A stretch of DNA of 64,000 nt, from assembly GCF_023516435.1 (NCBI RefSeq), contig NZ_CP097332.1, positions 2,418,001 to 2,482,000 of the forward strand, read 5' to 3'. The notes under the pieces are model-generated. The model saw nothing but the letters and a program-made list of their open reading frames with translations, did no database searches and was not told the DNA's origin. This document shows, in pieces, positions 1 through 64,000 of this stretch (position 1 is the stretch's first letter; every line of letters begins with the position of its first letter). The stretch comes from Jatrophihabitans telluris. Lineage in GTDB: Bacteria > Actinomycetota > Actinomycetes > Mycobacteriales > Jatrophihabitantaceae. A program made the position numbers and the translations under genes.

Positions 1-657
1 ATGTCCACCCCGTCCGCACGTCCTTCCACGAATCCGTCCGCCGCGTCCGTCGCCCCGCTGCGCGCGGTCGCGCTCGTCTGCACGCTCAACCCGTCACCGG
101 CCCGGTCGAGCAGCGACCTGCTCGCCCGGCAGGTTCTCGATGCCCTGGCCGACCAGGGCGTCGCCGGCTCCACCGTTCGTGTGGTCGACCACGACGTGAA
201 ACCTGGGGTCACGCTCGATCAGGGCGACGGTGACGAGTGGCCGGCGATCCGTCAGCAGATCATCGACGCCGACATCCTGCTGGTGTCGACGCCGACGTGG
301 ATGGGTCAGCACAGCAGCGTCTGCCAACGGGTGCTCGAACGGCTGGACGCCGAGCTGTCCGAGAAGGACGACCAGGGTCGCCTGCTGACCTACGGCAAGG
401 TCGCGATCGCGGCGGTGGTCGGCAACGAGGACGGGGCTCACCACGTCAGCGCCGTGCTCTACCAATGCCTCAACGATGTCGGCTTCACCATTCCGGCCGG
501 CGGCGTGAGCTACTGGAACGGCGAGGCCATGCACGGCGTGGACTACCAGGATCTGCCCGAGACCCCAGAGGAAGTCGCCTCGACGACCAAGACTCTCGCG
601 GTGAACGCCGCGCACCTGGCCGGTCTGCTCCGCGGGGCGAACTACCCAGCCTCCTGA
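1..657 (+). CDS. Flavodoxin-family NAD(P)H-dependent oxidoreductase
   Basis: The 218-residue protein has a flavodoxin/NADPH-dependent FMN reductase fold. A hydrophobic first strand (about residues 20-28, AVALVCTLNPSP) leads into the phosphate-binding segment rich in Ser (PARSSSDLL). The TPTWMGQHSS segment near residue 97 matches the FMN-contacting loop of this family. It probably reduces a small substrate such as a quinone using FMN; the substrate is not visible. The ATG is the first base of the window, so an earlier start cannot be excluded, but the low-complexity Ser/Pro/Thr N-terminus of about 18 residues already precedes the fold. It converges with the downstream GGDEF/EAL gene. Confidence 0.8.
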   Translation: MSTPSARPSTNPSAASVAPLRAVALVCTLNPSPARSSSDLLARQVLDALADQGVAGSTVRVVDHDVKPGVTLDQGDGDEWPAIRQQIIDADILLVSTPTWMGQHSSVCQRVLERLDAELSEKDDQGRLLTYGKVAIAAVVGNEDGAHHVSAVLYQCLNDVGFTIPAGGVSYWNGEAMHGVDYQDLPETPEEVASTTKTLAVNAAHLAGLLRGANYPAS

Positions 658-729
658 AACGACGACGCGGTCCGTTCCAGCCGTCCAGCACGACAGTCGG
701 GCGATGGTCGGCGAACACATCCGGCTCCT

Positions 730-2574
730 TCACGCAGCGCAGGTAGCACCGGCCGAGCGAGCCACGAAGGCTCCGAACTCCCCCACCGGGATCGGTCGCG
801 AGAACAGGTAGCCCTGATACCTCGGGCAGCCGAGCTCCCCGAGGATGACCTGCTGGGTCATCTCCTCCACGCCTTCGGCCAGGACGTCCAGGCCCAGGGC
901 GGCGGCCATGTCGATGATGCCCTTCACGAGCGCAACGGCTCCGCTGTACTGATCGAGGTCCCGAATGAAGGACCGGTCGATCTTGACCTGGTCCGCCGGC
1001 AGCCGGGACAGGTAGGACAAGGACGAGTAACCGGTCCCGAAGTCGTCGATCGCCACGCGGCACCCCGCCGACCGCAGAGCACCCAGATGCGTCCGCGCCG
1101 ACTCCAGGTCGGCGAGCAGGCTGGACTCGGTGACCTCCAGGGTGAGCAGGCCCGGCGCGAGGCCGGCCGCGCTCAGGGCGCCGAGAACCTCGGGCACCAG
1201 TTCCTCACCCAACTGCAGGGGTGAGAGGTTCACCGACAGTTCGAGATCGGCGCAGCCGGGAAGTTCTCGCCGCCACGTGGAGACCTGCAGCGCGGCGGTA
1301 CGCAGGACCCAAGCACCGATATCCCTGATCGCACCGGTCTCTTCGGCGAGCTGGATGAATTCGATCGGCGGCACCAGGCCACGCTGAGGGTGGTGCCAGC
1401 GCAGCAGCGCCTCGACACCGGACAGCCGTCCGTCCGCTCCGCTCACCAGCGGCTGGTAGTAGAGCTCGAGCTCGTCCTTGAACAGGGCGGTCCGGATGTC
1501 GGAGGCGAGCACGGCTCGTTCACGGACCACCTTGTCCACGCCGACGGTGTACGTGGCGACCTGGTTCTTGCCGCAGGACTTCGCCAGGTACATCGCCAAA
1601 TCGGCGTCGCGAAGCAGGTCGGCGGAGTCACGAGAGCCGGCCAGCGTGCTGTCGGCCACACCGATGCTCACCTGCACGAACAGCTCGCGATCGGCCATCG
1701 AGACCGGCGACTGCAGCGCATCGGAGATCCGTCGTCCTACGATCGCGCCCTGTTCGGCGTCGCCGGGAACCAGCACCGCGAACTCGTCCCCACCGAGCCG
1801 CGCGGCGAGATCACCCTCCCGGAGCACAGAGCTCATCCGGGCCGCGACGTGCTGGATGGCTACGTCGCCGACGTGGTGTCCCGCGGAGTCGTTGATGGAC
1901 TTGAAGTTGTCGATGTCGATGAACAGGACGCTCACCACCCGGCCGGGATCGGCCAGGCGTCGGTTGAGCGTCTCGACGAAAGCGGTGCGGTTGGGCAGCT
2001 GGGTGAGCGGGTCGGACAGCTCCTGTTGCTCGTTGGCCTTCCAGGCGACGAGATGGGTGGCACTGGCGGCCAGGACGAAGCCGGCGTGGATCAGCGCCCA
2101 GCGCACGGGATGCTGCCACTGATCGGCGTTGCCGAAGACACTGTGCGGTGCAATGTGGCCCATGACCGCGTGGTGCAGGACCACGACGAGGATGCAGACG
2201 CCGAAGGCGAGCCAGTCCTGGTAGAGCGCGACGACGCCGATCATGACGAAGAAGTGGAAGTGGGCCTCGGTCACGCCGCCGGACAGCTCGACCAGGCCGG
2301 CCGAGGCCAGCATCAGGCCCACCGTCACCGACATCGTGCGTACCCGCCGACCGGCATGGGGGTAGGCGCCGAGCGCGGCGGGAACCCCGCTGCAGGCCAC
2401 GAACAGGACAGCCGTGCCGGTCGGTTCGTGCCGGAGCAGACCGAAGATGCCGATCGCGACCGCTTGGACGAGCGCGAAACGGGTGATCCATCGGTGGCGC
2501 CGGGCCCAGACCGTATCGGGAAGCCGACGTCCCTCAGGCAGCACTGCACGTAGGGTCGCGATCACGGTCTTCAA
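730..2574 (-). CDS. Membrane-bound bifunctional diguanylate cyclase/phosphodiesterase (GGDEF-EAL)
   Basis: This 614-residue c-di-GMP turnover enzyme has about five N-terminal transmembrane helices (residues ~30-180) forming a membrane sensor. A GGDEF domain follows with an intact LGGDEFAVL motif near residue 260, and an RxxD inhibitory site (REGD) lies five residues upstream of it. The C-terminal EAL domain keeps the usual catalytic set: EALLRW near 387, the Asn in NLSPLQL, EVTES, the DDFGTG loop, KIDRSF, AEGVE and QGYLFSRP. Both activities therefore look possible, so which one dominates cannot be told from sequence. The upstream same-strand gene ends 116 bp away, so this is likely a separate transcription unit or a loosely linked one. 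Confidence 0.93.
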   Translation of the reverse strand: MKTVIATLRAVLPEGRRLPDTVWARRHRWITRFALVQAVAIGIFGLLRHEPTGTAVLFVACSGVPAALGAYPHAGRRVRTMSVTVGLMLASAGLVELSGGVTEAHFHFFVMIGVVALYQDWLAFGVCILVVVLHHAVMGHIAPHSVFGNADQWQHPVRWALIHAGFVLAASATHLVAWKANEQQELSDPLTQLPNRTAFVETLNRRLADPGRVVSVLFIDIDNFKSINDSAGHHVGDVAIQHVAARMSSVLREGDLAARLGGDEFAVLVPGDAEQGAIVGRRISDALQSPVSMADRELFVQVSIGVADSTLAGSRDSADLLRDADLAMYLAKSCGKNQVATYTVGVDKVVRERAVLASDIRTALFKDELELYYQPLVSGADGRLSGVEALLRWHHPQRGLVPPIEFIQLAEETGAIRDIGAWVLRTAALQVSTWRRELPGCADLELSVNLSPLQLGEELVPEVLGALSAAGLAPGLLTLEVTESSLLADLESARTHLGALRSAGCRVAIDDFGTGYSSLSYLSRLPADQVKIDRSFIRDLDQYSGAVALVKGIIDMAAALGLDVLAEGVEEMTQQVILGELGCPRYQGYLFSRPIPVGEFGAFVARSAGATCAA

Positions 2575-2690
2575 GATCGTCGTCGGAACTCGAAAGCTGA
2601 GTTGGTCGACGGCTTCTTACCCCGCGTAACCGCCGTAATTACTGGCTGTGATCGCCACGGCCAGTCCGAAGATGGCGACCGGCGAGACGG

Positions 2691-3134
2691 TCAGCCCTTC
2701 AGCTTCGAACGCACCGCCACGACAGCCCCGGACGCCAGGACCACCAGCGCGACGAGCTTCTTCTTGCTGCGCTGGGACTTCGTCTGGATGCCGACCGGCG
2801 TGCGGTCGCGGACCGCCGCGGCGATCTCCGCCGACAGGTCGTCGCCCCGCTTGCGGGCCTTCTTGGCTGCGGCGTAGGCCGATTTCTGAGCCTCGACGGC
2901 TTTCTTCTGCGCCTTGATCGCGTTGGCGTGGGCCTGGTCGTTGGTCCGCTTGGCAGCCTTGCGTGCCGACTTCTCCGCGGCCTTGCGCGCCCGACGACCG
3001 CGCTGCATCGCCACGGCGGCGCCATGCTCGACCGCATCGGCCACCGCAGCCGCGCCGGCCTTGACCGAATCGGCCGCGTGCGAGGCCGTCTCGCTCGCAC
3101 TTTCCAGTACGTCGGACTTGGTGGTCTTGCTCAT
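2691..3134 (-). CDS. Ala/Lys-rich protein with C-terminal membrane segment, unknown function
   Basis: This is a 147-residue protein of unknown function. Most of it is a charged Ala/Lys/Arg-rich stretch, heptad-like and probably helical (residues ~15-110). A hydrophobic helix (ALVVLASGAVVAVRS) follows near the C-terminus and then basic residues, so it may be a tail-anchored membrane protein. The start is the ATG at 3134 because a good ribosome site, GGGAGG, lies six bases upstream; longer upstream reading adds only Pro/Arg-rich shadow sequence. It resembles small actinobacterial membrane-anchored or histone-like Lys/Ala-rich proteins in composition only; no catalytic motif is visible. Confidence 0.72.
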   Translation of the reverse strand: MSKTTKSDVLESASETASHAADSVKAGAAAVADAVEHGAAVAMQRGRRARKAAEKSARKAAKRTNDQAHANAIKAQKKAVEAQKSAYAAAKKARKRGDDLSAEIAAAVRDRTPVGIQTKSQRSKKKLVALVVLASGAVVAVRSKLKG

Positions 3135-3169
3135 GCCGGCCTCCCTGATCGTTGATCGCGTTCCCTCGA

Positions 3170-3197
3170 CCGTACCCAACCGGCGGTGCGGGTACGG
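3170..3197 (-). terminator. Stem-loop downstream of argG
   Basis: A perfect 8-bp stem (CCGTACCC at 3170-3177 with GGGTACGG at 3190-3197) and a 12-base loop lie about 60 bp beyond the argG stop, before the next same-strand gene. No T tract follows, so it is a possible intrinsic or pause-type terminator rather than a classical one. Confidence 0.35.
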
Positions 3198-3253
3198 CCA
3201 CACCCCCGGTGGCCAGCCGGCCGGTCCGCGCTCGAGCCGAGGCCCGAACGGCA

Positions 3254-4693
<1,440 letters not shown>

Positions 4694-4824
4694 CTATCGG
4701 CTGGGGACCGATGTTCTGCCGTCACCCGGACCGGGCCCGGACGTGCGAGACTGAATGGTGTCGGGACTGTCCTGTGGCACGGTCTTCTGTGCTCCGATTC
4801 CGATGTAACTGAAGGAGCACGACC

Positions 4825-5061
4825 ATGCCCCGCTTGCTGTCTGACGAGATCCTGACCCTGCTGCGAGCCCGCCGCGCGGAGCAGGGCCCGGTGAGCCTGG
4901 CCAGTCTGAGCCGCTCGTTCGGGGTCAGCACACGATTGGTGAGTTCCTGCGCCGCCGAGATGGTCGGCCGCGGTCTGGCCGAGCCCGCGATGGTCACCGA
5001 GCACGGCGTGAGCAAGATGCACGGTCTGATGCCGCAGCACGTCACCGAGCCCGCCAGCTGA
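4825..5061 (+). CDS. Small winged-helix-like DNA-binding protein
   Basis: The 78-residue protein begins at an ATG preceded by GAAGGAG. It reads like a single helix-turn-helix: the helix LSDEILTLLRARRAEQGP, then LASLSRSFGVSTRLVSSCAAEMVGRGLA, which has the spacing of an HTH with recognition helix VSTRLVSSCAAEM. A short tail follows. It may be a transcription regulator or one half of a split one; the ligand and targets are unknown. It is divergent from argG, with 140 bp between the starts, so regulation of argG is possible but unproven. Confidence 0.65.
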   Translation: MPRLLSDEILTLLRARRAEQGPVSLASLSRSFGVSTRLVSSCAAEMVGRGLAEPAMVTEHGVSKMHGLMPQHVTEPAS

Positions 5062-5227
5062 GAAAAGCGGACTGATCGACCACGGCCGGACGCCACTGGC
5101 GTCCGGCCGAGTCATGTCCGCGAAAAATCGATTCACATCTTTGCGCGCGAAATCCGCGTGATGCTGGCACAATCCCCGACAGAGGAAACGCCCTGCCCCA
5201 GGCGTAGCCACCTCGGGAGGTAAACCG

Positions 5228-5563
5228 GTGACCGGAGATCCGTCCTACGTCGAACTCGGTGTCGACGATGTCGCGAAGGCGACCCACTTCTACTCCCAGC
5301 TGTTCGGCTGGGAACCTCAGCACATGTCGGACGGGGCCTCGGTGCACACCGGCTCGCTCGGCATCGGCATCCACGGCAAGGACTCGGAGAACCATTTCGA
5401 GGTCTTCTTCGCCGTGGACGACCTGGAGGCCAGCTTGGAGACGGTGCGCGACCTCGGCGGCGGCGTGATCGGCGACATCGTGACCAGCGACGGCTTCGGC
5501 CGCTGGTCCGAGTGCGTCGACGACCAGGGAGTCCGGTTCGGCCTGCGCGAGCTGTCCCGCTAG
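5228..5563 (+). CDS. VOC (glyoxalase/bleomycin-resistance fold) family protein
   Basis: The 111-residue single-module VOC protein opens with YVELGVDDVAKATHFYSQLFGWE, the standard first beta-alpha-beta of the fold. It continues with a second half ending DGFGRWSECVDDQGVRFGLRE. Proteins of this family bind a metal or small ligand and catalyse isomerisation, dioxygenation or resistance functions; this one cannot be assigned a substrate. The GTG at 5228 is chosen for the TCGGGAGG ribosome site six to eight bases upstream. It stands alone and converges with the GAF protein gene. Confidence 0.82.
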   Translation: MTGDPSYVELGVDDVAKATHFYSQLFGWEPQHMSDGASVHTGSLGIGIHGKDSENHFEVFFAVDDLEASLETVRDLGGGVIGDIVTSDGFGRWSECVDDQGVRFGLRELSR

Positions 5564-5632
5564 CGCGTCGGTCAACGGCACGCAACGCCCGACCGGCCAG
5601 CCGGCCAGGCCGGTAGGCCGTGATCCGGCGAG

Positions 5633-6196
5633 TCAACCCTCGAACGGCGTGCCGGCAGGGTCGAGTTCGTGGAGCATCCGCCGCGCGTCCAGGAACGAGA
5701 TCAGGGCCTGGCTCAGCGGGGCCAGCACGTCGGCGGCGGCGGCCGCGTCGGCCTCGGACGACGGTTCGTCCGACCAGACGCACAGAGTGCCCAGCGGGAC
5801 GTCCTCACGGCCGACCAGGACGGCACCGGCGAACATCCGCAACCGGCCCAGCTCGCCGGTGACCCAGGGATTGAAGCGAAGGTCCGGATGCTGTGAGGCG
5901 TCCCCGGTGGCGAAGACGTCGCCGTCGGACGAGCCGTAGATGAGCTGAGCACAGATGCTGGCCGAGCGAGCCGACAGTGACACCGGTGCGCGCGGCGCGG
6001 CCGCCACGCGGACCTGGAACTCACCGTCGATGACGTTGATCGCCGCGAATTCGGTGCCGGTGTAGCGGCGCGCGAGCGAGGCGAACTTGCTGAGCTCGTC
6101 GTCGGGATCGGCCGGGCGGTCGGCCAGGGCGAGGCCGTAGGCATGGACCGAGGCCTGGCGGCGGGCTTCGAACCCGCGATCGTCGACTCCTGTCAT
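5633..6196 (-). CDS. GAF-domain protein
   Basis: The 187 residues are almost entirely one GAF domain: FASLARRYTGTEFAAINVIDGEFQVRVAAAP at ~35-65, then GDVFATGDASQHPDLRFNPWVTG and LRMFAGAVLVGREDVPLGTLCVWSDEP. These match the cyclic-nucleotide/phytochrome-like small-molecule sensor family found in actinobacterial signalling. No output domain is attached, so it probably works with a separate partner or as a free sensor. It is divergent from the dehydratase gene downstream. The ligand is unknown. Confidence 0.82.
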   Translation of the reverse strand: MTGVDDRGFEARRQASVHAYGLALADRPADPDDELSKFASLARRYTGTEFAAINVIDGEFQVRVAAAPRAPVSLSARSASICAQLIYGSSDGDVFATGDASQHPDLRFNPWVTGELGRLRMFAGAVLVGREDVPLGTLCVWSDEPSSEADAAAAADVLAPLSQALISFLDARRMLHELDPAGTPFEG

Positions 6197-6387
6197 TGGT
6201 GCTACCCCTGCCGTACCCCTGCATTGCCGGCCGATCCCGGCCCACCGCGTTCATACCCACAAGTGGCCGGACAGATACCTGGCTCGCCGAGGACGTTTCG
6301 GCCTCGATTGCCGAGGTCGGCCCCCGATCGTCGACCGAGGATCATGGGGCAGACCGGGGACGAGCAGCGAGGGAGCGAGGAGCGAGG

Positions 6388-8097
6388 ATGGTGCGCAGCG
6401 CCGAGTGGTACTCAGGGACCGACCGCAACAGCTACATCCATCGAGCGTGGATGCGGCGGGGTCTGCCGGCCGATGCCTTCGACGGGCGTCCGCACATCGC
6501 GATCGCCAACACCGCCTCCGACCTCACGCCGTGCAATGCCCACTTGGGTGAAGTCGCGCGCAGCGTCAAAGAAGGGATCTGGGCCGCGGGCGGCGTTCCC
6601 CTGGAGCTCCCGGTGATGTCGCTCGGCGAGACCCAGGTGCGGCCGACGGCAATGCTCTGGCGAAACCTGGCCGCGATGGCGATCGAGGAGATGCTGCGAG
6701 CCAATCCGATCGACGGGGCCGTGCTGCTCGGCGGTTGCGACAAGACCATCCCGGCGTTGTTGATGGCCGCAGCGTCCGTGGACCTGCCCGTCGTGCTGGT
6801 CCCGGGAGGACCGATGCTCAACGGCAGCTTCCGCGGGGAATTGCTCGGTTGCGGCACCGGCGTGTGGCAGCTGTCGGAGGAGGTCCGCGCCGGGACCCTG
6901 TCCGCGGAGGCGTTCCTGGGCTCGGAGTCGGCCATGATCCGCAGCCGTGGTCACTGCAACACGATGGGGACGGCCTCGACCATGGCGGTGATGGCCGAAG
7001 CGCTTGGCTTCACGCTCCCCGGAACCGCCGGCATCCCCGCGCCTGACTCGCGGTTGCTGGAAGCCGCGCACGCGGCGGGCCGGATGGCGGTCGATGCGGT
7101 GGCCGAGGACCGCCGACCCAGCACGATTCTCAGCAGCGCGTCGTTCGCCAACGCCATCGTGGCGCTGGCCGCGATCGGCGGATCCACCAACGCAGTCGTC
7201 CACCTGCTCGCGCTGGCCGGACGGGCCGGTATTGCGTTGACGCTGGACGACTTCGACCGGATCGGCGCCGAGGTGCCGTTGCTCGTCGACCTGCAACCGG
7301 CGGGCCGGTTCCTGATGGAGGACCTGTACCGCGCCGGGGGCGTCCTGGCCGTGCTCAACGAGGTACGCGACCGGCTGGATTCCGAAGCCATGACGGTCAC
7401 CGGACGGACCCTGGCCTCCTACCTCGCGGGAGCGGAGGTCTGGGATCGCGAGGTCATCCGGACAGCTGCGGCCCCGCTGCAGACCGCCGCGGGCATCGCG
7501 GTGCTCACGGGCAACCTGGCCCCGAACGGCGCGCTGATCAAACCTGCCGCGGCATCAGAGCACCTGCTGCTGCACCGGGGCCGGGCGCTCGTGTTCGACA
7601 GCGTCGAGGATCTGCGCGCCCGCATCGACGATCCCGACCTGGACGTCGACGCCGACACGGTGCTGGTGCTGCGCGGGTGTGGTCCCAAGGGCTACCCGGG
7701 GATGCCCGAGGTCGCCAACCTGCCGTTGCCCTCGAAGCTGTTGGCGACCGGAGTCCGAGACATGGTCCGCATCTGCGACGGACGGATGAGCGGTACCGCC
7801 TACGGAACTGTGGTCCTGCACGTGGCCCCCGAGGCGGCCGCGCGAGGTCCGCTGGCCAAGCTCCGAACCGGCGACTGGGTGTTGCTGGACGTGGCCGGGC
7901 GGCGGCTGGAAGCGCAGGTCGAGCCGTCGGAGTGGGAGGCACGCGGGCCGTCCCCGGAGCTCGTGCAGGCCCTGGCCCGTCCCCGCCGTGGCTGGGAGGA
8001 GTTGTACGTGCGCTCCGTCCAGCAAGCCGACACCGGCGCCGACCTGGACTTCCTCGTCGGCTCGAGCGGGTCGGCGGTATCGCGCGAATCGCACTGA
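6388..8097 (+). CDS. IlvD/Edd-family dehydratase, probably for a sugar acid
   Basis: This 569-residue Fe-S dehydratase starts at the ATG at 6388 after AGCGAGG. The cluster and active-site motifs are present: SDLTPCNAHL (~48), GGCDKTIPALLMAA (~117), SRGHCNTMGTASTM (~191), GGSTNAVVHLLA (~270) and CDGRMSGTAYGTVVLHVAPEAA (~465). The TPCNAHL and CDKTIPALLM patterns resemble the aldonic acid dehydratases (arabinonate, xylonate, gluconate) more than the amino-acid enzyme IlvD. A pentonate or hexonate is therefore the likelier substrate, but no sugar-pathway genes sit nearby to confirm it. It converges with the ClC gene. Confidence 0.87.
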   Translation: MVRSAEWYSGTDRNSYIHRAWMRRGLPADAFDGRPHIAIANTASDLTPCNAHLGEVARSVKEGIWAAGGVPLELPVMSLGETQVRPTAMLWRNLAAMAIEEMLRANPIDGAVLLGGCDKTIPALLMAAASVDLPVVLVPGGPMLNGSFRGELLGCGTGVWQLSEEVRAGTLSAEAFLGSESAMIRSRGHCNTMGTASTMAVMAEALGFTLPGTAGIPAPDSRLLEAAHAAGRMAVDAVAEDRRPSTILSSASFANAIVALAAIGGSTNAVVHLLALAGRAGIALTLDDFDRIGAEVPLLVDLQPAGRFLMEDLYRAGGVLAVLNEVRDRLDSEAMTVTGRTLASYLAGAEVWDREVIRTAAAPLQTAAGIAVLTGNLAPNGALIKPAAASEHLLLHRGRALVFDSVEDLRARIDDPDLDVDADTVLVLRGCGPKGYPGMPEVANLPLPSKLLATGVRDMVRICDGRMSGTAYGTVVLHVAPEAAARGPLAKLRTGDWVLLDVAGRRLEAQVEPSEWEARGPSPELVQALARPRRGWEELYVRSVQQADTGADLDFLVGSSGSAVSRESH

Positions 8098-8118
8098 CCC
8101 GCACCTGATCGTCATAGG

Positions 8119-8160
8119 CCGGCTCGTCAGACCCCGGCTCGTCAGATGCCGGCTCGTCAG
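8119..8160 (-). repeat. 15-bp tandem repeat carrying repeated TGA stops at the end of the ClC gene
   Basis: CCGGCTCGTCAG occurs at 8119-8130, 8134-8145 and 8149-8160, giving a 15-bp period. The copy at 8149 contains the stop codon of the ClC gene (TCA on the plus strand). Because 15 is a multiple of three, two further in-frame TGA codons follow the true stop. Confidence 0.85.
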
Positions 8161-9548
8161 GTGGGGACCGGCGGCAGCCGAGCGGAGTAGATCGAGTAGC
8201 CGTCCAGATAGCGCACCACCATGGTCGCCAGCACCACGGCCGTGACCATCGCCGGCATCAGGGCGAATCCACTATGGGTCAGTTCGAGGACGAGAACCAG
8301 ACCGGTCAGCGGCGCCTGCATCGCGCAACCGATTGCCGCTGCCGCCCCGACCATGGCGTACGCGCCGACCGGAGCACCTGGCCAGACGCGGTCCCAGAGC
8401 AGTCCCAGACCGCCACCCAGCACCGCGCCGGTACTCATCACCGGGGTGAACAGGCCTCCCGACGCGCCACTGGCCAGGCACAGTGCGGTGACCGCGGGTT
8501 TGAGGACGGCCAGCGTCAGCAGTAGTCCGACGCTGCCCAGCCCTAGCAGCACGCCGTGAGCCATGTCCTTTCCGTTGCCGAACAGTTGCGGGTAACGCAG
8601 TCCGACCAAGCCGAGAGCGGTGAACGCAACGATGGGGGCGGCAAGGCTGCCCCATCCGGTGGGCCGATGGAACGAGAGCCAGCCGATGAGGCGGATGTAG
8701 GCCGCCGCACCGACACCGATGAGCGGCCCGGCGAGCACGGTCCAGGCCAGCAGCGCCGCGGTCAGGCGATATTCCGGGACGGCGGAGTACGTGGGCTGGG
8801 CGGGCAGATAGATCCAGGCGGTCACGCTGGCGACCGAGCAGCACGCCAGGGCCGGCAGCATCGTCGCTATCGAGACCGAGCCCAGCAGGATCTCGGCGGT
8901 GAAGAACGCCCCGCCGAGAGGCACGTTGTAGACGCAGGCGAGCCCCGCGCCGCCGCCGCAGGCGATCAACAAACGGCGCTGGGCCGCGCTCAGACCCAGG
9001 CGCCGGCCCAGGACACCTCCGGACACTCCGCCCAGCAGCTTCGGGGCGGCCTCGCGGCCCAGGGAAGCACCCAGCCCGATGACGATCTCGGAGATCAGGG
9101 CGGTGCCCACGGACCTGCGTACCGACAGCGAGCCCGTGCCGCGCCAGACGACGTCGTCGATCTCGGACGATCGGCCGGGGGTGAACCGGCGCAGCAGATA
9201 CCAGGCGGTAGCGCCGAAGCAGCCGGCCACGACAAGGGATTCCAGGCGCCGGGTAGCCGAGGACGCCAGCACCCCGGACTCGTTGCCGGCACGGCCGGGG
9301 CCGAAGGCCGCGTGCTCGACGTGGAACAGCAGCGCCATCAGACCCGCTCCGACCAAGCCGGTCACGACGCCGGTGAGGACCAGGGCGATCCAGAACCGGA
9401 CGGTGAGCGCGGCGTCGCCGTCAGAGGTGACGTTGGGTTGCTCCATCGCCCCGCGACCCGACCGCACGCGCGTCTTGAGCAACGGCTGCGGCTGGCGAAG
9501 GCGCTCGCTCGGGCGGTCGTTGAGCCCCGACAGGAGCGATCTCAGCAC
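8157..9548 (-). CDS. ClC-family chloride channel/transporter
   Basis: This 463-residue membrane protein has about 10-11 hydrophobic segments starting near residue 50 and no CBS domains. GASLGREAAPKLLGG near residue 155 corresponds to the GREGP motif and keeps the gating Glu. AFFTAEILLGS keeps a Glu near the inner position, and LASGASGGLFTPVMSTGAVLGG is the GxFxP-type third motif. The first motif, GSGIP, is replaced by a divergent SEIDDVVWRGTG segment, so this is an outlying family member and its ion selectivity is uncertain. A Met at about residue 35 (MEQPNVT) is an alternative start. It is divergent from the YbhN-like gene. Confidence 0.85.
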   Translation of the reverse strand: MLRSLLSGLNDRPSERLRQPQPLLKTRVRSGRGAMEQPNVTSDGDAALTVRFWIALVLTGVVTGLVGAGLMALLFHVEHAAFGPGRAGNESGVLASSATRRLESLVVAGCFGATAWYLLRRFTPGRSSEIDDVVWRGTGSLSVRRSVGTALISEIVIGLGASLGREAAPKLLGGVSGGVLGRRLGLSAAQRRLLIACGGGAGLACVYNVPLGGAFFTAEILLGSVSIATMLPALACCSVASVTAWIYLPAQPTYSAVPEYRLTAALLAWTVLAGPLIGVGAAAYIRLIGWLSFHRPTGWGSLAAPIVAFTALGLVGLRYPQLFGNGKDMAHGVLLGLGSVGLLLTLAVLKPAVTALCLASGASGGLFTPVMSTGAVLGGGLGLLWDRVWPGAPVGAYAMVGAAAAIGCAMQAPLTGLVLVLELTHSGFALMPAMVTAVVLATMVVRYLDGYSIYSARLPPVPT

Positions 9549-9598
9549 GCTCCCACTCTAGAAGCACCCTGGGGACGGGTCCGGGATCACCGGTATCA

Positions 9599-9639
9599 AA
9601 GGTGGGGTTAACCCCACCTTGTTTGGGGGCGATCCCCCA
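9599..9639. promoter_or_regulatory. Perfect 22-bp palindrome plus G/C hairpin in a divergent promoter region
   Basis: AAGGTGGGGTT at 9599-9609 is followed directly by its exact reverse complement (9610-9620). Four bases later TGGGGG/CCCCCA forms a second dyad around CGAT (9624-9639). The pair lies between the divergent starts of the ClC gene (9548) and the YbhN-like gene (9675), so a repressor or activator site acting on one or both is likely. A transcribed hairpin in the leader of the plus-strand gene is the alternative. Confidence 0.5.
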
Positions 9640-9674
9640 CAGACACCGACGCCCACGCGACCGAGGATCAATCC

Positions 9675-10757
9675 ATGACGATGTTGCTGGACACCGATCG
9701 CGAAGCCGCTCCGGTTGCGGTCGGCGAGGCGGAGTGGCACGAGCTCAGCCGCCGCGCGGGCGTCGACGCGGCCGCCGGCACGTCGGTCCGACCGAGCGCT
9801 GCGCCCGCTTCGCGACCGGGTGCGCAGCGGATGTCGCGTCGGCTCAGCCGGGCGGCGAACGGGATCGGAGTGCTCGCGCTCGTCGCGGCCGTCGCGATGA
9901 TGATTTATCAACTGCGCAGCGCGGACCTGGGATCGGTGCTGTCCCACTTGCGGTGGGGGCACGCGTTGCTGGCCGTCGCCTTCATCGCCGCCTCCCTATG
10001 CTTGGCCGCCTACAACCTGGCCGCGTTCAGCTCGCTGCGGTTGCGCTGGCCGGCCACGATCGCGGCGCAGCTGGCCGTCAGTGGGCTGCGATTGGTCGCA
10101 CCGTCCGCAGTGAGCACTCCCGCGATCGCGACCCGGTTCCTGACCCGCAGCGGGGCTGCTCCGCTGGACGCGGTCGCCACGGTCGCCGCCGCCCAGAGTG
10201 CCCAACTCCTGGTCACGACGGTGGGCGTGGCCGCCCTGGGGGCGGCCTCCGGCAGCGGCGTGAACCTGCCCGCGTCCTCGACGGTCTGGTGGGCGGCACT
10301 CGGGCTGGTCATGCTCGTCGGCGTCGTCTGGCTGGCGCTGCGCACGATTGAGCGCCTGCGCGCGGCAGTCATCGCCGTGAGCCAGAGCGTCCGCGACCTG
10401 GGCGCCCATGCCCGGCGTCGCCCGTTGACCGTTGCCGGGGGCGTGGCTGCCGCTGCCGGGCTGACCACGACGCACGTGCTCGCGTTCGCCTTCTGCCTGA
10501 GCGCGGTGGGCGGCTCGGCATCCTACCTTTCGCTGATCATGATCTACCTGGCCGGGGCAAGCGCCGGATCGCTTGTCCCGACACCCGGCGGTGTCGGCGC
10601 AGTCGAGGCGACGATGACCGCCGGTCTGGTCGCCACCGGGGTTGCGCTTCCGGTCGCGGTCGCCGCCGTGTTACTCAATCGCGTAGTGGCCGTCTGGCTG
10701 CCGGCGGTACCGGGCTGGTTCGCCCTGGTCCTCATGCGCCGCCAGCAGCTGATCTGA
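9675..10757 (+). CDS. UPF0104/YbhN-type integral membrane protein (LPG synthase TM-like)
   Basis: This 360-residue protein has a soluble N-terminal ~55 residues and then about seven to eight transmembrane helices. The block PTPGGVGAVEATMTAGLVATG near residue 298, followed by hydrophobic helices to the C-terminus, is the hallmark of the lysylphosphatidylglycerol synthase transmembrane-region family (UPF0104, also called YbhN). Members are thought to act as lipid flippases or carriers in envelope biology; the lipid is unknown. The start ATG at 9675 has only a weak GGATCAAT-like upstream site. It converges with the large DUF11 gene. Confidence 0.83.
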   Translation: MTMLLDTDREAAPVAVGEAEWHELSRRAGVDAAAGTSVRPSAAPASRPGAQRMSRRLSRAANGIGVLALVAAVAMMIYQLRSADLGSVLSHLRWGHALLAVAFIAASLCLAAYNLAAFSSLRLRWPATIAAQLAVSGLRLVAPSAVSTPAIATRFLTRSGAAPLDAVATVAAAQSAQLLVTTVGVAALGAASGSGVNLPASSTVWWAALGLVMLVGVVWLALRTIERLRAAVIAVSQSVRDLGAHARRRPLTVAGGVAAAAGLTTTHVLAFAFCLSAVGGSASYLSLIMIYLAGASAGSLVPTPGGVGAVEATMTAGLVATGVALPVAVAAVLLNRVVAVWLPAVPGWFALVLMRRQQLI

Positions 10758-10761
10758 CCCC

Positions 10762-10806
10762 CGCGTTTCGTCAGCGCGCGTTTCGTCAGCCCGCGTTCGC
10801 TCAGCC
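10762..10806 (-). repeat. 15-bp tandem repeat at the stop of the DUF11 gene
   Basis: Three 15-bp copies (CGCGTTTCGTCAGCG, CGCGTTTCGTCAGCC, CGCGTTCGCTCAGCC) run from 10762 to 10806. The last copy contains the stop codon of the minus-strand gene, and two more in-frame TGA codons follow at 15-base steps. Confidence 0.85.
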
Positions 10807-13800
10807 CTGATCTTGTCCGCTACGCCGGCGACGACCGAACGGCACAGCGCATCCAAGCAGGACGGCACCGGCGCCGATGAGCAGTACCGCGGCCGTGACT
10901 GGCGGCCCGACAGCGGCGCCGGTATCAGCCAACGACGGCGGGTTCGTCACGCTCGACGGCGGGTTGGTGGTGCCACTCGGCGGATTGGTGGTGCCACCGC
11001 CGGGAGGATTGGTGGTCCCGCCTCCCGGCGGGTTGGTGGTGCCACCACCGCCACCGCCGCCCGGCGGGTTGACGACGACCGAGTTGACCGGGACGGTCAC
11101 GGTCGCGGTGTCGCCTACCGGGTGTTGCGAGGGGTTCTGCACGGCCGGGATGCCCGTGATCGAGGCAGTGTTCGTGACCGCGGGCAACACCGCGGGCGCG
11201 GTGCAAGTCCAGGTGACCACCTGGCCGACGGCCAGCGCACCGATCGTCCGGTCACAGGCCGGCAGAGACGGGTCGCTCGCGCTCACGCCGGACAGTGCCA
11301 CGTCACCGGTGTTACTCGCCGTCAGCGTGAACGTGATCGTCGCTCCGACAAGGTAACTCGGCGCGTCGGCGGCCTTGGTGAGCGTGACCGCGGGGTGGGC
11401 CGCCGGCGCGACGGCGGTTCCGGAACCGGTCGTGCCGCTTCCGAGCGGGTCGGTGCCGCTAGCCGTTGCCGTGTTGCTCAGGTCGGTCGCCGTCATCGTG
11501 GCGACGCAGGCGATGGGTGCGCTTGCTTCCCCCGGCGCCAGCGAGCCGATCGTCGTCGTGGCGCACGTCGCGGTCGGATCGTCGACGGAGACATCGGTCA
11601 ACGGAACATCCCCGCTGTTGGTGACCACGAGCGTGAAACCGACCTGGTCGCCGGCCACGATCGGCAGCGTGGGTGCGGTCTTGACGACCGTGATCGATGG
11701 GTGGATGACCGTCACCGCGGCCTGGCCGGAGGCGTCTACCACCTGGCCGAGCGGATCGGTGCCGGACACGGTCGCGGTGTTGCTGAAGTCCTGCTGACCG
11801 GCCGTCACCGTGCATGACAGGGGCACGGTCTGCCCGGCGGCCAGGTCGTCGAGAGCTTGCGAACACTGGGGAAACGCGGGGTCGGTGATCGTGACGGCAT
11901 GCAGTGCGGCGTCACCGGTGTTGTGCACGATGATCGTGAAGGTGACCGGATCGCCAGGGTGGACCACAGTCGGTGTCGCGGTCTTGGTCAGCTCGATCGA
12001 TGGGGTGATCACGTCAACCGTGGCCGAACCGCTGCCCGATACCGTGCCGCCGAGGGGGTCCGTGCCGGACACGGTGGCCGTGTTGGTGACGTCGGCGCCC
12101 GCGATGCTGGTGCAGGCGATCGGGTCCGCGGTGGCACCCGGGGCGAGGTCGACCAACAACACGGCGCACCCCGGTGCCGTGGCGTCGCTCACGATGACGT
12201 TGTGCAAGGCCACGTCGCCGGTGTTGTGGACAGCCACCTGCCAGGTGATGGTGTCACCGACGTGAGCCAGCGTCCCGGACGTCGCCGTCTTGGTCAGCTC
12301 GATGCCCGGATGGATGACCGGCACCGCCACGGTGGCACTGGCGCTGACCGTGCGGCCCAGTGCGTCGGTGGCGTTCACGGTCGCGGTGTTCGCGTCACCT
12401 GCTAGCGGCGCCGTGGCGGTGCAGGTGTAGTCGAACGACGCCCCCGCGGCCAGTTTCGTCGGCGCGGGCAGCACATTCGCACACGAGGCGGTCGTGGGAT
12501 CGCTCACGCTCACCTGCGACAGGGCGGTGTCTCCGGTGTTGGTCACCCTGATGGTGAAGGTGACCGTGTCGCCCTGGTGATAGGCCGACGCATCGGCCGT
12601 CTTGGCAATGGTGACCGCCGGGTTCAGCACGGTTACCGCGGCCTGCGCGCTGTCGCTGACCACGCCGCCGATGTCGTCCGTACCAGAAGCGGTGACGGTG
12701 TTGGTGAAACTCGCTGCGCCAGCCACGGCCGAACAGCTGAGGGTGACGTCCTGGCCGACGGCGATACCGGTCAGTGTCTGGGCGCATTGCGGGTACTGAG
12801 GGTCGGTGACCGCGACATCGTGCAGATTCACGTCGCCGACATTGGTCACCACGATCGTGAACGTGACGGTGTCTCCGGCGTGGACCGCAGCGGGTGACGC
12901 TGCCTTCGTGATGGTCAAGGCGGGGGTGACCACGGTGACCGTCGCACTGTCGGTATCGGTCACGGTGCCGCCGACAGGATCGGTGCCGGTGACCTGAGCC
13001 GTGTTGGTGGCGCTGGCGGTGCTCGCCGTGCTGGTGCAGGTGATCGGAGCTGCCGCTGCGCCGGCGGCCAAGGTTCCGACGACGGTGCTGCAGCCGCTGG
13101 CGGTCGGGTCGTTGACGCTGACGTCGTGCAGGCCGACGTCACCGGTGTTGGTGACCACGAGCCGCCAGCTCACGGGGTCTCCGGCGTGCACGACGGCCGC
13201 CGAAGTGCGCGTCTTGGCGATCGTGATGGCCGGATGGATCAGGGGAACGGGCGCCGTGGCCGAGTCACTGACCGACCGGCCGAGTGCATCGACGCCGCTG
13301 ACGGTGGCGGTGTTCGCGTCACCGGCGAGCGGCGCGGTCGCGGTGCACGTATAGCTGAAAGATGCACCGGGTACGAGGGAGGTCGGCGTGCCCGCAGACG
13401 ACGCACAGGACGCGGACTTGGGATCGGTCACCGCGATCGCGTGCAGCGCGGCGTCACCGGTGTTGGTGACGGTGATCGTGAAGGTGACCGTATCTCCGGC
13501 GTGATAGGCCGCGGCGTCGGTCTTCTTGGTGATGCTGAGCGCCGGGTTGAGGACGATCACCGATGCGGTGGAGCTGTCGGTGAGTGCCTCACCCGTCTCG
13601 CTGGTACCGGTCACGGTTGCGAGGTTGGTGAGGTTGGCGGTTCCCGCCGAACTCGTACAGGTGATCTTCACGTAGTTCGCCGGCGCGTCGTCGATGCTGG
13701 GGACGGTTCCCAGTGACCGGTTCGCGCACGTCGTGCCGGCCAGCTGTGGATCGCTGACCACAACGTTGCGCGCGTCCGCGCCGCTGTTGTTGGTGACCTC

Positions 13801-15159
13801 GATGGTCCAGGTGAGCGGTGCGCCCGGGTGCACCGTGACCGAACTGGAGCCTGGACTGGTCCCGTCGCTGGACACGGTCTTGACGATCTTGAGCTCGGGC
13901 ACGGGCAGCGACAGCGCCACGCCCTGTACGACATAGCCGTCTCCGGCGGTGACGAACCCGAGGGTGGCCGAGGTGGATCCGGCCGGGATCAGCGTGGAGT
14001 TGAAATCCTTGGCGTCGACGCTCATGTTGTTGGGCACGTCCGGTGTGCCGCCGCCGGTGGCGTTGCGGTTGGAGTTGCGGTCGGCGTTGGAGACGAAGAA
14101 GTTGCCGGTGGCGCCGGACAGGGGCTCCGCGACCTTGGTCCCGTTGATCAGGAAGTCATCGCCGGTGATGCCGTAATCGCCTTCGTAGGCGGTGACGCCG
14201 ACGTGGGCGCGCGGCGCGGTCGCCTTGAAACCGTTGACCGTGACGGTGGTGGCGGCCTCGTTGGCGCGCTGCACGACCTGTCCGTCGTAAAACCACACCC
14301 GCCGCAGCGAAGGGGCGAAGGTCGCGTTGCGGGTCGGGTAGGAATACGCGACGTACAGCGACCAGCCGCCCGAACAGTTTTTGCCCTGCGCAGCAGGGAT
14401 ATCGGCCGTGGTGACCGTCAAGGGAGTACCGGTGTCCACACCGGTGAACTGGGCGGTGACGTCGGCGCGCGCCGAGAAGTACTGGGGGTCATTGGTACCC
14501 AGACCGGCGCCCGTCGTGACGGTCAAGGCAGCGGGTGCGACGCTGACGGCCGCCTGGCCGCCCACGGTGAAACGGACCGCGGTGGCCTTCGAACCCGGGT
14601 CGCGAGCGGGCAGCGTCACGGGTGCACCGGCCGTGCATCCGTTCGCGGTGACGGCTCCGTTGCTGCCGACCTTGCCCGTCGTGCCGCCCCAGTCCAGCTG
14701 GGCCGCCTGCACGGTTGCCCCCGGCGGAATCGTCACGGTGGCGCGGGAGGAGTTCACCGTCGCGGGGTCGGAATCCACATCGCCGTAGGTCATGTAGTAG
14801 TTGTTGTTCTGCGAGTTCAGCGTTCTGGCTTGCCCGGCGACGCAATTTGCGGAGTCGGCCGCGCTGACATAACCCGTCTCACCGGCGGCCGGACAGCGTA
14901 GGTTGCCGTTGCCGACCTCGAGAAAGTCGCCGTACATGACGTCCTCGTACGTGACGCCCAACGGAGTGATCTGGGCGGCGCCGGCCGGATTGGTCCCCGC
15001 CACCGCGGCCCCCACCAGGACCGAGGTACTGACCAGCACGACGCTGAGGATGAGCCTGAACAACCGCTTCAGAAAGGAATCCGACAGCACCGCCCCCGGC
15101 CTGTGCCCGGACCCCGACAGTGGCACCGCCGCCAGTGACCGCGACCTCGTCCGAGACAT
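10801..15159 (-). CDS. Very large secreted DUF11-type repeat protein with LAxTG-like wall anchor
   Basis: This 1452-residue surface protein is exported by a long signal peptide (hydrophobic LILSVVLVSTSVLVGAAVAG, cleavage near AGA-A). A ~400-residue non-repeat head domain with Asn-rich segments follows. Then come about nine tandem DUF11/DUF7507-like Ig modules, each beginning with a pattern like P-(A/S)-(I/L/V)-x-(I/L)-x-K-(T/A) and containing TFTIxVTNTGD. A Pro/Gly linker follows and then the sorting-type tail SLADTG, a hydrophobic helix and RRRR. LAxTG is the motif class used by actinobacterial class E sortases. The ATG at 15159 is preferred over a GTG five codons earlier because GAGGGG lies eight bases before it. 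Confidence 0.88.
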   Translation of the reverse strand: MSRTRSRSLAAVPLSGSGHRPGAVLSDSFLKRLFRLILSVVLVSTSVLVGAAVAGTNPAGAAQITPLGVTYEDVMYGDFLEVGNGNLRCPAAGETGYVSAADSANCVAGQARTLNSQNNNYYMTYGDVDSDPATVNSSRATVTIPPGATVQAAQLDWGGTTGKVGSNGAVTANGCTAGAPVTLPARDPGSKATAVRFTVGGQAAVSVAPAALTVTTGAGLGTNDPQYFSARADVTAQFTGVDTGTPLTVTTADIPAAQGKNCSGGWSLYVAYSYPTRNATFAPSLRRVWFYDGQVVQRANEAATTVTVNGFKATAPRAHVGVTAYEGDYGITGDDFLINGTKVAEPLSGATGNFFVSNADRNSNRNATGGGTPDVPNNMSVDAKDFNSTLIPAGSTSATLGFVTAGDGYVVQGVALSLPVPELKIVKTVSSDGTSPGSSSVTVHPGAPLTWTIEVTNNSGADARNVVVSDPQLAGTTCANRSLGTVPSIDDAPANYVKITCTSSAGTANLTNLATVTGTSETGEALTDSSTASVIVLNPALSITKKTDAAAYHAGDTVTFTITVTNTGDAALHAIAVTDPKSASCASSAGTPTSLVPGASFSYTCTATAPLAGDANTATVSGVDALGRSVSDSATAPVPLIHPAITIAKTRTSAAVVHAGDPVSWRLVVTNTGDVGLHDVSVNDPTASGCSTVVGTLAAGAAAAPITCTSTASTASATNTAQVTGTDPVGGTVTDTDSATVTVVTPALTITKAASPAAVHAGDTVTFTIVVTNVGDVNLHDVAVTDPQYPQCAQTLTGIAVGQDVTLSCSAVAGAASFTNTVTASGTDDIGGVVSDSAQAAVTVLNPAVTIAKTADASAYHQGDTVTFTIRVTNTGDTALSQVSVSDPTTASCANVLPAPTKLAAGASFDYTCTATAPLAGDANTATVNATDALGRTVSASATVAVPVIHPGIELTKTATSGTLAHVGDTITWQVAVHNTGDVALHNVIVSDATAPGCAVLLVDLAPGATADPIACTSIAGADVTNTATVSGTDPLGGTVSGSGSATVDVITPSIELTKTATPTVVHPGDPVTFTIIVHNTGDAALHAVTITDPAFPQCSQALDDLAAGQTVPLSCTVTAGQQDFSNTATVSGTDPLGQVVDASGQAAVTVIHPSITVVKTAPTLPIVAGDQVGFTLVVTNSGDVPLTDVSVDDPTATCATTTIGSLAPGEASAPIACVATMTATDLSNTATASGTDPLGSGTTGSGTAVAPAAHPAVTLTKAADAPSYLVGATITFTLTASNTGDVALSGVSASDPSLPACDRTIGALAVGQVVTWTCTAPAVLPAVTNTASITGIPAVQNPSQHPVGDTATVTVPVNSVVVNPPGGGGGGGTTNPPGGGTTNPPGGGTTNPPSGTTNPPSSVTNPPSLADTGAAVGPPVTAAVLLIGAGAVLLGCAVPFGRRRRSGQDQG

Positions 15160-15292
15160 AAAACGACCCCTCACTCAACGCCGACACCACATGTGTAGCG
15201 GATAGGTGATCTTTACGACAAACGGCTTCGCGCGGGCTTTACGCGGTCGGATAAGGGGATTCTTCGATTCCAGATGTACTCGGATAACAGCC

Positions 15293-16426
15293 TTATGAAA
15301 TTGCGTTCAGATGATCGTCCAGTGCGCGCAGGGCTTGCTCCGCTCCGGCCCGCCCGATGCCGACCCGAAAACGCTCGGTCGGAACCGGGCCCAGCGCGGA
15401 GGCGTACACACTGCCCGGCAACAGGAGCACACCGGATCTCTCCACGGCACTGAGGCAGAACTCATCCACCGAGCCGGGACCGAGGTAACGCGGGAAGCAC
15501 ACACAACCACCGGCGGGCGGTTCCCAGCGGAAGAGGCTGTCGTGCCTGGCGAAGAACTCACCGAACAGCTGGGCATTCTGCGTGAGCAGCGCGCGACCCC
15601 GGGCCAGAATGGTAGGAGCGGCCTTGAGTGCGATACGGGCCAGCACCTCGCTGGGGCCGGCGTTGCAGATGGAGCCGTAGTGCTTGAGTCGTTCGACCCG
15701 CGAGAGCAACCCACGGTCGCGGCACGCGATCCATCCGATGCGCAGGCCAGGCAGGCCATATGCCTTCGACATCACGTTGAGCGAGATCGCGCGCTCGTAC
15801 AGATCAGCGGCCTGCGCCAGCGTGCGGGCCGGGTCGAGCTCCACGCCCCTGTAGACCTCGTCGCTGAACAGGTAGATGCCACGGCCGCGCACCAGTTCCA
15901 CCAGCGCCCGCCAGGTGTTCTGATCGGCGACCGCGCCGGTCGGGTTGTTGGGAAAGTTCACCGCCACCACGGTGGTGTTCGGACGCAGCGCCGCGGCTAC
16001 CGCCTCGACGTCAAGCCGCCAGTTGTCGTGTTCATCGAGCAGGACACCCGTGACCTCGGCGCGGGAAGCGGCCACCGTCTCGACGGACTGGTATCCGGGC
16101 AGGACGACGACGGCATGATCACCCTTGTCCAGCAGGGCGGTCAGCGTCCAGAAGATCCCCTCCTGCGCTCCGGTGAACGACAGGACGTCGGCCGCCTGGA
16201 CGTTCTCGTACGTCTGCGCGATCGCTTCGCGAAGCGCGGGTGAGCCGAAGGTCTCGACGTAGCCGAGATCGAGGCGTTCCCAGTCGGCACGCTCGTCGGG
16301 CTCGGCCATGGCCAGCAGATCGCTGACGGTGGTTGTCTGCAGATCCGAGGCGGTGAGGTTGTGGCGGGCGGCGAACTCCCAGCGGGAGAAATAGGTTTCC
16401 AGCTTGAAGTCAGGTAGTCCTGCCAC
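15293..16426 (-). CDS. PLP-dependent class I/II aminotransferase
   Basis: This 377-residue fold-type I PLP enzyme opens GLPDFKLETYFSRWEFAARHNLTASD, has LGYVETFGSPALREAIAQTY near 65, VAVNFPNNPTGAV near 165 and the PLP-lysine motif SLNVMSKAYGLPGLRIGW near 225. The opening segment resembles the capreomycidine synthase/VioD-like branch of class I/II aminotransferases, but the substrate is not determined. The GTG at 16426 is chosen because homologous sequence begins there; its first 17 bases overlap the regulator gene, implying translational coupling. The two genes are probably one unit in which the regulator controls use of an amino acid. Confidence 0.85.
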   Translation of the reverse strand: MAGLPDFKLETYFSRWEFAARHNLTASDLQTTTVSDLLAMAEPDERADWERLDLGYVETFGSPALREAIAQTYENVQAADVLSFTGAQEGIFWTLTALLDKGDHAVVVLPGYQSVETVAASRAEVTGVLLDEHDNWRLDVEAVAAALRPNTTVVAVNFPNNPTGAVADQNTWRALVELVRGRGIYLFSDEVYRGVELDPARTLAQAADLYERAISLNVMSKAYGLPGLRIGWIACRDRGLLSRVERLKHYGSICNAGPSEVLARIALKAAPTILARGRALLTQNAQLFGEFFARHDSLFRWEPPAGGCVCFPRYLGPGSVDEFCLSAVERSGVLLLPGSVYASALGPVPTERFRVGIGRAGAEQALRALDDHLNAIS

Positions 16427-17099
16427 GACGCGAGCCTTTCGGTTTCGAGGGTGATGCGGTGTTCGGCGGCCCTTGCTCTTGCCGTGCTTGCCGTGCTTGC
16501 CGTGCTTGCCGCAGCAGCGAGTACACGCTTGCTCGCGAGATCGCCAGCGCCCCCGCGGCATGCTCGGCAGCGTTGCGCGTGTCGAAGAGCCCCCTCCCGT
16601 CGAGCTCGGCGAGCAGGTCGATCCGTTCGGCACGGTTGAGTTGCTCACGAGGCCGGTTCCGGCCCAGGCACCAATCACGCACCGTCTGATTGATCTCGGC
16701 CCGCCAGTCGCGCGCGAACAGCGCCTCCGGCGCATGCATGCTCGGCGCGGCGAACGCAGCCAACACGGCTCCGGCGTCGAGGAGGGTCGTCCGGTCGAAG
16801 TTGAGGCAGAGCAACCAGGAGGTGCCGCGAAGCGGCATGCTCACCGCGGAGTAGCTCCGTCCGTCCCGGCCGACCTGCTCATAGGGACCAAGCACCTGAC
16901 CGGGTTCGAGCCGACCCAATAGGGCTGCGTCCAGCAGCGAAGCCTCGCCGACCTCGCGACCTGACTGGGGATTCCAGATGGCGATGATCCGGTCGTGCTC
17001 GGTGTCGTGCAGCACCGCTTCGACGTGGGGATAGAACAGTGCCACCGCCGCCCGGGCCAGCTGGTCGACGACGGCACGACCGTCAGGGGATGTCACCAT
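16410..17099 (-). CDS. YheO/DauR-like PAS and helix-turn-helix regulator
   Basis: This 229-residue regulator has an N-terminal PAS-like sensor (residues ~8-115, with IIAIWNPQSGREVGEASLLD and YSAVSMPLRG). A C-terminal HTH follows (~150-200, RIDLLAELDGRGLFDTRNAAEHAAGALAISRASVYSLLRQ). This matches the YheO family that includes the D-arginine regulator DauR. The end is a run of QAR tripeptides coded by a 9-bp tandem repeat (16478-16504), so the tail is probably length-variable. It overlaps and likely cotranslates with the aminotransferase. A double inverted repeat directly upstream suggests autoregulation. An amino acid or related ligand is a reasonable guess. Confidence 0.83.
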   Translation of the reverse strand: MVTSPDGRAVVDQLARAAVALFYPHVEAVLHDTEHDRIIAIWNPQSGREVGEASLLDAALLGRLEPGQVLGPYEQVGRDGRSYSAVSMPLRGTSWLLCLNFDRTTLLDAGAVLAAFAAPSMHAPEALFARDWRAEINQTVRDWCLGRNRPREQLNRAERIDLLAELDGRGLFDTRNAAEHAAGALAISRASVYSLLRQARQARQARQEQGPPNTASPSKPKGSRRGRTT

Positions 17100-17132
17100 T
17101 GGATGGTACGTCCAGATTGGATTTTCCGTCCA
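17100..17132. promoter_or_regulatory. Tandem inverted-repeat operator, two copies of TGGAT-N5-GTCCA
   Basis: Two 15-bp dyads, TGGATGGTACGTCCA (17100-17114) and TGGATTTTCCGTCCA (17118-17132), stand 18 bp apart. They lie immediately upstream of the regulator start (17099) and 34 bp from the divergent DUF1801 start. The arms are identical and only the five central bases differ, as expected for a dimeric regulator site used twice. The neighbouring YheO-like protein is the natural candidate to bind it. Confidence 0.6.
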
Positions 17133-17166
17133 GCTCGACGCTGTGCGGCCGGTTTAGGGTGATGGC

Positions 17167-17583
17167 ATGACCGGAGCCGACAATCGCGACGACAGGGTCG
17201 ATGCGTACCTGGAGGCGCTGCCGGTATGGCAGCAGGATGTGTTCACCAGGCTGCGGGAGCTGATCCACGAGGCGGACCCGGAAATCACCGAGACGATCAA
17301 GCGCTCGGTCCAGCCCTACTTCGTACTCGCCGGCAATGTCTGCGCGTTCCTGGCCGCGAAGGACCACGTGAACCTGTTCCTCTACGACGGCGCGATCGTG
17401 CCTGACCCTGACGGCATCATCACGGCCGGCCACGACAACGTGACGGCCCGGACAATCTCCTATCGACAGGGTGACTCGATCAACGGTGCGGCTCTGCAGA
17501 CGATGCTGCGACAGATTGCGGCCAACAACCGAGCCGGCGGCTGGCGCAAGCTCAAGGCGGCCGGGGCGACTACTCCGGACTGA
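17167..17583 (+). CDS. DUF1801-domain protein
   Basis: This small cytoplasmic protein of 138 residues matches the DUF1801/YdhG-like family: [42 protein letters not shown] and [10 protein letters not shown] are the typical core. The biochemical function of the family is unknown. The ATG has an AGGGTGATGGC leader. It is divergent from the YheO-like regulator and shares the putative operator region with it. Confidence 0.82.
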
Positions 17584-17585
17584 CG

Positions 17586-17633
17586 CGGCGGATGCTGCGG
17601 CGGATGCTGCGGCGGATGCTGCGGCGGATGCTG
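17586..17633 (+). repeat. 12-bp tandem repeat, four copies
   Basis: CGGCGGATGCTG is repeated four times without change between the DUF1801 stop and the start of rnhA. It is probably non-coding: RNase HI homology begins only at 17685. Confidence 0.85.
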
Positions 17634-17684
17634 CGGCCGGTCGGTGGTCACCGCGTCGCTGCTTCCCCGGTAGCCTCGGCTGCC

Positions 17685-18122
17685 GTGACCGAACGCGTGG
17701 TGATCTACACCGACGGAGCCTGCAAGGGAAATCCCGGCCCGGGAGGCTGGGGCGCCTGGCTGCGCAGTGGCGACCACGAGCGTGAGCTGTTCGGCGGGGA
17801 GCCTCTGACCACGAACAATCGGATGGAACTCACCGCGGTGATCGAGGCGCTGAATGCGTTGAAACGGCCCTGCGCGGTGGACCTGTTCACCGACAGCCAA
17901 TACGTCCGGCAGGGAATCACCACCTGGATCCACAGCTGGAAGACGCGCGGCTGGGTGACTTCGGCCAAGCAGCCGGTGAAGAACGCCGATCTATGGCAGC
18001 AACTCGACGTCGCCACCCAACGACACGACGTCGAATGGCACTGGGTCAAGGGCCACGCCGGGGACGTCGGCAATGAGCGGGCCGACGCGCTGGCCAACCA
18101 AGGCGCCGCTCAGTTCGTCTAA
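17685..18122 (+). CDS. rnhA: Ribonuclease HI
   Basis: This enzyme cleaves RNA in RNA-DNA hybrids, removing primers and R-loops. The 145-residue protein shows the RNase HI active site at the same positions as the E. coli enzyme: D10 (YTDGACKGN), E48 (NNRMEL), D70 (FTDSQYV), and the last Asp in NERADALAN, with the His of VKGHAGD just before. The GTG at 17685 is selected because homology starts there; an upstream ATG at 17592 would only add repeat-encoded residues. Its 3' end runs straight into a repeat array. Confidence 0.95.
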
Positions 18123-18130
18123 CCATTTCC

Positions 18131-18406
18131 GTTGAGGTTGCCCTCGTTGCGTCGGCAGTCCCGTTGAGGTTGCCCTCGTTGCTGCCGACGTCCCGTTGAG
18201 GTTGCCCTCGTTGCAGCCAACGTCCCGTTGAGGTTGCCCTCGTTGCAGCCGACGTCCCGTTGAGGTTGCCCTCGTTGCAGCCGACGTCCCGTTGAGGTTG
18301 CCCTCGTTGCAGCCAACGTCCCGTTGAGGTTGCCCTCGTTGCAGCCAACGTCCCGTTGAGGTTGCCCTCGTTGCAGCCAACGTCCCGTAGAGGTTGCCCT
18401 CGTTGC
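18131..18406 (-). repeat. 32-bp repeat array 1 (nine copies)
   Basis: The 20-bp core GTTGAGGTTGCCCTCGTTGC begins at 18131, 18163, 18195, 18227, 18259, 18291, 18323, 18355 and 18387, an exact 32-bp step. The 12-bp linkers are nearly constant (AGCCRACGTCCC). The last core carries one change (GTAGAGG). It fills most of the gap between the convergent rnhA and the membrane-protein gene. Since 32 is not a multiple of three, the array is not a protein repeat. On the minus strand the core reads as in arrays 2 and 3, apart from one G/A difference. Confidence 0.95.
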
Positions 18407-18441
18407 CGGGGCAGGGCTTTGGACCGGGTCCGGTCGGAGGC

Positions 18442-18525
18442 GCAACAAGGGCAACCTCAACACATCAAGGCGCGCAACAAGGGCAACCTCAACACATCAA
18501 GGCGCGCAACAAGGGCAACGTCAAC
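18442..18525 (+). repeat. 32-bp repeat array 2 (three copies, inverted relative to array 1)
   Basis: GCAACAAGGGCAACCTCAAC begins at 18442 and 18474, and a variant (CAACGTCAAC ending) begins at 18506. The 12-bp linker is ACATCAAGGCGC. The spacing is again 32 bp, but the linker differs from the other arrays. The last core overlaps the stop codon of the membrane-protein gene. With array 1 it forms a long inverted repeat around a 35-base centre (18407-18441). Confidence 0.92.
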
Positions 18526-19216
18526 GGTCGGTGGGGTCGGGTTCCAGGGCAGGTCGGTCGAGACCGCCTACCGCGGGGTCGGAGTGATCGGACTGGTCGG
18601 CCAATGACAGCCGCCATAGGTAGTCGTTGTACGCAGCCCGGTACTCGTCGTCCTCGGTCCGGGCGGGGGCGCTCGAACTGTCCGGCGCGATGTAGCCCCG
18701 GTACAGGGACGGCTCGCTCCCGACGCTGCCATCCCACACAATCAGGTCGGCCGGCCCCGTGAAGCCCGCGCCTACCCGGTGCACCCCTGAGGAGTCGACA
18801 GCGATCTGTTGCGTTTCATCAGGCGGCGGCGGCTTGCGCGCATCGCGCACGACCCGGCCCCAGAAGAAGATCAGGAACGCGGTGAAACACCACCACTGCA
18901 GGGCGTAGCCGAAGTTCTGCCAAGCGAAGTGCTTGGCATTGGACACGTCGAGCTGCCATCGCCCCAGCAGCACCATGGTGAGGGCGCCCAAGACCACGGC
19001 GAGGTGCAGCGCGAGCCAACGGGGTTTGAAGAATGCGCCGATGGCGGTTGGTTCCGGGCTCGGAGCCGACGCGGGCGGCGGCCCCGCGGACCGGCGTGCG
19101 GCGTCCAGTACAGCGCGCGCGACCAACTGCCGGTCGGCGGGGGCTGCCGGGCCGGCTCGAGGCACCAGGGGTGCGCCATTGGTAGCTGGGGTCGACGAAT
19201 CCATCTCGCCGTCCAT
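18521..19216 (-). CDS. Two-helix membrane protein, unknown function
   Basis: This 231-residue protein has a disordered Ala/Pro-rich N-terminus (~55 residues) and then KPRWLALHLAVVLGALTMVLLGRWQLD, resembling the first helix of SURF1-like proteins. A second helix (WWCFTAFLIFFWGRVVRD) and a long acidic, Ser-rich C-terminal tail containing YRAAYNDYLWRL follow. SURF1 aids cytochrome oxidase assembly, but only the first segment here is similar, so that function is not assigned. The gene is bracketed by repeat arrays on both sides, and its stop codon lies in one of them. Confidence 0.75.
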   Translation of the reverse strand: MDGEMDSSTPATNGAPLVPRAGPAAPADRQLVARAVLDAARRSAGPPPASAPSPEPTAIGAFFKPRWLALHLAVVLGALTMVLLGRWQLDVSNAKHFAWQNFGYALQWWCFTAFLIFFWGRVVRDARKPPPPDETQQIAVDSSGVHRVGAGFTGPADLIVWDGSVGSEPSLYRGYIAPDSSSAPARTEDDEYRAAYNDYLWRLSLADQSDHSDPAVGGLDRPALEPDPTDR

Positions 19217-19243
19217 TGTCCCCCATCCGGCGCCGACAGCCCC

Positions 19244-19455
19244 GCAACAAGGGCAACCTCAACGCCGACAGCCCCGCAACAAGGGCAACCTCAACGCCGA
19301 CCCCCCCGCAACAAGGGCAACCTCAACGCCGACACCCCCGCAACAAGGGCAACCTCAACGCCGACACCCCCGCAACAAGGGCAACCTCAACGCCGACACC
19401 CCCGCAACAAGGGCAACCTCAACGCCGACAGCCTCGCAACAAGGGCAACCTCAAC
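19244..19455 (+). repeat. 32-bp repeat array 3 (seven copies)
   Basis: GCAACAAGGGCAACCTCAAC begins at 19244, 19276, 19308, 19340, 19372, 19404 and 19436, with 12-bp linkers mostly of the form GCCGACASCCCC. It occupies most of the region between the divergent starts of the membrane-protein gene (19216) and the ABC permease gene (19544). The core matches array 2; the linker is array-specific. The remaining intergenic DNA shows only short flanks. Confidence 0.95.
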
Positions 19456-19543
19456 GGAGGGCGGGGCCGAGGAAAATGAGCGACGATACGGCCGATATGC
19501 GCGGTAGGGTCCGACACCGGGAACGGGTGATCTGGGGGCGCGC

Positions 19544-22500
19544 GTGGGGTGGCGGCAGACGAACACGGGACCGCGCCCCGGGTCCCGCCCAGGTCGGCTG
19601 GCCCTGCACGCGTTGTGGTGGCGCCGTGGTCTGAGTGCGGCGGTGCTGGCCGTCGCGATGGTCACGACGACGGCAGCCGCGCTGGGTCCCCTCTACGCCC
19701 GGGCCGCGGGGGAATCCATCCTGCAGGACCACCTGTCCCAGGCCGGCGCCGATTCGGGACTGCACGTTCACGCAATGCTCGACATCGGCAGCCCGGGAGC
19801 CTACGACCGACTGGCGGCCACCGCCCCGAAACCACGTGAGCTGCGCGGCTATGACCGGCAGATCGCCGGTTTGGCCATCACCGGCGAGGGCGCTCAGGCC
19901 AGCGACGGCAAGGAATTCGTCCGGACCCGGCTGGTGTGGCGCGACGGGGCCTGCGCACACCTGATCGTCGTTCGCGGGCGGTGCCCGCAGGCAGCCGGCG
20001 AAACGATGTCAGCGGAGCGGACGGCCGCCTCGGACCAGTACGGCTTCAACGTGGGCAGCACTGTCCAGCTGAGTCCGGCCAGGCCCGACGCCGACACGGC
20101 GCCGGAGCCGCCGCACCTTCATGTGGTCGGCGTGTACCGCCCACGCAACATCGACGACCCGTACTGGTTCGCCGCTCCGTATTTCGCCCCCGGCTCCGGC
20201 GGCGGCGACAATCCGGACACCATCGACGCGCTTCTGGTCACCCAGCAGACCTTCCTGGCGATCGGCTCACCGACGACCGCCGAGGCCGACTTCGACTATC
20301 CGCTGGAGGACAGCGCGGTGCGTCTGGCGACCGCGGGGACCGAACGTGCCCTCATCGCCGGCTATGTCGAAGGGCACCGGTCAGACCTGATCGCCGACAG
20401 CGGTCTGCCGGCGGTCCTCGATGCCGCCGCAACCGAGCGTCACCTCGCCGAGGTCAGCACCTTGCTCGTCACGCTGCAACTGGCGCTACTGGCGTGGTTG
20501 GTCCTGTTCCAGGTCGTCTCGGACGCCATCGAGGCCCGCGGCAACGACATCGCCATCGCCAAGCTGCGTGGCTTCTCTCCGTGGCAGACCACCCGCTTCG
20601 GGTTGGGCGAGCCCGTCGTCCTGCTGGCGCTGGCGTTGCCGATCGGGGTCGTCGCGGCGCTGGCTCTTGCCCATGGCTTCGCACACGCGGTGCTGGTGCC
20701 CGGGGTGCCCGTCGTGTTGCCGCCCGTCGCGCTGGCCACGGCCGCAATCGCCTTCGCGGGCGGCCTGGCCGCCGCGGCGCTGGCCAGCTACCGCACCCTG
20801 ACCCGCCCGGTCCTCGATCAGTGGCGGCGAACCAATCGCTCTCCCGGGGCCGGGCGCTGGGCGGTGCTGCTGGACGTCCTGGTCGCCGCGGCCGCCCTGG
20901 CCGGAGTGGTCTGGCTTCGGGCCCGCTCCGGACCGGCCGACGACTCGGACACCGCGCCGCTGCTCGGCCCCGGACTACTGGTCGCGGCGATCGGCCTGCT
21001 CGGGGTGCGTCTGCTCCCGCTGGTCTGCCGGCTGCTGGCCCGTCACACCCGCGCTTCGCGGCAGTTGGGCCTGTTCCTGGCCAGCCGGCAGGTGGCCCGC
21101 CGTCCGGTGGGGCTCCGCCTGGCGGCGCTGCTGGCGGTGGCGGTTGGTCTGGCCACGTTCGCGGTCGCCGGTGAGTCGGTCGCCAGCAACAACCGCAGCA
21201 GCCGGGCACGAGCCGAACTCGGCGCGGCTTCGGTCGCCCGTGTGCAGTTCGACGCTGCCATCGATCCGGTCGCGGCCGTGGGTCGCGTCGATCCGGACGG
21301 ACGGTGGGCGGCGGCGGCGGCAACCTGGCTGCCCGATGGCGGTGACTCCGTCGTCGGTACGGTCCTCGGCGTCGACTCGGGACGACTGGACGCGATCGGC
21401 TATCCGGCGCCAGGGGGCGCGTCGCTGGCCGATCTTCGCCGGCTGCTCGGCGCCGCCCCGGTCCCCCCGATCAAGCTCACCACCGACCGGCTGCGGATCC
21501 ACCTCACCGCCCAGAACCTGACCGGAGACCGCAGGCCGGACCTCCAGGTCAATCTGCGCACGCCGAGCCAGCAGTTCTACAACGTGCGCGCGGCCACGAT
21601 CGGCCCGGGTTCGCAGACGCTCACCGTCGCGGTGGACTGCCTCGGCGGGTGCACACTGCTCGGGCTGACCTGGGACCGGCCCATCCTGGCGACAACAGCT
21701 GAGTCCGGACTGATCTCGCTGACCGGTATCGACGTCGCTCAGGGCTCGGGGTGGCAACCGCTCGGCCTCGGGCTGGGCGTTGCCGAGGCCTGGCGCGCGG
21801 CGCGGCCGGAGGGTCATGCCACCGATCAGGTAAGCGTCGGCGCGGACGGAATCCAGGATCGCTTCACCAACGCCGACGGCGGCTACGGCGGCATCGTCTA
21901 TGCCTTCGCGCCCACGCCCATTCCCGCCGTGGCCACCAGACGGGCCGTCGTCAACCAGAACCGGCCGCCGCTGCAACTGATCGACATCAACGGTGCGGGC
22001 GCGCCCTATTCGGTGGTGCGCTTCGTCTCGACGCTGCCCGCGGTCGGGGACAACGGGGTCGTGCTCGACGTGCGAAGCCTGCAGACCGAGCTACCGGGAT
22101 TCACCACCGAAGCGAGCTGGCAGGTCTGGCTGGGCCCCCACGCACCCCCGGATGCGGTAGCGCGCCTGGAGGCGGCCGGCCTGCACGTACAGAACGTGCG
22201 GACGGTTTCGGCGCGGGTCCGCGAACTGGGCCGCCAGGGGCCGGCGTTGGCACTGCTGCTCCTGCTCGTGTGCGCGGTCGCGGGAACGGCCCTGGCCGCG
22301 GGGGGCACGGCGATCTCGGTCAGTGCCAGCAGCCGTCGCCGAAGCTACGAGCTGGCGGCGTTGCGGGTCATCGGCTTCGACCGGCCCACCCTCCGCCGAG
22401 CCAGCGTCCTGGAGCTGCTGATGGTGCTCGGCGCCGCCGCCGTGCTGGGCGTCCCGGCGGGGTTGCTGGCCGCCAACCTGGCCATGCCGAGCATTCCCGA

Positions 22501-22663
22501 GTTCGCCGACCGAACCTCGATCACCCTGAACTACTCACCGCAGTGGCCGGCGACCGTGGTGTTCGTGGCCGGGTTCCTTGTGGTGCTCGTTCTGACCTCC
22601 GTCCTCGCCTCACGCGCGGTCGTGCGGCAAGCGGTGGCGGCCCGGCTGCGGGAGGCGGAATGA
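19544..22663 (+). CDS. FtsX/MacB-type ABC transporter permease, duplicated
   Basis: This 1039-residue permease begins with a helix (GLSAAVLAVAMVTTTAAALGPLYA) and a large extracytoplasmic domain. A block of three or four helices follows (~residues 300-420) with the FtsX signature DIAIAKLRGFSPWQTTRFGL. After more helices and a second external domain comes the C-terminal FtsX block with SRRRSYELAALRVIGFDRPTLRRASVLE. Such proteins export or extract lipids, peptides or lipoproteins. It ends in an ATGA overlap with an ATPase gene. The start is uncertain: an ATG at 19477 with AGGA upstream lies in another frame that reads into related-looking sequence (IWGRAWGGGRRTR), so a frameshift near 19560 is possible. 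Confidence 0.85.
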   Translation: MGWRQTNTGPRPGSRPGRLALHALWWRRGLSAAVLAVAMVTTTAAALGPLYARAAGESILQDHLSQAGADSGLHVHAMLDIGSPGAYDRLAATAPKPRELRGYDRQIAGLAITGEGAQASDGKEFVRTRLVWRDGACAHLIVVRGRCPQAAGETMSAERTAASDQYGFNVGSTVQLSPARPDADTAPEPPHLHVVGVYRPRNIDDPYWFAAPYFAPGSGGGDNPDTIDALLVTQQTFLAIGSPTTAEADFDYPLEDSAVRLATAGTERALIAGYVEGHRSDLIADSGLPAVLDAAATERHLAEVSTLLVTLQLALLAWLVLFQVVSDAIEARGNDIAIAKLRGFSPWQTTRFGLGEPVVLLALALPIGVVAALALAHGFAHAVLVPGVPVVLPPVALATAAIAFAGGLAAAALASYRTLTRPVLDQWRRTNRSPGAGRWAVLLDVLVAAAALAGVVWLRARSGPADDSDTAPLLGPGLLVAAIGLLGVRLLPLVCRLLARHTRASRQLGLFLASRQVARRPVGLRLAALLAVAVGLATFAVAGESVASNNRSSRARAELGAASVARVQFDAAIDPVAAVGRVDPDGRWAAAAATWLPDGGDSVVGTVLGVDSGRLDAIGYPAPGGASLADLRRLLGAAPVPPIKLTTDRLRIHLTAQNLTGDRRPDLQVNLRTPSQQFYNVRAATIGPGSQTLTVAVDCLGGCTLLGLTWDRPILATTAESGLISLTGIDVAQGSGWQPLGLGLGVAEAWRAARPEGHATDQVSVGADGIQDRFTNADGGYGGIVYAFAPTPIPAVATRRAVVNQNRPPLQLIDINGAGAPYSVVRFVSTLPAVGDNGVVLDVRSLQTELPGFTTEASWQVWLGPHAPPDAVARLEAAGLHVQNVRTVSARVRELGRQGPALALLLLLVCAVAGTALAAGGTAISVSASSRRRSYELAALRVIGFDRPTLRRASVLELLMVLGAAAVLGVPAGLLAANLAMPSIPEFADRTSITLNYSPQWPATVVFVAGFLVVLVLTSVLASRAVVRQAVAARLREAE

Positions 22664-23394
22664 CGACCGTCGCCGGCCCGCGGGCCGGGATCGAGGTCCG
22701 GTGCCTGAACGTGGGCCGGACCTACTCGGTGGACGGCGAGGACGTCCACGCCCTCACCGACGTCTCGATCAGGATCGCCGGGGGCGAGAGCGTGTCGTTG
22801 TTCGGGCCGTCCGGATCAGGCAAATCGACGCTGACGGCCCTGCTCGCCGGCCTGCGCCGACCGAGCAGCGGGCAGATCTGGGTCGGCGAGGAGGAGCTGT
22901 CGGGCATGTCCGAGCGGGAATTGCTGCGGTTGCGGGGGCGCGAGATCGGCATCGTGCTGCAGAACCCGAGCCGGACGTTGCTGCCGTACGGGACAGCGGA
23001 GGACAACATCGCCTTTGCCCGGCGTTCGACCAGAAGGAGCGAACGCGGCCGGCTGGAAGATTCGCACACCCTGCTCCGTCAACTCGATCTCACCGAGCTC
23101 GCCGGGCAGCGGGTGGCCTCACTGTCCGGGGGTGAGCAGCAGCGGCTGTCCATCGCGGTGGCGATGAGCCGGGGTCCCGGGCTGCTGCTGGCCGACGAAC
23201 CCACCAGCCAGCTCGATTCGGCCAACCGCGACCGCGCGGTCCAGGTGTTCGGCCGGATCGCCACGGAGTTCGGAACCACCATCGTCACCGTGACGCACGA
23301 CCCGGTGGTCGCCGATGCGACTCACCGCCGGATCACCCTGTCCGAGGGCCGGGTCGTCGACGACGGACTTAGCTGGCATGCGGGCCGGCGATGA
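22660..23394 (+). CDS. ABC transporter ATP-binding protein (LolD/MacB-like)
   Basis: This 244-residue ATPase powers the large permease upstream. Walker A is FGPSGSGKSTL (~residue 47), the Q-loop GIVLQNPSRTLLPY, the signature SLSGGEQQRLSIAVAMS, Walker B LLLADEPTSQLD and the switch His in TVTHDP. It starts at the ATG of an ATGA overlap with the permease stop and ends in another ATGA overlap with the next ATPase gene, so the three genes form one tight operon. Confidence 0.93.
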   Translation: MTTVAGPRAGIEVRCLNVGRTYSVDGEDVHALTDVSIRIAGGESVSLFGPSGSGKSTLTALLAGLRRPSSGQIWVGEEELSGMSERELLRLRGREIGIVLQNPSRTLLPYGTAEDNIAFARRSTRRSERGRLEDSHTLLRQLDLTELAGQRVASLSGGEQQRLSIAVAMSRGPGLLLADEPTSQLDSANRDRAVQVFGRIATEFGTTIVTVTHDPVVADATHRRITLSEGRVVDDGLSWHAGRR

Positions 23395-24071
23395 GCCCCG
23401 GACGGCACGCCGCACCGGATCCGGAGCAGGAGCAGGCGAGCTTGTCCCCGGTGGTGTCGGCTGCCTCGGAGCTGGGCTATGTGCGGGGCGGACGAGCCGT
23501 GCTGGACGGGATCACGCTGACGTTGCGGGCAGCGGAGGCAGTGGCGGTCGTCGGGCCGTCGGGCAGCGGCAAGTCGAGCCTGCTCGCGCTACTGGCCGGC
23601 CTGGAGCGTCCCGATGCGGGCAGTGTCACCGCGGTGGCCGACGGCATTCGGGTTGGTTTGGTCCTGCAGGGCTACGGGCTGGTGAGCGTGTTGACCGCCG
23701 CAGAGAACGTCGAGGCCGCGCTCCAAGCCATGACCGGCGAACCCGGCCTGACTCGGCGGGAGGTCCGGCGGCGCGCCGATGCGGCGCTGGACGCGGTCGG
23801 ACTGCGGCCGGTGGCCGACCACTTGGTCGAGGAACTGTCCGGTGGTCAGCAACAGCGGGTGGCGATCGCGCGGGCGCTGGTGATCGAGCCGACGGTGTTG
23901 TTCGCGGACGAGCTCACCGCCGAACTGGACCACGAATGGAAGGCCATCGTGGTCGGACTCGTGCTCGATGTCGCGAGGTCCGGGGGCTTGGTCGTGCTCG
24001 CCACGCATGATCCCGACATCTCCTCCCGCTGCGACCGCACCGTGCGCCTCGTCGACGGCCGCCTCACCTGA
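23391..24071 (+). CDS. Second ABC transporter ATP-binding protein of the same operon
   Basis: This 226-residue ATPase has Walker A VVGPSGSGKSSL, signature ELSGGQQQRVAIARAL, Walker B TVLFADELTAELD and the His switch LATHDPD. Unlike the first ATPase, its Walker B run ends in DELT instead of DEPT, and the nucleotide-binding domain is slightly shorter. Together the two may form a heterodimer acting on the single duplicated permease. It overlaps the preceding gene by four bases. Confidence 0.9.
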   Translation: MSPGRHAAPDPEQEQASLSPVVSAASELGYVRGGRAVLDGITLTLRAAEAVAVVGPSGSGKSSLLALLAGLERPDAGSVTAVADGIRVGLVLQGYGLVSVLTAAENVEAALQAMTGEPGLTRREVRRRADAALDAVGLRPVADHLVEELSGGQQQRVAIARALVIEPTVLFADELTAELDHEWKAIVVGLVLDVARSGGLVVLATHDPDISSRCDRTVRLVDGRLT

Positions 24072-24098
24072 GCGGTCAGCGCGGTCAGCGCGGTCAGC
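24072..24098 (-). repeat. 9-bp tandem repeat between convergent stops
   Basis: GCGGTCAGC is repeated three times (24072-24098), followed by a related GCGGGGTCAGC. It fills the short gap between the ATPase stop and the GNAT stop. One additional in-frame TGA follows the GNAT stop after 12 bases. Confidence 0.8.
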
Positions 24099-24116
24099 GC
24101 GGGGTCAGCCGGAGGC

Positions 24117-24671
24117 TCAGCTCGGGCGAGCCTCGGACAGCGGCTTGGTCAGCACCTCGAAGTACAAGTCATCGCGCAGGGCCTGCCCCTCGGCGAGGAC
24201 CTCGTAGGGAAAGGCCCGCCGTTCACCGGTGCGGCGATACCCTCGGCGCAGGTACCACGCGATCAGCTCGCCGCGCTGGCCGATCACGGTCATCTCCATC
24301 GTGGCTACGCCCCAACGCTGCCGGGCAAACCGTTCAGCCTCGTCCAGGACGAGGCGTCCGATGCCACCGCCCTGGGCGGTGGGCTGGACGGCGAACATCC
24401 CGAAATAGCCGAGCTGATCGCCCCGGTGCAGCACCTCGCAACAGGTCAGCAGGGCGCCGTCGTCACCCCGACCGAGCAGCACGACGCCATTCGGATCGCT
24501 GATCTTGGCCAGCACGCCGATGGCGTCGATCCGGTCGTCGCTGAGCAGGTCGGCCTCGGTGGTCCAACCCTGCCGGCTCGAATCCCCGCGATACGCGCTG
24601 CGCACCAGGTCGGCGACCGCCCCGGCGTCATCGGCTTCGGCTACGGAGAAGGTCAGGGTGGGCGTGCTCAT
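24117..24671 (-). CDS. GNAT-family N-acetyltransferase
   Basis: The 184-residue protein has the GNAT fold. The acetyl-CoA binding motif A is clear at FAVQPTAQGGGIGRLVLDEAERFAR (~100-125), and the later segment AWYLRRGYRRTGERRAFPYE is the usual C-terminal motif. Members acetylate amines on small molecules, peptides or antibiotics; the acceptor here is unknown. It starts at an ATG and converges with the ABC operon. The divergent neighbour is the desaturase gene. Confidence 0.87.
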   Translation of the reverse strand: MSTPTLTFSVAEADDAGAVADLVRSAYRGDSSRQGWTTEADLLSDDRIDAIGVLAKISDPNGVVLLGRGDDGALLTCCEVLHRGDQLGYFGMFAVQPTAQGGGIGRLVLDEAERFARQRWGVATMEMTVIGQRGELIAWYLRRGYRRTGERRAFPYEVLAEGQALRDDLYFEVLTKPLSEARPS

Positions 24672-24847
24672 GCACCATTTCTAGCGCATCGGTGTCGGCG
24701 GGGCCGACGGCGGCGGGCGGGGCGCGGCCTGCGCTAGTAGGGTGGAAGTCGCTGGGAAAGCAGCCGCTCCGGGACAGCGACGATCGCGCATCGCTGGGAC
24801 ACCACGTCGACGCCGGTTCACCCGTCGACCGCCCTTGGAGCCAGTTC

Positions 24848-25924
24848 ATGACATCGCTTTCCCCGGACCGTACGCGCCTTCAACCCAGCGACTACGCGGT
24901 CCTCAGCCGGCTCGTCCGGGGCGCCGGCCTCCTGCAACGGCGCCGTGGCGCCTACGCTGCCCAAATCAGCGCGACCATGTTGTTCTATCTGAGCGTCGCG
25001 GCGGTCGTCGGCTGGCTGGGCGACACCTGGTACCAGCTGCTGCTTGCCGCTGCGCTCGCGGTCGCCTTCACCCAGGTCGCCTTCCTCGGTCACGACGGGG
25101 GCCACCAGCAGGTGTTCTCCCGCCGGCGGGCCAACGATCTGTTCGGGCAACTCACCGGCAACCTGCTCGTCGGCCTGAGCTACGGGTGGTGGATCGACAA
25201 GCACAATCGCCATCACGCCAATCCGAACACCGAGGACCACGACCCCGACATCGGTGACGGCGTACTGGCGTTCACCACCAATCAGGTGGCAGCCAAGACC
25301 GGTCGGCTCGGGCAGGCGATAATTCGCCGCCAGGCATGGCTGTTCTTCCCGCTACTGACCCTGGAAGCCTGGCACCTTCACATCGCCAGCGTCCGGTCGC
25401 TGGCTCCAGGCGCTCGACGGAGCCGGCGTGGAGGTAACAAGTACCTGGAGATCGCCCTGCTCATCCTGCACTTCGCCTGCTATCTGGGCGCGCTGCTGTT
25501 CGTCATGTCGCCGGTCAAGGCGGTGGCGTTCATCGCCATCCATCAGGCCCTGTTCGGCTTGTACATGGGATGCTCGTTCGCCCCGAACCACAAGGGGATG
25601 ACGATCTTCGGACCGACCGAGGACATCGACTACCTGCGTCGCCAGGTGCTGTCATCGCGCAACGTGCGGGGCGGCGTGCTGACCGACGTTCTCCTTGGGG
25701 GCCTGAACTATCAGATCGAACATCACCTGTTCCCGAACATGCCCCGACCATCGTTGCGCCGAGCCCAGACGATCGTCCGCAGCTACTGCGTGAGCCACCG
25801 CATCACCTACACCGAGGCGTCGCTAATCGGCTCGTACACGGCCGCGCTACGGCACCTGCATCAGCTCGGCGCCCCGCTGCGCTCACCGGCGGCAGGGGCC
25901 GGACTCACGCGTCCCGGCGGTTGA
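24848..25924 (+). CDS. Acyl-lipid/acyl-CoA fatty acid desaturase
   Basis: This 358-residue membrane di-iron enzyme inserts a double bond in a fatty acyl chain. The three His boxes are intact: HDGGHQ (~86), HNRHHANPN (~122) and QIEHHLFPNMPR (~290), the last being the QxxHH form of front-end type desaturases. There is no fused cytochrome b5 domain, so a separate ferredoxin or similar donor is needed. The ATG at 24848 follows TTGGAGCC; longer readings lack homology. Its last 20 bases overlap the end of the convergent permease gene. Confidence 0.9.
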   Translation: MTSLSPDRTRLQPSDYAVLSRLVRGAGLLQRRRGAYAAQISATMLFYLSVAAVVGWLGDTWYQLLLAAALAVAFTQVAFLGHDGGHQQVFSRRRANDLFGQLTGNLLVGLSYGWWIDKHNRHHANPNTEDHDPDIGDGVLAFTTNQVAAKTGRLGQAIIRRQAWLFFPLLTLEAWHLHIASVRSLAPGARRSRRGGNKYLEIALLILHFACYLGALLFVMSPVKAVAFIAIHQALFGLYMGCSFAPNHKGMTIFGPTEDIDYLRRQVLSSRNVRGGVLTDVLLGGLNYQIEHHLFPNMPRPSLRRAQTIVRSYCVSHRITYTEASLIGSYTAALRHLHQLGAPLRSPAAGAGLTRPGG

Positions 25925-26738
25925 GCAAGAACGCGGCGACTGCGACCGCTACTACGACCCAAGCCACCATGACCGCAAGGCCGGGCCAGGGGGTGAGCAG
26001 CTCTGGCTGATGAACGCTGGACACGAAGCTGCCGCCGGCCTCGCTCGGCATGAACCGGGCGATGTTCTTGCCCCAGGTACCGAGCACGTTGCCGAAGATG
26101 ACCGGCAGGACCAGCACCGTCGCGAAGTACGCGACGAGGGCTCCCGGTGTGCTGCGCACGATCCAGGCGATCGCTGCGCCGAGCAGGCCGACCAACGTCA
26201 GGTAGATGCCGGTTCCGACCACGACGCGCAGCACGCCCGGGTCGCCGAGGGAATATCCGGTCCGATAATGCCCGGTGACCGCCTGGGCCAGCAGGAACGC
26301 CACCAGTGCGGTCGGCACCATGACGAGCAGCGTCACCGTGGCGTACAACATCAGCTTGGCCCACAGCACCGGTAGCCGGCGTGGGACAGCGGCGAAGGTG
26401 GAGCGGATCATCCCGGTGCTGTACTCCCCCGAGACGAAGAGCACGCCGAGGGCGCCGATGAGCAGTTGGCCCAGGTAGTAGCCCTGCATCGAGGACGAGG
26501 GCACGAGGTCGTCCGGCTGGAGATCCGGCGACAAGTGCCGGGTGTTGTAGGCGACGATCAGCGCGATCAACACCATTCCGGCCACCGCGGAACCGAGCAC
26601 CAGCCAGCTGGAGCGCAACGTGGTGAACTTGATCCACTCCGCGCGTAGCACGCGGGTCAGACTTACCGGCTCCGTTCGTACGTCGGAGGCGCGGTCGGGC
26701 GAGTCGGTGGCCTCGGAGAGAACTGCGGTGCTGCTCAT
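25905..26738 (-). CDS. ABC-2 type transporter permease
   Basis: This 277-residue permease has about six transmembrane helices after LTRVLRAEWIKFTTLRSSWLVLGSAV, the standard opening of actinobacterial ABC-2 permeases. FVSGEYSTGMIRSTFAAVPRR is the conserved cytoplasmic loop. It pairs with the ATPase gene upstream, which it overlaps by four bases. The exported substrate is unknown; such pairs often export drugs, peptides or lipids. Its 3' end overlaps the convergent desaturase gene by 20 bp. Confidence 0.88.
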   Translation of the reverse strand: MSSTAVLSEATDSPDRASDVRTEPVSLTRVLRAEWIKFTTLRSSWLVLGSAVAGMVLIALIVAYNTRHLSPDLQPDDLVPSSSMQGYYLGQLLIGALGVLFVSGEYSTGMIRSTFAAVPRRLPVLWAKLMLYATVTLLVMVPTALVAFLLAQAVTGHYRTGYSLGDPGVLRVVVGTGIYLTLVGLLGAAIAWIVRSTPGALVAYFATVLVLPVIFGNVLGTWGKNIARFMPSEAGGSFVSSVHQPELLTPWPGLAVMVAWVVVAVAVAAFLLNRRDA

Positions 26739-27697
26739 GCGGCCGTGCCTTCTTCCGTTGCGGTGCCGGAAGCGGCCCCGGCCGGGATCCGCCCGTCGAT
26801 CGAGCGGTAGTCCAGCGAACTTTCGGTCAGCGCCATGTAGGCCTCCTCCAGCGAGGCTTCCTCCGGCGACAGTTCGTACAGCGTGATGCTCGCCTGGGCG
26901 GCGAACGTGCCGATGTCGTCGCTGGTCAACTGCCGCACGCGGACCCCGTCCCGAGAGACGTCCTCCACCACCCCGCCGCGGCGTTGCAGCTCACCGACGA
27001 GTTCGGGCAGTTGTGGCGAGCGGACGAACACGGCGGCCGAGGAGGCGGCGGCGATGAACTCGGCCATCGACTGATCGCGCAGCAGCGTTCCCTGACCGAC
27101 GACGATCACATGGTCGGCGGTGACGGCCATTTCGCTCATCAAGTGCGAGGAGAGAAAGACCGTTCGCCCTTCGGCGGCCAGCTGCTTGAGCAGGTTCCTG
27201 ATCCAGCGCACGCCGTCGGGGTCCAACCCGTTCACCGGCTCGTCCAGGATCAGGGTCTGCGGGTCGGCCAGCAGGGCCGAGGCGATGCCGAGCCGTTGTC
27301 CCATGCCGAGGGAGAACGCACCGACGCGCTTGCCGGCCACGTCGTGCAGGCCAACCATGTCGATGACATCCTCGACGCGACTGCGGGCGATGCCGGTGGT
27401 GGCGGCCATCGCCCGCAAGTGATTGCGAGCTGATCTGCCGGTGTGGATGGCCCGGGCCTCCAGCAGTGCGCCGACCTCGTGCAGCGGGCGACGGTGCTGG
27501 GCGAAGGGCTTGCCGTTCACGGTCACCGTGCCCGAACTCGGCGCGTCCAGGCCCAGGATCAAGCGCATCGTCGTCGACTTGCCCGCGCCGTTGGGACCGA
27601 GGAACCCGGTCACGATTCCCGGCCGGACCGTGAAACTCACATCGTTGACGGCGATCTTGTCGCCGTAGTGCTTGCTGAGATGGCTCGCCTGGATCAT
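26735..27697 (-). CDS. ABC transporter ATP-binding protein (ABC-2 export system)
   Basis: The 320-residue ATPase has Walker A FLGPNGAGKSTTMRLILGL, a signature-type segment FSLGMGQRLGIASALL (LSGGQ reads SLGMG, as is common in drug-export ATPases), Walker B TLILDEPVNGLDPDGVRW and the His of LSSHLMSEMAVTADHV. A ~90-residue C-terminal extension follows. It energises the ABC-2 permease encoded next in the operon. The paaZ stop lies 173 bp upstream, so this operon probably has its own promoter. Confidence 0.92.
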   Translation of the reverse strand: MIQASHLSKHYGDKIAVNDVSFTVRPGIVTGFLGPNGAGKSTTMRLILGLDAPSSGTVTVNGKPFAQHRRPLHEVGALLEARAIHTGRSARNHLRAMAATTGIARSRVEDVIDMVGLHDVAGKRVGAFSLGMGQRLGIASALLADPQTLILDEPVNGLDPDGVRWIRNLLKQLAAEGRTVFLSSHLMSEMAVTADHVIVVGQGTLLRDQSMAEFIAAASSAAVFVRSPQLPELVGELQRRGGVVEDVSRDGVRVRQLTSDDIGTFAAQASITLYELSPEEASLEEAYMALTESSLDYRSIDGRIPAGAASGTATEEGTAA

Positions 27698-27870
27698 GCG
27701 TGCGCTGCTTGGAGGCTCATTGGACCCATTGAACGCCGCCGGCCAACACCGTGCGCCGCGCGCTCAGGCCGTTTTCATCACTGCGGTAAAGAAATTCTGC
27801 AACCGGGCTGCGTTCGGGGCAATCACATCGCCATCTCATGAGGACGGGCGTATACGGCGCGGCCCTGCGC

Positions 27871-29904
27871 TTACGGCCAGGTCTTGGCCACCAGGGTGAG
27901 CACGTCGTAGGTCGCGACCGCCTCGCCGGCGGCGTTGGTGACCAGCGCGTCCCAGCGGACCTCGCCGTATTCGGCGCTCGTCCGAGGCGTGATCTGCTTG
28001 ACCGTCAGTGCGACCGCGATGTCGTCGCCGGCCCGGACCGGCGTCAGGAAGCGAAGGTGGTCTACGCCGAAGTTGGCCAGTACCGGCCCCGGATTCGGCT
28101 CGACGAACAGGCCGGCCGCCAGCGAGACCACGAGGTATCCGTGGGCGACGATCCCGCCGAACAGCGGGTTCTTCGTGGCCGCCGCCTCGTCGGTGTGCGC
28201 GTAGAACGTGTCGCCGGTGAAGTCCGCGAAATGCTCGATGTCGGCAAGCGACACGGTGCGTGGGGCCGAGCGAATCGTGTCGCCGATGGCCAGTTCCGCC
28301 AGGGACTTCCGGAAGGGGTGGACGGCCGTTTCGTTCCGGTGCGACCCGGTCGTCCACCGTCCCGTGATCGCGGTCAGCATGTCCGGCGAGGCCTGTATGG
28401 CGCTGCGCTGCATGTGGTGAAGGACACCCCGGATGCCGCCGAGTTCCTCACCACCGCCGGCCCGTCCAGGACCTCCATGGACCAGGACCGGCAGCGGCGA
28501 CCCATGGCCGGTCGACTCGCCGGCGTCGTCGCGGTTCAGCACCAGGATCCGTCCGTGCCAGGGCGCCAGACCGAGTGTGACCTCACGGGCCACCGTCGCG
28601 TCATTGGTGACCAACGAGCCGGCAAGGCTGCCCGATCCCCGAGCGGCCAGGGCGATCGCCTCGTCCACCCCGTTGTAGCCCAGGACGGTGGCGACCGGTC
28701 CGAACGCCTCGATCTCGTGCGGCTCGACGGCACCGCGGGAGGCATGCAACAGGATCGGGGACATGAACGCCCCGGTCTCGGCGTCGCCGTCCACGACGTC
28801 GACAACGTCGGGATCACCGAACACGAGCGTCGCCGAGGCCCGCAGCGTCTGGACGGCCTTGCGGACGTCCTCCCGCTGGTCCAGGCTGGCCAGCGGCCCC
28901 ATCCGGACCCCGTCGCTGAGTGGGTTTCCCACCCGCACCGTGGCGAGTCGGGCCGATACGGCGTCGATGACGGGCCCGACCATGGGCTCCGGGACGATGA
29001 CCCGGCGGATCGCGGTGCACTTCTGGCCGGCCTTGACGGTCATCTCGGTGACGACACCCTTGACGAACAGATCGAACTCGGGGTCGTCGAGGGTTACGTC
29101 GGTGCCGAGGATGGAACAGTTCAACGAGTCCGCCTCGATGCCCAGTTCCACCCCGCCGTGCAGGATCGACGGATGCTGGCGCAGCCGGGCGCCGGTAGCC
29201 GCGGACCCGGTGAACGCGACCGAGTCCTGGACGGTGAGTTCTTCCAGCAAGCCCGCTGGACTGCCACAGAGCAGCTGTAGCGATCCCTCGGGAAGCAGCT
29301 TCGACTCGATGATGCGGCGAACGACGAGCTCGGTCAGGTAGGCCGTCTGGCTGCCGGGTTTGACGATGGTGGGCAGGCCGGCCAGGAAGGCCGGTGCGAG
29401 CTTTTCGAGCATGCCCCACACCGGGAAGTTGAAGGCGTTGATCTGGACCGAGATGCCCGGCCGTGAGGTGTAGACGTGCTGACCGCGGAACGTACCGCCG
29501 CGGCCCAACTGCTCGCTGGCGCCGTCGAGCACCAGGGTGTCGTTGGGCAGCTCACGGGCGGCCTTGGAGGCGTAGGAGAACACCGTGCCGATCCCGCCGT
29601 CGATGTCGACGGCCGAGTCCCTCGCGGTCGCCCCGGTTCGGGCCGACATCGCGTAGAACTCGTCCTTGTGGGTGAGGAGTTCCTTCGCCATCGCCTTGAG
29701 CGCGGCCGCCCGTTCGTGAAAGGTCATGGCTCGCAGCGCAGGGCCGCCGACGTTACGCGCCCAGTCGGTCATCGCCGAAAGGTCGATGCCCGTCGAGGAG
29801 ATCCGCGCAACCTCCTCACCGGTGGCCGCGTCCAGCAGCGGCATTCCCGCGTCGGGGGCGCGGAACCACGATCCGGAGGTGTAGCTCTGCAGCAACTCAC
29901 TCAC
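27871..29904 (-). CDS. paaZ: PaaZ: oxepin-CoA hydrolase / 3-oxo-5,6-dehydrosuberyl-CoA semialdehyde dehydrogenase
   Basis: This 677-residue fusion opens the ring of oxepin-CoA in phenylacetate breakdown and oxidises the resulting aldehyde. The N-terminal ~520 residues are an aldehyde dehydrogenase with NAD site and catalytic Cys in AGQKCTAIRRVIV (~295). The C-terminal part is a MaoC-type hotdog hydratase with DFTGDTFYAHTDEAAA and GIVAHGYLVVSLAAGL. The order and length match E. coli PaaZ. It is divergent from paaABCDE, 100 bp apart, and the gap holds a PaaR-like site. Confidence 0.95.
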   Translation of the reverse strand: MSELLQSYTSGSWFRAPDAGMPLLDAATGEEVARISSTGIDLSAMTDWARNVGGPALRAMTFHERAAALKAMAKELLTHKDEFYAMSARTGATARDSAVDIDGGIGTVFSYASKAARELPNDTLVLDGASEQLGRGGTFRGQHVYTSRPGISVQINAFNFPVWGMLEKLAPAFLAGLPTIVKPGSQTAYLTELVVRRIIESKLLPEGSLQLLCGSPAGLLEELTVQDSVAFTGSAATGARLRQHPSILHGGVELGIEADSLNCSILGTDVTLDDPEFDLFVKGVVTEMTVKAGQKCTAIRRVIVPEPMVGPVIDAVSARLATVRVGNPLSDGVRMGPLASLDQREDVRKAVQTLRASATLVFGDPDVVDVVDGDAETGAFMSPILLHASRGAVEPHEIEAFGPVATVLGYNGVDEAIALAARGSGSLAGSLVTNDATVAREVTLGLAPWHGRILVLNRDDAGESTGHGSPLPVLVHGGPGRAGGGEELGGIRGVLHHMQRSAIQASPDMLTAITGRWTTGSHRNETAVHPFRKSLAELAIGDTIRSAPRTVSLADIEHFADFTGDTFYAHTDEAAATKNPLFGGIVAHGYLVVSLAAGLFVEPNPGPVLANFGVDHLRFLTPVRAGDDIAVALTVKQITPRTSAEYGEVRWDALVTNAAGEAVATYDVLTLVAKTWP

Positions 29905-29954
29905 GAGTCTGCATCCTTTCGTTGCGCGAAGTCGGCGACTCGTGCCACAGTATT

Positions 29955-29972
29955 ACTGAACGAGCGGTCTGT
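29955..29972. promoter_or_regulatory. PaaR-like operator between paaZ and paaA
   Basis: ACTGAACG-AG-CGGTCTGT is an 18-bp imperfect dyad (six of eight arm positions pair) centred in the divergent promoter region. The form ACnGAnCG-N2-CGnTCnGT fits TetR-family PaaR boxes described for actinobacterial paa genes, recalled from general knowledge. No TetR gene is in the window, so the regulator would be encoded elsewhere. Confidence 0.55.
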
Positions 29973-30004
29973 AAATGGTCGACGAACCGACGCTGGGAGG
30001 ACTC

Positions 30005-30967
30005 ATGACAGCCTCGCCCCCGATCTGCGCCGATGACGAGCGCGATCTGCTCGGCCGCTTCGACCGGGTCATCGCCCACAACGACCGGATCGAACCCCGC
30101 GACTGGATGCCGGACAAGTACCGAGCGACCTTGGTGCGCCAGATCGCCCAGCACGCCCACTCCGAGATCATCGGCATGCAGCCGGAGGGCAACTGGATCA
30201 CCCGGGCGCCAAGCTTGCGCCGTAAGGCGATCTTGCTGGCCAAGGTCCAGGACGAAGCCGGCCACGGGCTGTATCTCTACTCCGCCTGCGAGACCCTCGG
30301 TGTCAGCCGGGGTGAACTGACCGCCAAGCTCATCGCCGGTCAGCAGAAGTACTCCTCCATCTTCAACTACCCGACCCTGTCCTACGCCGACGTGGGCACG
30401 ATCGGTTGGCTGGTCGACGGTGCCGCCATCTGCAACCAGGTTCCGCTGTGCCGGACCTCCTACGGCCCCTACGGGCGAGCGATGATCCGCATCTGCAAGG
30501 AGGAATCGTTCCACCAGCGGCAGGGCTACGAACTGCTGTCGACGATGATGCGCGGAACCGAAGCGCAGCGGGCCATGGTGCAGGAGTCGGTGGACCGGTT
30601 CTGGTGGCCGGCTCTGATGATGTTCGGCCCGCCCGATGCGGACTCCCCCAACACGACCCAATCGATGGCCTGGGGCATCAAACGCGACACCAACGACGAG
30701 TTGCGGCAGAAGTTCGTGGACATGTCCGTCCCGCAGGCGGCCGCCCTGGGTGTGACCCTGCCGGATCCGCAATTGACGTGGAACCCCGAACGGGGTCATC
30801 ACGACTTCGGCCAGCCGAATTGGGATGAGTTCACCACGGTGGTCAAGGGCGGCGGACCCTGCAACGCCCAGCGGGTGGCCCACCGCAAGCGAGCACACGA
30901 CGAGGGCGCGTGGGTCCGTGAGGCTGCCACCGCGTTCGCCGCCCGCAACCAGGAACGGTCGAGTTGA
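30005..30967 (+). CDS. paaA: 1,2-phenylacetyl-CoA epoxidase catalytic subunit PaaA
   Basis: This 320-residue di-iron monooxygenase subunit epoxidises the ring of phenylacetyl-CoA in the PaaABCE complex. The ferritin-like iron ligands are seen in [20 protein letters not shown] (ExxH) and [18 protein letters not shown] (ExxH), along with RSQ-type surface residues of the PaaA family. The ATG at 30005 is preferred over an upstream in-frame ATG because GGGAGG lies six to seven bases before it. It starts the paaABCDE operon. Confidence 0.96.
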
Positions 30968-31308
30968 TGGCCGCCGCCGATGGTCAGGGCGCCGTCATCG
31001 CCGCCGGGATCGGCGCCGATCCGGTGCGGGCCGAGTGGCCGCTGTACGAGATTTTCGTTCGCGGCAAACGGGGTCTCAACCACGTCCACGTCGGTTCGTT
31101 GCACGCCGCCGACGACGAGATGGCCCTGCGCCACGCGCGTGATGTCTACACCCGGCGCAATGAGGGAGTCAGCATCTGGGCGGTGCGCGCCGATCTCGTC
31201 GCGGCCTCCAGTCCCGACGAGAAGGACCCGTTGTTCGCTCCCGCCGCGGACAAGGTCTATCGCCACCCGACGTTCTACGCGATCCCCGACGACGTCCCGC
31301 ACATGTGA
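30967..31308 (+). CDS. paaB: Phenylacetyl-CoA epoxidase subunit PaaB
   Basis: The 113-residue PaaB bridges subunits of the epoxidase. EWPLYEIFVRGKRGLNHVHVGSLHAADDEMALRHARDVYTRRNEGVSIWAVRADLV is the family signature. The ATG at 30967 overlaps the paaA stop by one base (TGATG); a TTG at 30964 is possible but less likely. Confidence 0.95.
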   Translation: MAAADGQGAVIAAGIGADPVRAEWPLYEIFVRGKRGLNHVHVGSLHAADDEMALRHARDVYTRRNEGVSIWAVRADLVAASSPDEKDPLFAPAADKVYRHPTFYAIPDDVPHM

Positions 31309-31316
31309 GGACCACC

Positions 31317-32252
31317 ATGAGCCATGTGCACGATCACGATGCCGACCACAGCTCCGTCTACGACGGCCTGACCGGTGGGGACGACTCCCAGTGGGCCTTC
31401 GGTACCGACTTCGAGGACCCGCTGGCCGGAGTGGACACCACCATCGCCGAAGGCGTGGACGCCGCCGCGCTGGCCGCATACTGCCTGATGCTCGGTGACG
31501 ACGCCCTCATCTACTCGCACCGGCTATCCGAGTGGGCCAGCAACGCTCCGGATCTAGAAGAGGACATCGCGCTGGCCAACATCGCCCTGGATCTGCTCGG
31601 CCAGGCCCGGCTGCTGCTGGCCCGGGCTGCCGCCGCCGACGCACGGGTCGTGCCGCCGATGCCGGCCGGCTCCCCCGTGCCCGCCGAGGACGCGCTGGCC
31701 TTCTTCCGGGACGAACCCGCCTTCCGCAACGTCCGTTTCGTCGAGCCCGACAACGGCGATTTCGCCGTCACGATCGTGCGATTGCTGATCTTCGCCACCT
31801 ACCGCCTGGCCCTGTTCGAGCGCTTGACCGGCAGCGCGGATCCGGTGCTGTCGGCGATCGCGGGCAAGGGCGTGAAGGAACTGACCTACCACCGTGATTA
31901 CGCCGGCCGATGGTTCGTCACCCTCGCCCAGGGCACCGTCGAGTCGAGGAGTCGGCTGGAGAGTGCGCTGACGCTGGTGTGGCCCCTGCACGATGAGTTG
32001 TTCCGGAGCCATCCGATCGAGAAGCTGCTTGCGGGCCAGGGGGTTGGCGTTGATCCGGCTGACGCGGCAGCCGAGGTCGACGTGCTGTTGGACCAGGTGC
32101 TGTCCGTCAGCGACCTCGATCGTCCGAGCGTGGCCGCCATGGGACCGGTGAGCAACGGAACCGGGCGCGACGGTCGCCACACCGAGGCTATGGGCCATCT
32201 GCTGGCGCAGCTTCAGGTAGTCGCCCGCGCCCATCCGAACGGCCGGTGGTGA
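31317..32252 (+). CDS. paaC: Phenylacetyl-CoA epoxidase subunit PaaC
   Basis: PaaC is a ferritin-like partner of PaaA that lacks a working iron site in the known complex. This copy of 311 residues contains EEDIALANIALDLLGQARLLLARAA and KELTYHRDYAGRWFVTLAQGT, typical of PaaC. The N-terminus carries an Asp/His-rich segment (HDHDADHSS) before the fold. The ATG at 31317 is chosen for the GTGAGGA site upstream; it follows paaB by eight bases. Confidence 0.94.
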   Translation: MSHVHDHDADHSSVYDGLTGGDDSQWAFGTDFEDPLAGVDTTIAEGVDAAALAAYCLMLGDDALIYSHRLSEWASNAPDLEEDIALANIALDLLGQARLLLARAAAADARVVPPMPAGSPVPAEDALAFFRDEPAFRNVRFVEPDNGDFAVTIVRLLIFATYRLALFERLTGSADPVLSAIAGKGVKELTYHRDYAGRWFVTLAQGTVESRSRLESALTLVWPLHDELFRSHPIEKLLAGQGVGVDPADAAAEVDVLLDQVLSVSDLDRPSVAAMGPVSNGTGRDGRHTEAMGHLLAQLQVVARAHPNGRW

Positions 32253-32258
32253 TCGCCG

Positions 32259-32810
32259 ATGACAACTGTGACGGACCGGACCGAGACGGCACGTGCCCTC
32301 GCGGCACAGGTGCGTGATCCGGAGATGCCCATGCTCACGCTGGAGGATCTCGGCGTGCTGCGCGGCGTCACCGTCTCAGACGCCTGCTCCAGCGGCGGCT
32401 CCGAGGACGTCGGCCCTGACGGCAGCTCGGTGGTCGTCACGATCACCCCGACATACTCGGGTTGTCCGGCGATGGCGACCATGCGCGATGACATCCGGCA
32501 CATCCTGCACGACCACGGCTTCGACGACGTCCGGGTCGCTGTGCAGCTCGAGCCGGCATGGACGACCGACTGGATCACGCCCCGGGGTCGGGCGCGTCTT
32601 GCCGAGCACGGGATCTCCGCCCCCGCGGCGGCGCCGAAGCGGTCCGGACCGATCCCCTTGACGCTGGTCGTGCCCCGGCGGGTTCTCCACTGCCCGCGGT
32701 GCGACTCATCGGAGGTGGAGCTGACGTCGGAGTTCGGACCGACGGCCTGCACGGCGATCTACCGGTGCCGGACCTGTCTGGAACCCTTCCAGCACGTCAA
32801 GGAGATCTGA
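32259..32810 (+). CDS. paaD: PaaD, Fe-S assembly factor for the epoxidase
   Basis: This 183-residue protein has an N-terminal MIP18/SufT-like domain (DPEMPMLTLEDLGVLRGV, then TPTYSGCPAMATMRDDI). The C-terminal Cys-rich tail VLHCPRCDSSEVELTSEFGPTACTAIYRCRTCLEPF carries five cysteines, probably for zinc. In other bacteria PaaD is needed for epoxidase activity, probably for maturing the PaaE iron-sulfur centre. It sits between paaC and paaE with one- to six-base gaps. Confidence 0.93.
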   Translation: MTTVTDRTETARALAAQVRDPEMPMLTLEDLGVLRGVTVSDACSSGGSEDVGPDGSSVVVTITPTYSGCPAMATMRDDIRHILHDHGFDDVRVAVQLEPAWTTDWITPRGRARLAEHGISAPAAAPKRSGPIPLTLVVPRRVLHCPRCDSSEVELTSEFGPTACTAIYRCRTCLEPFQHVKEI

Positions 32811-32811
32811 G

Positions 32812-33891
32812 GTGACCGTGGCGACACCGCGCGGTGCACGGGGGGCCTTCCACGAACTGTCGGTGGCGGCCATCGACCGCCTGACCGAGGACTCGGCCGC
32901 CGTGACCTTCGCGGTTCCCGATGCTCTGCGGGCGGCGTTCGACTTTCGGGCCGGGCAGTCCCTGACCCTGCGGCGAACCCTCGACGGCGTCGAACACCGG
33001 CGGTCGTACTCCATCTGCGCGCCGGCCGGCGCCGCGCCCCGCATCGGGGTCCGCGAGATTCCGGACGGGTTGTTCTCGGCCTGGCTGGTGCGTGGCCTGC
33101 GCGTGGGCGATGTCGTCGAGGTCCAGACCCCCAGCGGGAGCTTCCGCGCCGATCCGACACAGCGGGCCCGGCATCTGTGCATCGCGGCGGGTTCGGGCAT
33201 CACCCCGATGCTCTCGATCGTTTCCTCGGTGCTGGCCGGTTCGGACTCACAGGTCACCCTCCTGTACGGAAACCGCAAGGCCAGTTCGGTGATGTTCGCC
33301 GAGGAACTGGCCGACCTGAAGAACCGTTACGGACCCCGTCTCGATCTCGTGCACGTGCTCTCGCGGGAGCCGCGTGACGTCGAACTGTTCTCCGGGCGTC
33401 TGGACGCCGACCGCCTGCGTCGGCTGCTCACCGCCCTGGTTCCTCTGCAGGCGCTCGATCACGTCTGGCTGTGCGGGCCGTTCGGCCTCATCTCCGATGC
33501 CCGCGCCGTGCTGGCTGAACTCGGTATCGACGTGGACAAGGTCCACTACGAACTGTTCTACGTCGACGAGCCGCCCCCGGAGCTGGCCCGCCCCGACACG
33601 GTCGTGCCGGGCGAGGTCAGCCAGGTGACGATCGTGCTCGACGGGCGCAGCAGCACCGCACCGATGCCCAGGCAACAGACCATCCTGGACGCGGCCTCGG
33701 CGTCCCGATCTGATTTGCCCTTTGCGTGCAAGGGCGGAGTCTGCGGCACCTGCCGGGCCCGGGTCAACCACGGCGAGGTCGACATGCGCCGCAACTATGC
33801 CCTCGACGACGACGAGGTCGCCCGGGGCTTCGTGCTGACCTGCCAGACCCATCCGGTCAGCGACCGGGTCGAGGTCGATTTCGACGCCTGA
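32812..33891 (+). CDS. paaE: PaaE, NADPH-dependent reductase of phenylacetyl-CoA epoxidase
   Basis: This 359-residue reductase passes electrons from NADPH to PaaA. The order is FAD domain (RSYSIC near 62), NAD(P) domain (AGSGITPMLSIV near 125, WLCGPFGL near 222) and a C-terminal plant-type [2Fe-2S] ferredoxin domain with CKGGVCGTCRARV and a fourth Cys in VLTCQTHP. The GTG at 32812 is one base past the paaD stop with GAGATCTGAGG before it. The operon ends here. Confidence 0.95.
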   Translation: MTVATPRGARGAFHELSVAAIDRLTEDSAAVTFAVPDALRAAFDFRAGQSLTLRRTLDGVEHRRSYSICAPAGAAPRIGVREIPDGLFSAWLVRGLRVGDVVEVQTPSGSFRADPTQRARHLCIAAGSGITPMLSIVSSVLAGSDSQVTLLYGNRKASSVMFAEELADLKNRYGPRLDLVHVLSREPRDVELFSGRLDADRLRRLLTALVPLQALDHVWLCGPFGLISDARAVLAELGIDVDKVHYELFYVDEPPPELARPDTVVPGEVSQVTIVLDGRSSTAPMPRQQTILDAASASRSDLPFACKGGVCGTCRARVNHGEVDMRRNYALDDDEVARGFVLTCQTHPVSDRVEVDFDA

Positions 33892-33915
33892 CCGGGGTCT
33901 TCTACAGTCGGCACG

Positions 33916-34395
33916 GTGACGAAGGAACGTGGACGCAAGGCGGTGGCCACGAACCGCAGGGCGCGGCAGCGCTACCTCGTGCTCGACACCCTCGAGGCCG
34001 GTGTGGCTCTGGTGGGTAACGAGGTCAAGAGCCTGCGACTCGGCCGCGTGTCGTTGGTGGACGCATTCGCCACGATCGATGACCGAGAGGTGTGGTTGCA
34101 CAACCTCTACATCGCGGAGTACGCCATGGGGAGCTGGACCAACCACGCCACCAGGCGCAAACGAAAGCTGTTGCTGCACCGAGCGGAGATCCTCAAGTGG
34201 GAACTACGGGTGCGCGAGAGCGGCCTGTCGATGGTCCCGCTCGCCCTCTACTTCAACGACGGGCTGGTCAAGGTCGAACTCGCGCTGGTGAAGGGCAAGA
34301 AGACCTGGGACAAGCGCCAGGATCTCGCCGAGCGTGATGCGCAGCGCGAGATCGAGCGCGCACTGACCCGGCACGCCAAGGGTCACCGGTCCTGA
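33916..34395 (+). CDS. smpB: SsrA-binding protein SmpB
   Basis: SmpB brings tmRNA to stalled ribosomes. The 159-residue protein has the expected NRRARQRYLVLDTLEAGVALVGNEVKSLRLGRVSLVDAFATI opening and the basic C-terminal tail WDKRQDLAERDAQREIERALTRHAKGHR that mimics mRNA. GTG start. No tmRNA gene was seen beside it, although ssrA often lies near smpB in other bacteria. Confidence 0.95.
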   Translation: MTKERGRKAVATNRRARQRYLVLDTLEAGVALVGNEVKSLRLGRVSLVDAFATIDDREVWLHNLYIAEYAMGSWTNHATRRKRKLLLHRAEILKWELRVRESGLSMVPLALYFNDGLVKVELALVKGKKTWDKRQDLAERDAQREIERALTRHAKGHRS

Positions 34396-34402
34396 GGTAT
34401 CC

Positions 34403-34442
34403 GGTCACCGATCGGCTCAGCGGGTCACCGATCGGCTCAGCC
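34403..34442 (-). repeat. 20-bp tandem duplication at the stop of the formate channel gene
   Basis: GGTCACCGATCGGCTCAGCG (34403-34422) is repeated at 34423-34442 with one base changed at the end. The second copy contains the stop codon of the minus-strand channel gene, and a second in-frame TGA lies nine bases after it. Confidence 0.8.
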
Positions 34443-35303
34443 GGCCACCCGTTGTCCCGCGCGCGGCTCGGACTCAGAGCCGGGCCCGGACCCCGCAACC
34501 GGCTTGAGGTACAGGTACCAGTACGCGACGGCGACGAACAGCACGGCGCCGACCGCGTTGCCGACGAAGGCCACGACGAGGTTCGAGACGACATGCCCGA
34601 TCGTCACCCCCGGCACGTGCTGGAACATCGCCAGCGGGAGGAAGAACATGTTGGCCACGACGTGATCGAAGCCCAGCGCGACGAAAGCGGTGATGGGGAA
34701 GACGATGGCCAGGATCTTGCCGCCGATGTCGCGTGCGGACAGGGCCAGCCACACCGCGGCGCAGACCAGCCAGTTGCAGCCCATCGCGCGCAGGAAAACC
34801 TGCTGATCGCTCTCGGTCAGAGCCTTCCCGATGGTGATCGAACTCAGCCGCGCGAAGTTCGCCGCGGCCGGCGTTCCGGCCTTGGACGCCGCGCTGCCGA
34901 TGACGCCGGTCTTGTCGGCCAGCAGGTAGGCCACGAACAGTGAGCCCACCAGATTGCCGACGGTGAGCAGTGCCCAGTTGACTCCGAGCTGAGCCACGGA
35001 CGTGCGACGGCGCAGCACCGCCAGTGGCACCAGCATCATGTTGCCGGTCAACAGCTCCGCCCCTCCGACGATGACGAGGATGAGCCCCAGGCTGAAGACG
35101 AGGCCGGTGACGACGGTCGTGAGGCCGCCCCAGGTCTCGGGTTTGAGCCCGGCGGACGCGACGATCGCCAGCAGGCCGCCGAAGGCGATGTAGGCGCCGG
35201 CCAGGAACGCACCGACGAGCGCACGGCCGGCCGGGAGGGCGGCTTTGGAAGCGCCGGATTCGACCGCGAGGGCCGCAGTCTCGGCAGGTGTGTTGTAGGA
35301 CAA
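34437..35303 (-). CDS. Formate/nitrite transporter (FocA/NirC family)
   Basis: This 288-residue membrane protein has about six helices. The opening SYNTPAETAALAVESGASKAALP and inner segments AGAYIAFGGLLAIVASAG, GGAELLTGNMMLVPLAVL and VVANMFFLPLAM are those of formate-nitrite channels. It likely moves formate for the adjacent formate dehydrogenase. The TTG at 35303 is chosen because AAAGGTGG sits six bases upstream and homology starts at SYNTP; an ATG at 35339 (adding 12 residues) is the alternative. It is divergent from the dehydrogenase operon. Confidence 0.9.
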   Translation of the reverse strand: MSYNTPAETAALAVESGASKAALPAGRALVGAFLAGAYIAFGGLLAIVASAGLKPETWGGLTTVVTGLVFSLGLILVIVGGAELLTGNMMLVPLAVLRRRTSVAQLGVNWALLTVGNLVGSLFVAYLLADKTGVIGSAASKAGTPAAANFARLSSITIGKALTESDQQVFLRAMGCNWLVCAAVWLALSARDIGGKILAIVFPITAFVALGFDHVVANMFFLPLAMFQHVPGVTIGHVVSNLVVAFVGNAVGAVLFVAVAYWYLYLKPVAGSGPGSESEPRAGQRVAG

Positions 35304-35374
35304 GGTTTGCCACCTTTTCGTCCGCTCGTGGGCGTTCATTAGTGAATGCGCCGTTACTACCGTATGGAGCAAAG

Positions 35375-35402
35375 GCGCAATTGCGCAAGGTTGACTGCGC
35401 AA
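35375..35402. promoter_or_regulatory. Inverted TTGCGCA motifs between channel and formate dehydrogenase
   Basis: A perfect 12-bp palindrome GCGCAATTGCGC (35375-35386) overlaps a longer dyad TTGCGCA-N8-TGCGCAA (35381-35402). It lies in the ~180-bp divergent region between the channel and formate dehydrogenase starts. This is a plausible site for a regulator acting on both; the binding protein is unknown. Confidence 0.45.
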
Positions 35403-35480
35403 CGACGTGTCGACGCGGCACGGCTGTCGCAAGTCGGTCGTATGGGCGCTATGGTGCATTGACGCGGCGGGAGGGGACCC

Positions 35481-38400
35481 ATGGACGTGCGCAAGACGGT
35501 GCTCAGCTGGCCGGTACTACGTCAGTTCACCGGCACCGACCCCCTCGGTCGTGGCGAGTCGGTCCGCTCGAAGCACACGGCCGAATGGACGGCGCGCACC
35601 GAGACCGCCGACAAGGTCGTCAAGAGCATCTGTCCCTATTGCGCCGTTGGCTGTGGGCAGCGGGTCTACGTCAAGGACGGCCACGTCGTCCAGATCGAAG
35701 GCGACCCGGATTCCCCCGTGAGCCGCGGCCGGTTGTGCCCGAAGGGCTCGGCCAGCGAGCAACTCGTGAACTCACCCGGTCGCCAGACCGCGATGTTGTA
35801 CCGCCGGCCCCACTCCACCGAGTGGGAATCGCTCGACCTGGAAACCGCGACCGACATGATCGCCGACCGGATCGTGGCCACGCGGGCGCGCACGTGGCAG
35901 GACGCCGACGAGCACGGACACCCGCTTCGACGCACGCTCGGTTTGGCGTCATTGGGCGGGGCGACGCTCGACAACGAAGAGAACTACCTGATCAAGAAAT
36001 TGTTCACGGCCCTGGGCGCCATACAGATCGAAAACCAGGCCCGTATTTGACACAGTGCCACCGTTCCCAGTTTGGGAGCCTCGTTCGGACGTGGCGGCGC
36101 CACCTCCTTCCAGCAGGACCTGCAGAACTCTGACTGCATCGTCATCCAGGGCTCGAACATGGCCGAATGCCATCCGGTCGGGTTCCAGTGGGTGATGGAG
36201 GCCAAGAAGCGCGGCGCCACCGTGATCCACGTCGATCCGCGATTCACGCGCACCTCGGCGGTGGCCGACCAGCACGTGCCGTTGCGCGCGGGCAGCGACA
36301 TCGTCTTCCTCGGCGGCATCATCAACTACATCCTCAGCGAGGAGAAGTACTTCCGCGAGTACGTCGTGGCTTACACCAACGCCGCGACCATCCTTCGCGA
36401 GGACTTCCAGGACACCGAGGATCTGGACGGACTGTTCTCCGGCTACGACGCCGAATCGGCCTCCTACGACCCGACCACCTGGGCCTACAAGGAAGCGCCG
36501 GAGCCGGCTTCGGCCGGTGATCGCGAGCCCAGCCAGCGATCGCACGACTCCCAGTCGGGTAGCGGGTCGGAGGGCGAGAGCCACAGTTCGCAGAAGGAAC
36601 GCAGTGCCGGGCACGAGATGGGCGGCCACGGCGCCCCCTTGGAGCACGCGCGGGTGCACCGCGACGAAACCCTGCAGGATCCGCACTGCGTGCTGCAGGT
36701 GCTCAAGCGTCACTACGCCCGCTACACGCCGGAGATGGTCGAGCAGGCCTGTGGCGTCAGCCCCGAGGACTTCGCCAAGGTCTGCCGCTCGGTGACCGAC
36801 AACAGCGGTCGTGACCGAACGACGGCGTGGGTGTATTCGGTGGGCTGGACGCACCACACAGTCGGCGTTCAGTACATCCGCGGCGCGGCGATCATCCAGC
36901 TGTTGCTGGGCAATATCGGTCGGCCCGGGGGCGGCATCCTCGCCTTGCGCGGGCACGCCAGTATCCAGGGCTCCACCGACATCCCGACCCTGTTCAACCT
37001 GCTGCCGGGCTATCTGCCGATGCCGAAAGCCAGCGAGCACGACGACTTCGAGACCTACCTCAGTTCTATCCACAGCCCCGAGCAGAAGGGCTTCTGGGCC
37101 GACGCCCGGGCCTACACGGTCAGTCTGCTCAAGTCCTACTGGGGTGAGGCGGCGACGGCCGACAACGACTACGCCTTCCATTACCTGCCCAGGCTGACCG
37201 GCGACCACGGAACCTACGCCACGGTGATGGACATGATGGCGGACAAGGTGGAGGGCTATTTCCTGCTCGGGCAGAACCCGGCCGTCGGCTCGGCACACGG
37301 CCGGATGCAGCGCCTGGCCATGTCGCACCTGAAGTGGCTCGTCGTGCGCGACCTCAACATGATCGAGTCGGCGACGTTCTGGAAGGACAGCCCCGAGATC
37401 GCGACAGGCGAACTGCGGACCGAGGACATCGCTACCGAGGTGTTCTTCTTCCCGGCAGCCTCGCACGTGGAGAAGGACGGCACGTTCACCCAGACGCAAC
37501 GCATGTTGCAGTGGCATCACAAGGCCGTCGAGCCGCCGGGTGACTGCCGCAGCGAGCTGCACTTCTTCGTCCACCTCGGGCGCAAGATCCGGCAGCGGCT
37601 GGCGGATTCGCAAGAGGAGCGGGACCGCCCGATCCTGCAGCTGACGTGGGACTACAGCCTCGACGAGCGCGGCGAGCCCTCGGCCGAGGAGGTGCTGGCC
37701 GAGATCAACGGCCGCCACCTGTCCGGTGACAAGGCCGGCACGCTGCTGTCCTCCTACACCGAGATGCGGCCGGATGGATCGACATCGGGCGGCTGCTGGA
37801 TCTACACCGGCGTCTTCGCCGACGGGGTGAACCAGGCCGCGCGGCGCAAGCCGGGCCGTGAGCAGTCCTGGGTGGCGCCCGAATGGGGCTGGGCGTGGCC
37901 GGCCAACCGGCGCACCCTGTACAACCGCGCCTCCGCCGACCCCGACGGCAAACCATGGAGCGAACGCAAGGCCTACGTCTGGTGGGACGAGCAGGCCCAG
38001 AAGTGGACCGGACACGACGTGCCCGACTTCGTGGCCGACAAGGCCCCGTCCTACCGGGCCGAGCCCGGCACCGGCGGCCCTGAGGGGCTGTCCGGCGACG
38101 ACGCCTTCATCATGCAGGCGGACGGAAAGGCGTGGCTGTTCGCTCCGAGCGGACTGCTCGACGGTCCGCTGCCGGCGCACTACGAGCCGAGCGAATCGCC
38201 GATCCGCAACCCCATGTATCAGCAGCAGGCCAACCCCACGCGCGAGGTGTTCCCGCGCGAGGACAACCTGCAGAACCCCTCACCGCCCGAGCCCGGCGCG
38301 GAGGTCTTCCCGTACCTGTTCACGACGTACCGACTGACCGAGCACCACACCGCCGGCGGGATGAGCAGGTGGCTGCCGTACCTGGCCGAACTCCAGCCGG

Positions 38401-38831
38401 AGTTCTTCTGCGAGGTCTCCCCCGCACTGGCGGCCGAGCGGGGACTGCAGCACATGGGCTGGGCGACGATCGTCACCGCGCGCACGGCGATCGAAGCGCG
38501 CGTGATGGTGACCGAACGCGTGACGCCGTTGACCATCAGCGGCAAGATCTTCCACCAGGTCGGGTTGCCGTACCACTGGGGCGTCGGGTCATCGGCCCTC
38601 GTCAGCGGTGACTCGGCCAACGATCTCTTCGGGGTGACCCTGGACCCCAACGTCCACATCCAGGAGAGCAAGGTCGCCTCCTGCGATATCCAGCCCGGAC
38701 GCAGGCCGACCGGACCAGCGTTGCGAACCTACGTCGAGGGTTATCTTCGACGAGCGGGCATCACCATCGCCACCGGCAACACGCATCTGACCGAACGACG
38801 GTCCGGATCAGGAGAACATCCACATGGGTAG
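35481..38831 (+). CDS. fdnG: Selenocysteine-containing formate dehydrogenase catalytic (molybdopterin) subunit
   Basis: This subunit oxidises formate to CO2 at a molybdenum/tungsten-bis-MGD centre. The open frame is interrupted by one TGA at 36048-36050 (codon 190), in frame with both halves. It is flanked by ENQARI and HSATV, matching the Sec site of E. coli FdnG-type enzymes, so the TGA encodes selenocysteine and the product has 1116 residues. The N-terminal [4Fe-4S] motif CPYCAVGCG is near 51, and LCPKGSA follows. There is no twin-arginine signal, so the enzyme probably faces the cytoplasm. A Ser/Gly/His-rich insert lies at ~343-386. The ATG follows GGGAGGGG. It overlaps the Fe-S subunit gene by eight bases. 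Confidence 0.93.
36063..36079 (+). promoter_or_regulatory. SECIS-like hairpin after the selenocysteine codon
   Basis: Thirteen bases after the UGA, GTTCCCA (36063-36069) pairs with TGGGAGC (36073-36079) through a seven-pair stem with one G-U and a GTT loop. Bacterial SECIS elements sit about this far downstream of the Sec codon and are bound by SelB. It also codes for the protein, so conservation in related genomes would confirm it. Confidence 0.6.
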
Positions 38832-39744
38832 CTTGTCCGGTCCGCTGCAGGATCCCGCCGCCGACGCCGGCTGGCAGGATCCTCAGCCGCGTAAGGGTTT
38901 CTTCACCGACACGTCGATCTGCATCGGCTGCAAGGCCTGCGAGGTCGCGTGCAAGGAATGGAACGCCATCCCCGAGGACGGACTGGCCATGCTGGGGTCT
39001 TCCTACGACAACTCCGAGGCGCTCGGCGCCAGCACCTGGCGGCACGTCGCGTTCATCGAACAGCCGGCCCCAGCTGCCGCCCCGGGCTCGGGGCGCGCCA
39101 GCCTGCCGATGCCGACGACCCAACGTCCGGGCGATGCCCTGCCGCCGGAGTCGCGAACGGACTTCCGCTGGCTGATGTCCTCCGACGTATGCAAGCACTG
39201 CACCCACGCCGCCTGCCTGGACGTCTGCCCCACCGGCGCACTGTTCCGCACCGAGTTCGGCACGGTCGTCGTGCAGGACGACGTGTGCAACGGCTGCGGT
39301 TACTGCGTGCCCGCCTGCCCGTTCGGGGTCATCGAGCGCCGGGAGGGCGACGAGCACACCAAGAACGTCGGCATCGCGCAGAAGTGCACGCTCTGCTACG
39401 ACCGGCTCGGCGCGGGATTGACCCCGGCCTGCGCACAAGCGTGCCCGACCGAGTCGATCCAGTTCGGCGACCTCGACGAACTGCGGGAGCGCGCAGCGGC
39501 CCGGGCGGAGACGTTGCGATCGCAGGGGGTCGCCGAAGCGCGCTTGTACGGAGCCAGCCCTGAGGACGGAGTCGGTGGTTCGGGCGCATTGTTCCTGCTG
39601 CTGGACGAGCCCGAGGTCTATGGCCTACCACCCGACCCGGTGGTCAGCACCCGAGATCTGCCGCAGATGTGGAAGCAAGCGGGGATCGCCGCGCTGGGCC
39701 TGCTCGCCGGTGCCGCCGCCACCTTCCTCGGAGGCAGCCGATGA
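38824..39744 (+). CDS. fdnH: Formate dehydrogenase iron-sulfur (electron transfer) subunit
   Basis: The 306-residue protein carries electrons from the catalytic subunit to the membrane. Four Cys clusters are visible: ICIGCKACEVACKEWN (~39), VCKHCTHAACLDVCP (~123), VCNGCGYCVPACPFGVIERR (~154) and KCTLCYDRL...ACAQACP (~187). A C-terminal hydrophobic helix (AGIAALGLLAGAAATFL) anchors it, as in FdnH. It overlaps the catalytic gene by eight bases and the NrfD gene by four. Confidence 0.92.
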   Translation: MGSLSGPLQDPAADAGWQDPQPRKGFFTDTSICIGCKACEVACKEWNAIPEDGLAMLGSSYDNSEALGASTWRHVAFIEQPAPAAAPGSGRASLPMPTTQRPGDALPPESRTDFRWLMSSDVCKHCTHAACLDVCPTGALFRTEFGTVVVQDDVCNGCGYCVPACPFGVIERREGDEHTKNVGIAQKCTLCYDRLGAGLTPACAQACPTESIQFGDLDELRERAAARAETLRSQGVAEARLYGASPEDGVGGSGALFLLLDEPEVYGLPPDPVVSTRDLPQMWKQAGIAALGLLAGAAATFLGGSR

Positions 39745-40787
39745 GTGACCGGACCAAACCTCAAGGGCTTGGCCCACACGAAACTTCCCGGCGGCGTGGC
39801 TCCGGCGGCCGACGCCGCGGCGGCTCGGGCGAGCGCCGCATGGTGCCCGACGCCACGTTCACGTCCTACTACGGTCGGCCGGTGGTCAAGCCGTCCCCGT
39901 GGGAGGCCGACATTCCGGCGTATCTGTTCCTCGGTGGCCTCGCGGGCGGTTCGGCGCTGCTCGGTGCCGGAGGTGATCTGACCGGCCGGCCGGCTCTGCG
40001 TCGCGTCGGCCGGCTGGCCTCGATGGGCGCGATCACCGTCAGCTTCGCCGCGCTCGTGCACGACCTCGGCAAGCCCAGCCGGTTCGTCAACATGCTGCGA
40101 GTGGCCAAGCCGACCTCGCCGATGTCGATGGGTACCTGGCTGCTGAGCGTTTTCGGTCCACTGGCCGCCCTCGCGGGGACGGCGGAGGCGGTCGACGCGA
40201 TGAGGGACAGCCTGCCGCCGTCGCTACAGGGACCGGCGCGGCTGCTCATCCGGCTCAGCCGCCCGGCGGGTATCGCCGGCGCCATCGTCGCGCCCGCGGT
40301 CGCCTCGTACACCGCGGTCCTGCTGGCCGACACCGCGACCCCGACCTGGAACGAAGCCCGCAACGAATTGCCTTATGTCTTCGTAGGGTCGGCCGCGGCC
40401 GCCTCCGGTGGGCTGGCCATGATGCTGACACCCGGCGACCAGGCCGGGCCTGCGCGCCGGCTGGCCGTCGGCGGCGCGCTGACCGACCTGGCCGCTGCGC
40501 ACGTGATGGAAACCAGACTGGGCATGGTCGCCGATCCGCTGCACACGGGTGCGCCGGGCCAGTTGATGCGCGCCAGCAAGACCCTCACCACGCTCGGGGC
40601 CGTAGGTACGCTGCTCGCCGGACGCACTCGGCTGGGCTCGGTGCTGTCGGGAGCATGTCTGGTGGCCGGTTCGGTCTGCACCCGGTTCGGAATCTTCCAC
40701 GCAGGCCAGGAGTCCGCCCGCGACCCCCGCTACACCGTCGTCCCGCAGCGGGAAAGGATCGCTCAAGGCCGGAGCGCAGGAGCCTGA
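39741..40787 (+). CDS. NrfD/PsrC-type membrane subunit of formate dehydrogenase
   Basis: This 348-residue protein has eight or so helices. PSPWEADIPAYLFLGGLAGGSALLGAGGDL and LVHDLGKPSRFVNMLRVAKPTSPMSMGTWLLSVFG are the quinone-site segments of the NrfD/PsrC family. It would take electrons from the Fe-S subunit to menaquinone, replacing the cytochrome b subunit used by FdnGHI. It starts at ATG 39741 in an ATGA overlap. The N-terminal ~35 residues are basic and Arg/Gly-rich. Confidence 0.9.
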   Translation: MSDRTKPQGLGPHETSRRRGSGGRRRGGSGERRMVPDATFTSYYGRPVVKPSPWEADIPAYLFLGGLAGGSALLGAGGDLTGRPALRRVGRLASMGAITVSFAALVHDLGKPSRFVNMLRVAKPTSPMSMGTWLLSVFGPLAALAGTAEAVDAMRDSLPPSLQGPARLLIRLSRPAGIAGAIVAPAVASYTAVLLADTATPTWNEARNELPYVFVGSAAAASGGLAMMLTPGDQAGPARRLAVGGALTDLAAAHVMETRLGMVADPLHTGAPGQLMRASKTLTTLGAVGTLLAGRTRLGSVLSGACLVAGSVCTRFGIFHAGQESARDPRYTVVPQRERIAQGRSAGA

Positions 40788-40797
40788 CGTCGGTCGT

Positions 40798-41784
40798 TCA
40801 GCGGATCTCGATCACGGCAGCTCGTCGCGGTACGAACTCGCCGATCACGCTCGCTGCTGCGACCTCGCCCGCGAGCAGCAATCCCCCGCTGGTCTGCGCA
40901 TCGGCCAGCAGTAACAGCTCATCCTCGTCCACTGACGCCTGCAGGTGCGGCCGCACCCAGTCCAGGTTCCGGCGGGTTCCCCCGCTGACGAAGCCGGCGG
41001 CAAGGGCAGCCCGAGCTCCCTCCAGGTATGGCACCGCAGCGGCGTCGATGACAGCGGTGACGCCCGAAGCCCGGGCCATCTTGTACAGGTGGCCGAGCAA
41101 GCCGAAGCCGGTGACGTCGGTGGCGGCCCGCAAACCCGCCTGCAGCGCCTGATCGCACGCCGTGCGGTTGAGTTCGACCATGGAGGCGATGGCATGGTCG
41201 AAGACTTCACCAGTGCTCTTGTGGCGGTTGTTGAGCACGCCGACGCCCAGCGGCTTGGACAGGCTCAGAGCATCTCCGGCGCGGGCAGAGTCGTTGCGCA
41301 GCAGCCGGTCCGGATGGGCCAGCCCGGTCACCGCCATCCCGTACTTCGGCTCCGGGTCGTCGATGCTGTGACCTCCGGCCACCGGGCAGCCGGCCGCCGC
41401 CGCGACATCCAGCCCGCCGCGCAGCACCTCGCCCAGCACCTCGACCGGGAGCACCTCGCGCGGCCACCCGACCAGGTTGATCGCCGCGACCGGACGACCG
41501 CCCATGGCGTAGACGTCGGACAGCGCGTTGGCCGCAGCGATCCTGCCGAAGTCATAGGGATCATCGACAACAGGGGTGAAGAAGTCCGCCGTCGAGATGA
41601 GCGCGCGCTGGTCGTCCAACCGGATGACCGCCGCATCGTCGCCGTCCGCCAGGCCGACGAGCAGGTCCGGCGAAGGGACGCCGATCAATGCGGACACGAC
41701 GGATTCCAGTTCGCCGGGCGGGATCTTGCAGGCACACCCGCCGCCATGGGCGTACTGGGTCAGGCGGTAGCTCGTCGCGGTCAC
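40798..41784 (-). CDS. selD: Selenide, water dikinase (selenophosphate synthase)
   Basis: SelD makes selenophosphate from selenide and ATP, the selenium donor for Sec-tRNA. The 328-residue protein begins TQYAHGGGCACKIPP, with Cys17 and Lys20 at the same positions as E. coli SelD, so it is the Cys form, not a selenoprotein. The Gly-rich loop ATDVTGFGLLGHLYKMA is also present. It starts at a GTG next to the tRNA-Sec promoter region and is divergent from selC-selA-selB. Confidence 0.95.
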   Translation of the reverse strand: MTATSYRLTQYAHGGGCACKIPPGELESVVSALIGVPSPDLLVGLADGDDAAVIRLDDQRALISTADFFTPVVDDPYDFGRIAAANALSDVYAMGGRPVAAINLVGWPREVLPVEVLGEVLRGGLDVAAAAGCPVAGGHSIDDPEPKYGMAVTGLAHPDRLLRNDSARAGDALSLSKPLGVGVLNNRHKSTGEVFDHAIASMVELNRTACDQALQAGLRAATDVTGFGLLGHLYKMARASGVTAVIDAAAVPYLEGARAALAAGFVSGGTRRNLDWVRPHLQASVDEDELLLLADAQTSGGLLLAGEVAAASVIGEFVPRRAAVIEIR

Positions 41785-41855
41785 CAGCCGAGGCTAGCCC
41801 GTGCCGTGTCGGGACCTCCTCCGTCCGTCCCGGCGGTGGGAGATACGGTGAGCAC

Positions 41856-41948
41856 GGAGGTGTTTAGGTGCCTGGTGGCCCTCCCGGTCTTCAAAACCGG
41901 TGAGGCCGAGTATCTCGGCCTGGCGGGTTCGATTCCCGTCCACCTCCG
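41856..41948 (+). tRNA. selC: tRNA-Sec (anticodon UCA)
   Basis: The acceptor GGAGGTG (41856-41862) pairs perfectly with CACCTCC (41941-41947) and is followed by discriminator G; CCA is not encoded. The anticodon arm is CCGGT-CTTCAAA-ACCGG, with anticodon TCA. The long variable arm GGCCGAG-TAT-CTCGGCC gives a seven-pair hairpin, and the T-arm is GGGTTCGATTCCC. The length (93) and the large variable arm are those of bacterial selenocysteine tRNA. A TACGGT -10-like box lies at 41844-41849. Confidence 0.96.
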
Positions 41949-41986
41949 CATGAACCAGGTCGGCGTCCAGTCGGAAGGAAACACGG

Positions 41987-43432
41987 GTGACTCGTCCGCA
42001 CGCTGACCAGCCGGATCCGCGTCGCACCGTGCCCCGAACCGATGCCTTGCTCGCCGCCCCGGCGGTGGTCGCCGCGGTGGCTCGTCTCGGCGCCAGCCGG
42101 GTCAAGCGCGCAGTGACGCAAGCCCAGCAACAGGTGCGCGAAGGCCGGCTCGCACCGCAGGACACCGTCGCGGCGGTCCTCGACGCACTCCCGGTGCGGG
42201 CGAGTTCGCTCACGCCCGTGATCAACGCCACGGGCGTCGTGCTGCACACCAACCTGGGACGCGCGCCGCTGTCGCCGGCCGCGATCGCCGCGCTCGAGTC
42301 GGCGTCGGGGTACGTCGACGTCGAATTCGACCTGGTGGAAGGCCGGCGAGCGCGGCGCGGTGCGGCGGTCCTCGAGGCTCTGGTCGATGCGCTAGTGGCG
42401 GCCCTGCCCGATGAGGTCGACGCCACCGTGCACGAGGGTCTCAGCACCGCGGGAACGACACCGCGCTCCGTGGACGCACTGGTCGTCAACAACGGCGCGG
42501 CCGCTCTCGTGCTGGCGACGACGGCGCTCGCCCAGGGCCGGGAAATACTGGTGAGCAGGGGCGAACTGGTCGAGATCGGTGACGGGTTCCGCCTTCCCGA
42601 CCTGATCGCAAGCACCGGTGCGAGGATCCGGGAGGTCGGAACCACCAATCGCACCACCGATCGGGATTACCTCGACGCCATCGACACGAACACCGCGGCG
42701 ATCCTCAAGGTGCACCCGAGCAACTTCCGCATCGAGGGTTTCACGGCCGGGGTGGAGACCAGCCGACTGGCCGAACTGGGTCTGCCCGTCATCGTCGACA
42801 TCGGCAGCGGGCTGCTGACACCCGATCCGGTACTGCCGGCCGAGCCCGACGTCGCCACAACGCTGCGCGCCGGAGCGACCATCGTCACCTGCAGCGGCGA
42901 CAAGCTGCTCGGTGGACCCCAGGCGGGCCTGCTCCTCGGCGCCGCGGAGTACATCGCCCGGCTGCGACGGCACCCACTGGCCCGCGCGCTGCGGGTCGAC
43001 AAGCTGACGCTTGCCGCGCTGGAGGCGACGCTGACGGGACCGGTGCCGCCAACCGTGCAGTACCTGCATCGCGATCCCGCCGAGCTGCGGCGCCGGTGCG
43101 AGGCCCTTGTCGAGGTTGTCAGCATGTCCAGCGCGGGCGGCATCGTCGGCGCCGAAGTCGTGCCCGCCGATGGCGCGGTCGGCGGCGGGGGCGCGCCCGG
43201 CGTGCTGCTGCCGGGCTGGGCGGTCTCGCTGCCGCAGGCCATCGCCGACCCGCTGCGGCGTGGCGATCCCGCCGTGGTGGGGCGGCTGGAGCGCGGCCGC
43301 TGCCTGATCGACCTGCGCTGCGTCGCAGTCGAGGACGACGACCGGCTGGCCAAGGCCATCCGCGCAGCGCTGGAGGCCACAGCGACAGCAACTGCCGCGA
43401 CCGCTACTGGGACGGCGTCATCGTGCATGTAG
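41987..43432 (+). CDS. selA: L-seryl-tRNA(Sec) selenium transferase
   Basis: SelA converts Ser-tRNA(Sec) to Sec-tRNA(Sec) with selenophosphate and PLP. The 481-residue protein has INATGVVLHTNLGRAPLSPAA near 76, VVNNGAAALVLATTALAQGREILVSRGELVEIGDGFR near 165 and the PLP lysine in CSGDKLLGGPQAGLL (Lys306). The C-terminal ~20 residues are an Ala/Thr run. The GTG start lies 38 bp past tRNA-Sec, so the tRNA and gene may be cotranscribed. Its 3' end overlaps selB by 10 bases. Confidence 0.95.
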   Translation: MTRPHADQPDPRRTVPRTDALLAAPAVVAAVARLGASRVKRAVTQAQQQVREGRLAPQDTVAAVLDALPVRASSLTPVINATGVVLHTNLGRAPLSPAAIAALESASGYVDVEFDLVEGRRARRGAAVLEALVDALVAALPDEVDATVHEGLSTAGTTPRSVDALVVNNGAAALVLATTALAQGREILVSRGELVEIGDGFRLPDLIASTGARIREVGTTNRTTDRDYLDAIDTNTAAILKVHPSNFRIEGFTAGVETSRLAELGLPVIVDIGSGLLTPDPVLPAEPDVATTLRAGATIVTCSGDKLLGGPQAGLLLGAAEYIARLRRHPLARALRVDKLTLAALEATLTGPVPPTVQYLHRDPAELRRRCEALVEVVSMSSAGGIVGAEVVPADGAVGGGGAPGVLLPGWAVSLPQAIADPLRRGDPAVVGRLERGRCLIDLRCVAVEDDDRLAKAIRAALEATATATAATATGTASSCM

Positions 43433-45180
43433 TTGCGGCGGCCGGCCACGTCGACCACGGCAAGTCCACCCTGATCCGGGCCCTGACCGGCATGGAACCC
43501 GACCGCTGGGCCGAGGAACGCCGCCGGGGAATGACCATCGACCTCGGCTATGCGTGGCTCCAGCTCGAGTCCGGGGTTCAGCTGGCCTTCGTCGACGTCC
43601 CCGGACATCAGCGTTTCATCGCGAACATGCTCGCCGGTCTGGGACCTGCGCCGGCCGTGTTGCTGGTGATCGCCGCCGACGAGGGGTGGCGCCGCCAGAC
43701 CGGTGAGCATCTCGACGCGATCCGCGCGCTGGGCATCGAGCACGGCGTGCTGGCTGTGACCCGATCCGATCTGGCCGATCCGCGGCCGGTCATCGACGAC
43801 GCGCATGCCCGCCTGCGTGGAACGGGCTTGCAGGGGCTGGACGCCGTTGCGGTCTCGGGCACCACCGGACAAGGCCTGCCCGAACTGCGACAGGCGTTGG
43901 GGCGGATGGTCGCCGCCTTGCCACAGCCGCGCGTGGACGGCCCGATGCGACTGTGGGTCGATCGCGCCTTCACCATTCGCGGTAGCGGCACCATCGTGAC
44001 CGGGACGCTGGGCGCAGGCCGCATCGTGGAGGGTCAGTCGCTTGAGCTCAACGGCGGACGCGTCCAGGTGCGCGGGCTGCAGGAACTGGGCGTACGGGTC
44101 GCATCAGCGCAAGCCGTGGCCAGGGTCGCGGTGAACCTGCGCGGTGTCGACCGGGACGACGTTCGGCGCGGCGACTGCCTGCTCAGTCCTGGCGATTGGC
44201 GGTGGACGGACTCGGTGGACGTCGCCTTGGACGAGATCCAGGGCGATCTGGCCGGCGAGATCATGGTCCACATCGGGGCAGCGGCGACCTCGGCCCGGCT
44301 GCGCCTGCTCAACCCGGATAGCGCAAGGTTGACCTTGCTCCACCGCCTTCCTCTCCGAGTCGGTGATCGGGCGGTGTTGCGCGATCCTGGGCAACAGGTG
44401 GTGGCCGCCGGTGCGATCGTGGTCGATCCCGATCCCCCGTCGCTCACCCGGCGCGGCGACGCGTCGCTGCGGGGCGCGGTGGTCGCATCGCGGCTGGCCG
44501 GCACCGTGGCCGATCAAGTGCGCCGCCGCGGCGCGATTCGTGAGGCGGACCTGCTCGCCCTCGGCGTGGTTGGGGACCAGGAGAACGGGGTCATGCGTCA
44601 AGGCGAGTGGTTGGTCGACCCCGACCGGTGGGCTGACTGGATCGCGGCCCTCGGCGCCTTCGTCGACGACCACGCTGCCGGCCACCCCCAGCAACCGGGA
44701 ACGCCGGACGAGGCGGCCCGGCGCGCGATCGCGCTGCCCGACCCGGCGTTGCTCGCCCCCCTCGCCGCCGAGATAGGCCTGCGATCGACGGGGGGCCGGT
44801 TGTCCCGGCCCGGCGTCAGGTCGAGCATGGGCCGCGCCGAGGCATCGCTCGCGGCGCTGGAACGCCGCTGGCGCGACAACCCGCTCGACGCTCCGGACCG
44901 CAACGAGCTGGCCGAGCTCGGCCTGGGTCCGCGTGAGATTGCGGCGGCCACCTCGATCGGTCGGGCGCTGCGGCTCGCCACGGACGTGATCGTCTCCCCC
45001 GGCGCGGTCGATCAGGCCACGGCCGAGCTGGGCAAGGTGAGCGGGCCTTTCACCAGTTCCGACGCGCGCCTGCTGCTGGGGGTGTCCCGCCGGGTGGCCA
45101 TACCACTGCTGGAACATCTCGATTCGCTCGGCGTGACAACGCGGATCGACGCGAACCACCGCGTACTGGTGCGCTCGTGA
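43423..45180 (+). CDS. selB: Selenocysteine-specific elongation factor SelB
   Basis: SelB delivers Sec-tRNA to the ribosome at UGA codons next to a SECIS hairpin. The 585-residue protein starts at GTG 43423 in the selA overlap: HVVAAAGHVDHGKSTL is the P-loop (8-15), DVPGHQRF the G3 motif and VTRSD the NKxD-type G4 motif (TRSD). Translation-factor barrels follow, then C-terminal winged helices that read SECIS. The length is usual for SelB. A rhodanese gene follows with a four-base overlap. Confidence 0.94.
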   Translation: MHVVAAAGHVDHGKSTLIRALTGMEPDRWAEERRRGMTIDLGYAWLQLESGVQLAFVDVPGHQRFIANMLAGLGPAPAVLLVIAADEGWRRQTGEHLDAIRALGIEHGVLAVTRSDLADPRPVIDDAHARLRGTGLQGLDAVAVSGTTGQGLPELRQALGRMVAALPQPRVDGPMRLWVDRAFTIRGSGTIVTGTLGAGRIVEGQSLELNGGRVQVRGLQELGVRVASAQAVARVAVNLRGVDRDDVRRGDCLLSPGDWRWTDSVDVALDEIQGDLAGEIMVHIGAAATSARLRLLNPDSARLTLLHRLPLRVGDRAVLRDPGQQVVAAGAIVVDPDPPSLTRRGDASLRGAVVASRLAGTVADQVRRRGAIREADLLALGVVGDQENGVMRQGEWLVDPDRWADWIAALGAFVDDHAAGHPQQPGTPDEAARRAIALPDPALLAPLAAEIGLRSTGGRLSRPGVRSSMGRAEASLAALERRWRDNPLDAPDRNELAELGLGPREIAAATSIGRALRLATDVIVSPGAVDQATAELGKVSGPFTSSDARLLLGVSRRVAIPLLEHLDSLGVTTRIDANHRVLVRS

Positions 45181-45575
45181 GCGGGGCCGAGATCGATCTG
45201 CGCCTGGACGAGGCCCGGCAGGGTTGGTGCCGCCTCAGTCCGGTCGAGGCGGTGCACGCTCAGGCCGGCGGAGCGCTGCTGATCGACACTCGTACCGAAT
45301 GGCAACGGCTGTTCCAGGGCGAACTGCCCGGGGCGATCGTCATCGACCGGACCGTCCTGGAGTGGCGACTGGACCCCGGCTGCTCCTCGCGAATTCCCGA
45401 GGCGATCGAGGGAATGCGCGTCGTGGTCGTCTGTCGCCAGGGGTTCAGTTCCAGCTTGGCCGTAGCGAGCCTGCGTTCGTTGGGAATCGACGCATCCGAT
45501 GTCGTGGGCGGTGCCGAAGCCTGGATCGACGCTGGGCTGCCGGTGCACGCCGGCTCCGCCGACGTCCGCCGCTAG
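45177..45575 (+). CDS. Single-domain rhodanese coupled to selB
   Basis: The 132-residue protein is one rhodanese domain: VEAVHAQAGGALLIDTRTEWQRLFQGELPGAIVI near 23 and the active loop VVVCRQGFSSSLA near 82, with the catalytic Cys. It lacks the second domain of the tRNA selenouridine synthase SelU. The GTGA overlap with the selB stop suggests cotranslation, so a job in handling sulfur or selenium for selenoprotein synthesis is likely but unproven. Confidence 0.88.
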   Translation: MSGAEIDLRLDEARQGWCRLSPVEAVHAQAGGALLIDTRTEWQRLFQGELPGAIVIDRTVLEWRLDPGCSSRIPEAIEGMRVVVVCRQGFSSSLAVASLRSLGIDASDVVGGAEAWIDAGLPVHAGSADVRR

Positions 45576-45627
45576 GCCGCAACGGCGGCAGGTACTGAGA
45601 TGACCAGAGCCTGACGACGCTTCGGGT

Positions 45628-46242
45628 TTACTCGTTGCCGGTCCAGCACCCGAGAACGTCGGAGGCGACCTCGTTGGCCAGGTCGGTTCGTTTCTGCTGG
45701 TTGGCGCCGAAGACGGCTGGAAGGCTTCTGGCGTCGACGACCAGGGTCTCGTTGTCCTTCATGACGACGGCCACACCGGCCGACGAGCCGAACGCTTTGT
45801 CGCCAAGCCCCAGCAACGTTTCGGTCTTGCCGAGCGAGGCCTTGACCCGGTTGTAGTAGGTGTCGGCGGCTGCCTTGGACTCGGAATGCTGGACAGACAG
45901 CAGGAGCGGCCCGACGCTCAGGTCATAGGTACAGCTGTAGATCTCGTTCGCGAAAGCCGAGGTGGTCCGCGGTGCACTCGACAACGCCAGCACCTGCTTG
46001 ACCTTGCCCTTGATGTCGTCACTGCAGACCATCAGGGCGGTGGCGGTGGGCCTGTTCGCCGGCGCGGAGGAGGTCATCGACATCCCGGCCATCGACTGCC
46101 CCGGCGTCATGGGCATGCTTGCGGTCGAGTTTGCGGCTGCCGCGCGCGCACTGCTAGTCGGTGTCGCCGCGTTGGTGCTGGCGCAGCCGGCGAGCAGCAG
46201 CGCGGCGGCGCCGACGCTGATGGCTCGGATCAGGGCAGTCAT
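45628..46242 (-). CDS. Met-rich lipoprotein, unknown function
   Basis: This 204-residue lipoprotein has signal AISVGAAALLLAGC with a lipobox at Cys19-20. A Met/Ser/Thr-rich segment follows (MPMTPGQSMAGMSM, ~45-60), then a soluble domain with two Cys (MVCSDD, YSCTYD) and a late Cys (GCWTG). The Met run could bind copper, which fits the cupredoxin gene in the same cluster, but no family is recognised. The ATG at 46242 follows GGAG. It is last in the sigma-factor-led cluster. Confidence 0.75.
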   Translation of the reverse strand: MTALIRAISVGAAALLLAGCASTNAATPTSSARAAAANSTASMPMTPGQSMAGMSMTSSAPANRPTATALMVCSDDIKGKVKQVLALSSAPRTTSAFANEIYSCTYDLSVGPLLLSVQHSESKAAADTYYNRVKASLGKTETLLGLGDKAFGSSAGVAVVMKDNETLVVDARSLPAVFGANQQKRTDLANEVASDVLGCWTGNE

Positions 46243-46306
46243 GACGGTCTCCGTTGACAATTGATCAGGGCAGGTCGTGGATCTCACGCTCAGGCGCGCA
46301 CGACGG

Positions 46307-47026
46307 CTAAACCCGATGGCTGGATATCAGTGACGCGTAGGCAACGATGTTGCTCTCGTAGTTGCGCGTACTCAGGTCGAACTTTCCCCCGCAGGTGATC
46401 AGCCTCAACGCGGCGTGGTCGGTGTTGCCGTACACCTCGAGAGTGGGGAAATGGTTCTTCGGATAAGCGACGACACGGTCGATGCGAAACACGGCTGCGG
46501 TGTGATCGGACCGGGTCACGGTGAGCATGTCACCGGGGCGAAGCGCGCCGAGCTTGAAGAACACGCCTGGGCCGTACTCGGCGGAATCCACGTGACCCAG
46601 CAGGACCGACGGCCCGAGCTGGCCGGGTGTCGGGGAGTAGCGGTACCACCCGGCGCGCGAGTCCCGCCCCAACGGAGGGACTTGCACGGTGTGGTCGGGA
46701 TTGAGCCCCAATTGCAGGAGATCAGAAGTGACGCCGATGGCGGGGATGTCCAGCCGGGTCGGTGTCGCCGCGTCCAGGACCGGCCCCTTCACGGCGGGCC
46801 TGGCGGTGCCGACCGACGTCGATGGTGCCGTTCCGGACGTCTGGGGGGCCGAGGGGTTTGCACCCGAGGACGAAAAGGGAATCGCCGCCGCGGCCGAGGG
46901 CTGCGGGGCGTGCCGCTGGGCTCGGATGCCGACGACGATTGCGATCGCTCCGATGAGAACGAGCAGCACCGCCAACGCCACCAGTGGAATTCGGAGGCGC
47001 CGGCCGTGCTGCTCGTTACTCGTCAT
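46307..47026 (-). CDS. Class F sortase
   Basis: This 239-residue membrane-anchored transpeptidase covalently links surface proteins. A single N-terminal helix (IPLVALAVLLVLIGAIAIVVGI) and a Ser/Pro linker precede the sortase domain. Catalytic residues are visible: His in SVLLGHVDSAEYGPGVFF, Cys in LRLITCGGKFD and Arg in STRNYESNIVAYA. The ITCGG form is typical of the class F sortases common in actinobacteria. It is 26 bp downstream of the CHRD-like gene, its likely substrate. Confidence 0.9.
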   Translation of the reverse strand: MTSNEQHGRRLRIPLVALAVLLVLIGAIAIVVGIRAQRHAPQPSAAAAIPFSSSGANPSAPQTSGTAPSTSVGTARPAVKGPVLDAATPTRLDIPAIGVTSDLLQLGLNPDHTVQVPPLGRDSRAGWYRYSPTPGQLGPSVLLGHVDSAEYGPGVFFKLGALRPGDMLTVTRSDHTAAVFRIDRVVAYPKNHFPTLEVYGNTDHAALRLITCGGKFDLSTRNYESNIVAYASLISSHRV

Positions 47027-47052
47027 CAGTTATGCGTTGTCAGCTTCGGAGA

Positions 47053-47838
47053 TCAGCTGTCGGCCGCGGTGCGGCGACGCATCGCGAGGCCACCGGCAAC
47101 CGCACCGGCGGCAACCAGAGCACCACCGATACCAAGCAGACCCTGGTCCTGCAGACCAGCGGTGCTGCCACCACCGGTGCCAGCAGACCCGCCGGGCACA
47201 TTGCTCATCTGCGACGCGACGAGAGTCCCGCACAGGGTCGGCGACGTGGCAGCGAGCGGCAGGGACGGGACGAGGTCACTCTTCTCGCCCTGAGCCTTCT
47301 TGGACAGGGTGGCCGGGTCCAGACCGTGGACGACGACGACCGCGGTGCCGGCGTTCAAAGACGCGAGGGTCTTCGAGTCCAGCGTGATCGTGCGGCTGTA
47401 GTCGTACGAGGCACCCGACGGGGCGACGGTCAGGGTGGTACCAGCCGCGGGGCTGGTGTCACCGGAGGTCGACAGCGTGGTTCCGATGGCGCCGTAAGAC
47501 GCGCCGCCCTCGGTCGTGGAGATGACACCATCGTTGTTCGCGTCCGCTGCCGTGGTGGGGCAGGTTCCCTTGGCACCGATGTGGATGTGCTGCACGTGCG
47601 GGTAGGGCTTGCCGCCGAAGGTGGCGGCGAGACCGGTGAAGTGCTCGGTGATGGTGGCCTGAGATCCGTTGAGCGAGATCATCACGTTGCCCGAACCGGT
47701 CGAGTGGTTCAGCGCGTTGAGCTGCGCCTGGTACGAGCTGCTACCCGCGGCCGAGGCCATGCCGGGCATGGTCAGCGCGGCGATGCTGAGCGCTGCGACC
47801 GGTGCGGCCAGCAGTAGGGACTTCTTCGTTCGGTTCAT
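47053..47838 (-). CDS. CHRD-like secreted protein with sorting-type tail
   Basis: The 261-residue protein has a signal peptide (LLLAAPVAALSIAALTMPGMASA) and a CHRD-like beta domain (HFTGLAATFGGKPYPHVQHIHIGAKGTC). A canonical EF-hand-like loop DANNDGVISTTE lies near residue 107. The end is a Gly/Ser linker (GGSAGTGGGSTAGLQDQG), a hydrophobic helix and RRR, a sorting tail without LPXTG. The sortase gene directly follows. The ATG at 47838 has GGAGGAAAC upstream. Confidence 0.8.
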   Translation of the reverse strand: MNRTKKSLLLAAPVAALSIAALTMPGMASAAGSSSYQAQLNALNHSTGSGNVMISLNGSQATITEHFTGLAATFGGKPYPHVQHIHIGAKGTCPTTAADANNDGVISTTEGGASYGAIGTTLSTSGDTSPAAGTTLTVAPSGASYDYSRTITLDSKTLASLNAGTAVVVVHGLDPATLSKKAQGEKSDLVPSLPLAATSPTLCGTLVASQMSNVPGGSAGTGGGSTAGLQDQGLLGIGGALVAAGAVAGGLAMRRRTAADS

Positions 47839-47907
47839 CGATGTTTCCTCCGAGATGCGGGCCGAAGGCAAAGGCCCCGGCGTGGGGTGGAACAGGAGCG
47901 ATTCGGA

Positions 47908-48366
47908 TCAGTCGGTCGAAGTGGATTGCCAGGTTCTCAAAAGGCCCGCCACAGCCGCCGCGGACGCTGCCGCCTCGGCAACCGCGGTGGCGGTTTTCTT
48001 CGCGAACCACAGTGGCTCGTACATCGCGGGGATCGGTCCGAGGGCGGGTACCTGGACGTAGCGGTACAGCAACACCGCCGCCAGGCCGCCTCCGGCCACA
48101 AGGAACGCCGCGGCAAACGCGACCCGGGATCCACGTGCCAGTACGTACAGCGCAGCCAGGATCGCGGCGACCGACTCGATCCGGAACAGGTTGCCCTGGC
48201 CGATCCCGCCCGGCGCGGCCAGCTGATAGATCGGAGCCAACTGCAGGTGGATGACGGCATCGACTAGTAATCCCGCCGCTACCAGCACCCGGAGCGAGAG
48301 CCCGATCACACCGCCGGCCCGCACGGTCCGAGTCCTTCGGGCGGTGCCGGTGCGTCCCCCGGTCAT
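47908..48366 (-). CDS. Four-helix membrane protein
   Basis: This 152-residue protein of unknown function has about four helices: LRVLVAAGLLVDAVIHL, VAAILAALYVLA, VAFAAAFLVAGGGLAAVLLYRYV and AVAEAAASAAAVAGLL. His/Asp residues lie in the first helix region (VDAVIHLQLAP). Its ATG overlaps the cupredoxin gene stop (ATGA), so the two are cotranslated. Similar small membrane proteins accompany copper or haem proteins in other actinobacteria (inference). Confidence 0.75.
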   Translation of the reverse strand: MTGGRTGTARRTRTVRAGGVIGLSLRVLVAAGLLVDAVIHLQLAPIYQLAAPGGIGQGNLFRIESVAAILAALYVLARGSRVAFAAAFLVAGGGLAAVLLYRYVQVPALGPIPAMYEPLWFAKKTATAVAEAAASAAAVAGLLRTWQSTSTD

Positions 48367-48890
48367 TTGACGACCAGGACGCCGTGCATGTTCGAGTGGT
48401 ACGTGCAGTGGAAGGCGTAGCTGCCCGGAGCCGTCGGTGCCTTGAACATGACGGTTGATCCGGCGGTTGCCTTGACGTCGAAGGCGTTGGCCGAGTCAGC
48501 GGTGACGGTGTGGTTCTCGCCGTCCATGTTCATGACGCTGACCATCGAGCCCGGTGCCACCGAGGCGGGCACGCTGTACTTGAAGGAACTGATGTGGATT
48601 ATGGCCGCGGGCTGGGCCACAACCGAGGACGAGCCGGTCGGCGCCACGCTCGAACTCATAGCCGAACTCATGGTCGAACTCATTGCTGAGCTCATCGACG
48701 ATCCGGCCGCCGGGGTTGTCGAGGCGGTGGAGTGCGTCGACGAACTGCAGGCACTGAGCAATCCGAGCGCGAGAACGGCGGCGGAGCCTGCCAGCGCCAC
48801 CCGGGTCCTACCGGTCTTGGCACTCTTGCCGGTCTTGGGCTGTCGGCGCTGCGGTGTGAGCGAGCTGGTGGGATCGGTGCTGACGGTCAT
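48363..48890 (-). CDS. Cupredoxin-domain lipoprotein
   Basis: The 175-residue protein has lipobox signal ALGLLSAC, a Ser/Met run (SSMSSAMSSTMSSAMSSSV) and a C-terminal plastocyanin-like domain. Type 1 copper ligands are visible: His in ENHTV and the Cys-His-Met set in FHCTYHSNMHG. It likely binds or passes copper or electrons at the cell surface. The ATG at 48890 has AGGAG upstream; codons further up lack a signal. It overlaps the next gene by four bases. Confidence 0.88.
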   Translation of the reverse strand: MTVSTDPTSSLTPQRRQPKTGKSAKTGRTRVALAGSAAVLALGLLSACSSSTHSTASTTPAAGSSMSSAMSSTMSSAMSSSVAPTGSSSVVAQPAAIIHISSFKYSVPASVAPGSMVSVMNMDGENHTVTADSANAFDVKATAGSTVMFKAPTAPGSYAFHCTYHSNMHGVLVVK

Positions 48891-48939
48891 GAGATGAACT
48901 CCTGAACTAGCGACGCGGTCCCACACTGCTGTCGAACCG

Positions 48940-49380
48940 TCAGGAGTAGTTCGACGCCGCGTCGAGCTTGGATGGCGAACGACGCACGGCGGCTCCCGGC
49001 ACCGGGCGAGCCAGCGCTACGAGCGCGGCCACGACGACGACCAGCTCGGATGCGATCGAGACCAGGCCCAGGGGCTCCATCCAGTTGCCGACGTCGTCGG
49101 CAAGCATCGGAAATGCCGTCAGCCGAGTCGCCACATAACCGGCAACGGCGAGCCCGCAGGTCAGTACCGACAGGGAGTAGACGGCCGCACTGTCACGAAC
49201 CAGCGCCGCCACGGCTAGCACTGTGCAGGCCGCCGTCAACACGATGAACAGCACTCCCATGTAGGGCGCCTCGCGCAGGTGGGGGGCGATGACGGGCACG
49301 TGAGCGTAGGCGGCCACCAGGGCCGCCGGCACCAGCAGCCAGCGCAGTTGCGATCGCCTTGCCCGCAGCAAGAAATTCAT
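48940..49380 (-). CDS. Four-helix membrane protein after the sigma gene
   Basis: The 146-residue protein has about four helices: LLVPAALVAAYAHVPVIAPHL, YMGVLFIVLTAACTVLAVAALV, VLTCGLAVAGYVATRL and SELVVVVAALVALARP. The segment AHVPVIAPHLREAPYMGVLF resembles small actinobacterial envelope proteins. The ATG at 49380 is chosen for GGAGG; a TTG three codons earlier is possible. It is the first gene of the cluster after the sigma gene, 137 bp downstream. It could be a non-standard anti-sigma protein, but nothing in it shows this. Confidence 0.75.
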   Translation of the reverse strand: MNFLLRARRSQLRWLLVPAALVAAYAHVPVIAPHLREAPYMGVLFIVLTAACTVLAVAALVRDSAAVYSLSVLTCGLAVAGYVATRLTAFPMLADDVGNWMEPLGLVSIASELVVVVAALVALARPVPGAAVRRSPSKLDAASNYS

Positions 49381-49517
49381 CCTGATCAACCTCCGTCGAA
49401 CGCTCCTGACACCGCTGAGGTGTCGGCATCGCCTGGCCGAAAATGGCTCAGGGCTTGTTGCGGTGGTTCGCCGCCGAAGGCCGATCGGATTCCGCCGTCC
49501 AGAACTAGCTCTAAGCG

Positions 49518-50147
49518 TTATGAGCGGTTGATACCGGATCGGTCCAGTTCGAGGCGCAGGCGGTGGAGTCCCTGCCGGATGCGCGACTTCACCGTTCCGA
49601 GGGGGGCGCCAGTGATCCCGGCGATCTCGCGATGGTTGTATCCACCGACGTAGGACAGGATCACGGCCTCGCGCTGGGCATCGCTCAGGGACCTGAGTGC
49701 GGCGCGCACCCGGAGAACATCAAGGTGGGTGTCTTCCTCGACCCGGCTCTCCTGCAGCGGCGAACCGACCTCGACGACACTTTGGTCATCACGCTTGTGC
49801 AAGGCCTCGCTCTGTCGGACCCGGTCCACGGCGCGACGATGAGCAATCGTGAGGAGCCACGTGGTCACCGAGGCGTGGTCAGGACGGTAACTGGCGGCAC
49901 GCAACCACGCCTGGAGGAAGACCTCCTGGGTTACCTCATCGGCCTGGGCATGATCGCGGAGCACACGCAGCACGGTTCGGTACACCATGGCCGATGTCCG
50001 TGCGTAGAGCTCGGCGAAGGCCAGCCCGTCACCGACCGCGGCCAGCAGCACGATCAGGTCATCGTCGACCGGGTCCGGACGCAGGGGGCCAAGAGCCGCA
50101 AGCCCGTGCGGCCGACGCAGCTGGGACGCCTGCATGGGGTCAAGCAT
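49518..50147 (-). CDS. ECF RNA polymerase sigma factor, SigK-like
   Basis: The 209-residue protein contains sigma region 2 (FAELYARTSAMVYRTVLRVLRDHAQADEVTQEVFLQAWLRA) and region 4 (LSDAQREAVILSYVGGYNHREIAGITGAPLGTVKSRIRQGLHRLRLEL). No RskA or zinc-finger anti-sigma gene follows, which is unusual for this type. It heads a run of seven same-strand envelope genes and probably controls them. It is divergent from the GAF-ANTAR gene. Confidence 0.9.
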   Translation of the reverse strand: MLDPMQASQLRRPHGLAALGPLRPDPVDDDLIVLLAAVGDGLAFAELYARTSAMVYRTVLRVLRDHAQADEVTQEVFLQAWLRAASYRPDHASVTTWLLTIAHRRAVDRVRQSEALHKRDDQSVVEVGSPLQESRVEEDTHLDVLRVRAALRSLSDAQREAVILSYVGGYNHREIAGITGAPLGTVKSRIRQGLHRLRLELDRSGINRS

Positions 50148-50448
50148 GGAAGCGGTTCGAAGCTGCCACCAGATCAGATGTTGCCCGACCTTCCGGCGCG
50201 CAGGATCGCAATCTTCGCCGCGCGAAGCTACTGACGTGCCGGGTCCGTGGCGCTACGCTTCACATGGACCATTTTCCTCCTGGCTGCGTCTGTCCCCCGT
50301 TGCGTCCAGCCGCTGTGGGAAAGTGGTACGGCGGCGGCGGCCGCGTTGAGCGATCAACGCGACGGTCGGGGTGGTCCCCCCGCACCCAGTTGGGCCTGGA
50401 CCCTGCCTGACCCGTCGCCAGTCTCTTCGATGTTCGGCCGGTGATGAA
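50148..50448. other. Divergent intergenic region between sigma factor and GAF-ANTAR genes
   Basis: The 301-bp gap must carry promoters for both genes. No coding sequence with family support or perfect long dyad was seen. Reading frames here are short and without support. Confidence 0.5.
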
Positions 50449-51288
50449 ATGACAGCGAACGACTCGTTCGCAGCGACCGGCCAGGCGGCTGAGCGTGACC
50501 GTCGACTTGGAGCCGTGTTCGTCGCGCTCGCCGACACCCTGGTGACCGACTACGACCCCGTCGACCTGATGCACCGGCTCACCGATACCTGCGTGGACCT
50601 CCTGCGCTGCGACGCCGCCGCGCTGATGCTCAGCGATCAGTCCGGCAAGCTCCGCGTCGCCGCAGCCTCCAATGAGGAGATCCGTTTGCTTGAGCTGTTG
50701 GAGCTCCAGAACGCCGACGGGCCCTGCCTGGAATGTTACGAAAGCGGGGTCCCCGTCGCCGTCAGTCAGCTTGCCGAGGCCGAGGTCGAAGCACGCTGGC
50801 CGAGCTTCGCCCCGGCCGCTCGGGCGGCAGGGTTCAACTCGGCCCAGGCGCTTCCCCTGCGCCTACGTGCGGACACCATCGGGGCGTTGAGTCTGCTGTT
50901 CACCAACCAGCACGCCATGACCGCAGGCGAGGTTGCGATCGCGCAAGCTTTGGCGGACGTGGCCACCATCGGAATTCTCCAGCAGCGGGCGCTGCGGCGC
51001 AGCGATCGGCTGGCCGCACAACTGCAGACCGCTCTGAACAATCGGCTGATGGTCGAGCAGGCCAAGGGCATGCTCGCCGAGCGGGGCACGTTGGGAATCG
51101 ACGACGCCTTCGGGGTGCTTCGCGAATACAGCCGATACCACCGTAGCCTTATCGCCGAGGTGGCCAGACGCATCACCACCGGCGAACTGCACCCCGACCT
51201 GGTCCTGGCGCATGCGGGGCGAAGTCCAGGTGAGCGGCACGCGAGCAAACCGGCCCAGCCGCCTCCCGCCCCTGAGCCCGGGCGATGA
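50449..51288 (+). CDS. GAF-ANTAR RNA-binding regulator
   Basis: The 279-residue protein has a GAF domain (~20-160) and a C-terminal ANTAR domain (LQTALNNRLMVEQAKGMLAERGTLGIDDAFGVLREYSRYHRSLIAEVARRI). ANTAR proteins bind paired hairpins in RNA leaders to stop transcription ending. The ATG at 50449 precedes the recognised domain; its ribosome site is weak. A Pro/Glu-rich tail ends it. Confidence 0.9.
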   Translation: MTANDSFAATGQAAERDRRLGAVFVALADTLVTDYDPVDLMHRLTDTCVDLLRCDAAALMLSDQSGKLRVAAASNEEIRLLELLELQNADGPCLECYESGVPVAVSQLAEAEVEARWPSFAPAARAAGFNSAQALPLRLRADTIGALSLLFTNQHAMTAGEVAIAQALADVATIGILQQRALRRSDRLAAQLQTALNNRLMVEQAKGMLAERGTLGIDDAFGVLREYSRYHRSLIAEVARRITTGELHPDLVLAHAGRSPGERHASKPAQPPPAPEPGR

Positions 51289-51317
51289 CCGGTCGCGTGC
51301 CTGTGACGAGACCTCGG

Positions 51318-52046
51318 TCATCGGTCTGCCGCGTCGGCCTTCAGTAGGGCCTTGATCTCGAGCAGCTCCGTGTGGAGCGCCGTGATCTGGCGCTGCAGGG
51401 CGTGTTCGGTGTCAGCCTCAGCGGCCCGCACGTTGGCGATGAGCCAGGACGCTATAGAGGCCGTCACGACCCCGATCAGTGCGATTCCGGCCAGCATCAG
51501 GCCAACCGCGACCAACCGGCCGTCCGTGGTGACCGGATAACGATCGCCGTAGCCCACCGTCGTCACGGTCGTGATCGCCCACCACACAGCGTCGCCGAAA
51601 GTCTGAATCCTGGCGCCGATGTGCCCCCGCTCGGCGTCCAGCTCGGCCAGGGCAGCTACGAAAATGACGACCACGACCGAACTCGAGACGTACAGCGCGA
51701 CGCGCCCCTGCAGACTGTCGGTCGCCCTGCGGTTCAGTACCCGGATCAAGGCGATCAGCCGCAACAGTCGCAGCGGCCTCAGCACCGGCAGTGCCACCGC
51801 CGCCAGATCAGGTAGGTGGTGAAGGACGAAATGGAGCCGACGGTCGGCCAACACCACCCGCGCCGTGTAGTCGACGGCGAACAGCAGCCACGCCGCATAC
51901 ACCGTGATCTCGCACGCTCGCCGCCAGCCGTGCACGAGACTCGGTTCCAGGATCGGCCACGCGTACGCGGCGAGGAAAACCGCCGCCGAGCCGGCCAATG
52001 GCCATTCCGTACGTCGTTCCCACCGATCAAGCCGCGTCGTCGTCAC
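51318..52046 (-). CDS. Voltage-gated-like potassium channel
   Basis: The 242-residue channel has about six helices and the selectivity filter TTVGYGDRYP. The charged S4-like run RPLRLLRLIALIRVLNRRA and a C-terminal coiled-coil (ADTEHALQRQITALHTELLEIKALL) fit KvAP-like bacterial channels. The GTG at 52046 is used because the 43 residues of a longer reading are unlike the family; the exact start is uncertain. Confidence 0.87.
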   Translation of the reverse strand: MTTTRLDRWERRTEWPLAGSAAVFLAAYAWPILEPSLVHGWRRACEITVYAAWLLFAVDYTARVVLADRRLHFVLHHLPDLAAVALPVLRPLRLLRLIALIRVLNRRATDSLQGRVALYVSSSVVVVIFVAALAELDAERGHIGARIQTFGDAVWWAITTVTTVGYGDRYPVTTDGRLVAVGLMLAGIALIGVVTASIASWLIANVRAAEADTEHALQRQITALHTELLEIKALLKADAADR

Positions 52047-52498
52047 AGCCCAGACGGTAGTGCCACACGGACGGCCCGGTTCGCAGGTCGACGCGTCGCC
52101 GAGCGTTGCCGCAGTCCGCGAAGGACTCCCCGCCTGTTTAGCTCGCTTCAGGACCGAGCTGAGTACGAGCCGCACGGGAGTGTGGCGTGGACAAGTTCCT
52201 TTCCTTCAGAGGGGAACAGCTCTTCGAGATGACGAGAGAGGTGCTGGTTCAGACGGCGACCGCGGCATCGCCGGCAATACTGGTGAATCGCACCTGCGAA
52301 GGCGCTCGCCGGCGGAGCGTGGAACGGACCTGCCTGCTCGGAAGAGGGCCGGGCGCGACGCGCCCGCTCCCCCACGACATCCCCTCCATGTCGCCATGCC
52401 TACCCGTAAGCGCCTGGGTAGTCGATTCGGTTCCATGTACACGTCGAACGGCCCGCTCCGGAATCGGAACGGGCCGTTCTTCGCGCAGCGGGCCGGAT
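52047..52498. other. Intergenic region with a strong hairpin (52447-52478)
   Basis: No supported gene was found. AACGGCCCG (52447-52455) pairs with CGGGCCGTT (52470-52478) in a nine-pair stem with a 14-base loop. It lies ~20 bp past the stop of the secreted cupredoxin-like gene and could terminate it. A short plus-strand frame (52396-52512, MPTRKRLGSRFGSMYTSNG) spans the hairpin but has no recognised family. Confidence 0.45.
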
Positions 52499-53392
52499 CT
52501 AGCCGATCGTGATCACCTTGTGCATGCCCATCACGGCGTGCGGCATTCCGGTGGTGTCGTCGGCGACGAAGCAGAGCAGGACGTACGTGCCCTTCGGCAG
52601 CGAGTAGCTCAGGACGAGCTTCTTGCCGGGCGAAAGTACGTCGGTGCTCACCGACGGGCCGTCCACCGCGAACGGCGGCTGGTCACTGGATCCCGAGGCC
52701 AGGAACGCCTGCACCTGAGCATCGGTTGTTCCCGGCTGTACCGGCTGAAGCAGCATGAAGTGCAGCGTGTCGGACACGTTCTTCACGAGCACCGAGCCGT
52801 GCGCCGGCAAGTGACCGTGCACGACGAACCGATCGCTGCTGGTCAGAGCGACACTGGCGATCCGGTGCCCGGGACGCGGGCGCCAGCGGGAGTCGCCCCC
52901 TCGACTCTCGCGGACCGTGAGGCGAGTGACGTTGGCCGTGCTCGGAAGCTGGCCGGAGTTGGAGTCGAAGGAGTAGTAGGTGCCGTCCTCGAGGGAGACC
53001 GTCGCGCTCACCGGAGTCCCCGGGTTGACATCGGCGAGGCCGTAGAGGGTGACATCGCGTTGGATATCCCGGGTTCCCTTGGCCGCAGTGTCCGGCGACC
53101 CTGAGAACTCCTCCGCGAGGTCAGCGCCCAGCATCGACAGACTGACTCCACGATGCAGGCTGAACAAAGTCACCCCGGTTCCGTTCGGGTTGGTCGTGCT
53201 GATGTCGAATCTGATGGCCCCCTCGTGAAGAGTGGTCGTGCTGAAATGCGTGCCCTGAGCATCACCACTCACCCGCACGGTCTGGATGTCATGGTCATGC
53301 GGGACCGAGGCGGACGCAACGCCCGCCCCGCCTGTCACTGCCACGCCGACGGCAAACGCCGCCACCGTGACCCCCGTCAGTACTTTGCGCAT
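52499..53392 (-). CDS. Secreted protein with cupredoxin-like C-terminus
   Basis: The 297-residue exported protein has signal VLTGVTVAAFAVGVAVTGGAGVASA. Its C-terminus, KGTYVLLCFVADDTTGMPHAVMGMHKVITI, resembles cupredoxin-like domains of secreted actinobacterial proteins, with Cys, His and Met in the right order. The N-terminal His pair (VPHDHD) and middle part are unassigned. The ATG at 53392 has GGAGGACGC upstream. It is divergent from the LuxR-type gene. Confidence 0.78.
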   Translation of the reverse strand: MRKVLTGVTVAAFAVGVAVTGGAGVASASVPHDHDIQTVRVSGDAQGTHFSTTTLHEGAIRFDISTTNPNGTGVTLFSLHRGVSLSMLGADLAEEFSGSPDTAAKGTRDIQRDVTLYGLADVNPGTPVSATVSLEDGTYYSFDSNSGQLPSTANVTRLTVRESRGGDSRWRPRPGHRIASVALTSSDRFVVHGHLPAHGSVLVKNVSDTLHFMLLQPVQPGTTDAQVQAFLASGSSDQPPFAVDGPSVSTDVLSPGKKLVLSYSLPKGTYVLLCFVADDTTGMPHAVMGMHKVITIG

Positions 53393-53656
53393 TGCGTCCT
53401 CCGTCGGCTCGGGCACGACCAGCGACCTGGCCGCCGATCGGACGATCCCATCCGGTGCCGAAGTCGATCAATGAGTACATCTACCTATCCGACACCGGCC
53501 CGCCCGCTCGGACAGCCGCGTCGGTCGGTTTCGCCTGACTCGGGCCGAGGCAAAGTCTTGACCGTGTTGCCGATTGCGTGGTATTTCAAGGGCGCTGAAT
53601 TACTGCGGTCGTCTGTCAGCAGTGACAGGCGGCCAACGGGGATATGGACACGGGAC

Positions 53657-54457
53657 GTGAGTTCCGCAGAACTGAGTGCGGCGGATTTTCAGGCCATCCT
53701 GAATCTTCTCGGCGCTGCCCACGAGACCACGGGTCCGGCAGAGTTTGCCCAGGTTCTCATGGCCGGCCTGTCGAGCGTCGTGCCGTGCGATCTCATCAGT
53801 TACAACGAGATCGATCTAGTCGGTGGCGCGACCCAGACGTACTTCGAACCGGCCTTGGTGCCACGTCCGCAGCTCGAAGAGGCCTTCGCTCATTTCATCG
53901 ACCAGCATCCCCTCGTGCGTAATTATGCCGAGACCCGCGACCCCCGGCCCCTGCGCATGTCCGACTTCATCTGCCTGTCCGAGCTGCGTCGACTCGATCT
54001 CTATCACGAGGTCTTCCTGCCCCTGGAGACGAACCACCAGCTCGCGTTCTCCCTTGCGATCGAGGGCAATCAGGTTATCGGCATCGGGTTGAACCGCCGC
54101 AGCGCGGACTTCTCCGCGCGCGATGTCGCGGCCATGTCCGTGCTCCAACCGCACCTGACGGCGGCCTCTCACCACGCGATACTGCGCGGTCGCTGGCAGG
54201 CACAAGAGGACCAGGGTGCGCAGGTGACGGCAATGCTGGGCGCGCTGACCGGCAGAGAACGAGAAGTCGCCTTGCTGATCGCCGAAGGGTGCAGCAACCG
54301 AACCGTCGCCCGGTCGCTGGGAATCTCCGACCGGACCGCGGAGAACCATGTGGCCAACCTGCTGAGGAAACTTGGGCTTTCCTCACGGACCGAACTTGCG
54401 GCACGCCTCAGCCTCCGGGTGGCCAGCCAGGACGACAACCGCACGCCAACCCGATAG
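53657..54457 (+). CDS. LuxR-family transcriptional regulator
   Basis: The 266-residue regulator has an N-terminal sensor-like domain (GLSSVVPCDLISYNEIDLVGG) and a C-terminal LuxR HTH: LTGREREVALLIAEGCSNRTVARSLGISDRTAENHVANLLRKLGLSSRTELAARL. The GTG at 53657 is near where homology begins; an ATG at 53472 would add an unsupported Pro/Arg-rich region. The signal is unknown. Confidence 0.85.
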   Translation: MSSAELSAADFQAILNLLGAAHETTGPAEFAQVLMAGLSSVVPCDLISYNEIDLVGGATQTYFEPALVPRPQLEEAFAHFIDQHPLVRNYAETRDPRPLRMSDFICLSELRRLDLYHEVFLPLETNHQLAFSLAIEGNQVIGIGLNRRSADFSARDVAAMSVLQPHLTAASHHAILRGRWQAQEDQGAQVTAMLGALTGREREVALLIAEGCSNRTVARSLGISDRTAENHVANLLRKLGLSSRTELAARLSLRVASQDDNRTPTR

Positions 54458-54486
54458 GCCGGCCCGACCGACCGACCGCCCGACCG

Positions 54487-54516
54487 CCGCCTGACCGCTC
54501 GCCGCCTGACCGCTCG
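54487..54516. repeat. 15-bp direct duplication
   Basis: CCGCCTGACCGCTCG is present twice in tandem between the convergent LuxR-type and Lrp genes, following a run of GACC repeats (54470-54486). Confidence 0.75.
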
Positions 54517-54534
54517 ACGCCGGGGGCCCAGCGT

Positions 54535-55050
54535 TCACCGATAGGCGGGGGCCCGGGGCTCTCTTGCGGAGATGAGGGTGCCGAGCAGCGGCATGCTGCG
54601 TGGGGCAATCAGGGTCGACAGGACGACCACGCTCGTGGAGCGGACGATGACCCCGGTGCGGTTGATGGCGAGCAGCGCGTCCTGCAGATCCAGGTGGGAC
54701 GAGGCGCCGACCTTGCACAGAACGTCGGCGTCGCCGGTGGTCACGTACGCCTCGAGCACGTTGGGCAGCGAACTGAGTTCCGCTAGGACGTCGTCGAGCG
54801 CTCCCTGGGCGATCTCCAACGTGACGAAGGCCTGGACGGGGTATCCGGCTGCGGTGACGTCGATCTCCGGTCCCCACCCCGCGATCACTCCGGACTCCTC
54901 CAGCCGACGCAGCCGGCTCTGCACGGTGGCGCGGGCGACCTTGACCAGCCGCGAGAGCTCGAGGTCGCCCACCCGGGGGTTGGCACGCAACGCCCCTAGG
55001 AGGGCGAGATCCAGATGATCCGGTTGGTACGCGCCGGTGTGGGACGTCAT
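54535..55050 (-). CDS. Lrp/AsnC-family regulator of the homogentisate operon
   Basis: The 171-residue protein has an N-terminal HTH (LDLALLGALRANPRVGDLELSRLVKVARATVQSRLRRLEESGVI) and a C-terminal RAM ligand domain (PVQAFVTLEIAQGALDDVLAELSSLPNVLEAYVTTGDADVLCKV). It is divergent from hppD with a dyad between them, so it likely controls tyrosine breakdown in response to an amino acid or keto acid. Confidence 0.9.
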   Translation of the reverse strand: MTSHTGAYQPDHLDLALLGALRANPRVGDLELSRLVKVARATVQSRLRRLEESGVIAGWGPEIDVTAAGYPVQAFVTLEIAQGALDDVLAELSSLPNVLEAYVTTGDADVLCKVGASSHLDLQDALLAINRTGVIVRSTSVVVLSTLIAPRSMPLLGTLISAREPRAPAYR

Positions 55051-55063
55051 GGGTCAAAGGTAG

Positions 55064-56413
<1,350 letters not shown>

Positions 56414-56473
56414 CCCACCCGCCGGCCCCCCGCCGATGGACACCGGCACTCTTCGGCTCCTTGGAGATTTGAG

Positions 56474-57676
56474 ATGGCTCACTACCAACGGTTCGGAAGC
56501 GTCCCCGCCAAGCGTCACACCCAACATCGCGACGCGGACGGCAACCTGTACTACGAGGAGCTGATGGGCGAGGAGGGGTTCTCCTCGGACTCATCCCTGC
56601 TCTATCACCGCCACGTCCCGTCGGCCATCGTCGATGCGCGCACCTGGGACCTGCCCGACCACAGCACGGTGCCGAATCAGCCTCTGAAGCCGCTGCATCT
56701 GCGCTTGCACGAGCTGTTCACCGAGCCGGCTGGAACCGTCGTCGACGCGGTCCGGGGACGAAGGCTGGTGCTGGGGAACGCAGATGTGCGGATCAGCTAT
56801 GTCGTCGCGGACCAGCCATCACCGCTGTACCGTAACGCCACGGGCGACGAATGCGTCTTCGTCGAAGCCGGAAGCGGCGTGGTCGAAACGGTGTTCGGTG
56901 ACCTCACCGTCGGCGCCGGCGACTACGTCATCCTGCCGAGAGCGACCACGCACCGGTGGCTGCCCGCCGGGGACGAGCGCCTGCGCCTCTACATCATCGA
57001 GGCGAACAGTCACATCGCGCCGCCCAAGCGCTACCTGTCGCGCTACGGTCAGTTGCTCGAGCACGCACCGTACTGCGAGCGTGACCTTCGGGTACCGAGC
57101 GAGCCGCACACCAGCGACGGCGAGGACGTCGAGGTGTACATCAAGCACCGCGGCACCGGACCGATGGGGCTGGCCGGTTCGGTCCACGTCGTCCCCCGGC
57201 ATCCCTTCGATGTCGTCGGATGGGACGGCTGCCTGTATCCCTACGTGTTCAACGTGGCCGACTTCGAACCGATCACGGGACGGATTCACCAACCCCCACC
57301 GGTGCATCAGGTCTTCGAGGGCAACAACTTCGTGGTGTGCAACTTCGTGCCGCGCAAGGTCGACTATCACCCGCTCTCAGTGCCGGTGCCCTACTACCAC
57401 TCCAACGTCGACAGCGACGAGGTCATGTTCTATGTCGCCGGCGACTACGAGGCGCGTAAGGGATCCGGGATCGGTATCGGCTCGATCTCCTTGCACCCCG
57501 GTGGCCACTCGCACGGTCCGCAGCCCAGCGCCATCGAGGCCAGTCTCGGTGCCGAGCGTTTCGACGAACTCGCGGTCATGGTCGACACCTTCCGTCCGCT
57601 GGAGCTCGGCGAGGCGGGACGGGCCGCCGATGACCCCAGCTACGCCTGGTCCTGGTCCGGGCGAGGACCTTCGTGA
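56474..57676 (+). CDS. hmgA: Homogentisate 1,2-dioxygenase
   Basis: The enzyme opens the ring of homogentisate to maleylacetoacetate. The 400-residue cupin protein shows LRLHELFTEPAG, VYIKHRGTGPMGLAGSVHVVPRHPFDVVGWDG, HQVFEGNNFVVCNFVPRKVDYHPLSVPVPYYHSNVDSDEVMFYV and HPGGHSHGPQP, covering the iron His/Glu set. Gap to hppD is 60 bp. Its stop overlaps the next gene's GTG. Confidence 0.93.
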   Translation: MAHYQRFGSVPAKRHTQHRDADGNLYYEELMGEEGFSSDSSLLYHRHVPSAIVDARTWDLPDHSTVPNQPLKPLHLRLHELFTEPAGTVVDAVRGRRLVLGNADVRISYVVADQPSPLYRNATGDECVFVEAGSGVVETVFGDLTVGAGDYVILPRATTHRWLPAGDERLRLYIIEANSHIAPPKRYLSRYGQLLEHAPYCERDLRVPSEPHTSDGEDVEVYIKHRGTGPMGLAGSVHVVPRHPFDVVGWDGCLYPYVFNVADFEPITGRIHQPPPVHQVFEGNNFVVCNFVPRKVDYHPLSVPVPYYHSNVDSDEVMFYVAGDYEARKGSGIGIGSISLHPGGHSHGPQPSAIEASLGAERFDELAVMVDTFRPLELGEAGRAADDPSYAWSWSGRGPS

Positions 57677-58584
57677 TCCGCCCGCCTACCGCTGACCATC
57701 CGGGACGATCGCGGATGGTGCTTTTTCGCGGGCTGCTCGACGACGCCGCGATCTTTCCGCCCGGCAACGCGCCGATGTCGACCGCTGTCCGATCCCACCT
57801 GGCCTGGCAGGCCTCGACCTGGTCAGCCGTGCTCGGGCCGTTGATCTGCCCGGACACCCGCTGGGACGAGCTGCTCGCCGATCTGCCCGACGGCGGCCGT
57901 CTGGCGATCTCAATGACCCTGCCCGGTGGCGTCGGCTCGCTGCCCGACGCGCTCGAGCGAGCGGCGACCGAGACCCGAACCACGCTGCTGTCATTGGAGA
58001 TTCCGTCTCCGGCCGAGGGTCTCGGCCGGCTTCTCGAACTGGTGACCGAGCACGTCCCCGCCGACACTCGCACCTACGTCGAGTTGCCGTGGCCCGATGT
58101 CGGCCGATCCAGTATCGATACGCTGGCGAGGGCCGGAGTGCGGCTCAAGCTGCGTACGGGCGGAACCGACGCAGCGGCCTTCCCGGACGAGCGCCGGCTG
58201 GCCACGGCGATCCAGGCCAGCGTCGCGGCCGGTGTGCCGTTCAAGCTGACGGCCGGTCTGCACGATCCGATTCGCCATCGCGATCCGCACACCGGTTTCG
58301 AGCACCACGGCTACCTCAACGTGATCTGGGCGACCGCACAAGCCGTGAGCGGGCACGACCTGGCGCACATCACAGCCGCCCTCGCGGAGCGTAATCCGAG
58401 CAGGGTCGCCGAGGCGGTCGCCGGAATCGACGTCTCGACGGCCACACGTGCTCGCCAGCAGTTCCGAAGCTTCGGAACCTGCAGCATCGCCGATCCCGTA
58501 ACAGGTCTGCGCGATCTTGGTCTGCTCGATCTTGGTCTGCTCGATCTTGGTCTGATAAAGGAGGATCAGTGGCCGATCGGGTGA
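57673..58584 (+). CDS. Unknown conserved-looking protein in the homogentisate operon
   Basis: The 303-residue cytoplasmic protein belongs to no family I recognise. The opening FRGLLDDAAIFPPGNAPM, the central VRLKLRTGGTDAAAFPDERRLATAIQASVAAGVPFKLTAGLHDPIRHRDPHTGFEHHGYLNVIWA and the alternating beta/alpha pattern suggest a TIM-barrel-like fold. It is translationally coupled to hmgA (GTGA overlap) and overlaps fahA. No GST-type maleylacetoacetate isomerase is visible, so it may fill that step or another helper role (inference). Its C-terminus is extended by an in-frame 15-bp repeat. Confidence 0.8.
   Translation: MIRPPTADHPGRSRMVLFRGLLDDAAIFPPGNAPMSTAVRSHLAWQASTWSAVLGPLICPDTRWDELLADLPDGGRLAISMTLPGGVGSLPDALERAATETRTTLLSLEIPSPAEGLGRLLELVTEHVPADTRTYVELPWPDVGRSSIDTLARAGVRLKLRTGGTDAAAFPDERRLATAIQASVAAGVPFKLTAGLHDPIRHRDPHTGFEHHGYLNVIWATAQAVSGHDLAHITAALAERNPSRVAEAVAGIDVSTATRARQQFRSFGTCSIADPVTGLRDLGLLDLGLLDLGLIKEDQWPIG
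58513..58557 (+). repeat. In-frame 15-bp tandem repeat in a gene tail
   Basis: GATCTTGGTCTGCTC is present three times (58513, 58528, 58543; the last ends CTGATA). It encodes DLGLL repeats at the C-terminus of the unknown homogentisate-operon protein, just before fahA. Confidence 0.85.
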
Positions 58585-59816
58585 CCACGCCGCCGGCCGC
58601 CGCGAGTTGGCTCGCCATCCCCCCTGGGCATCCGTTCGGCCTGGCCACGTTGCCGTACGGGGTGTTCCACACCGCCGCACTCCCGACGGCCCGAGTCGGC
58701 GTTGCCATCGGAGAGTTCGTGCTCGACCTGAACGCCGCGATGAACGAACTCGCCCCTGACCTGGCCGGCCTCGTCGCCGTCGGGTCACTCGATGTGCTGC
58801 TTGCGGCAGGTCCATCGGCCTGGCAACGGGTACGGGAATCGATCACAACCTGGCTGAGCGAGCCGAGCTACCGCTCCCGCGTTTTGCCGCACCTGATACC
58901 CGTCGACGACGTCCTCATGCACGTGCCCTTCACCGTCGCCGACTACGTCGACTTCTACGCCTCTGAACAGCACGCTACCAATCTCGGACGGATGTTCCGG
59001 CCGGACCAGGAACCCCTGACGTCGAACTGGAGACACCTCCCGATCGGCTACCACGGCCGCTCCGGGACGATCGTCGCCTCGGGTAGGGACATCGTTCGTC
59101 CGTCGGGCCAGCGGCGAACTCCGACCGGCGAAATAGTCTTCGGACCCTCGACTCGCCTGGACATCGAGGCCGAAATCGGTTTCGTCGTAGGCACATCCTC
59201 GACCCTGGGCGAACCCGTCGGGCTCGAGGACTTCTCGCGCCACGTCTTCGGTGTCTGCCTGGTCAACGACTGGTCCGCGCGAGACATCCAAGCCTGGGAG
59301 TATGTGCCGCTCGGCCCCTTTCTCGGCAAGTCGTTCGCCACCTCGATCTCACCCTGGATCGTCCCGCTCGCCGCGCTGGGCGACGCCCGGGTGGGACCGC
59401 CCGACCGGAGCGTGCCGCTGCTCGGCTACCTCGATGACGCCGAGGCCGAGCCGTGGGGCCTCGACATCCGGTTGGAGGTGCGTCTCAACGGCTGGCTGGT
59501 CTCCAGTCCGCCATTCGCGGGAATGTACTGGACCGGCGCGCAGATGCTCGCGCACCTGACGGCCAACGGGGCCTCGCTGCGAACCGGTGACCTCTACGCC
59601 TCCGGCACGATCAGCGGTGAACGAGCCGACCAGCGTGGTTCGTTGATCGAACTGTCCTGGGGCGGCAGCGAACCGCTGTCTTTACCGGACGGATCGACGC
59701 GCACCTTTCTCGAGGACGGCGACGAGGTCGTCATCACCGCCACCGCACCTGGACCCGGGGATTCGGTGATCGGCTTCGGTGAGGTTCGCGGACGGATCGT
59801 CGCGCGAGACCGGTAA
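58569..59816 (+). CDS. fahA: Fumarylacetoacetase
   Basis: The enzyme hydrolyses fumarylacetoacetate to fumarate and acetoacetate, ending tyrosine breakdown. The 415-residue protein has VPFTVADYVDFYASEQHATNLGRMFRP near 115 with metal and catalytic His, LPIGYHGRSGTIVASG, DIEAEIGFVVG, NDWSARDIQAWEYVPLGPFLGKSFATSISPWIV and ERADQRGSLIELSWGG. The GTG at 58569 follows a perfect AAAGGAGG and overlaps the unknown gene by 16 bases. Confidence 0.95.
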   Translation: MADRVTTPPAAASWLAIPPGHPFGLATLPYGVFHTAALPTARVGVAIGEFVLDLNAAMNELAPDLAGLVAVGSLDVLLAAGPSAWQRVRESITTWLSEPSYRSRVLPHLIPVDDVLMHVPFTVADYVDFYASEQHATNLGRMFRPDQEPLTSNWRHLPIGYHGRSGTIVASGRDIVRPSGQRRTPTGEIVFGPSTRLDIEAEIGFVVGTSSTLGEPVGLEDFSRHVFGVCLVNDWSARDIQAWEYVPLGPFLGKSFATSISPWIVPLAALGDARVGPPDRSVPLLGYLDDAEAEPWGLDIRLEVRLNGWLVSSPPFAGMYWTGAQMLAHLTANGASLRTGDLYASGTISGERADQRGSLIELSWGGSEPLSLPDGSTRTFLEDGDEVVITATAPGPGDSVIGFGEVRGRIVARDR

Positions 59817-59830
59817 GAGCGGACGCCGCT

Positions 59831-59880
59831 CAGTTCGGCCCAGTCCGGCCCAGTCCGGCTCAGTCCGGCTCAGTCCGGCT
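59831..59880 (-). repeat. 10-bp tandem repeat on the stop of the LysR gene
   Basis: Five 10-bp units of CAGTCCGGCT type (first CAGTTCGGCC) run from 59831 to 59880. The stop codon of the LysR gene (59870-59872) lies inside. With a 10-base period, later TGA copies fall in other frames. Confidence 0.85.
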
Positions 59881-60790
59881 CAGGTGCCGCCCGACGCACC
59901 GCGCTGACCGCTCGAACAGCCGCGATGGCTGCGGCGATTCGTGGGGACAGGTGTTCCCCATCCCGAACGATCAGGACACTGTGGCGCACGGTGTCCAGGT
60001 TGGACATCGGGATCCGCGCTATCCGCAGCTTCGAATCGGCGGGCGTGAACTCCGGAGCAATCGTGATTCCCCACCCGATGCCTACCAGCCCGATAGCGGT
60101 CCCGACGTCGTTCACGGTCGCCGCTACCTGCGGCTCGAATCCGGCCATCGCGCACAGCGTCGTCGTGAGCTGGCCGAGTGGGCTGGACGGAAGCATGATC
60201 CAGGCCTCGTCGACCAGGTCTGCGGCCGAACACAGCTCCAGATCGGCCAGGGGGTGACTCGACGGCACGCACAGGCGCAACGGATCATGGCTGAGTACCC
60301 ACTCCCGCAAGCCCTCGGTGTGGCGGCCTCGGGCCACGCCGAACCGGGAGATGATCGCCATGTCCAGCATTCCTCGGCTGACCTCTCCCGCCCCGGTCGA
60401 ATCGGTCGTCGCCACCAGCCGGATCTCGATGCGAGGAAAGCGCCGGCGAACCTCCGTCAGCGCCTTGCTCATGATCCGGGGGCCTTCGCCGAAGGGCACG
60501 CCCACCCGCAGCAGACCGCTGACCTCCAGGTCGTCACCGGCAAGCGTTGCCTCGGCGGCCCGCAGCTCAACCAGGATCCGCTCCGTGTGCTCGACCAGAG
60601 TGATGCCGGCGGGCGTGAGGGTGATGCGGTTTCCGACGCGGTCCACCAGCGCGGCGCCGGCCTCGCTCTCGAGCGCCGACAGCTGCTGGGATACGGCTGA
60701 TCGGGTGTAACGCAGCTCCCGCGCGGCCGCTGCGATCGAGCCTTCGGCGGCCACCGCGCGGAGCATGATCAGTTTCCGAACATCGAGCAT
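59870..60790 (-). CDS. LysR-type transcriptional regulator
   Basis: This 306-residue regulator has the N-terminal winged HTH (LDVRKLIMLRAVAAEGSIAAAARELRYTRSAVSQQLSALESEAGAALVDRVGNRITLTPAG) and a substrate-binding-like effector domain (VSGLLRVGVPFGEGPRIMSKALTEVRRRFPRIEIRL). It is divergent from the EPTP/transport operon, 84 bp away, and is its likely regulator. The effector is unknown. Confidence 0.92.
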   Translation of the reverse strand: MLDVRKLIMLRAVAAEGSIAAAARELRYTRSAVSQQLSALESEAGAALVDRVGNRITLTPAGITLVEHTERILVELRAAEATLAGDDLEVSGLLRVGVPFGEGPRIMSKALTEVRRRFPRIEIRLVATTDSTGAGEVSRGMLDMAIISRFGVARGRHTEGLREWVLSHDPLRLCVPSSHPLADLELCSAADLVDEAWIMLPSSPLGQLTTTLCAMAGFEPQVAATVNDVGTAIGLVGIGWGITIAPEFTPADSKLRIARIPMSNLDTVRHSVLIVRDGEHLSPRIAAAIAAVRAVSAVRRAAPEPD

Positions 60791-60874
60791 GTGTCACATC
60801 CATTAACGCCTGGGGTCAGAGATAGTAACTCCTGGTTACTTGTTTTGGCTACGCTTCGACGCTGTAGTAGGCCC

Positions 60875-61969
60875 ATGGCTCTGACGCTCACCGAACTCCA
60901 GCGCATCCCGACTTCGGGAGCGCGCGCGGTGATGCCGTTCTGCGTCGGCGGCTTGCAGCTGCTCGCGATCCCCCAGTTCGCGACCGACGTCCCGCACGGC
61001 AAGCCAGGCATGCATGGCGGCGACAGCGCGACCAACCTCCTGCTGCTCCAGCGGGTCGATGACCGGTTCGTGCCGTGGTCCGAGCTGCCGGCGCCCGGTG
61101 GAGAGGACGCCGAGTTCTTCACGATCGGCGACCAGGCCTTTCTGGCGGTGGCCAGCATCCGCACCGGCGCCGGCCCGTACACCTTCGCCACCGAGTCGCA
61201 CATCTACCGCTGGAGCGGGGAGGGATTCGAGCTGTTCCAGACGGTGCCTGCCTTCGCGGCCAGGCAGTGGAAGTACTGGACCGTGGCCGGGCGCCACTTC
61301 CTGGGCCTCGCCCAAGGCGTTCCGGCCCCGGGGCTGGAGGCGCACAATCTCGACTCCGTGGTGTACGAGTGGGACGGCGCGTCCTTCGTCGAGCACCAGC
61401 GGATCCCGTCCCGCTGGGCCTACAACTGGCACGCGTTCCGCGTCGAGGACGGCTTCTTCGTCGCCCACGCCGACCACCTGTCCGACAGCATGCTCTACCG
61501 CTGGGACGGCACGAGGCTGCAGCCGTATCAGTCGGTGGCCGCAAGCGGAGGTCGGGCTTTCGCAACGTTCGTCGATGGTGGCGCGACCCACCTGGTCGTG
61601 GCGTGCATAACCGGGACGAGCACCGTCCTGCGGTGGACCGGGCGGGAATTCATCACCGTCCAGGTCCTTGCCGGTGAAGGGGCCCGAGAGCTCGCGGTCC
61701 TGCGGCAGGGCAACGACATCCTGGTCGTCCGCATCAACTTCATCCTCGGCAACCCCTCGGACCCCCAGCCCGAACTGGACTCGGTGATCTACCGCTGGGA
61801 CGGTTCGCGGCTGCGTCCGGTCCTGACCTTCCCGACGTCGGGCGGCACGGATGTCGCCTGCCTCGTCGGCAGGCACCGCACGGAACTGATCGTCTCGAAC
61901 TCACTCGACCGTGACCTCCGCTTCTCCAGCAGCACCGTCCGGTACGCCCTCACAAGGACCGATGTCTGA
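60875..61969 (+). CDS. EPTP/EAR-repeat beta-propeller protein
   Basis: The 364-residue protein has about six to seven repeats of the EPTP (EAR) type, each with a pattern like YRWDG-x-x-(L/F)-x-x-(Y/F)-Q and a following hydrophobic strand, for example ESHIYRWSGEGFELFQTVPAF and SMLYRWDGTRLQPYQSVAASGG. Such propellers usually bind proteins or sugars. No signal peptide is visible at the ATG 60875. It shares an operon with the next two genes (TGATG overlap). Confidence 0.82.
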   Translation: MALTLTELQRIPTSGARAVMPFCVGGLQLLAIPQFATDVPHGKPGMHGGDSATNLLLLQRVDDRFVPWSELPAPGGEDAEFFTIGDQAFLAVASIRTGAGPYTFATESHIYRWSGEGFELFQTVPAFAARQWKYWTVAGRHFLGLAQGVPAPGLEAHNLDSVVYEWDGASFVEHQRIPSRWAYNWHAFRVEDGFFVAHADHLSDSMLYRWDGTRLQPYQSVAASGGRAFATFVDGGATHLVVACITGTSTVLRWTGREFITVQVLAGEGARELAVLRQGNDILVVRINFILGNPSDPQPELDSVIYRWDGSRLRPVLTFPTSGGTDVACLVGRHRTELIVSNSLDRDLRFSSSTVRYALTRTDV

Positions 61970-63156
61970 TGCCGCCGTTCGACAGCCCGGAACTCCTCGA
62001 CCTGTTCACCACCTACACCGCCGGGCCGGCAAGCATCGGCGCGCACTTCGCGCAGGTGGCGATGCGTTCGTGTGCCGACCAGCCGCTGATCGTGGCGACC
62101 GGCACGGACATCGCGTTCTTCGCCGGCAGCGGATCGTCCCCGGTAATCCAGCCATTTCGCCTGTCCACCCGTGGCTTCAAGGAACTGGCCGCCGTCTCGC
62201 ATCTCGGACCGGCACTGGCCACCCTCTCGGTCATGGCCCAGCAGGATCCGGACGGCAGCTGGCGCGCCGACGCCGCCCGGCTCCTGGACGCTTGCAAGGC
62301 CGCGCGCGCAGCCAACTCGATCGAGCTGTGGCGAGACCACATCCGGGTCACGGCCTTCCGCGGCCGGGAAGCGGCGATCGCGAGCATGGTCGACTACAGC
62401 TGTCGCGTCACCGAGCATCGGTTGAGTCAGGCCCTGGACCGCCCGGCCGCGTTCACCATGCACGCCGTGCGAGAGGAATACCTCGAAGGTCCCGCGCAGG
62501 ATCTGCCGGTGCCGTTCAGCCGGATCATGATCGCCACCTTCTTCCTCACCGGACTCGACCTGGCGCACCGGCTCATCAGCTGGTTCGACGGCCTCGATCT
62601 CGACTGGGAACGCGCGATGGTCATCGTCGCCGGCCGAGCCGGCCGCGCCACGGCCGGTGTCACCGAGGAATCAAACAGCGTTGCGGGGGTCATCCGCACG
62701 GCCGCCCGAAATCGACTGCGGCCCGCGCATCTGTACATCGCACCGCACGCGCCTGTCTTTCCCGCCTATGACGGCACGAACGGCTCAGCCGTCGCGGGCT
62801 TCGAGGACGGCTATCGCGCGCTGTGGGCCTCGCTCGACGCGACGTCGAAGCTGGGTGCCGACATGTTCGCCGGCTACCCGGAATTCGCTCCACGGTCCGG
62901 GGAACGGACCCCGCTGGGTGCTGGGTCCCGCAGCGTCGCGGAGAAGCCCGCGATCGCCGACGCCACCGACTGGCGGGCGATGACCACCCGGCTGCGCGTC
63001 GTCATGGAGGACTCCCGCCAGTTGCTGTCCGGCGCCGTGACCGACTACGCGAGCCAGCAGCTCATCGACAGCGGCAACGACCCCGCCGCCGTGACCGTTC
63101 CGGGTCTCGACGGCGAACCCTTCCCACCCATCAACGAGGAGTCCGGCAATGACTAA
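61969..63156 (+). CDS. Unknown protein in the EPTP/transport operon
   Basis: The 395-residue protein is not recognised. It is largely alpha-helical with no transmembrane segments and contains ATGTDIAFFAGSGSS near 44, FSRIMIATFFLTGLDLAHRLISWFDGLDLDWERAMVIVAGRAGRATAGVTEESNSV near 183 and a Glu-rich end. Position between the propeller gene and a Liv-type binding protein suggests one uptake or degradation function. Starts at ATG 61969 overlapping the previous stop. Confidence 0.78.
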   Translation: MPPFDSPELLDLFTTYTAGPASIGAHFAQVAMRSCADQPLIVATGTDIAFFAGSGSSPVIQPFRLSTRGFKELAAVSHLGPALATLSVMAQQDPDGSWRADAARLLDACKAARAANSIELWRDHIRVTAFRGREAAIASMVDYSCRVTEHRLSQALDRPAAFTMHAVREEYLEGPAQDLPVPFSRIMIATFFLTGLDLAHRLISWFDGLDLDWERAMVIVAGRAGRATAGVTEESNSVAGVIRTAARNRLRPAHLYIAPHAPVFPAYDGTNGSAVAGFEDGYRALWASLDATSKLGADMFAGYPEFAPRSGERTPLGAGSRSVAEKPAIADATDWRAMTTRLRVVMEDSRQLLSGAVTDYASQQLIDSGNDPAAVTVPGLDGEPFPPINEESGND

Positions 63157-64000
63157 CCAGCAAACGCGCGCACCGAGACGCGTAGCCGTCGTGTTGGCTG
63201 CGGCGGCGCTCACGATCGCCGCGTGCTCATCCGGCACGCCCAGCTCGCAGCAGGCGTCGGGACCGTTGAAGATCGGGATGTCGCTGCCGATGACCGGGCC
63301 CGTCGCCGACGTCACCAAGTCCGGCCTGCAGGGTTACCAGCTGTGGGCCGCTGACGTGAACTCCGCCGGCGGCTTGCTCGGCCGCCAGGTGTCACTCGAC
63401 GTCCTCGACAACGGTTTCGACCCCACCCAGACCGGCGCCCAGTACACGAGATTGATCAGTAAGGACAAGGTGGATCTCCTGCTCGGCACATTCTCGTCGT
63501 TGCTGAACGCCCCGGCCTCGGCGATCGCCGCTCGCCAGGGGTATCTCTACGTCGAACCGTCCGGCGGCTCCGCCTCGCTGTTCACCCGCGGTTTCAGCAA
63601 TCTCTTCTTCGCTCAGCCTGGAACGACCGACCATCTGCCCGACCGGTTCGTGGAGTGGCTCTCCGGCCTGCCGAGCAGTCAACGTCCCAGCTCAGCGGCC
63701 TATCTCACCCAGGACGATCCCAGTGCCAGTCCGGCCATCGCGATCTTCAAGACCAAGCTGGAAGCACTCGGCATCAAGTCGGTCTACAACCAGACCTACG
63801 ACCCGAGTACCACGAACTTCGACGCGATCGCATCCTCGATCGCGCACGCCAAGCCCGACATCGTCTTCCAAGGGGCGGTCGCAGACGATGGTGCTCAGTT
63901 CGTCAGGTCACTGGAGAAGATCAGCTTCAGCCCGAAGCTGATGTTCCAGACCAACGCTCCGACGGACGAGACATACCCGACCGCGATCGGCAAGCAGAAC
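63149..64000 (+). CDS. Liv-type ABC transporter substrate-binding lipoprotein (cut by window edge)
   Basis: At least 284 residues are present and the 3' end is beyond the window. Lipobox signal VAVVLAAAALTIAAC is followed by PLKIGMSLPMTGPVADVTKSGLQGYQLWAADVNSAGGLLGRQVSLDVLDNGFDPTQ, the opening of branched-chain amino-acid-type periplasmic binding proteins, whose ligands include amides and aromatic acids. It overlaps the previous gene by eight bases. Permease and ATPase genes probably follow. Confidence 0.9.
   Translation, partial: MTNQQTRAPRRVAVVLAAAALTIAACSSGTPSSQQASGPLKIGMSLPMTGPVADVTKSGLQGYQLWAADVNSAGGLLGRQVSLDVLDNGFDPTQTGAQYTRLISKDKVDLLLGTFSSLLNAPASAIAARQGYLYVEPSGGSASLFTRGFSNLFFAQPGTTDHLPDRFVEWLSGLPSSQRPSSAAYLTQDDPSASPAIAIFKTKLEALGIKSVYNQTYDPSTTNFDAIASSIAHAKPDIVFQGAVADDGAQFVRSLEKISFSPKLMFQTNAPTDETYPTAIGKQN

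Follow-up and report, generated by a model that had tools for sequence, protein, structure and literature searches.

How does a bacterium make a formate dehydrogenase if the gene carries a stop codon well inside its reading frame? The window that we analyzed, a stretch of 64,000 nucleotides from Jatrophihabitans telluris, contains such a gene (fdhA, 35481..38831, forward strand), and we are nearly certain of the answer: fdhA encodes a molybdenum- or tungsten-dependent bis-MGD formate dehydrogenase (FDH), its residue 190 is selenocysteine (Sec), inserted by way of SelB and a SECIS element, and the protein works with the subunits FdhB and FdhC. The open frame, the position of the codon, the covariation of the hairpin, and the complete set of genes are observed. 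From homology, we infer the binding of SelB, the metal, the path of the electrons, and a cytoplasmic orientation, the last because we saw no twin-arginine motif, by eye, at the N terminus of FdhA. An initial annotation of this DNA had already proposed that the UGA is read as Sec, and homology, codon position, covariation of the SECIS, the set of sel genes, and the selenium dependence of a relative all agree with that proposal.

The frame of fdhA and the genes for decoding Sec

The sole internal stop in the frame is a TGA at codon 190 (36048..36050, forward strand), in the context QARI-U-HSATVPSLG, and the product with U190 has 1116 amino acids before the final stop. It matches NCBIfam NF041513 (formate_DH_Act) at 1980 bits (cut-off 1400) and TIGR01553 (formate dehydrogenase-N alpha) at 957 bits (cut-off 814), and it can be aligned with the structures 1h0h and 1kqf. 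Residue 190 aligns to the X that represents the modified active-site residue of 1h0h, and E. coli fdnG, fdoG, and fdhF have TGA at the equivalent codon. Thus the frame, the alignment to 1h0h, and the homologs confirm that the TGA is in frame and at the Sec position of FdnG-type enzymes, as had been claimed. The initial annotation also expected gene callers to split the gene, which is only partly right: naive use of table 11 does give two open reading frames, of 189 amino acids (35481-36050) and 919 amino acids (36072-38831), and so loses the catalytic subunit of a formate-oxidizing complex, but the NCBI pipeline annotated the homolog on a plasmid of Arthrobacter sp. YA7-1 as a single coding sequence of 1,110 residues that spans the TGA. 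In the source genome (4.19 Mb, a single contig), this gene with its one internal TGA was the sole FDH match, so we rejected the idea of a second Sec-FDH. We also note that FdhA has an insert of ~50 residues (residues ~339-388; 36495-36644), in which Ser, Gly, Glu, and His are frequent and which is missing from the D. gigas enzyme (1h0h).

We collected homologs from 80 named contigs, from 61 related genomes, and from an order-wide search that was seeded with a Cys homolog. Of 133 distinct actinobacterial sequences across codon 190, 114 have TGA, 12 have TAG, 7 have TGC or TGT, and none has anything else. The 126 genes with a stop codon (the L002-L159 set) span dozens of genera. In a tree built with FastTree, a fast method on which our tree-based tests rest, the Cys forms and the TAG forms each lie on one side of a branch. 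The TAG forms are from Modestobacter, Geodermatophilus, and related genomes (L013, L014, L015, L018, L019, L025, L031, L101, L110, L113, L133, L143, and others). A Sec system that decodes UAG in Geodermatophilaceae has already been published, according to passages of PMC5330540 that cite an earlier report. Its FdhA is orthologous and its hairpin has the identical form, but it uses UAG and a tRNA-Sec with the anticodon CUA (as given in those passages of PMC5330540), whereas the window has UGA and the anticodon UCA.

A full set of genes for decoding Sec lies 2-6 kb downstream of fdhA: selD (40798..41784, reverse strand), which is the Cys form of selenide, water dikinase (TIGR00476, 406 bits, cut-off 125); selC (41856..41947, forward strand), which is tRNA-Sec with the anticodon UCA (RF01852, 79.6 bits; tRNA-SeC (tca) according to ARAGORN); selA (41987..43432, forward strand), L-seryl-tRNA(Sec) selenium transferase (TIGR00474, 405 bits, cut-off 268); and selB (43411..45180, forward strand), the Sec-specific elongation factor (TIGR00475, 287 bits, cut-off 242). 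The initial annotation had placed selD, selA, and selB correctly but overlooked the tRNA-Sec. This tRNA is the only true one of its kind in the genome, as a second candidate at 335637 (48 bits) is actually a tRNA-Ser. There is also an fdhD match elsewhere in the genome, at its cut-off.

By a hand tally of the 61 relatives, tRNA-Sec was found in every genome that is at least 90% complete and has a stop-form gene. The gene was present without tRNA-Sec only in incomplete genomes (G005, 63%, and G035, 82%). One congener (G007, 85% complete) has a Cys form and gave no match to tRNA-Sec or SelB. Its FdhA (L118, on G007:C182) is only 64% identical to FdhA from the window and falls within the Cys clade, which marks it as a separate gene copy and not an in-place change from Sec to Cys.

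Every part of this system accords with the established biology of Sec, in which SelD, SelA, tRNA-Sec, and SelB serve a UGA that is controlled by a SECIS. SelD would make selenophosphate, SelA would convert Ser-tRNA-Sec to Sec-tRNA-Sec, and SelB would bring Sec-tRNA-Sec to the UGA at 36048-36050 because it would bind the SECIS at 36063-36079. Without this delivery, RF2 would terminate the chain at residue 189. The completed FdhA, together with FdhB and FdhC, would oxidize formate and pass the electrons to the quinone pool.

The hairpin downstream of the UGA

The hairpin (36063..36079, forward strand) starts 12 nt after the TGA and has a stem of 6 bp (GTTCCC/GGGAGC) and the loop AGTTT. Folded as a single sequence, it is no more stable than shuffles (z -0.10), which implies that one fold alone is no proof of a hairpin, and we dropped this test in favor of comparative ones. 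Counting both strands of the window (127,966 positions), we found two instances of this form (6 bp, a 5-nt loop that begins with RGU, and a TGA 15 nt upstream), and the second one, at 46396, is antisense within an unrelated gene.

Across the homologs, the consensus of the stem is G-U-Y-C-C-C / G-G-G-R-R-C. Because the stem is under codon constraint, it is the synonymous changes that carry information. The third positions of Val codon 195 and Gly codon 199 (pair 17-29) covary, and both are synonymous: the 126 Sec genes have CG (83), TA (27), TG (10), GT (3), or GC (2), with one mismatch, and the two positions pair in one of the seven Cys homologs. There are at least 25 changes in this pair on the FastTree tree, with C-to-U accompanying G-to-A and almost never the reverse. 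Among independent contrasts in which both sides differ, an average of 7.5 went the same way versus 0.0 (median p = 0.016, sign test). Similarly, in an alignment of 52 sequences, 99.7% of stem cells are paired, versus 33-70% if the partner is slid by 1-3 columns.

The choice of codons within the hairpin is also constrained. Pro 196 is CCC in all of the Sec genes (126/126) versus 27% elsewhere, and the loop codon 197 is GGT or AGT in 126/126. The seven Cys homologs have neither this codon pattern nor the hairpin, and the mean probability of the hairpin is 0.69 in the Sec genes and about 0 in the Cys genes. The family is thus a natural test of Sec recoding in high-GC Actinobacteria: one hairpin is common to 126 Sec genes, including 12 with UAG, and is missing from 7 Cys genes. 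Covariation in relatives was the check that the initial annotation had put forward for this hairpin, and the compensatory synonymous changes bear it out, as does the absence of the hairpin from the Cys forms. Judging from these comparative data, the hairpin at 36063-36079 is beyond reasonable doubt, and we consider this to be strong evidence for a working SECIS. We do not claim a longer stem: for the outer pairs that were proposed by alifold (columns 10-15 with 65-71), compensatory changes are missing.

These comparisons also bear on other ways to account for the UGA. The codon might be a switch, so that the 189-residue product has a function of its own and the full-length protein is made only if selenium is plentiful. 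Some truncated product is expected from any Sec codon, and the efficiency of Sec recoding in E. coli is 30-40% in vivo according to a passage of PMC4513850. But the 189-residue fragment would stop short of the Sec residue and of most of the molybdopterin domain, we see no sign of an independent function, and a dependence on selenium is an ordinary consequence of decoding Sec, so we view a switch as very unlikely. It is highly improbable that the UGA is decoded by an ordinary tRNA (such as tRNA-Trp) or is a sense codon in this bacterium: low-level readthrough of UGA is generally known to occur in bacteria, but no computed result favors it, there is a dedicated tRNA-Sec with selA, selB, and selD just 2-6 kb away, Cys is the only replacement for the stop among the homologs, and the neighboring genes are normal under table 11. 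Finally, although a lone in-frame stop would look the same in one genome if a nonsense mutation or a sequencing error had interrupted a Cys-type enzyme, comparative data have already refuted such a pseudogene and leave it practically no chance, as the stop is at the identical codon in 126 distinct homologs from dozens of genera, the remainder is intact over 1116 codons, and selection on synonymous sites maintains the hairpin.

The codon before the Sec codon

Besides the SECIS, the genes that we read as encoding Sec share a second signature, which we had not expected. In fdhA, the Sec codon is directly preceded by ATT (Ile; 36045..36047, forward strand), and a codon that ends in U or A is conserved at this -1 position: across the 126 Sec genes, we found ATT (98), ATA (22), GTT (5), and ATC (1), or 125/126 ending in U or A. 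This holds across ~60 genus-level groups, with L005 as the sole exception. Elsewhere in these genes, 96.4% of Ile codons are ATC and just 3.6% end in U or A. Among 17 conserved Ile columns, the -1 column is 99% ATT or ATA and the runner-up is 10%; and if 1046 columns are ranked by the fraction of codons that end in A or U, the -1 codon is second, behind the loop codon of the SECIS. All 12 of the distinct UAG genes have ATA. In the Actinomadura and Streptomyces genes with Val at this position, the codon is GTT, which elsewhere accounts for only 1.4% of Val codons; the third base is thus retained despite the change of amino acid. The Cys homologs of FdhA have GTG or GTC at the corresponding position. 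In Proteobacteria, GTC precedes the Sec codon in E. coli fdnG, fdoG, and fdhF and in six genes from rhizobial, Paracoccus, Roseomonas, and Burkholderia-group plasmids.

A distant family of cytoplasmic FDHs shows the signature as well and is an independent case of it. All three of its Sec members (L175-L177) have ACT before the TGA, and these are the only ACT among the 122 Thr codons that we counted in those genes. Of the seven nearest Cys members, six carry ACC or ACG at this position. The seventh (L184; G004:C265:6844-8673), which is from the same genus as the window, encodes Cys yet has ACT, a GGT loop codon, and a sequence that can form the hairpin; it is probably a recent conversion from Sec to Cys with a fossil SECIS.

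What might the base before the Sec codon do? In folding calculations, placing a C or G there reduced the mean probability of an unpaired UGA from ~0.64 to 0.47 and affected the hairpin little or only modestly, so keeping the UGA open in a GC-rich mRNA is one candidate role. Alternatively, the wobble pair of the tRNA in the P site might influence the competition with release factor. These patterns in the sequences suggest an upstream recoding context that would be specific to Actinobacteria, and we lean slightly towards the view that Sec recoding in these bacteria requires a U or A directly 5' of the Sec codon as well as a SECIS. The putative rule would cover AUU, AUA, and GUU in the membrane FdhA, ACU in the cytoplasmic FdhA, and AUA before UAG, and it could act via pairing in the P site. 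We found no description of it in the open-access reviews and papers that we searched, which cite the downstream nucleotide and the SECIS. If the rule is functional, it would add a determinant to a recoding mechanism that is known mostly from E. coli, and it would aid the prediction of selenoproteins and the expression of Sec proteins in actinobacterial hosts.

The complex, its neighbors, and similar systems

Downstream of fdhA, fdhB (38824..39744, forward strand) encodes an electron-transfer subunit of the 4Fe-4S ferredoxin type (TIGR01582, 171 bits, below the cut-off of 335) and is present in 72 of the 80 loci searched. It is followed by fdhC (39741..40787, forward strand), an NrfD-like membrane anchor with a weak match to TIGR03148 (NrfD); the Arthrobacter gene at the equivalent position is annotated as NrfD/PsrC. 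A transporter of the FNT (formate/nitrite) family (34437..35459, reverse strand; TIGR00790, 215 bits, cut-off 232; start codon uncertain) is divergent from fdhA. It is adjacent in few relatives (L057 and L093), so we rejected the idea that it is a constant component. The scores below the cut-offs of TIGR01582 and TIGR00790 fit a divergent actinobacterial subgroup.

An experimental precedent is Actinomycetospora chiangmaiensis. Among its three Sec-FDHs are membrane-bound ones of the window's kind; formate accumulated without selenite and was almost gone with selenite, and FDH expression depended on selenium (PMC7176365). In strain DSM 45062, Sec-FDH1 and FDH2 have similar membrane-bound alpha subunits (1078 and 1089 amino acids) with beta and gamma subunits, and the FDH1 cluster lists selA and selB, as in the window. 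On the other hand, selD is listed outside of that cluster and the adjacent transporter is called no more than a permease (PMC7176365), while the window has both selD and tRNA-Sec inside and a transporter of the FNT family. Corynebacterium aurimucosum ATCC 700975 has a UGA-containing fdnG together with fdxH, selD, selA, selB, and selC, but it belongs to another actinobacterial lineage and differs in gene details, and its system was predicted from sequence only (PMC2830990). Streptomyces incarnatus has a similar FDH-sel cluster (PMC4498112). Given these precedents and the NCBIfam model, FdhA is an unremarkable member of an established group: a standard selenoprotein, in an arrangement that is already known in such bacteria.

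The better-known FdnGHI of E. coli (1kqf) also has Sec at the homologous residue, a SECIS just downstream, and a ferredoxin-like beta subunit, and the alpha subunits are ~44% identical around the Sec site. But the window has an NrfD-like anchor, the insert at residues ~339-388, and ATT instead of GTC at -1. The E. coli type of FDH-N complex is periplasmic, with a Tat signal, and has an FdnI-type cytochrome b; here, no twin-arginine motif is evident by eye at the N terminus of FdhA, and the third subunit is NrfD-like. The window's enzyme is a homolog of E. coli FDH-N in another type of complex.

Two further observations concern the surroundings. A small open reading frame with a rhodanese domain (45177..45575, forward strand) overlaps the stop codon of selB, has weak partial matches to the MoeB-family models PRK08762 and PRK07411, and contains CRQGFSS, which resembles an active site. 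It is only a guess that it might be a carrier of selenium or sulfur; as it is in just 2 of the 49 long related loci, a conserved role in selenium metabolism was not upheld. It also lies upstream of fdhA in a congener (L091). On the other side, judging from translations of open reading frames only, genes for the degradation of phenylacetate (paa, 27871-33891) adjoin the FDH-sel region.
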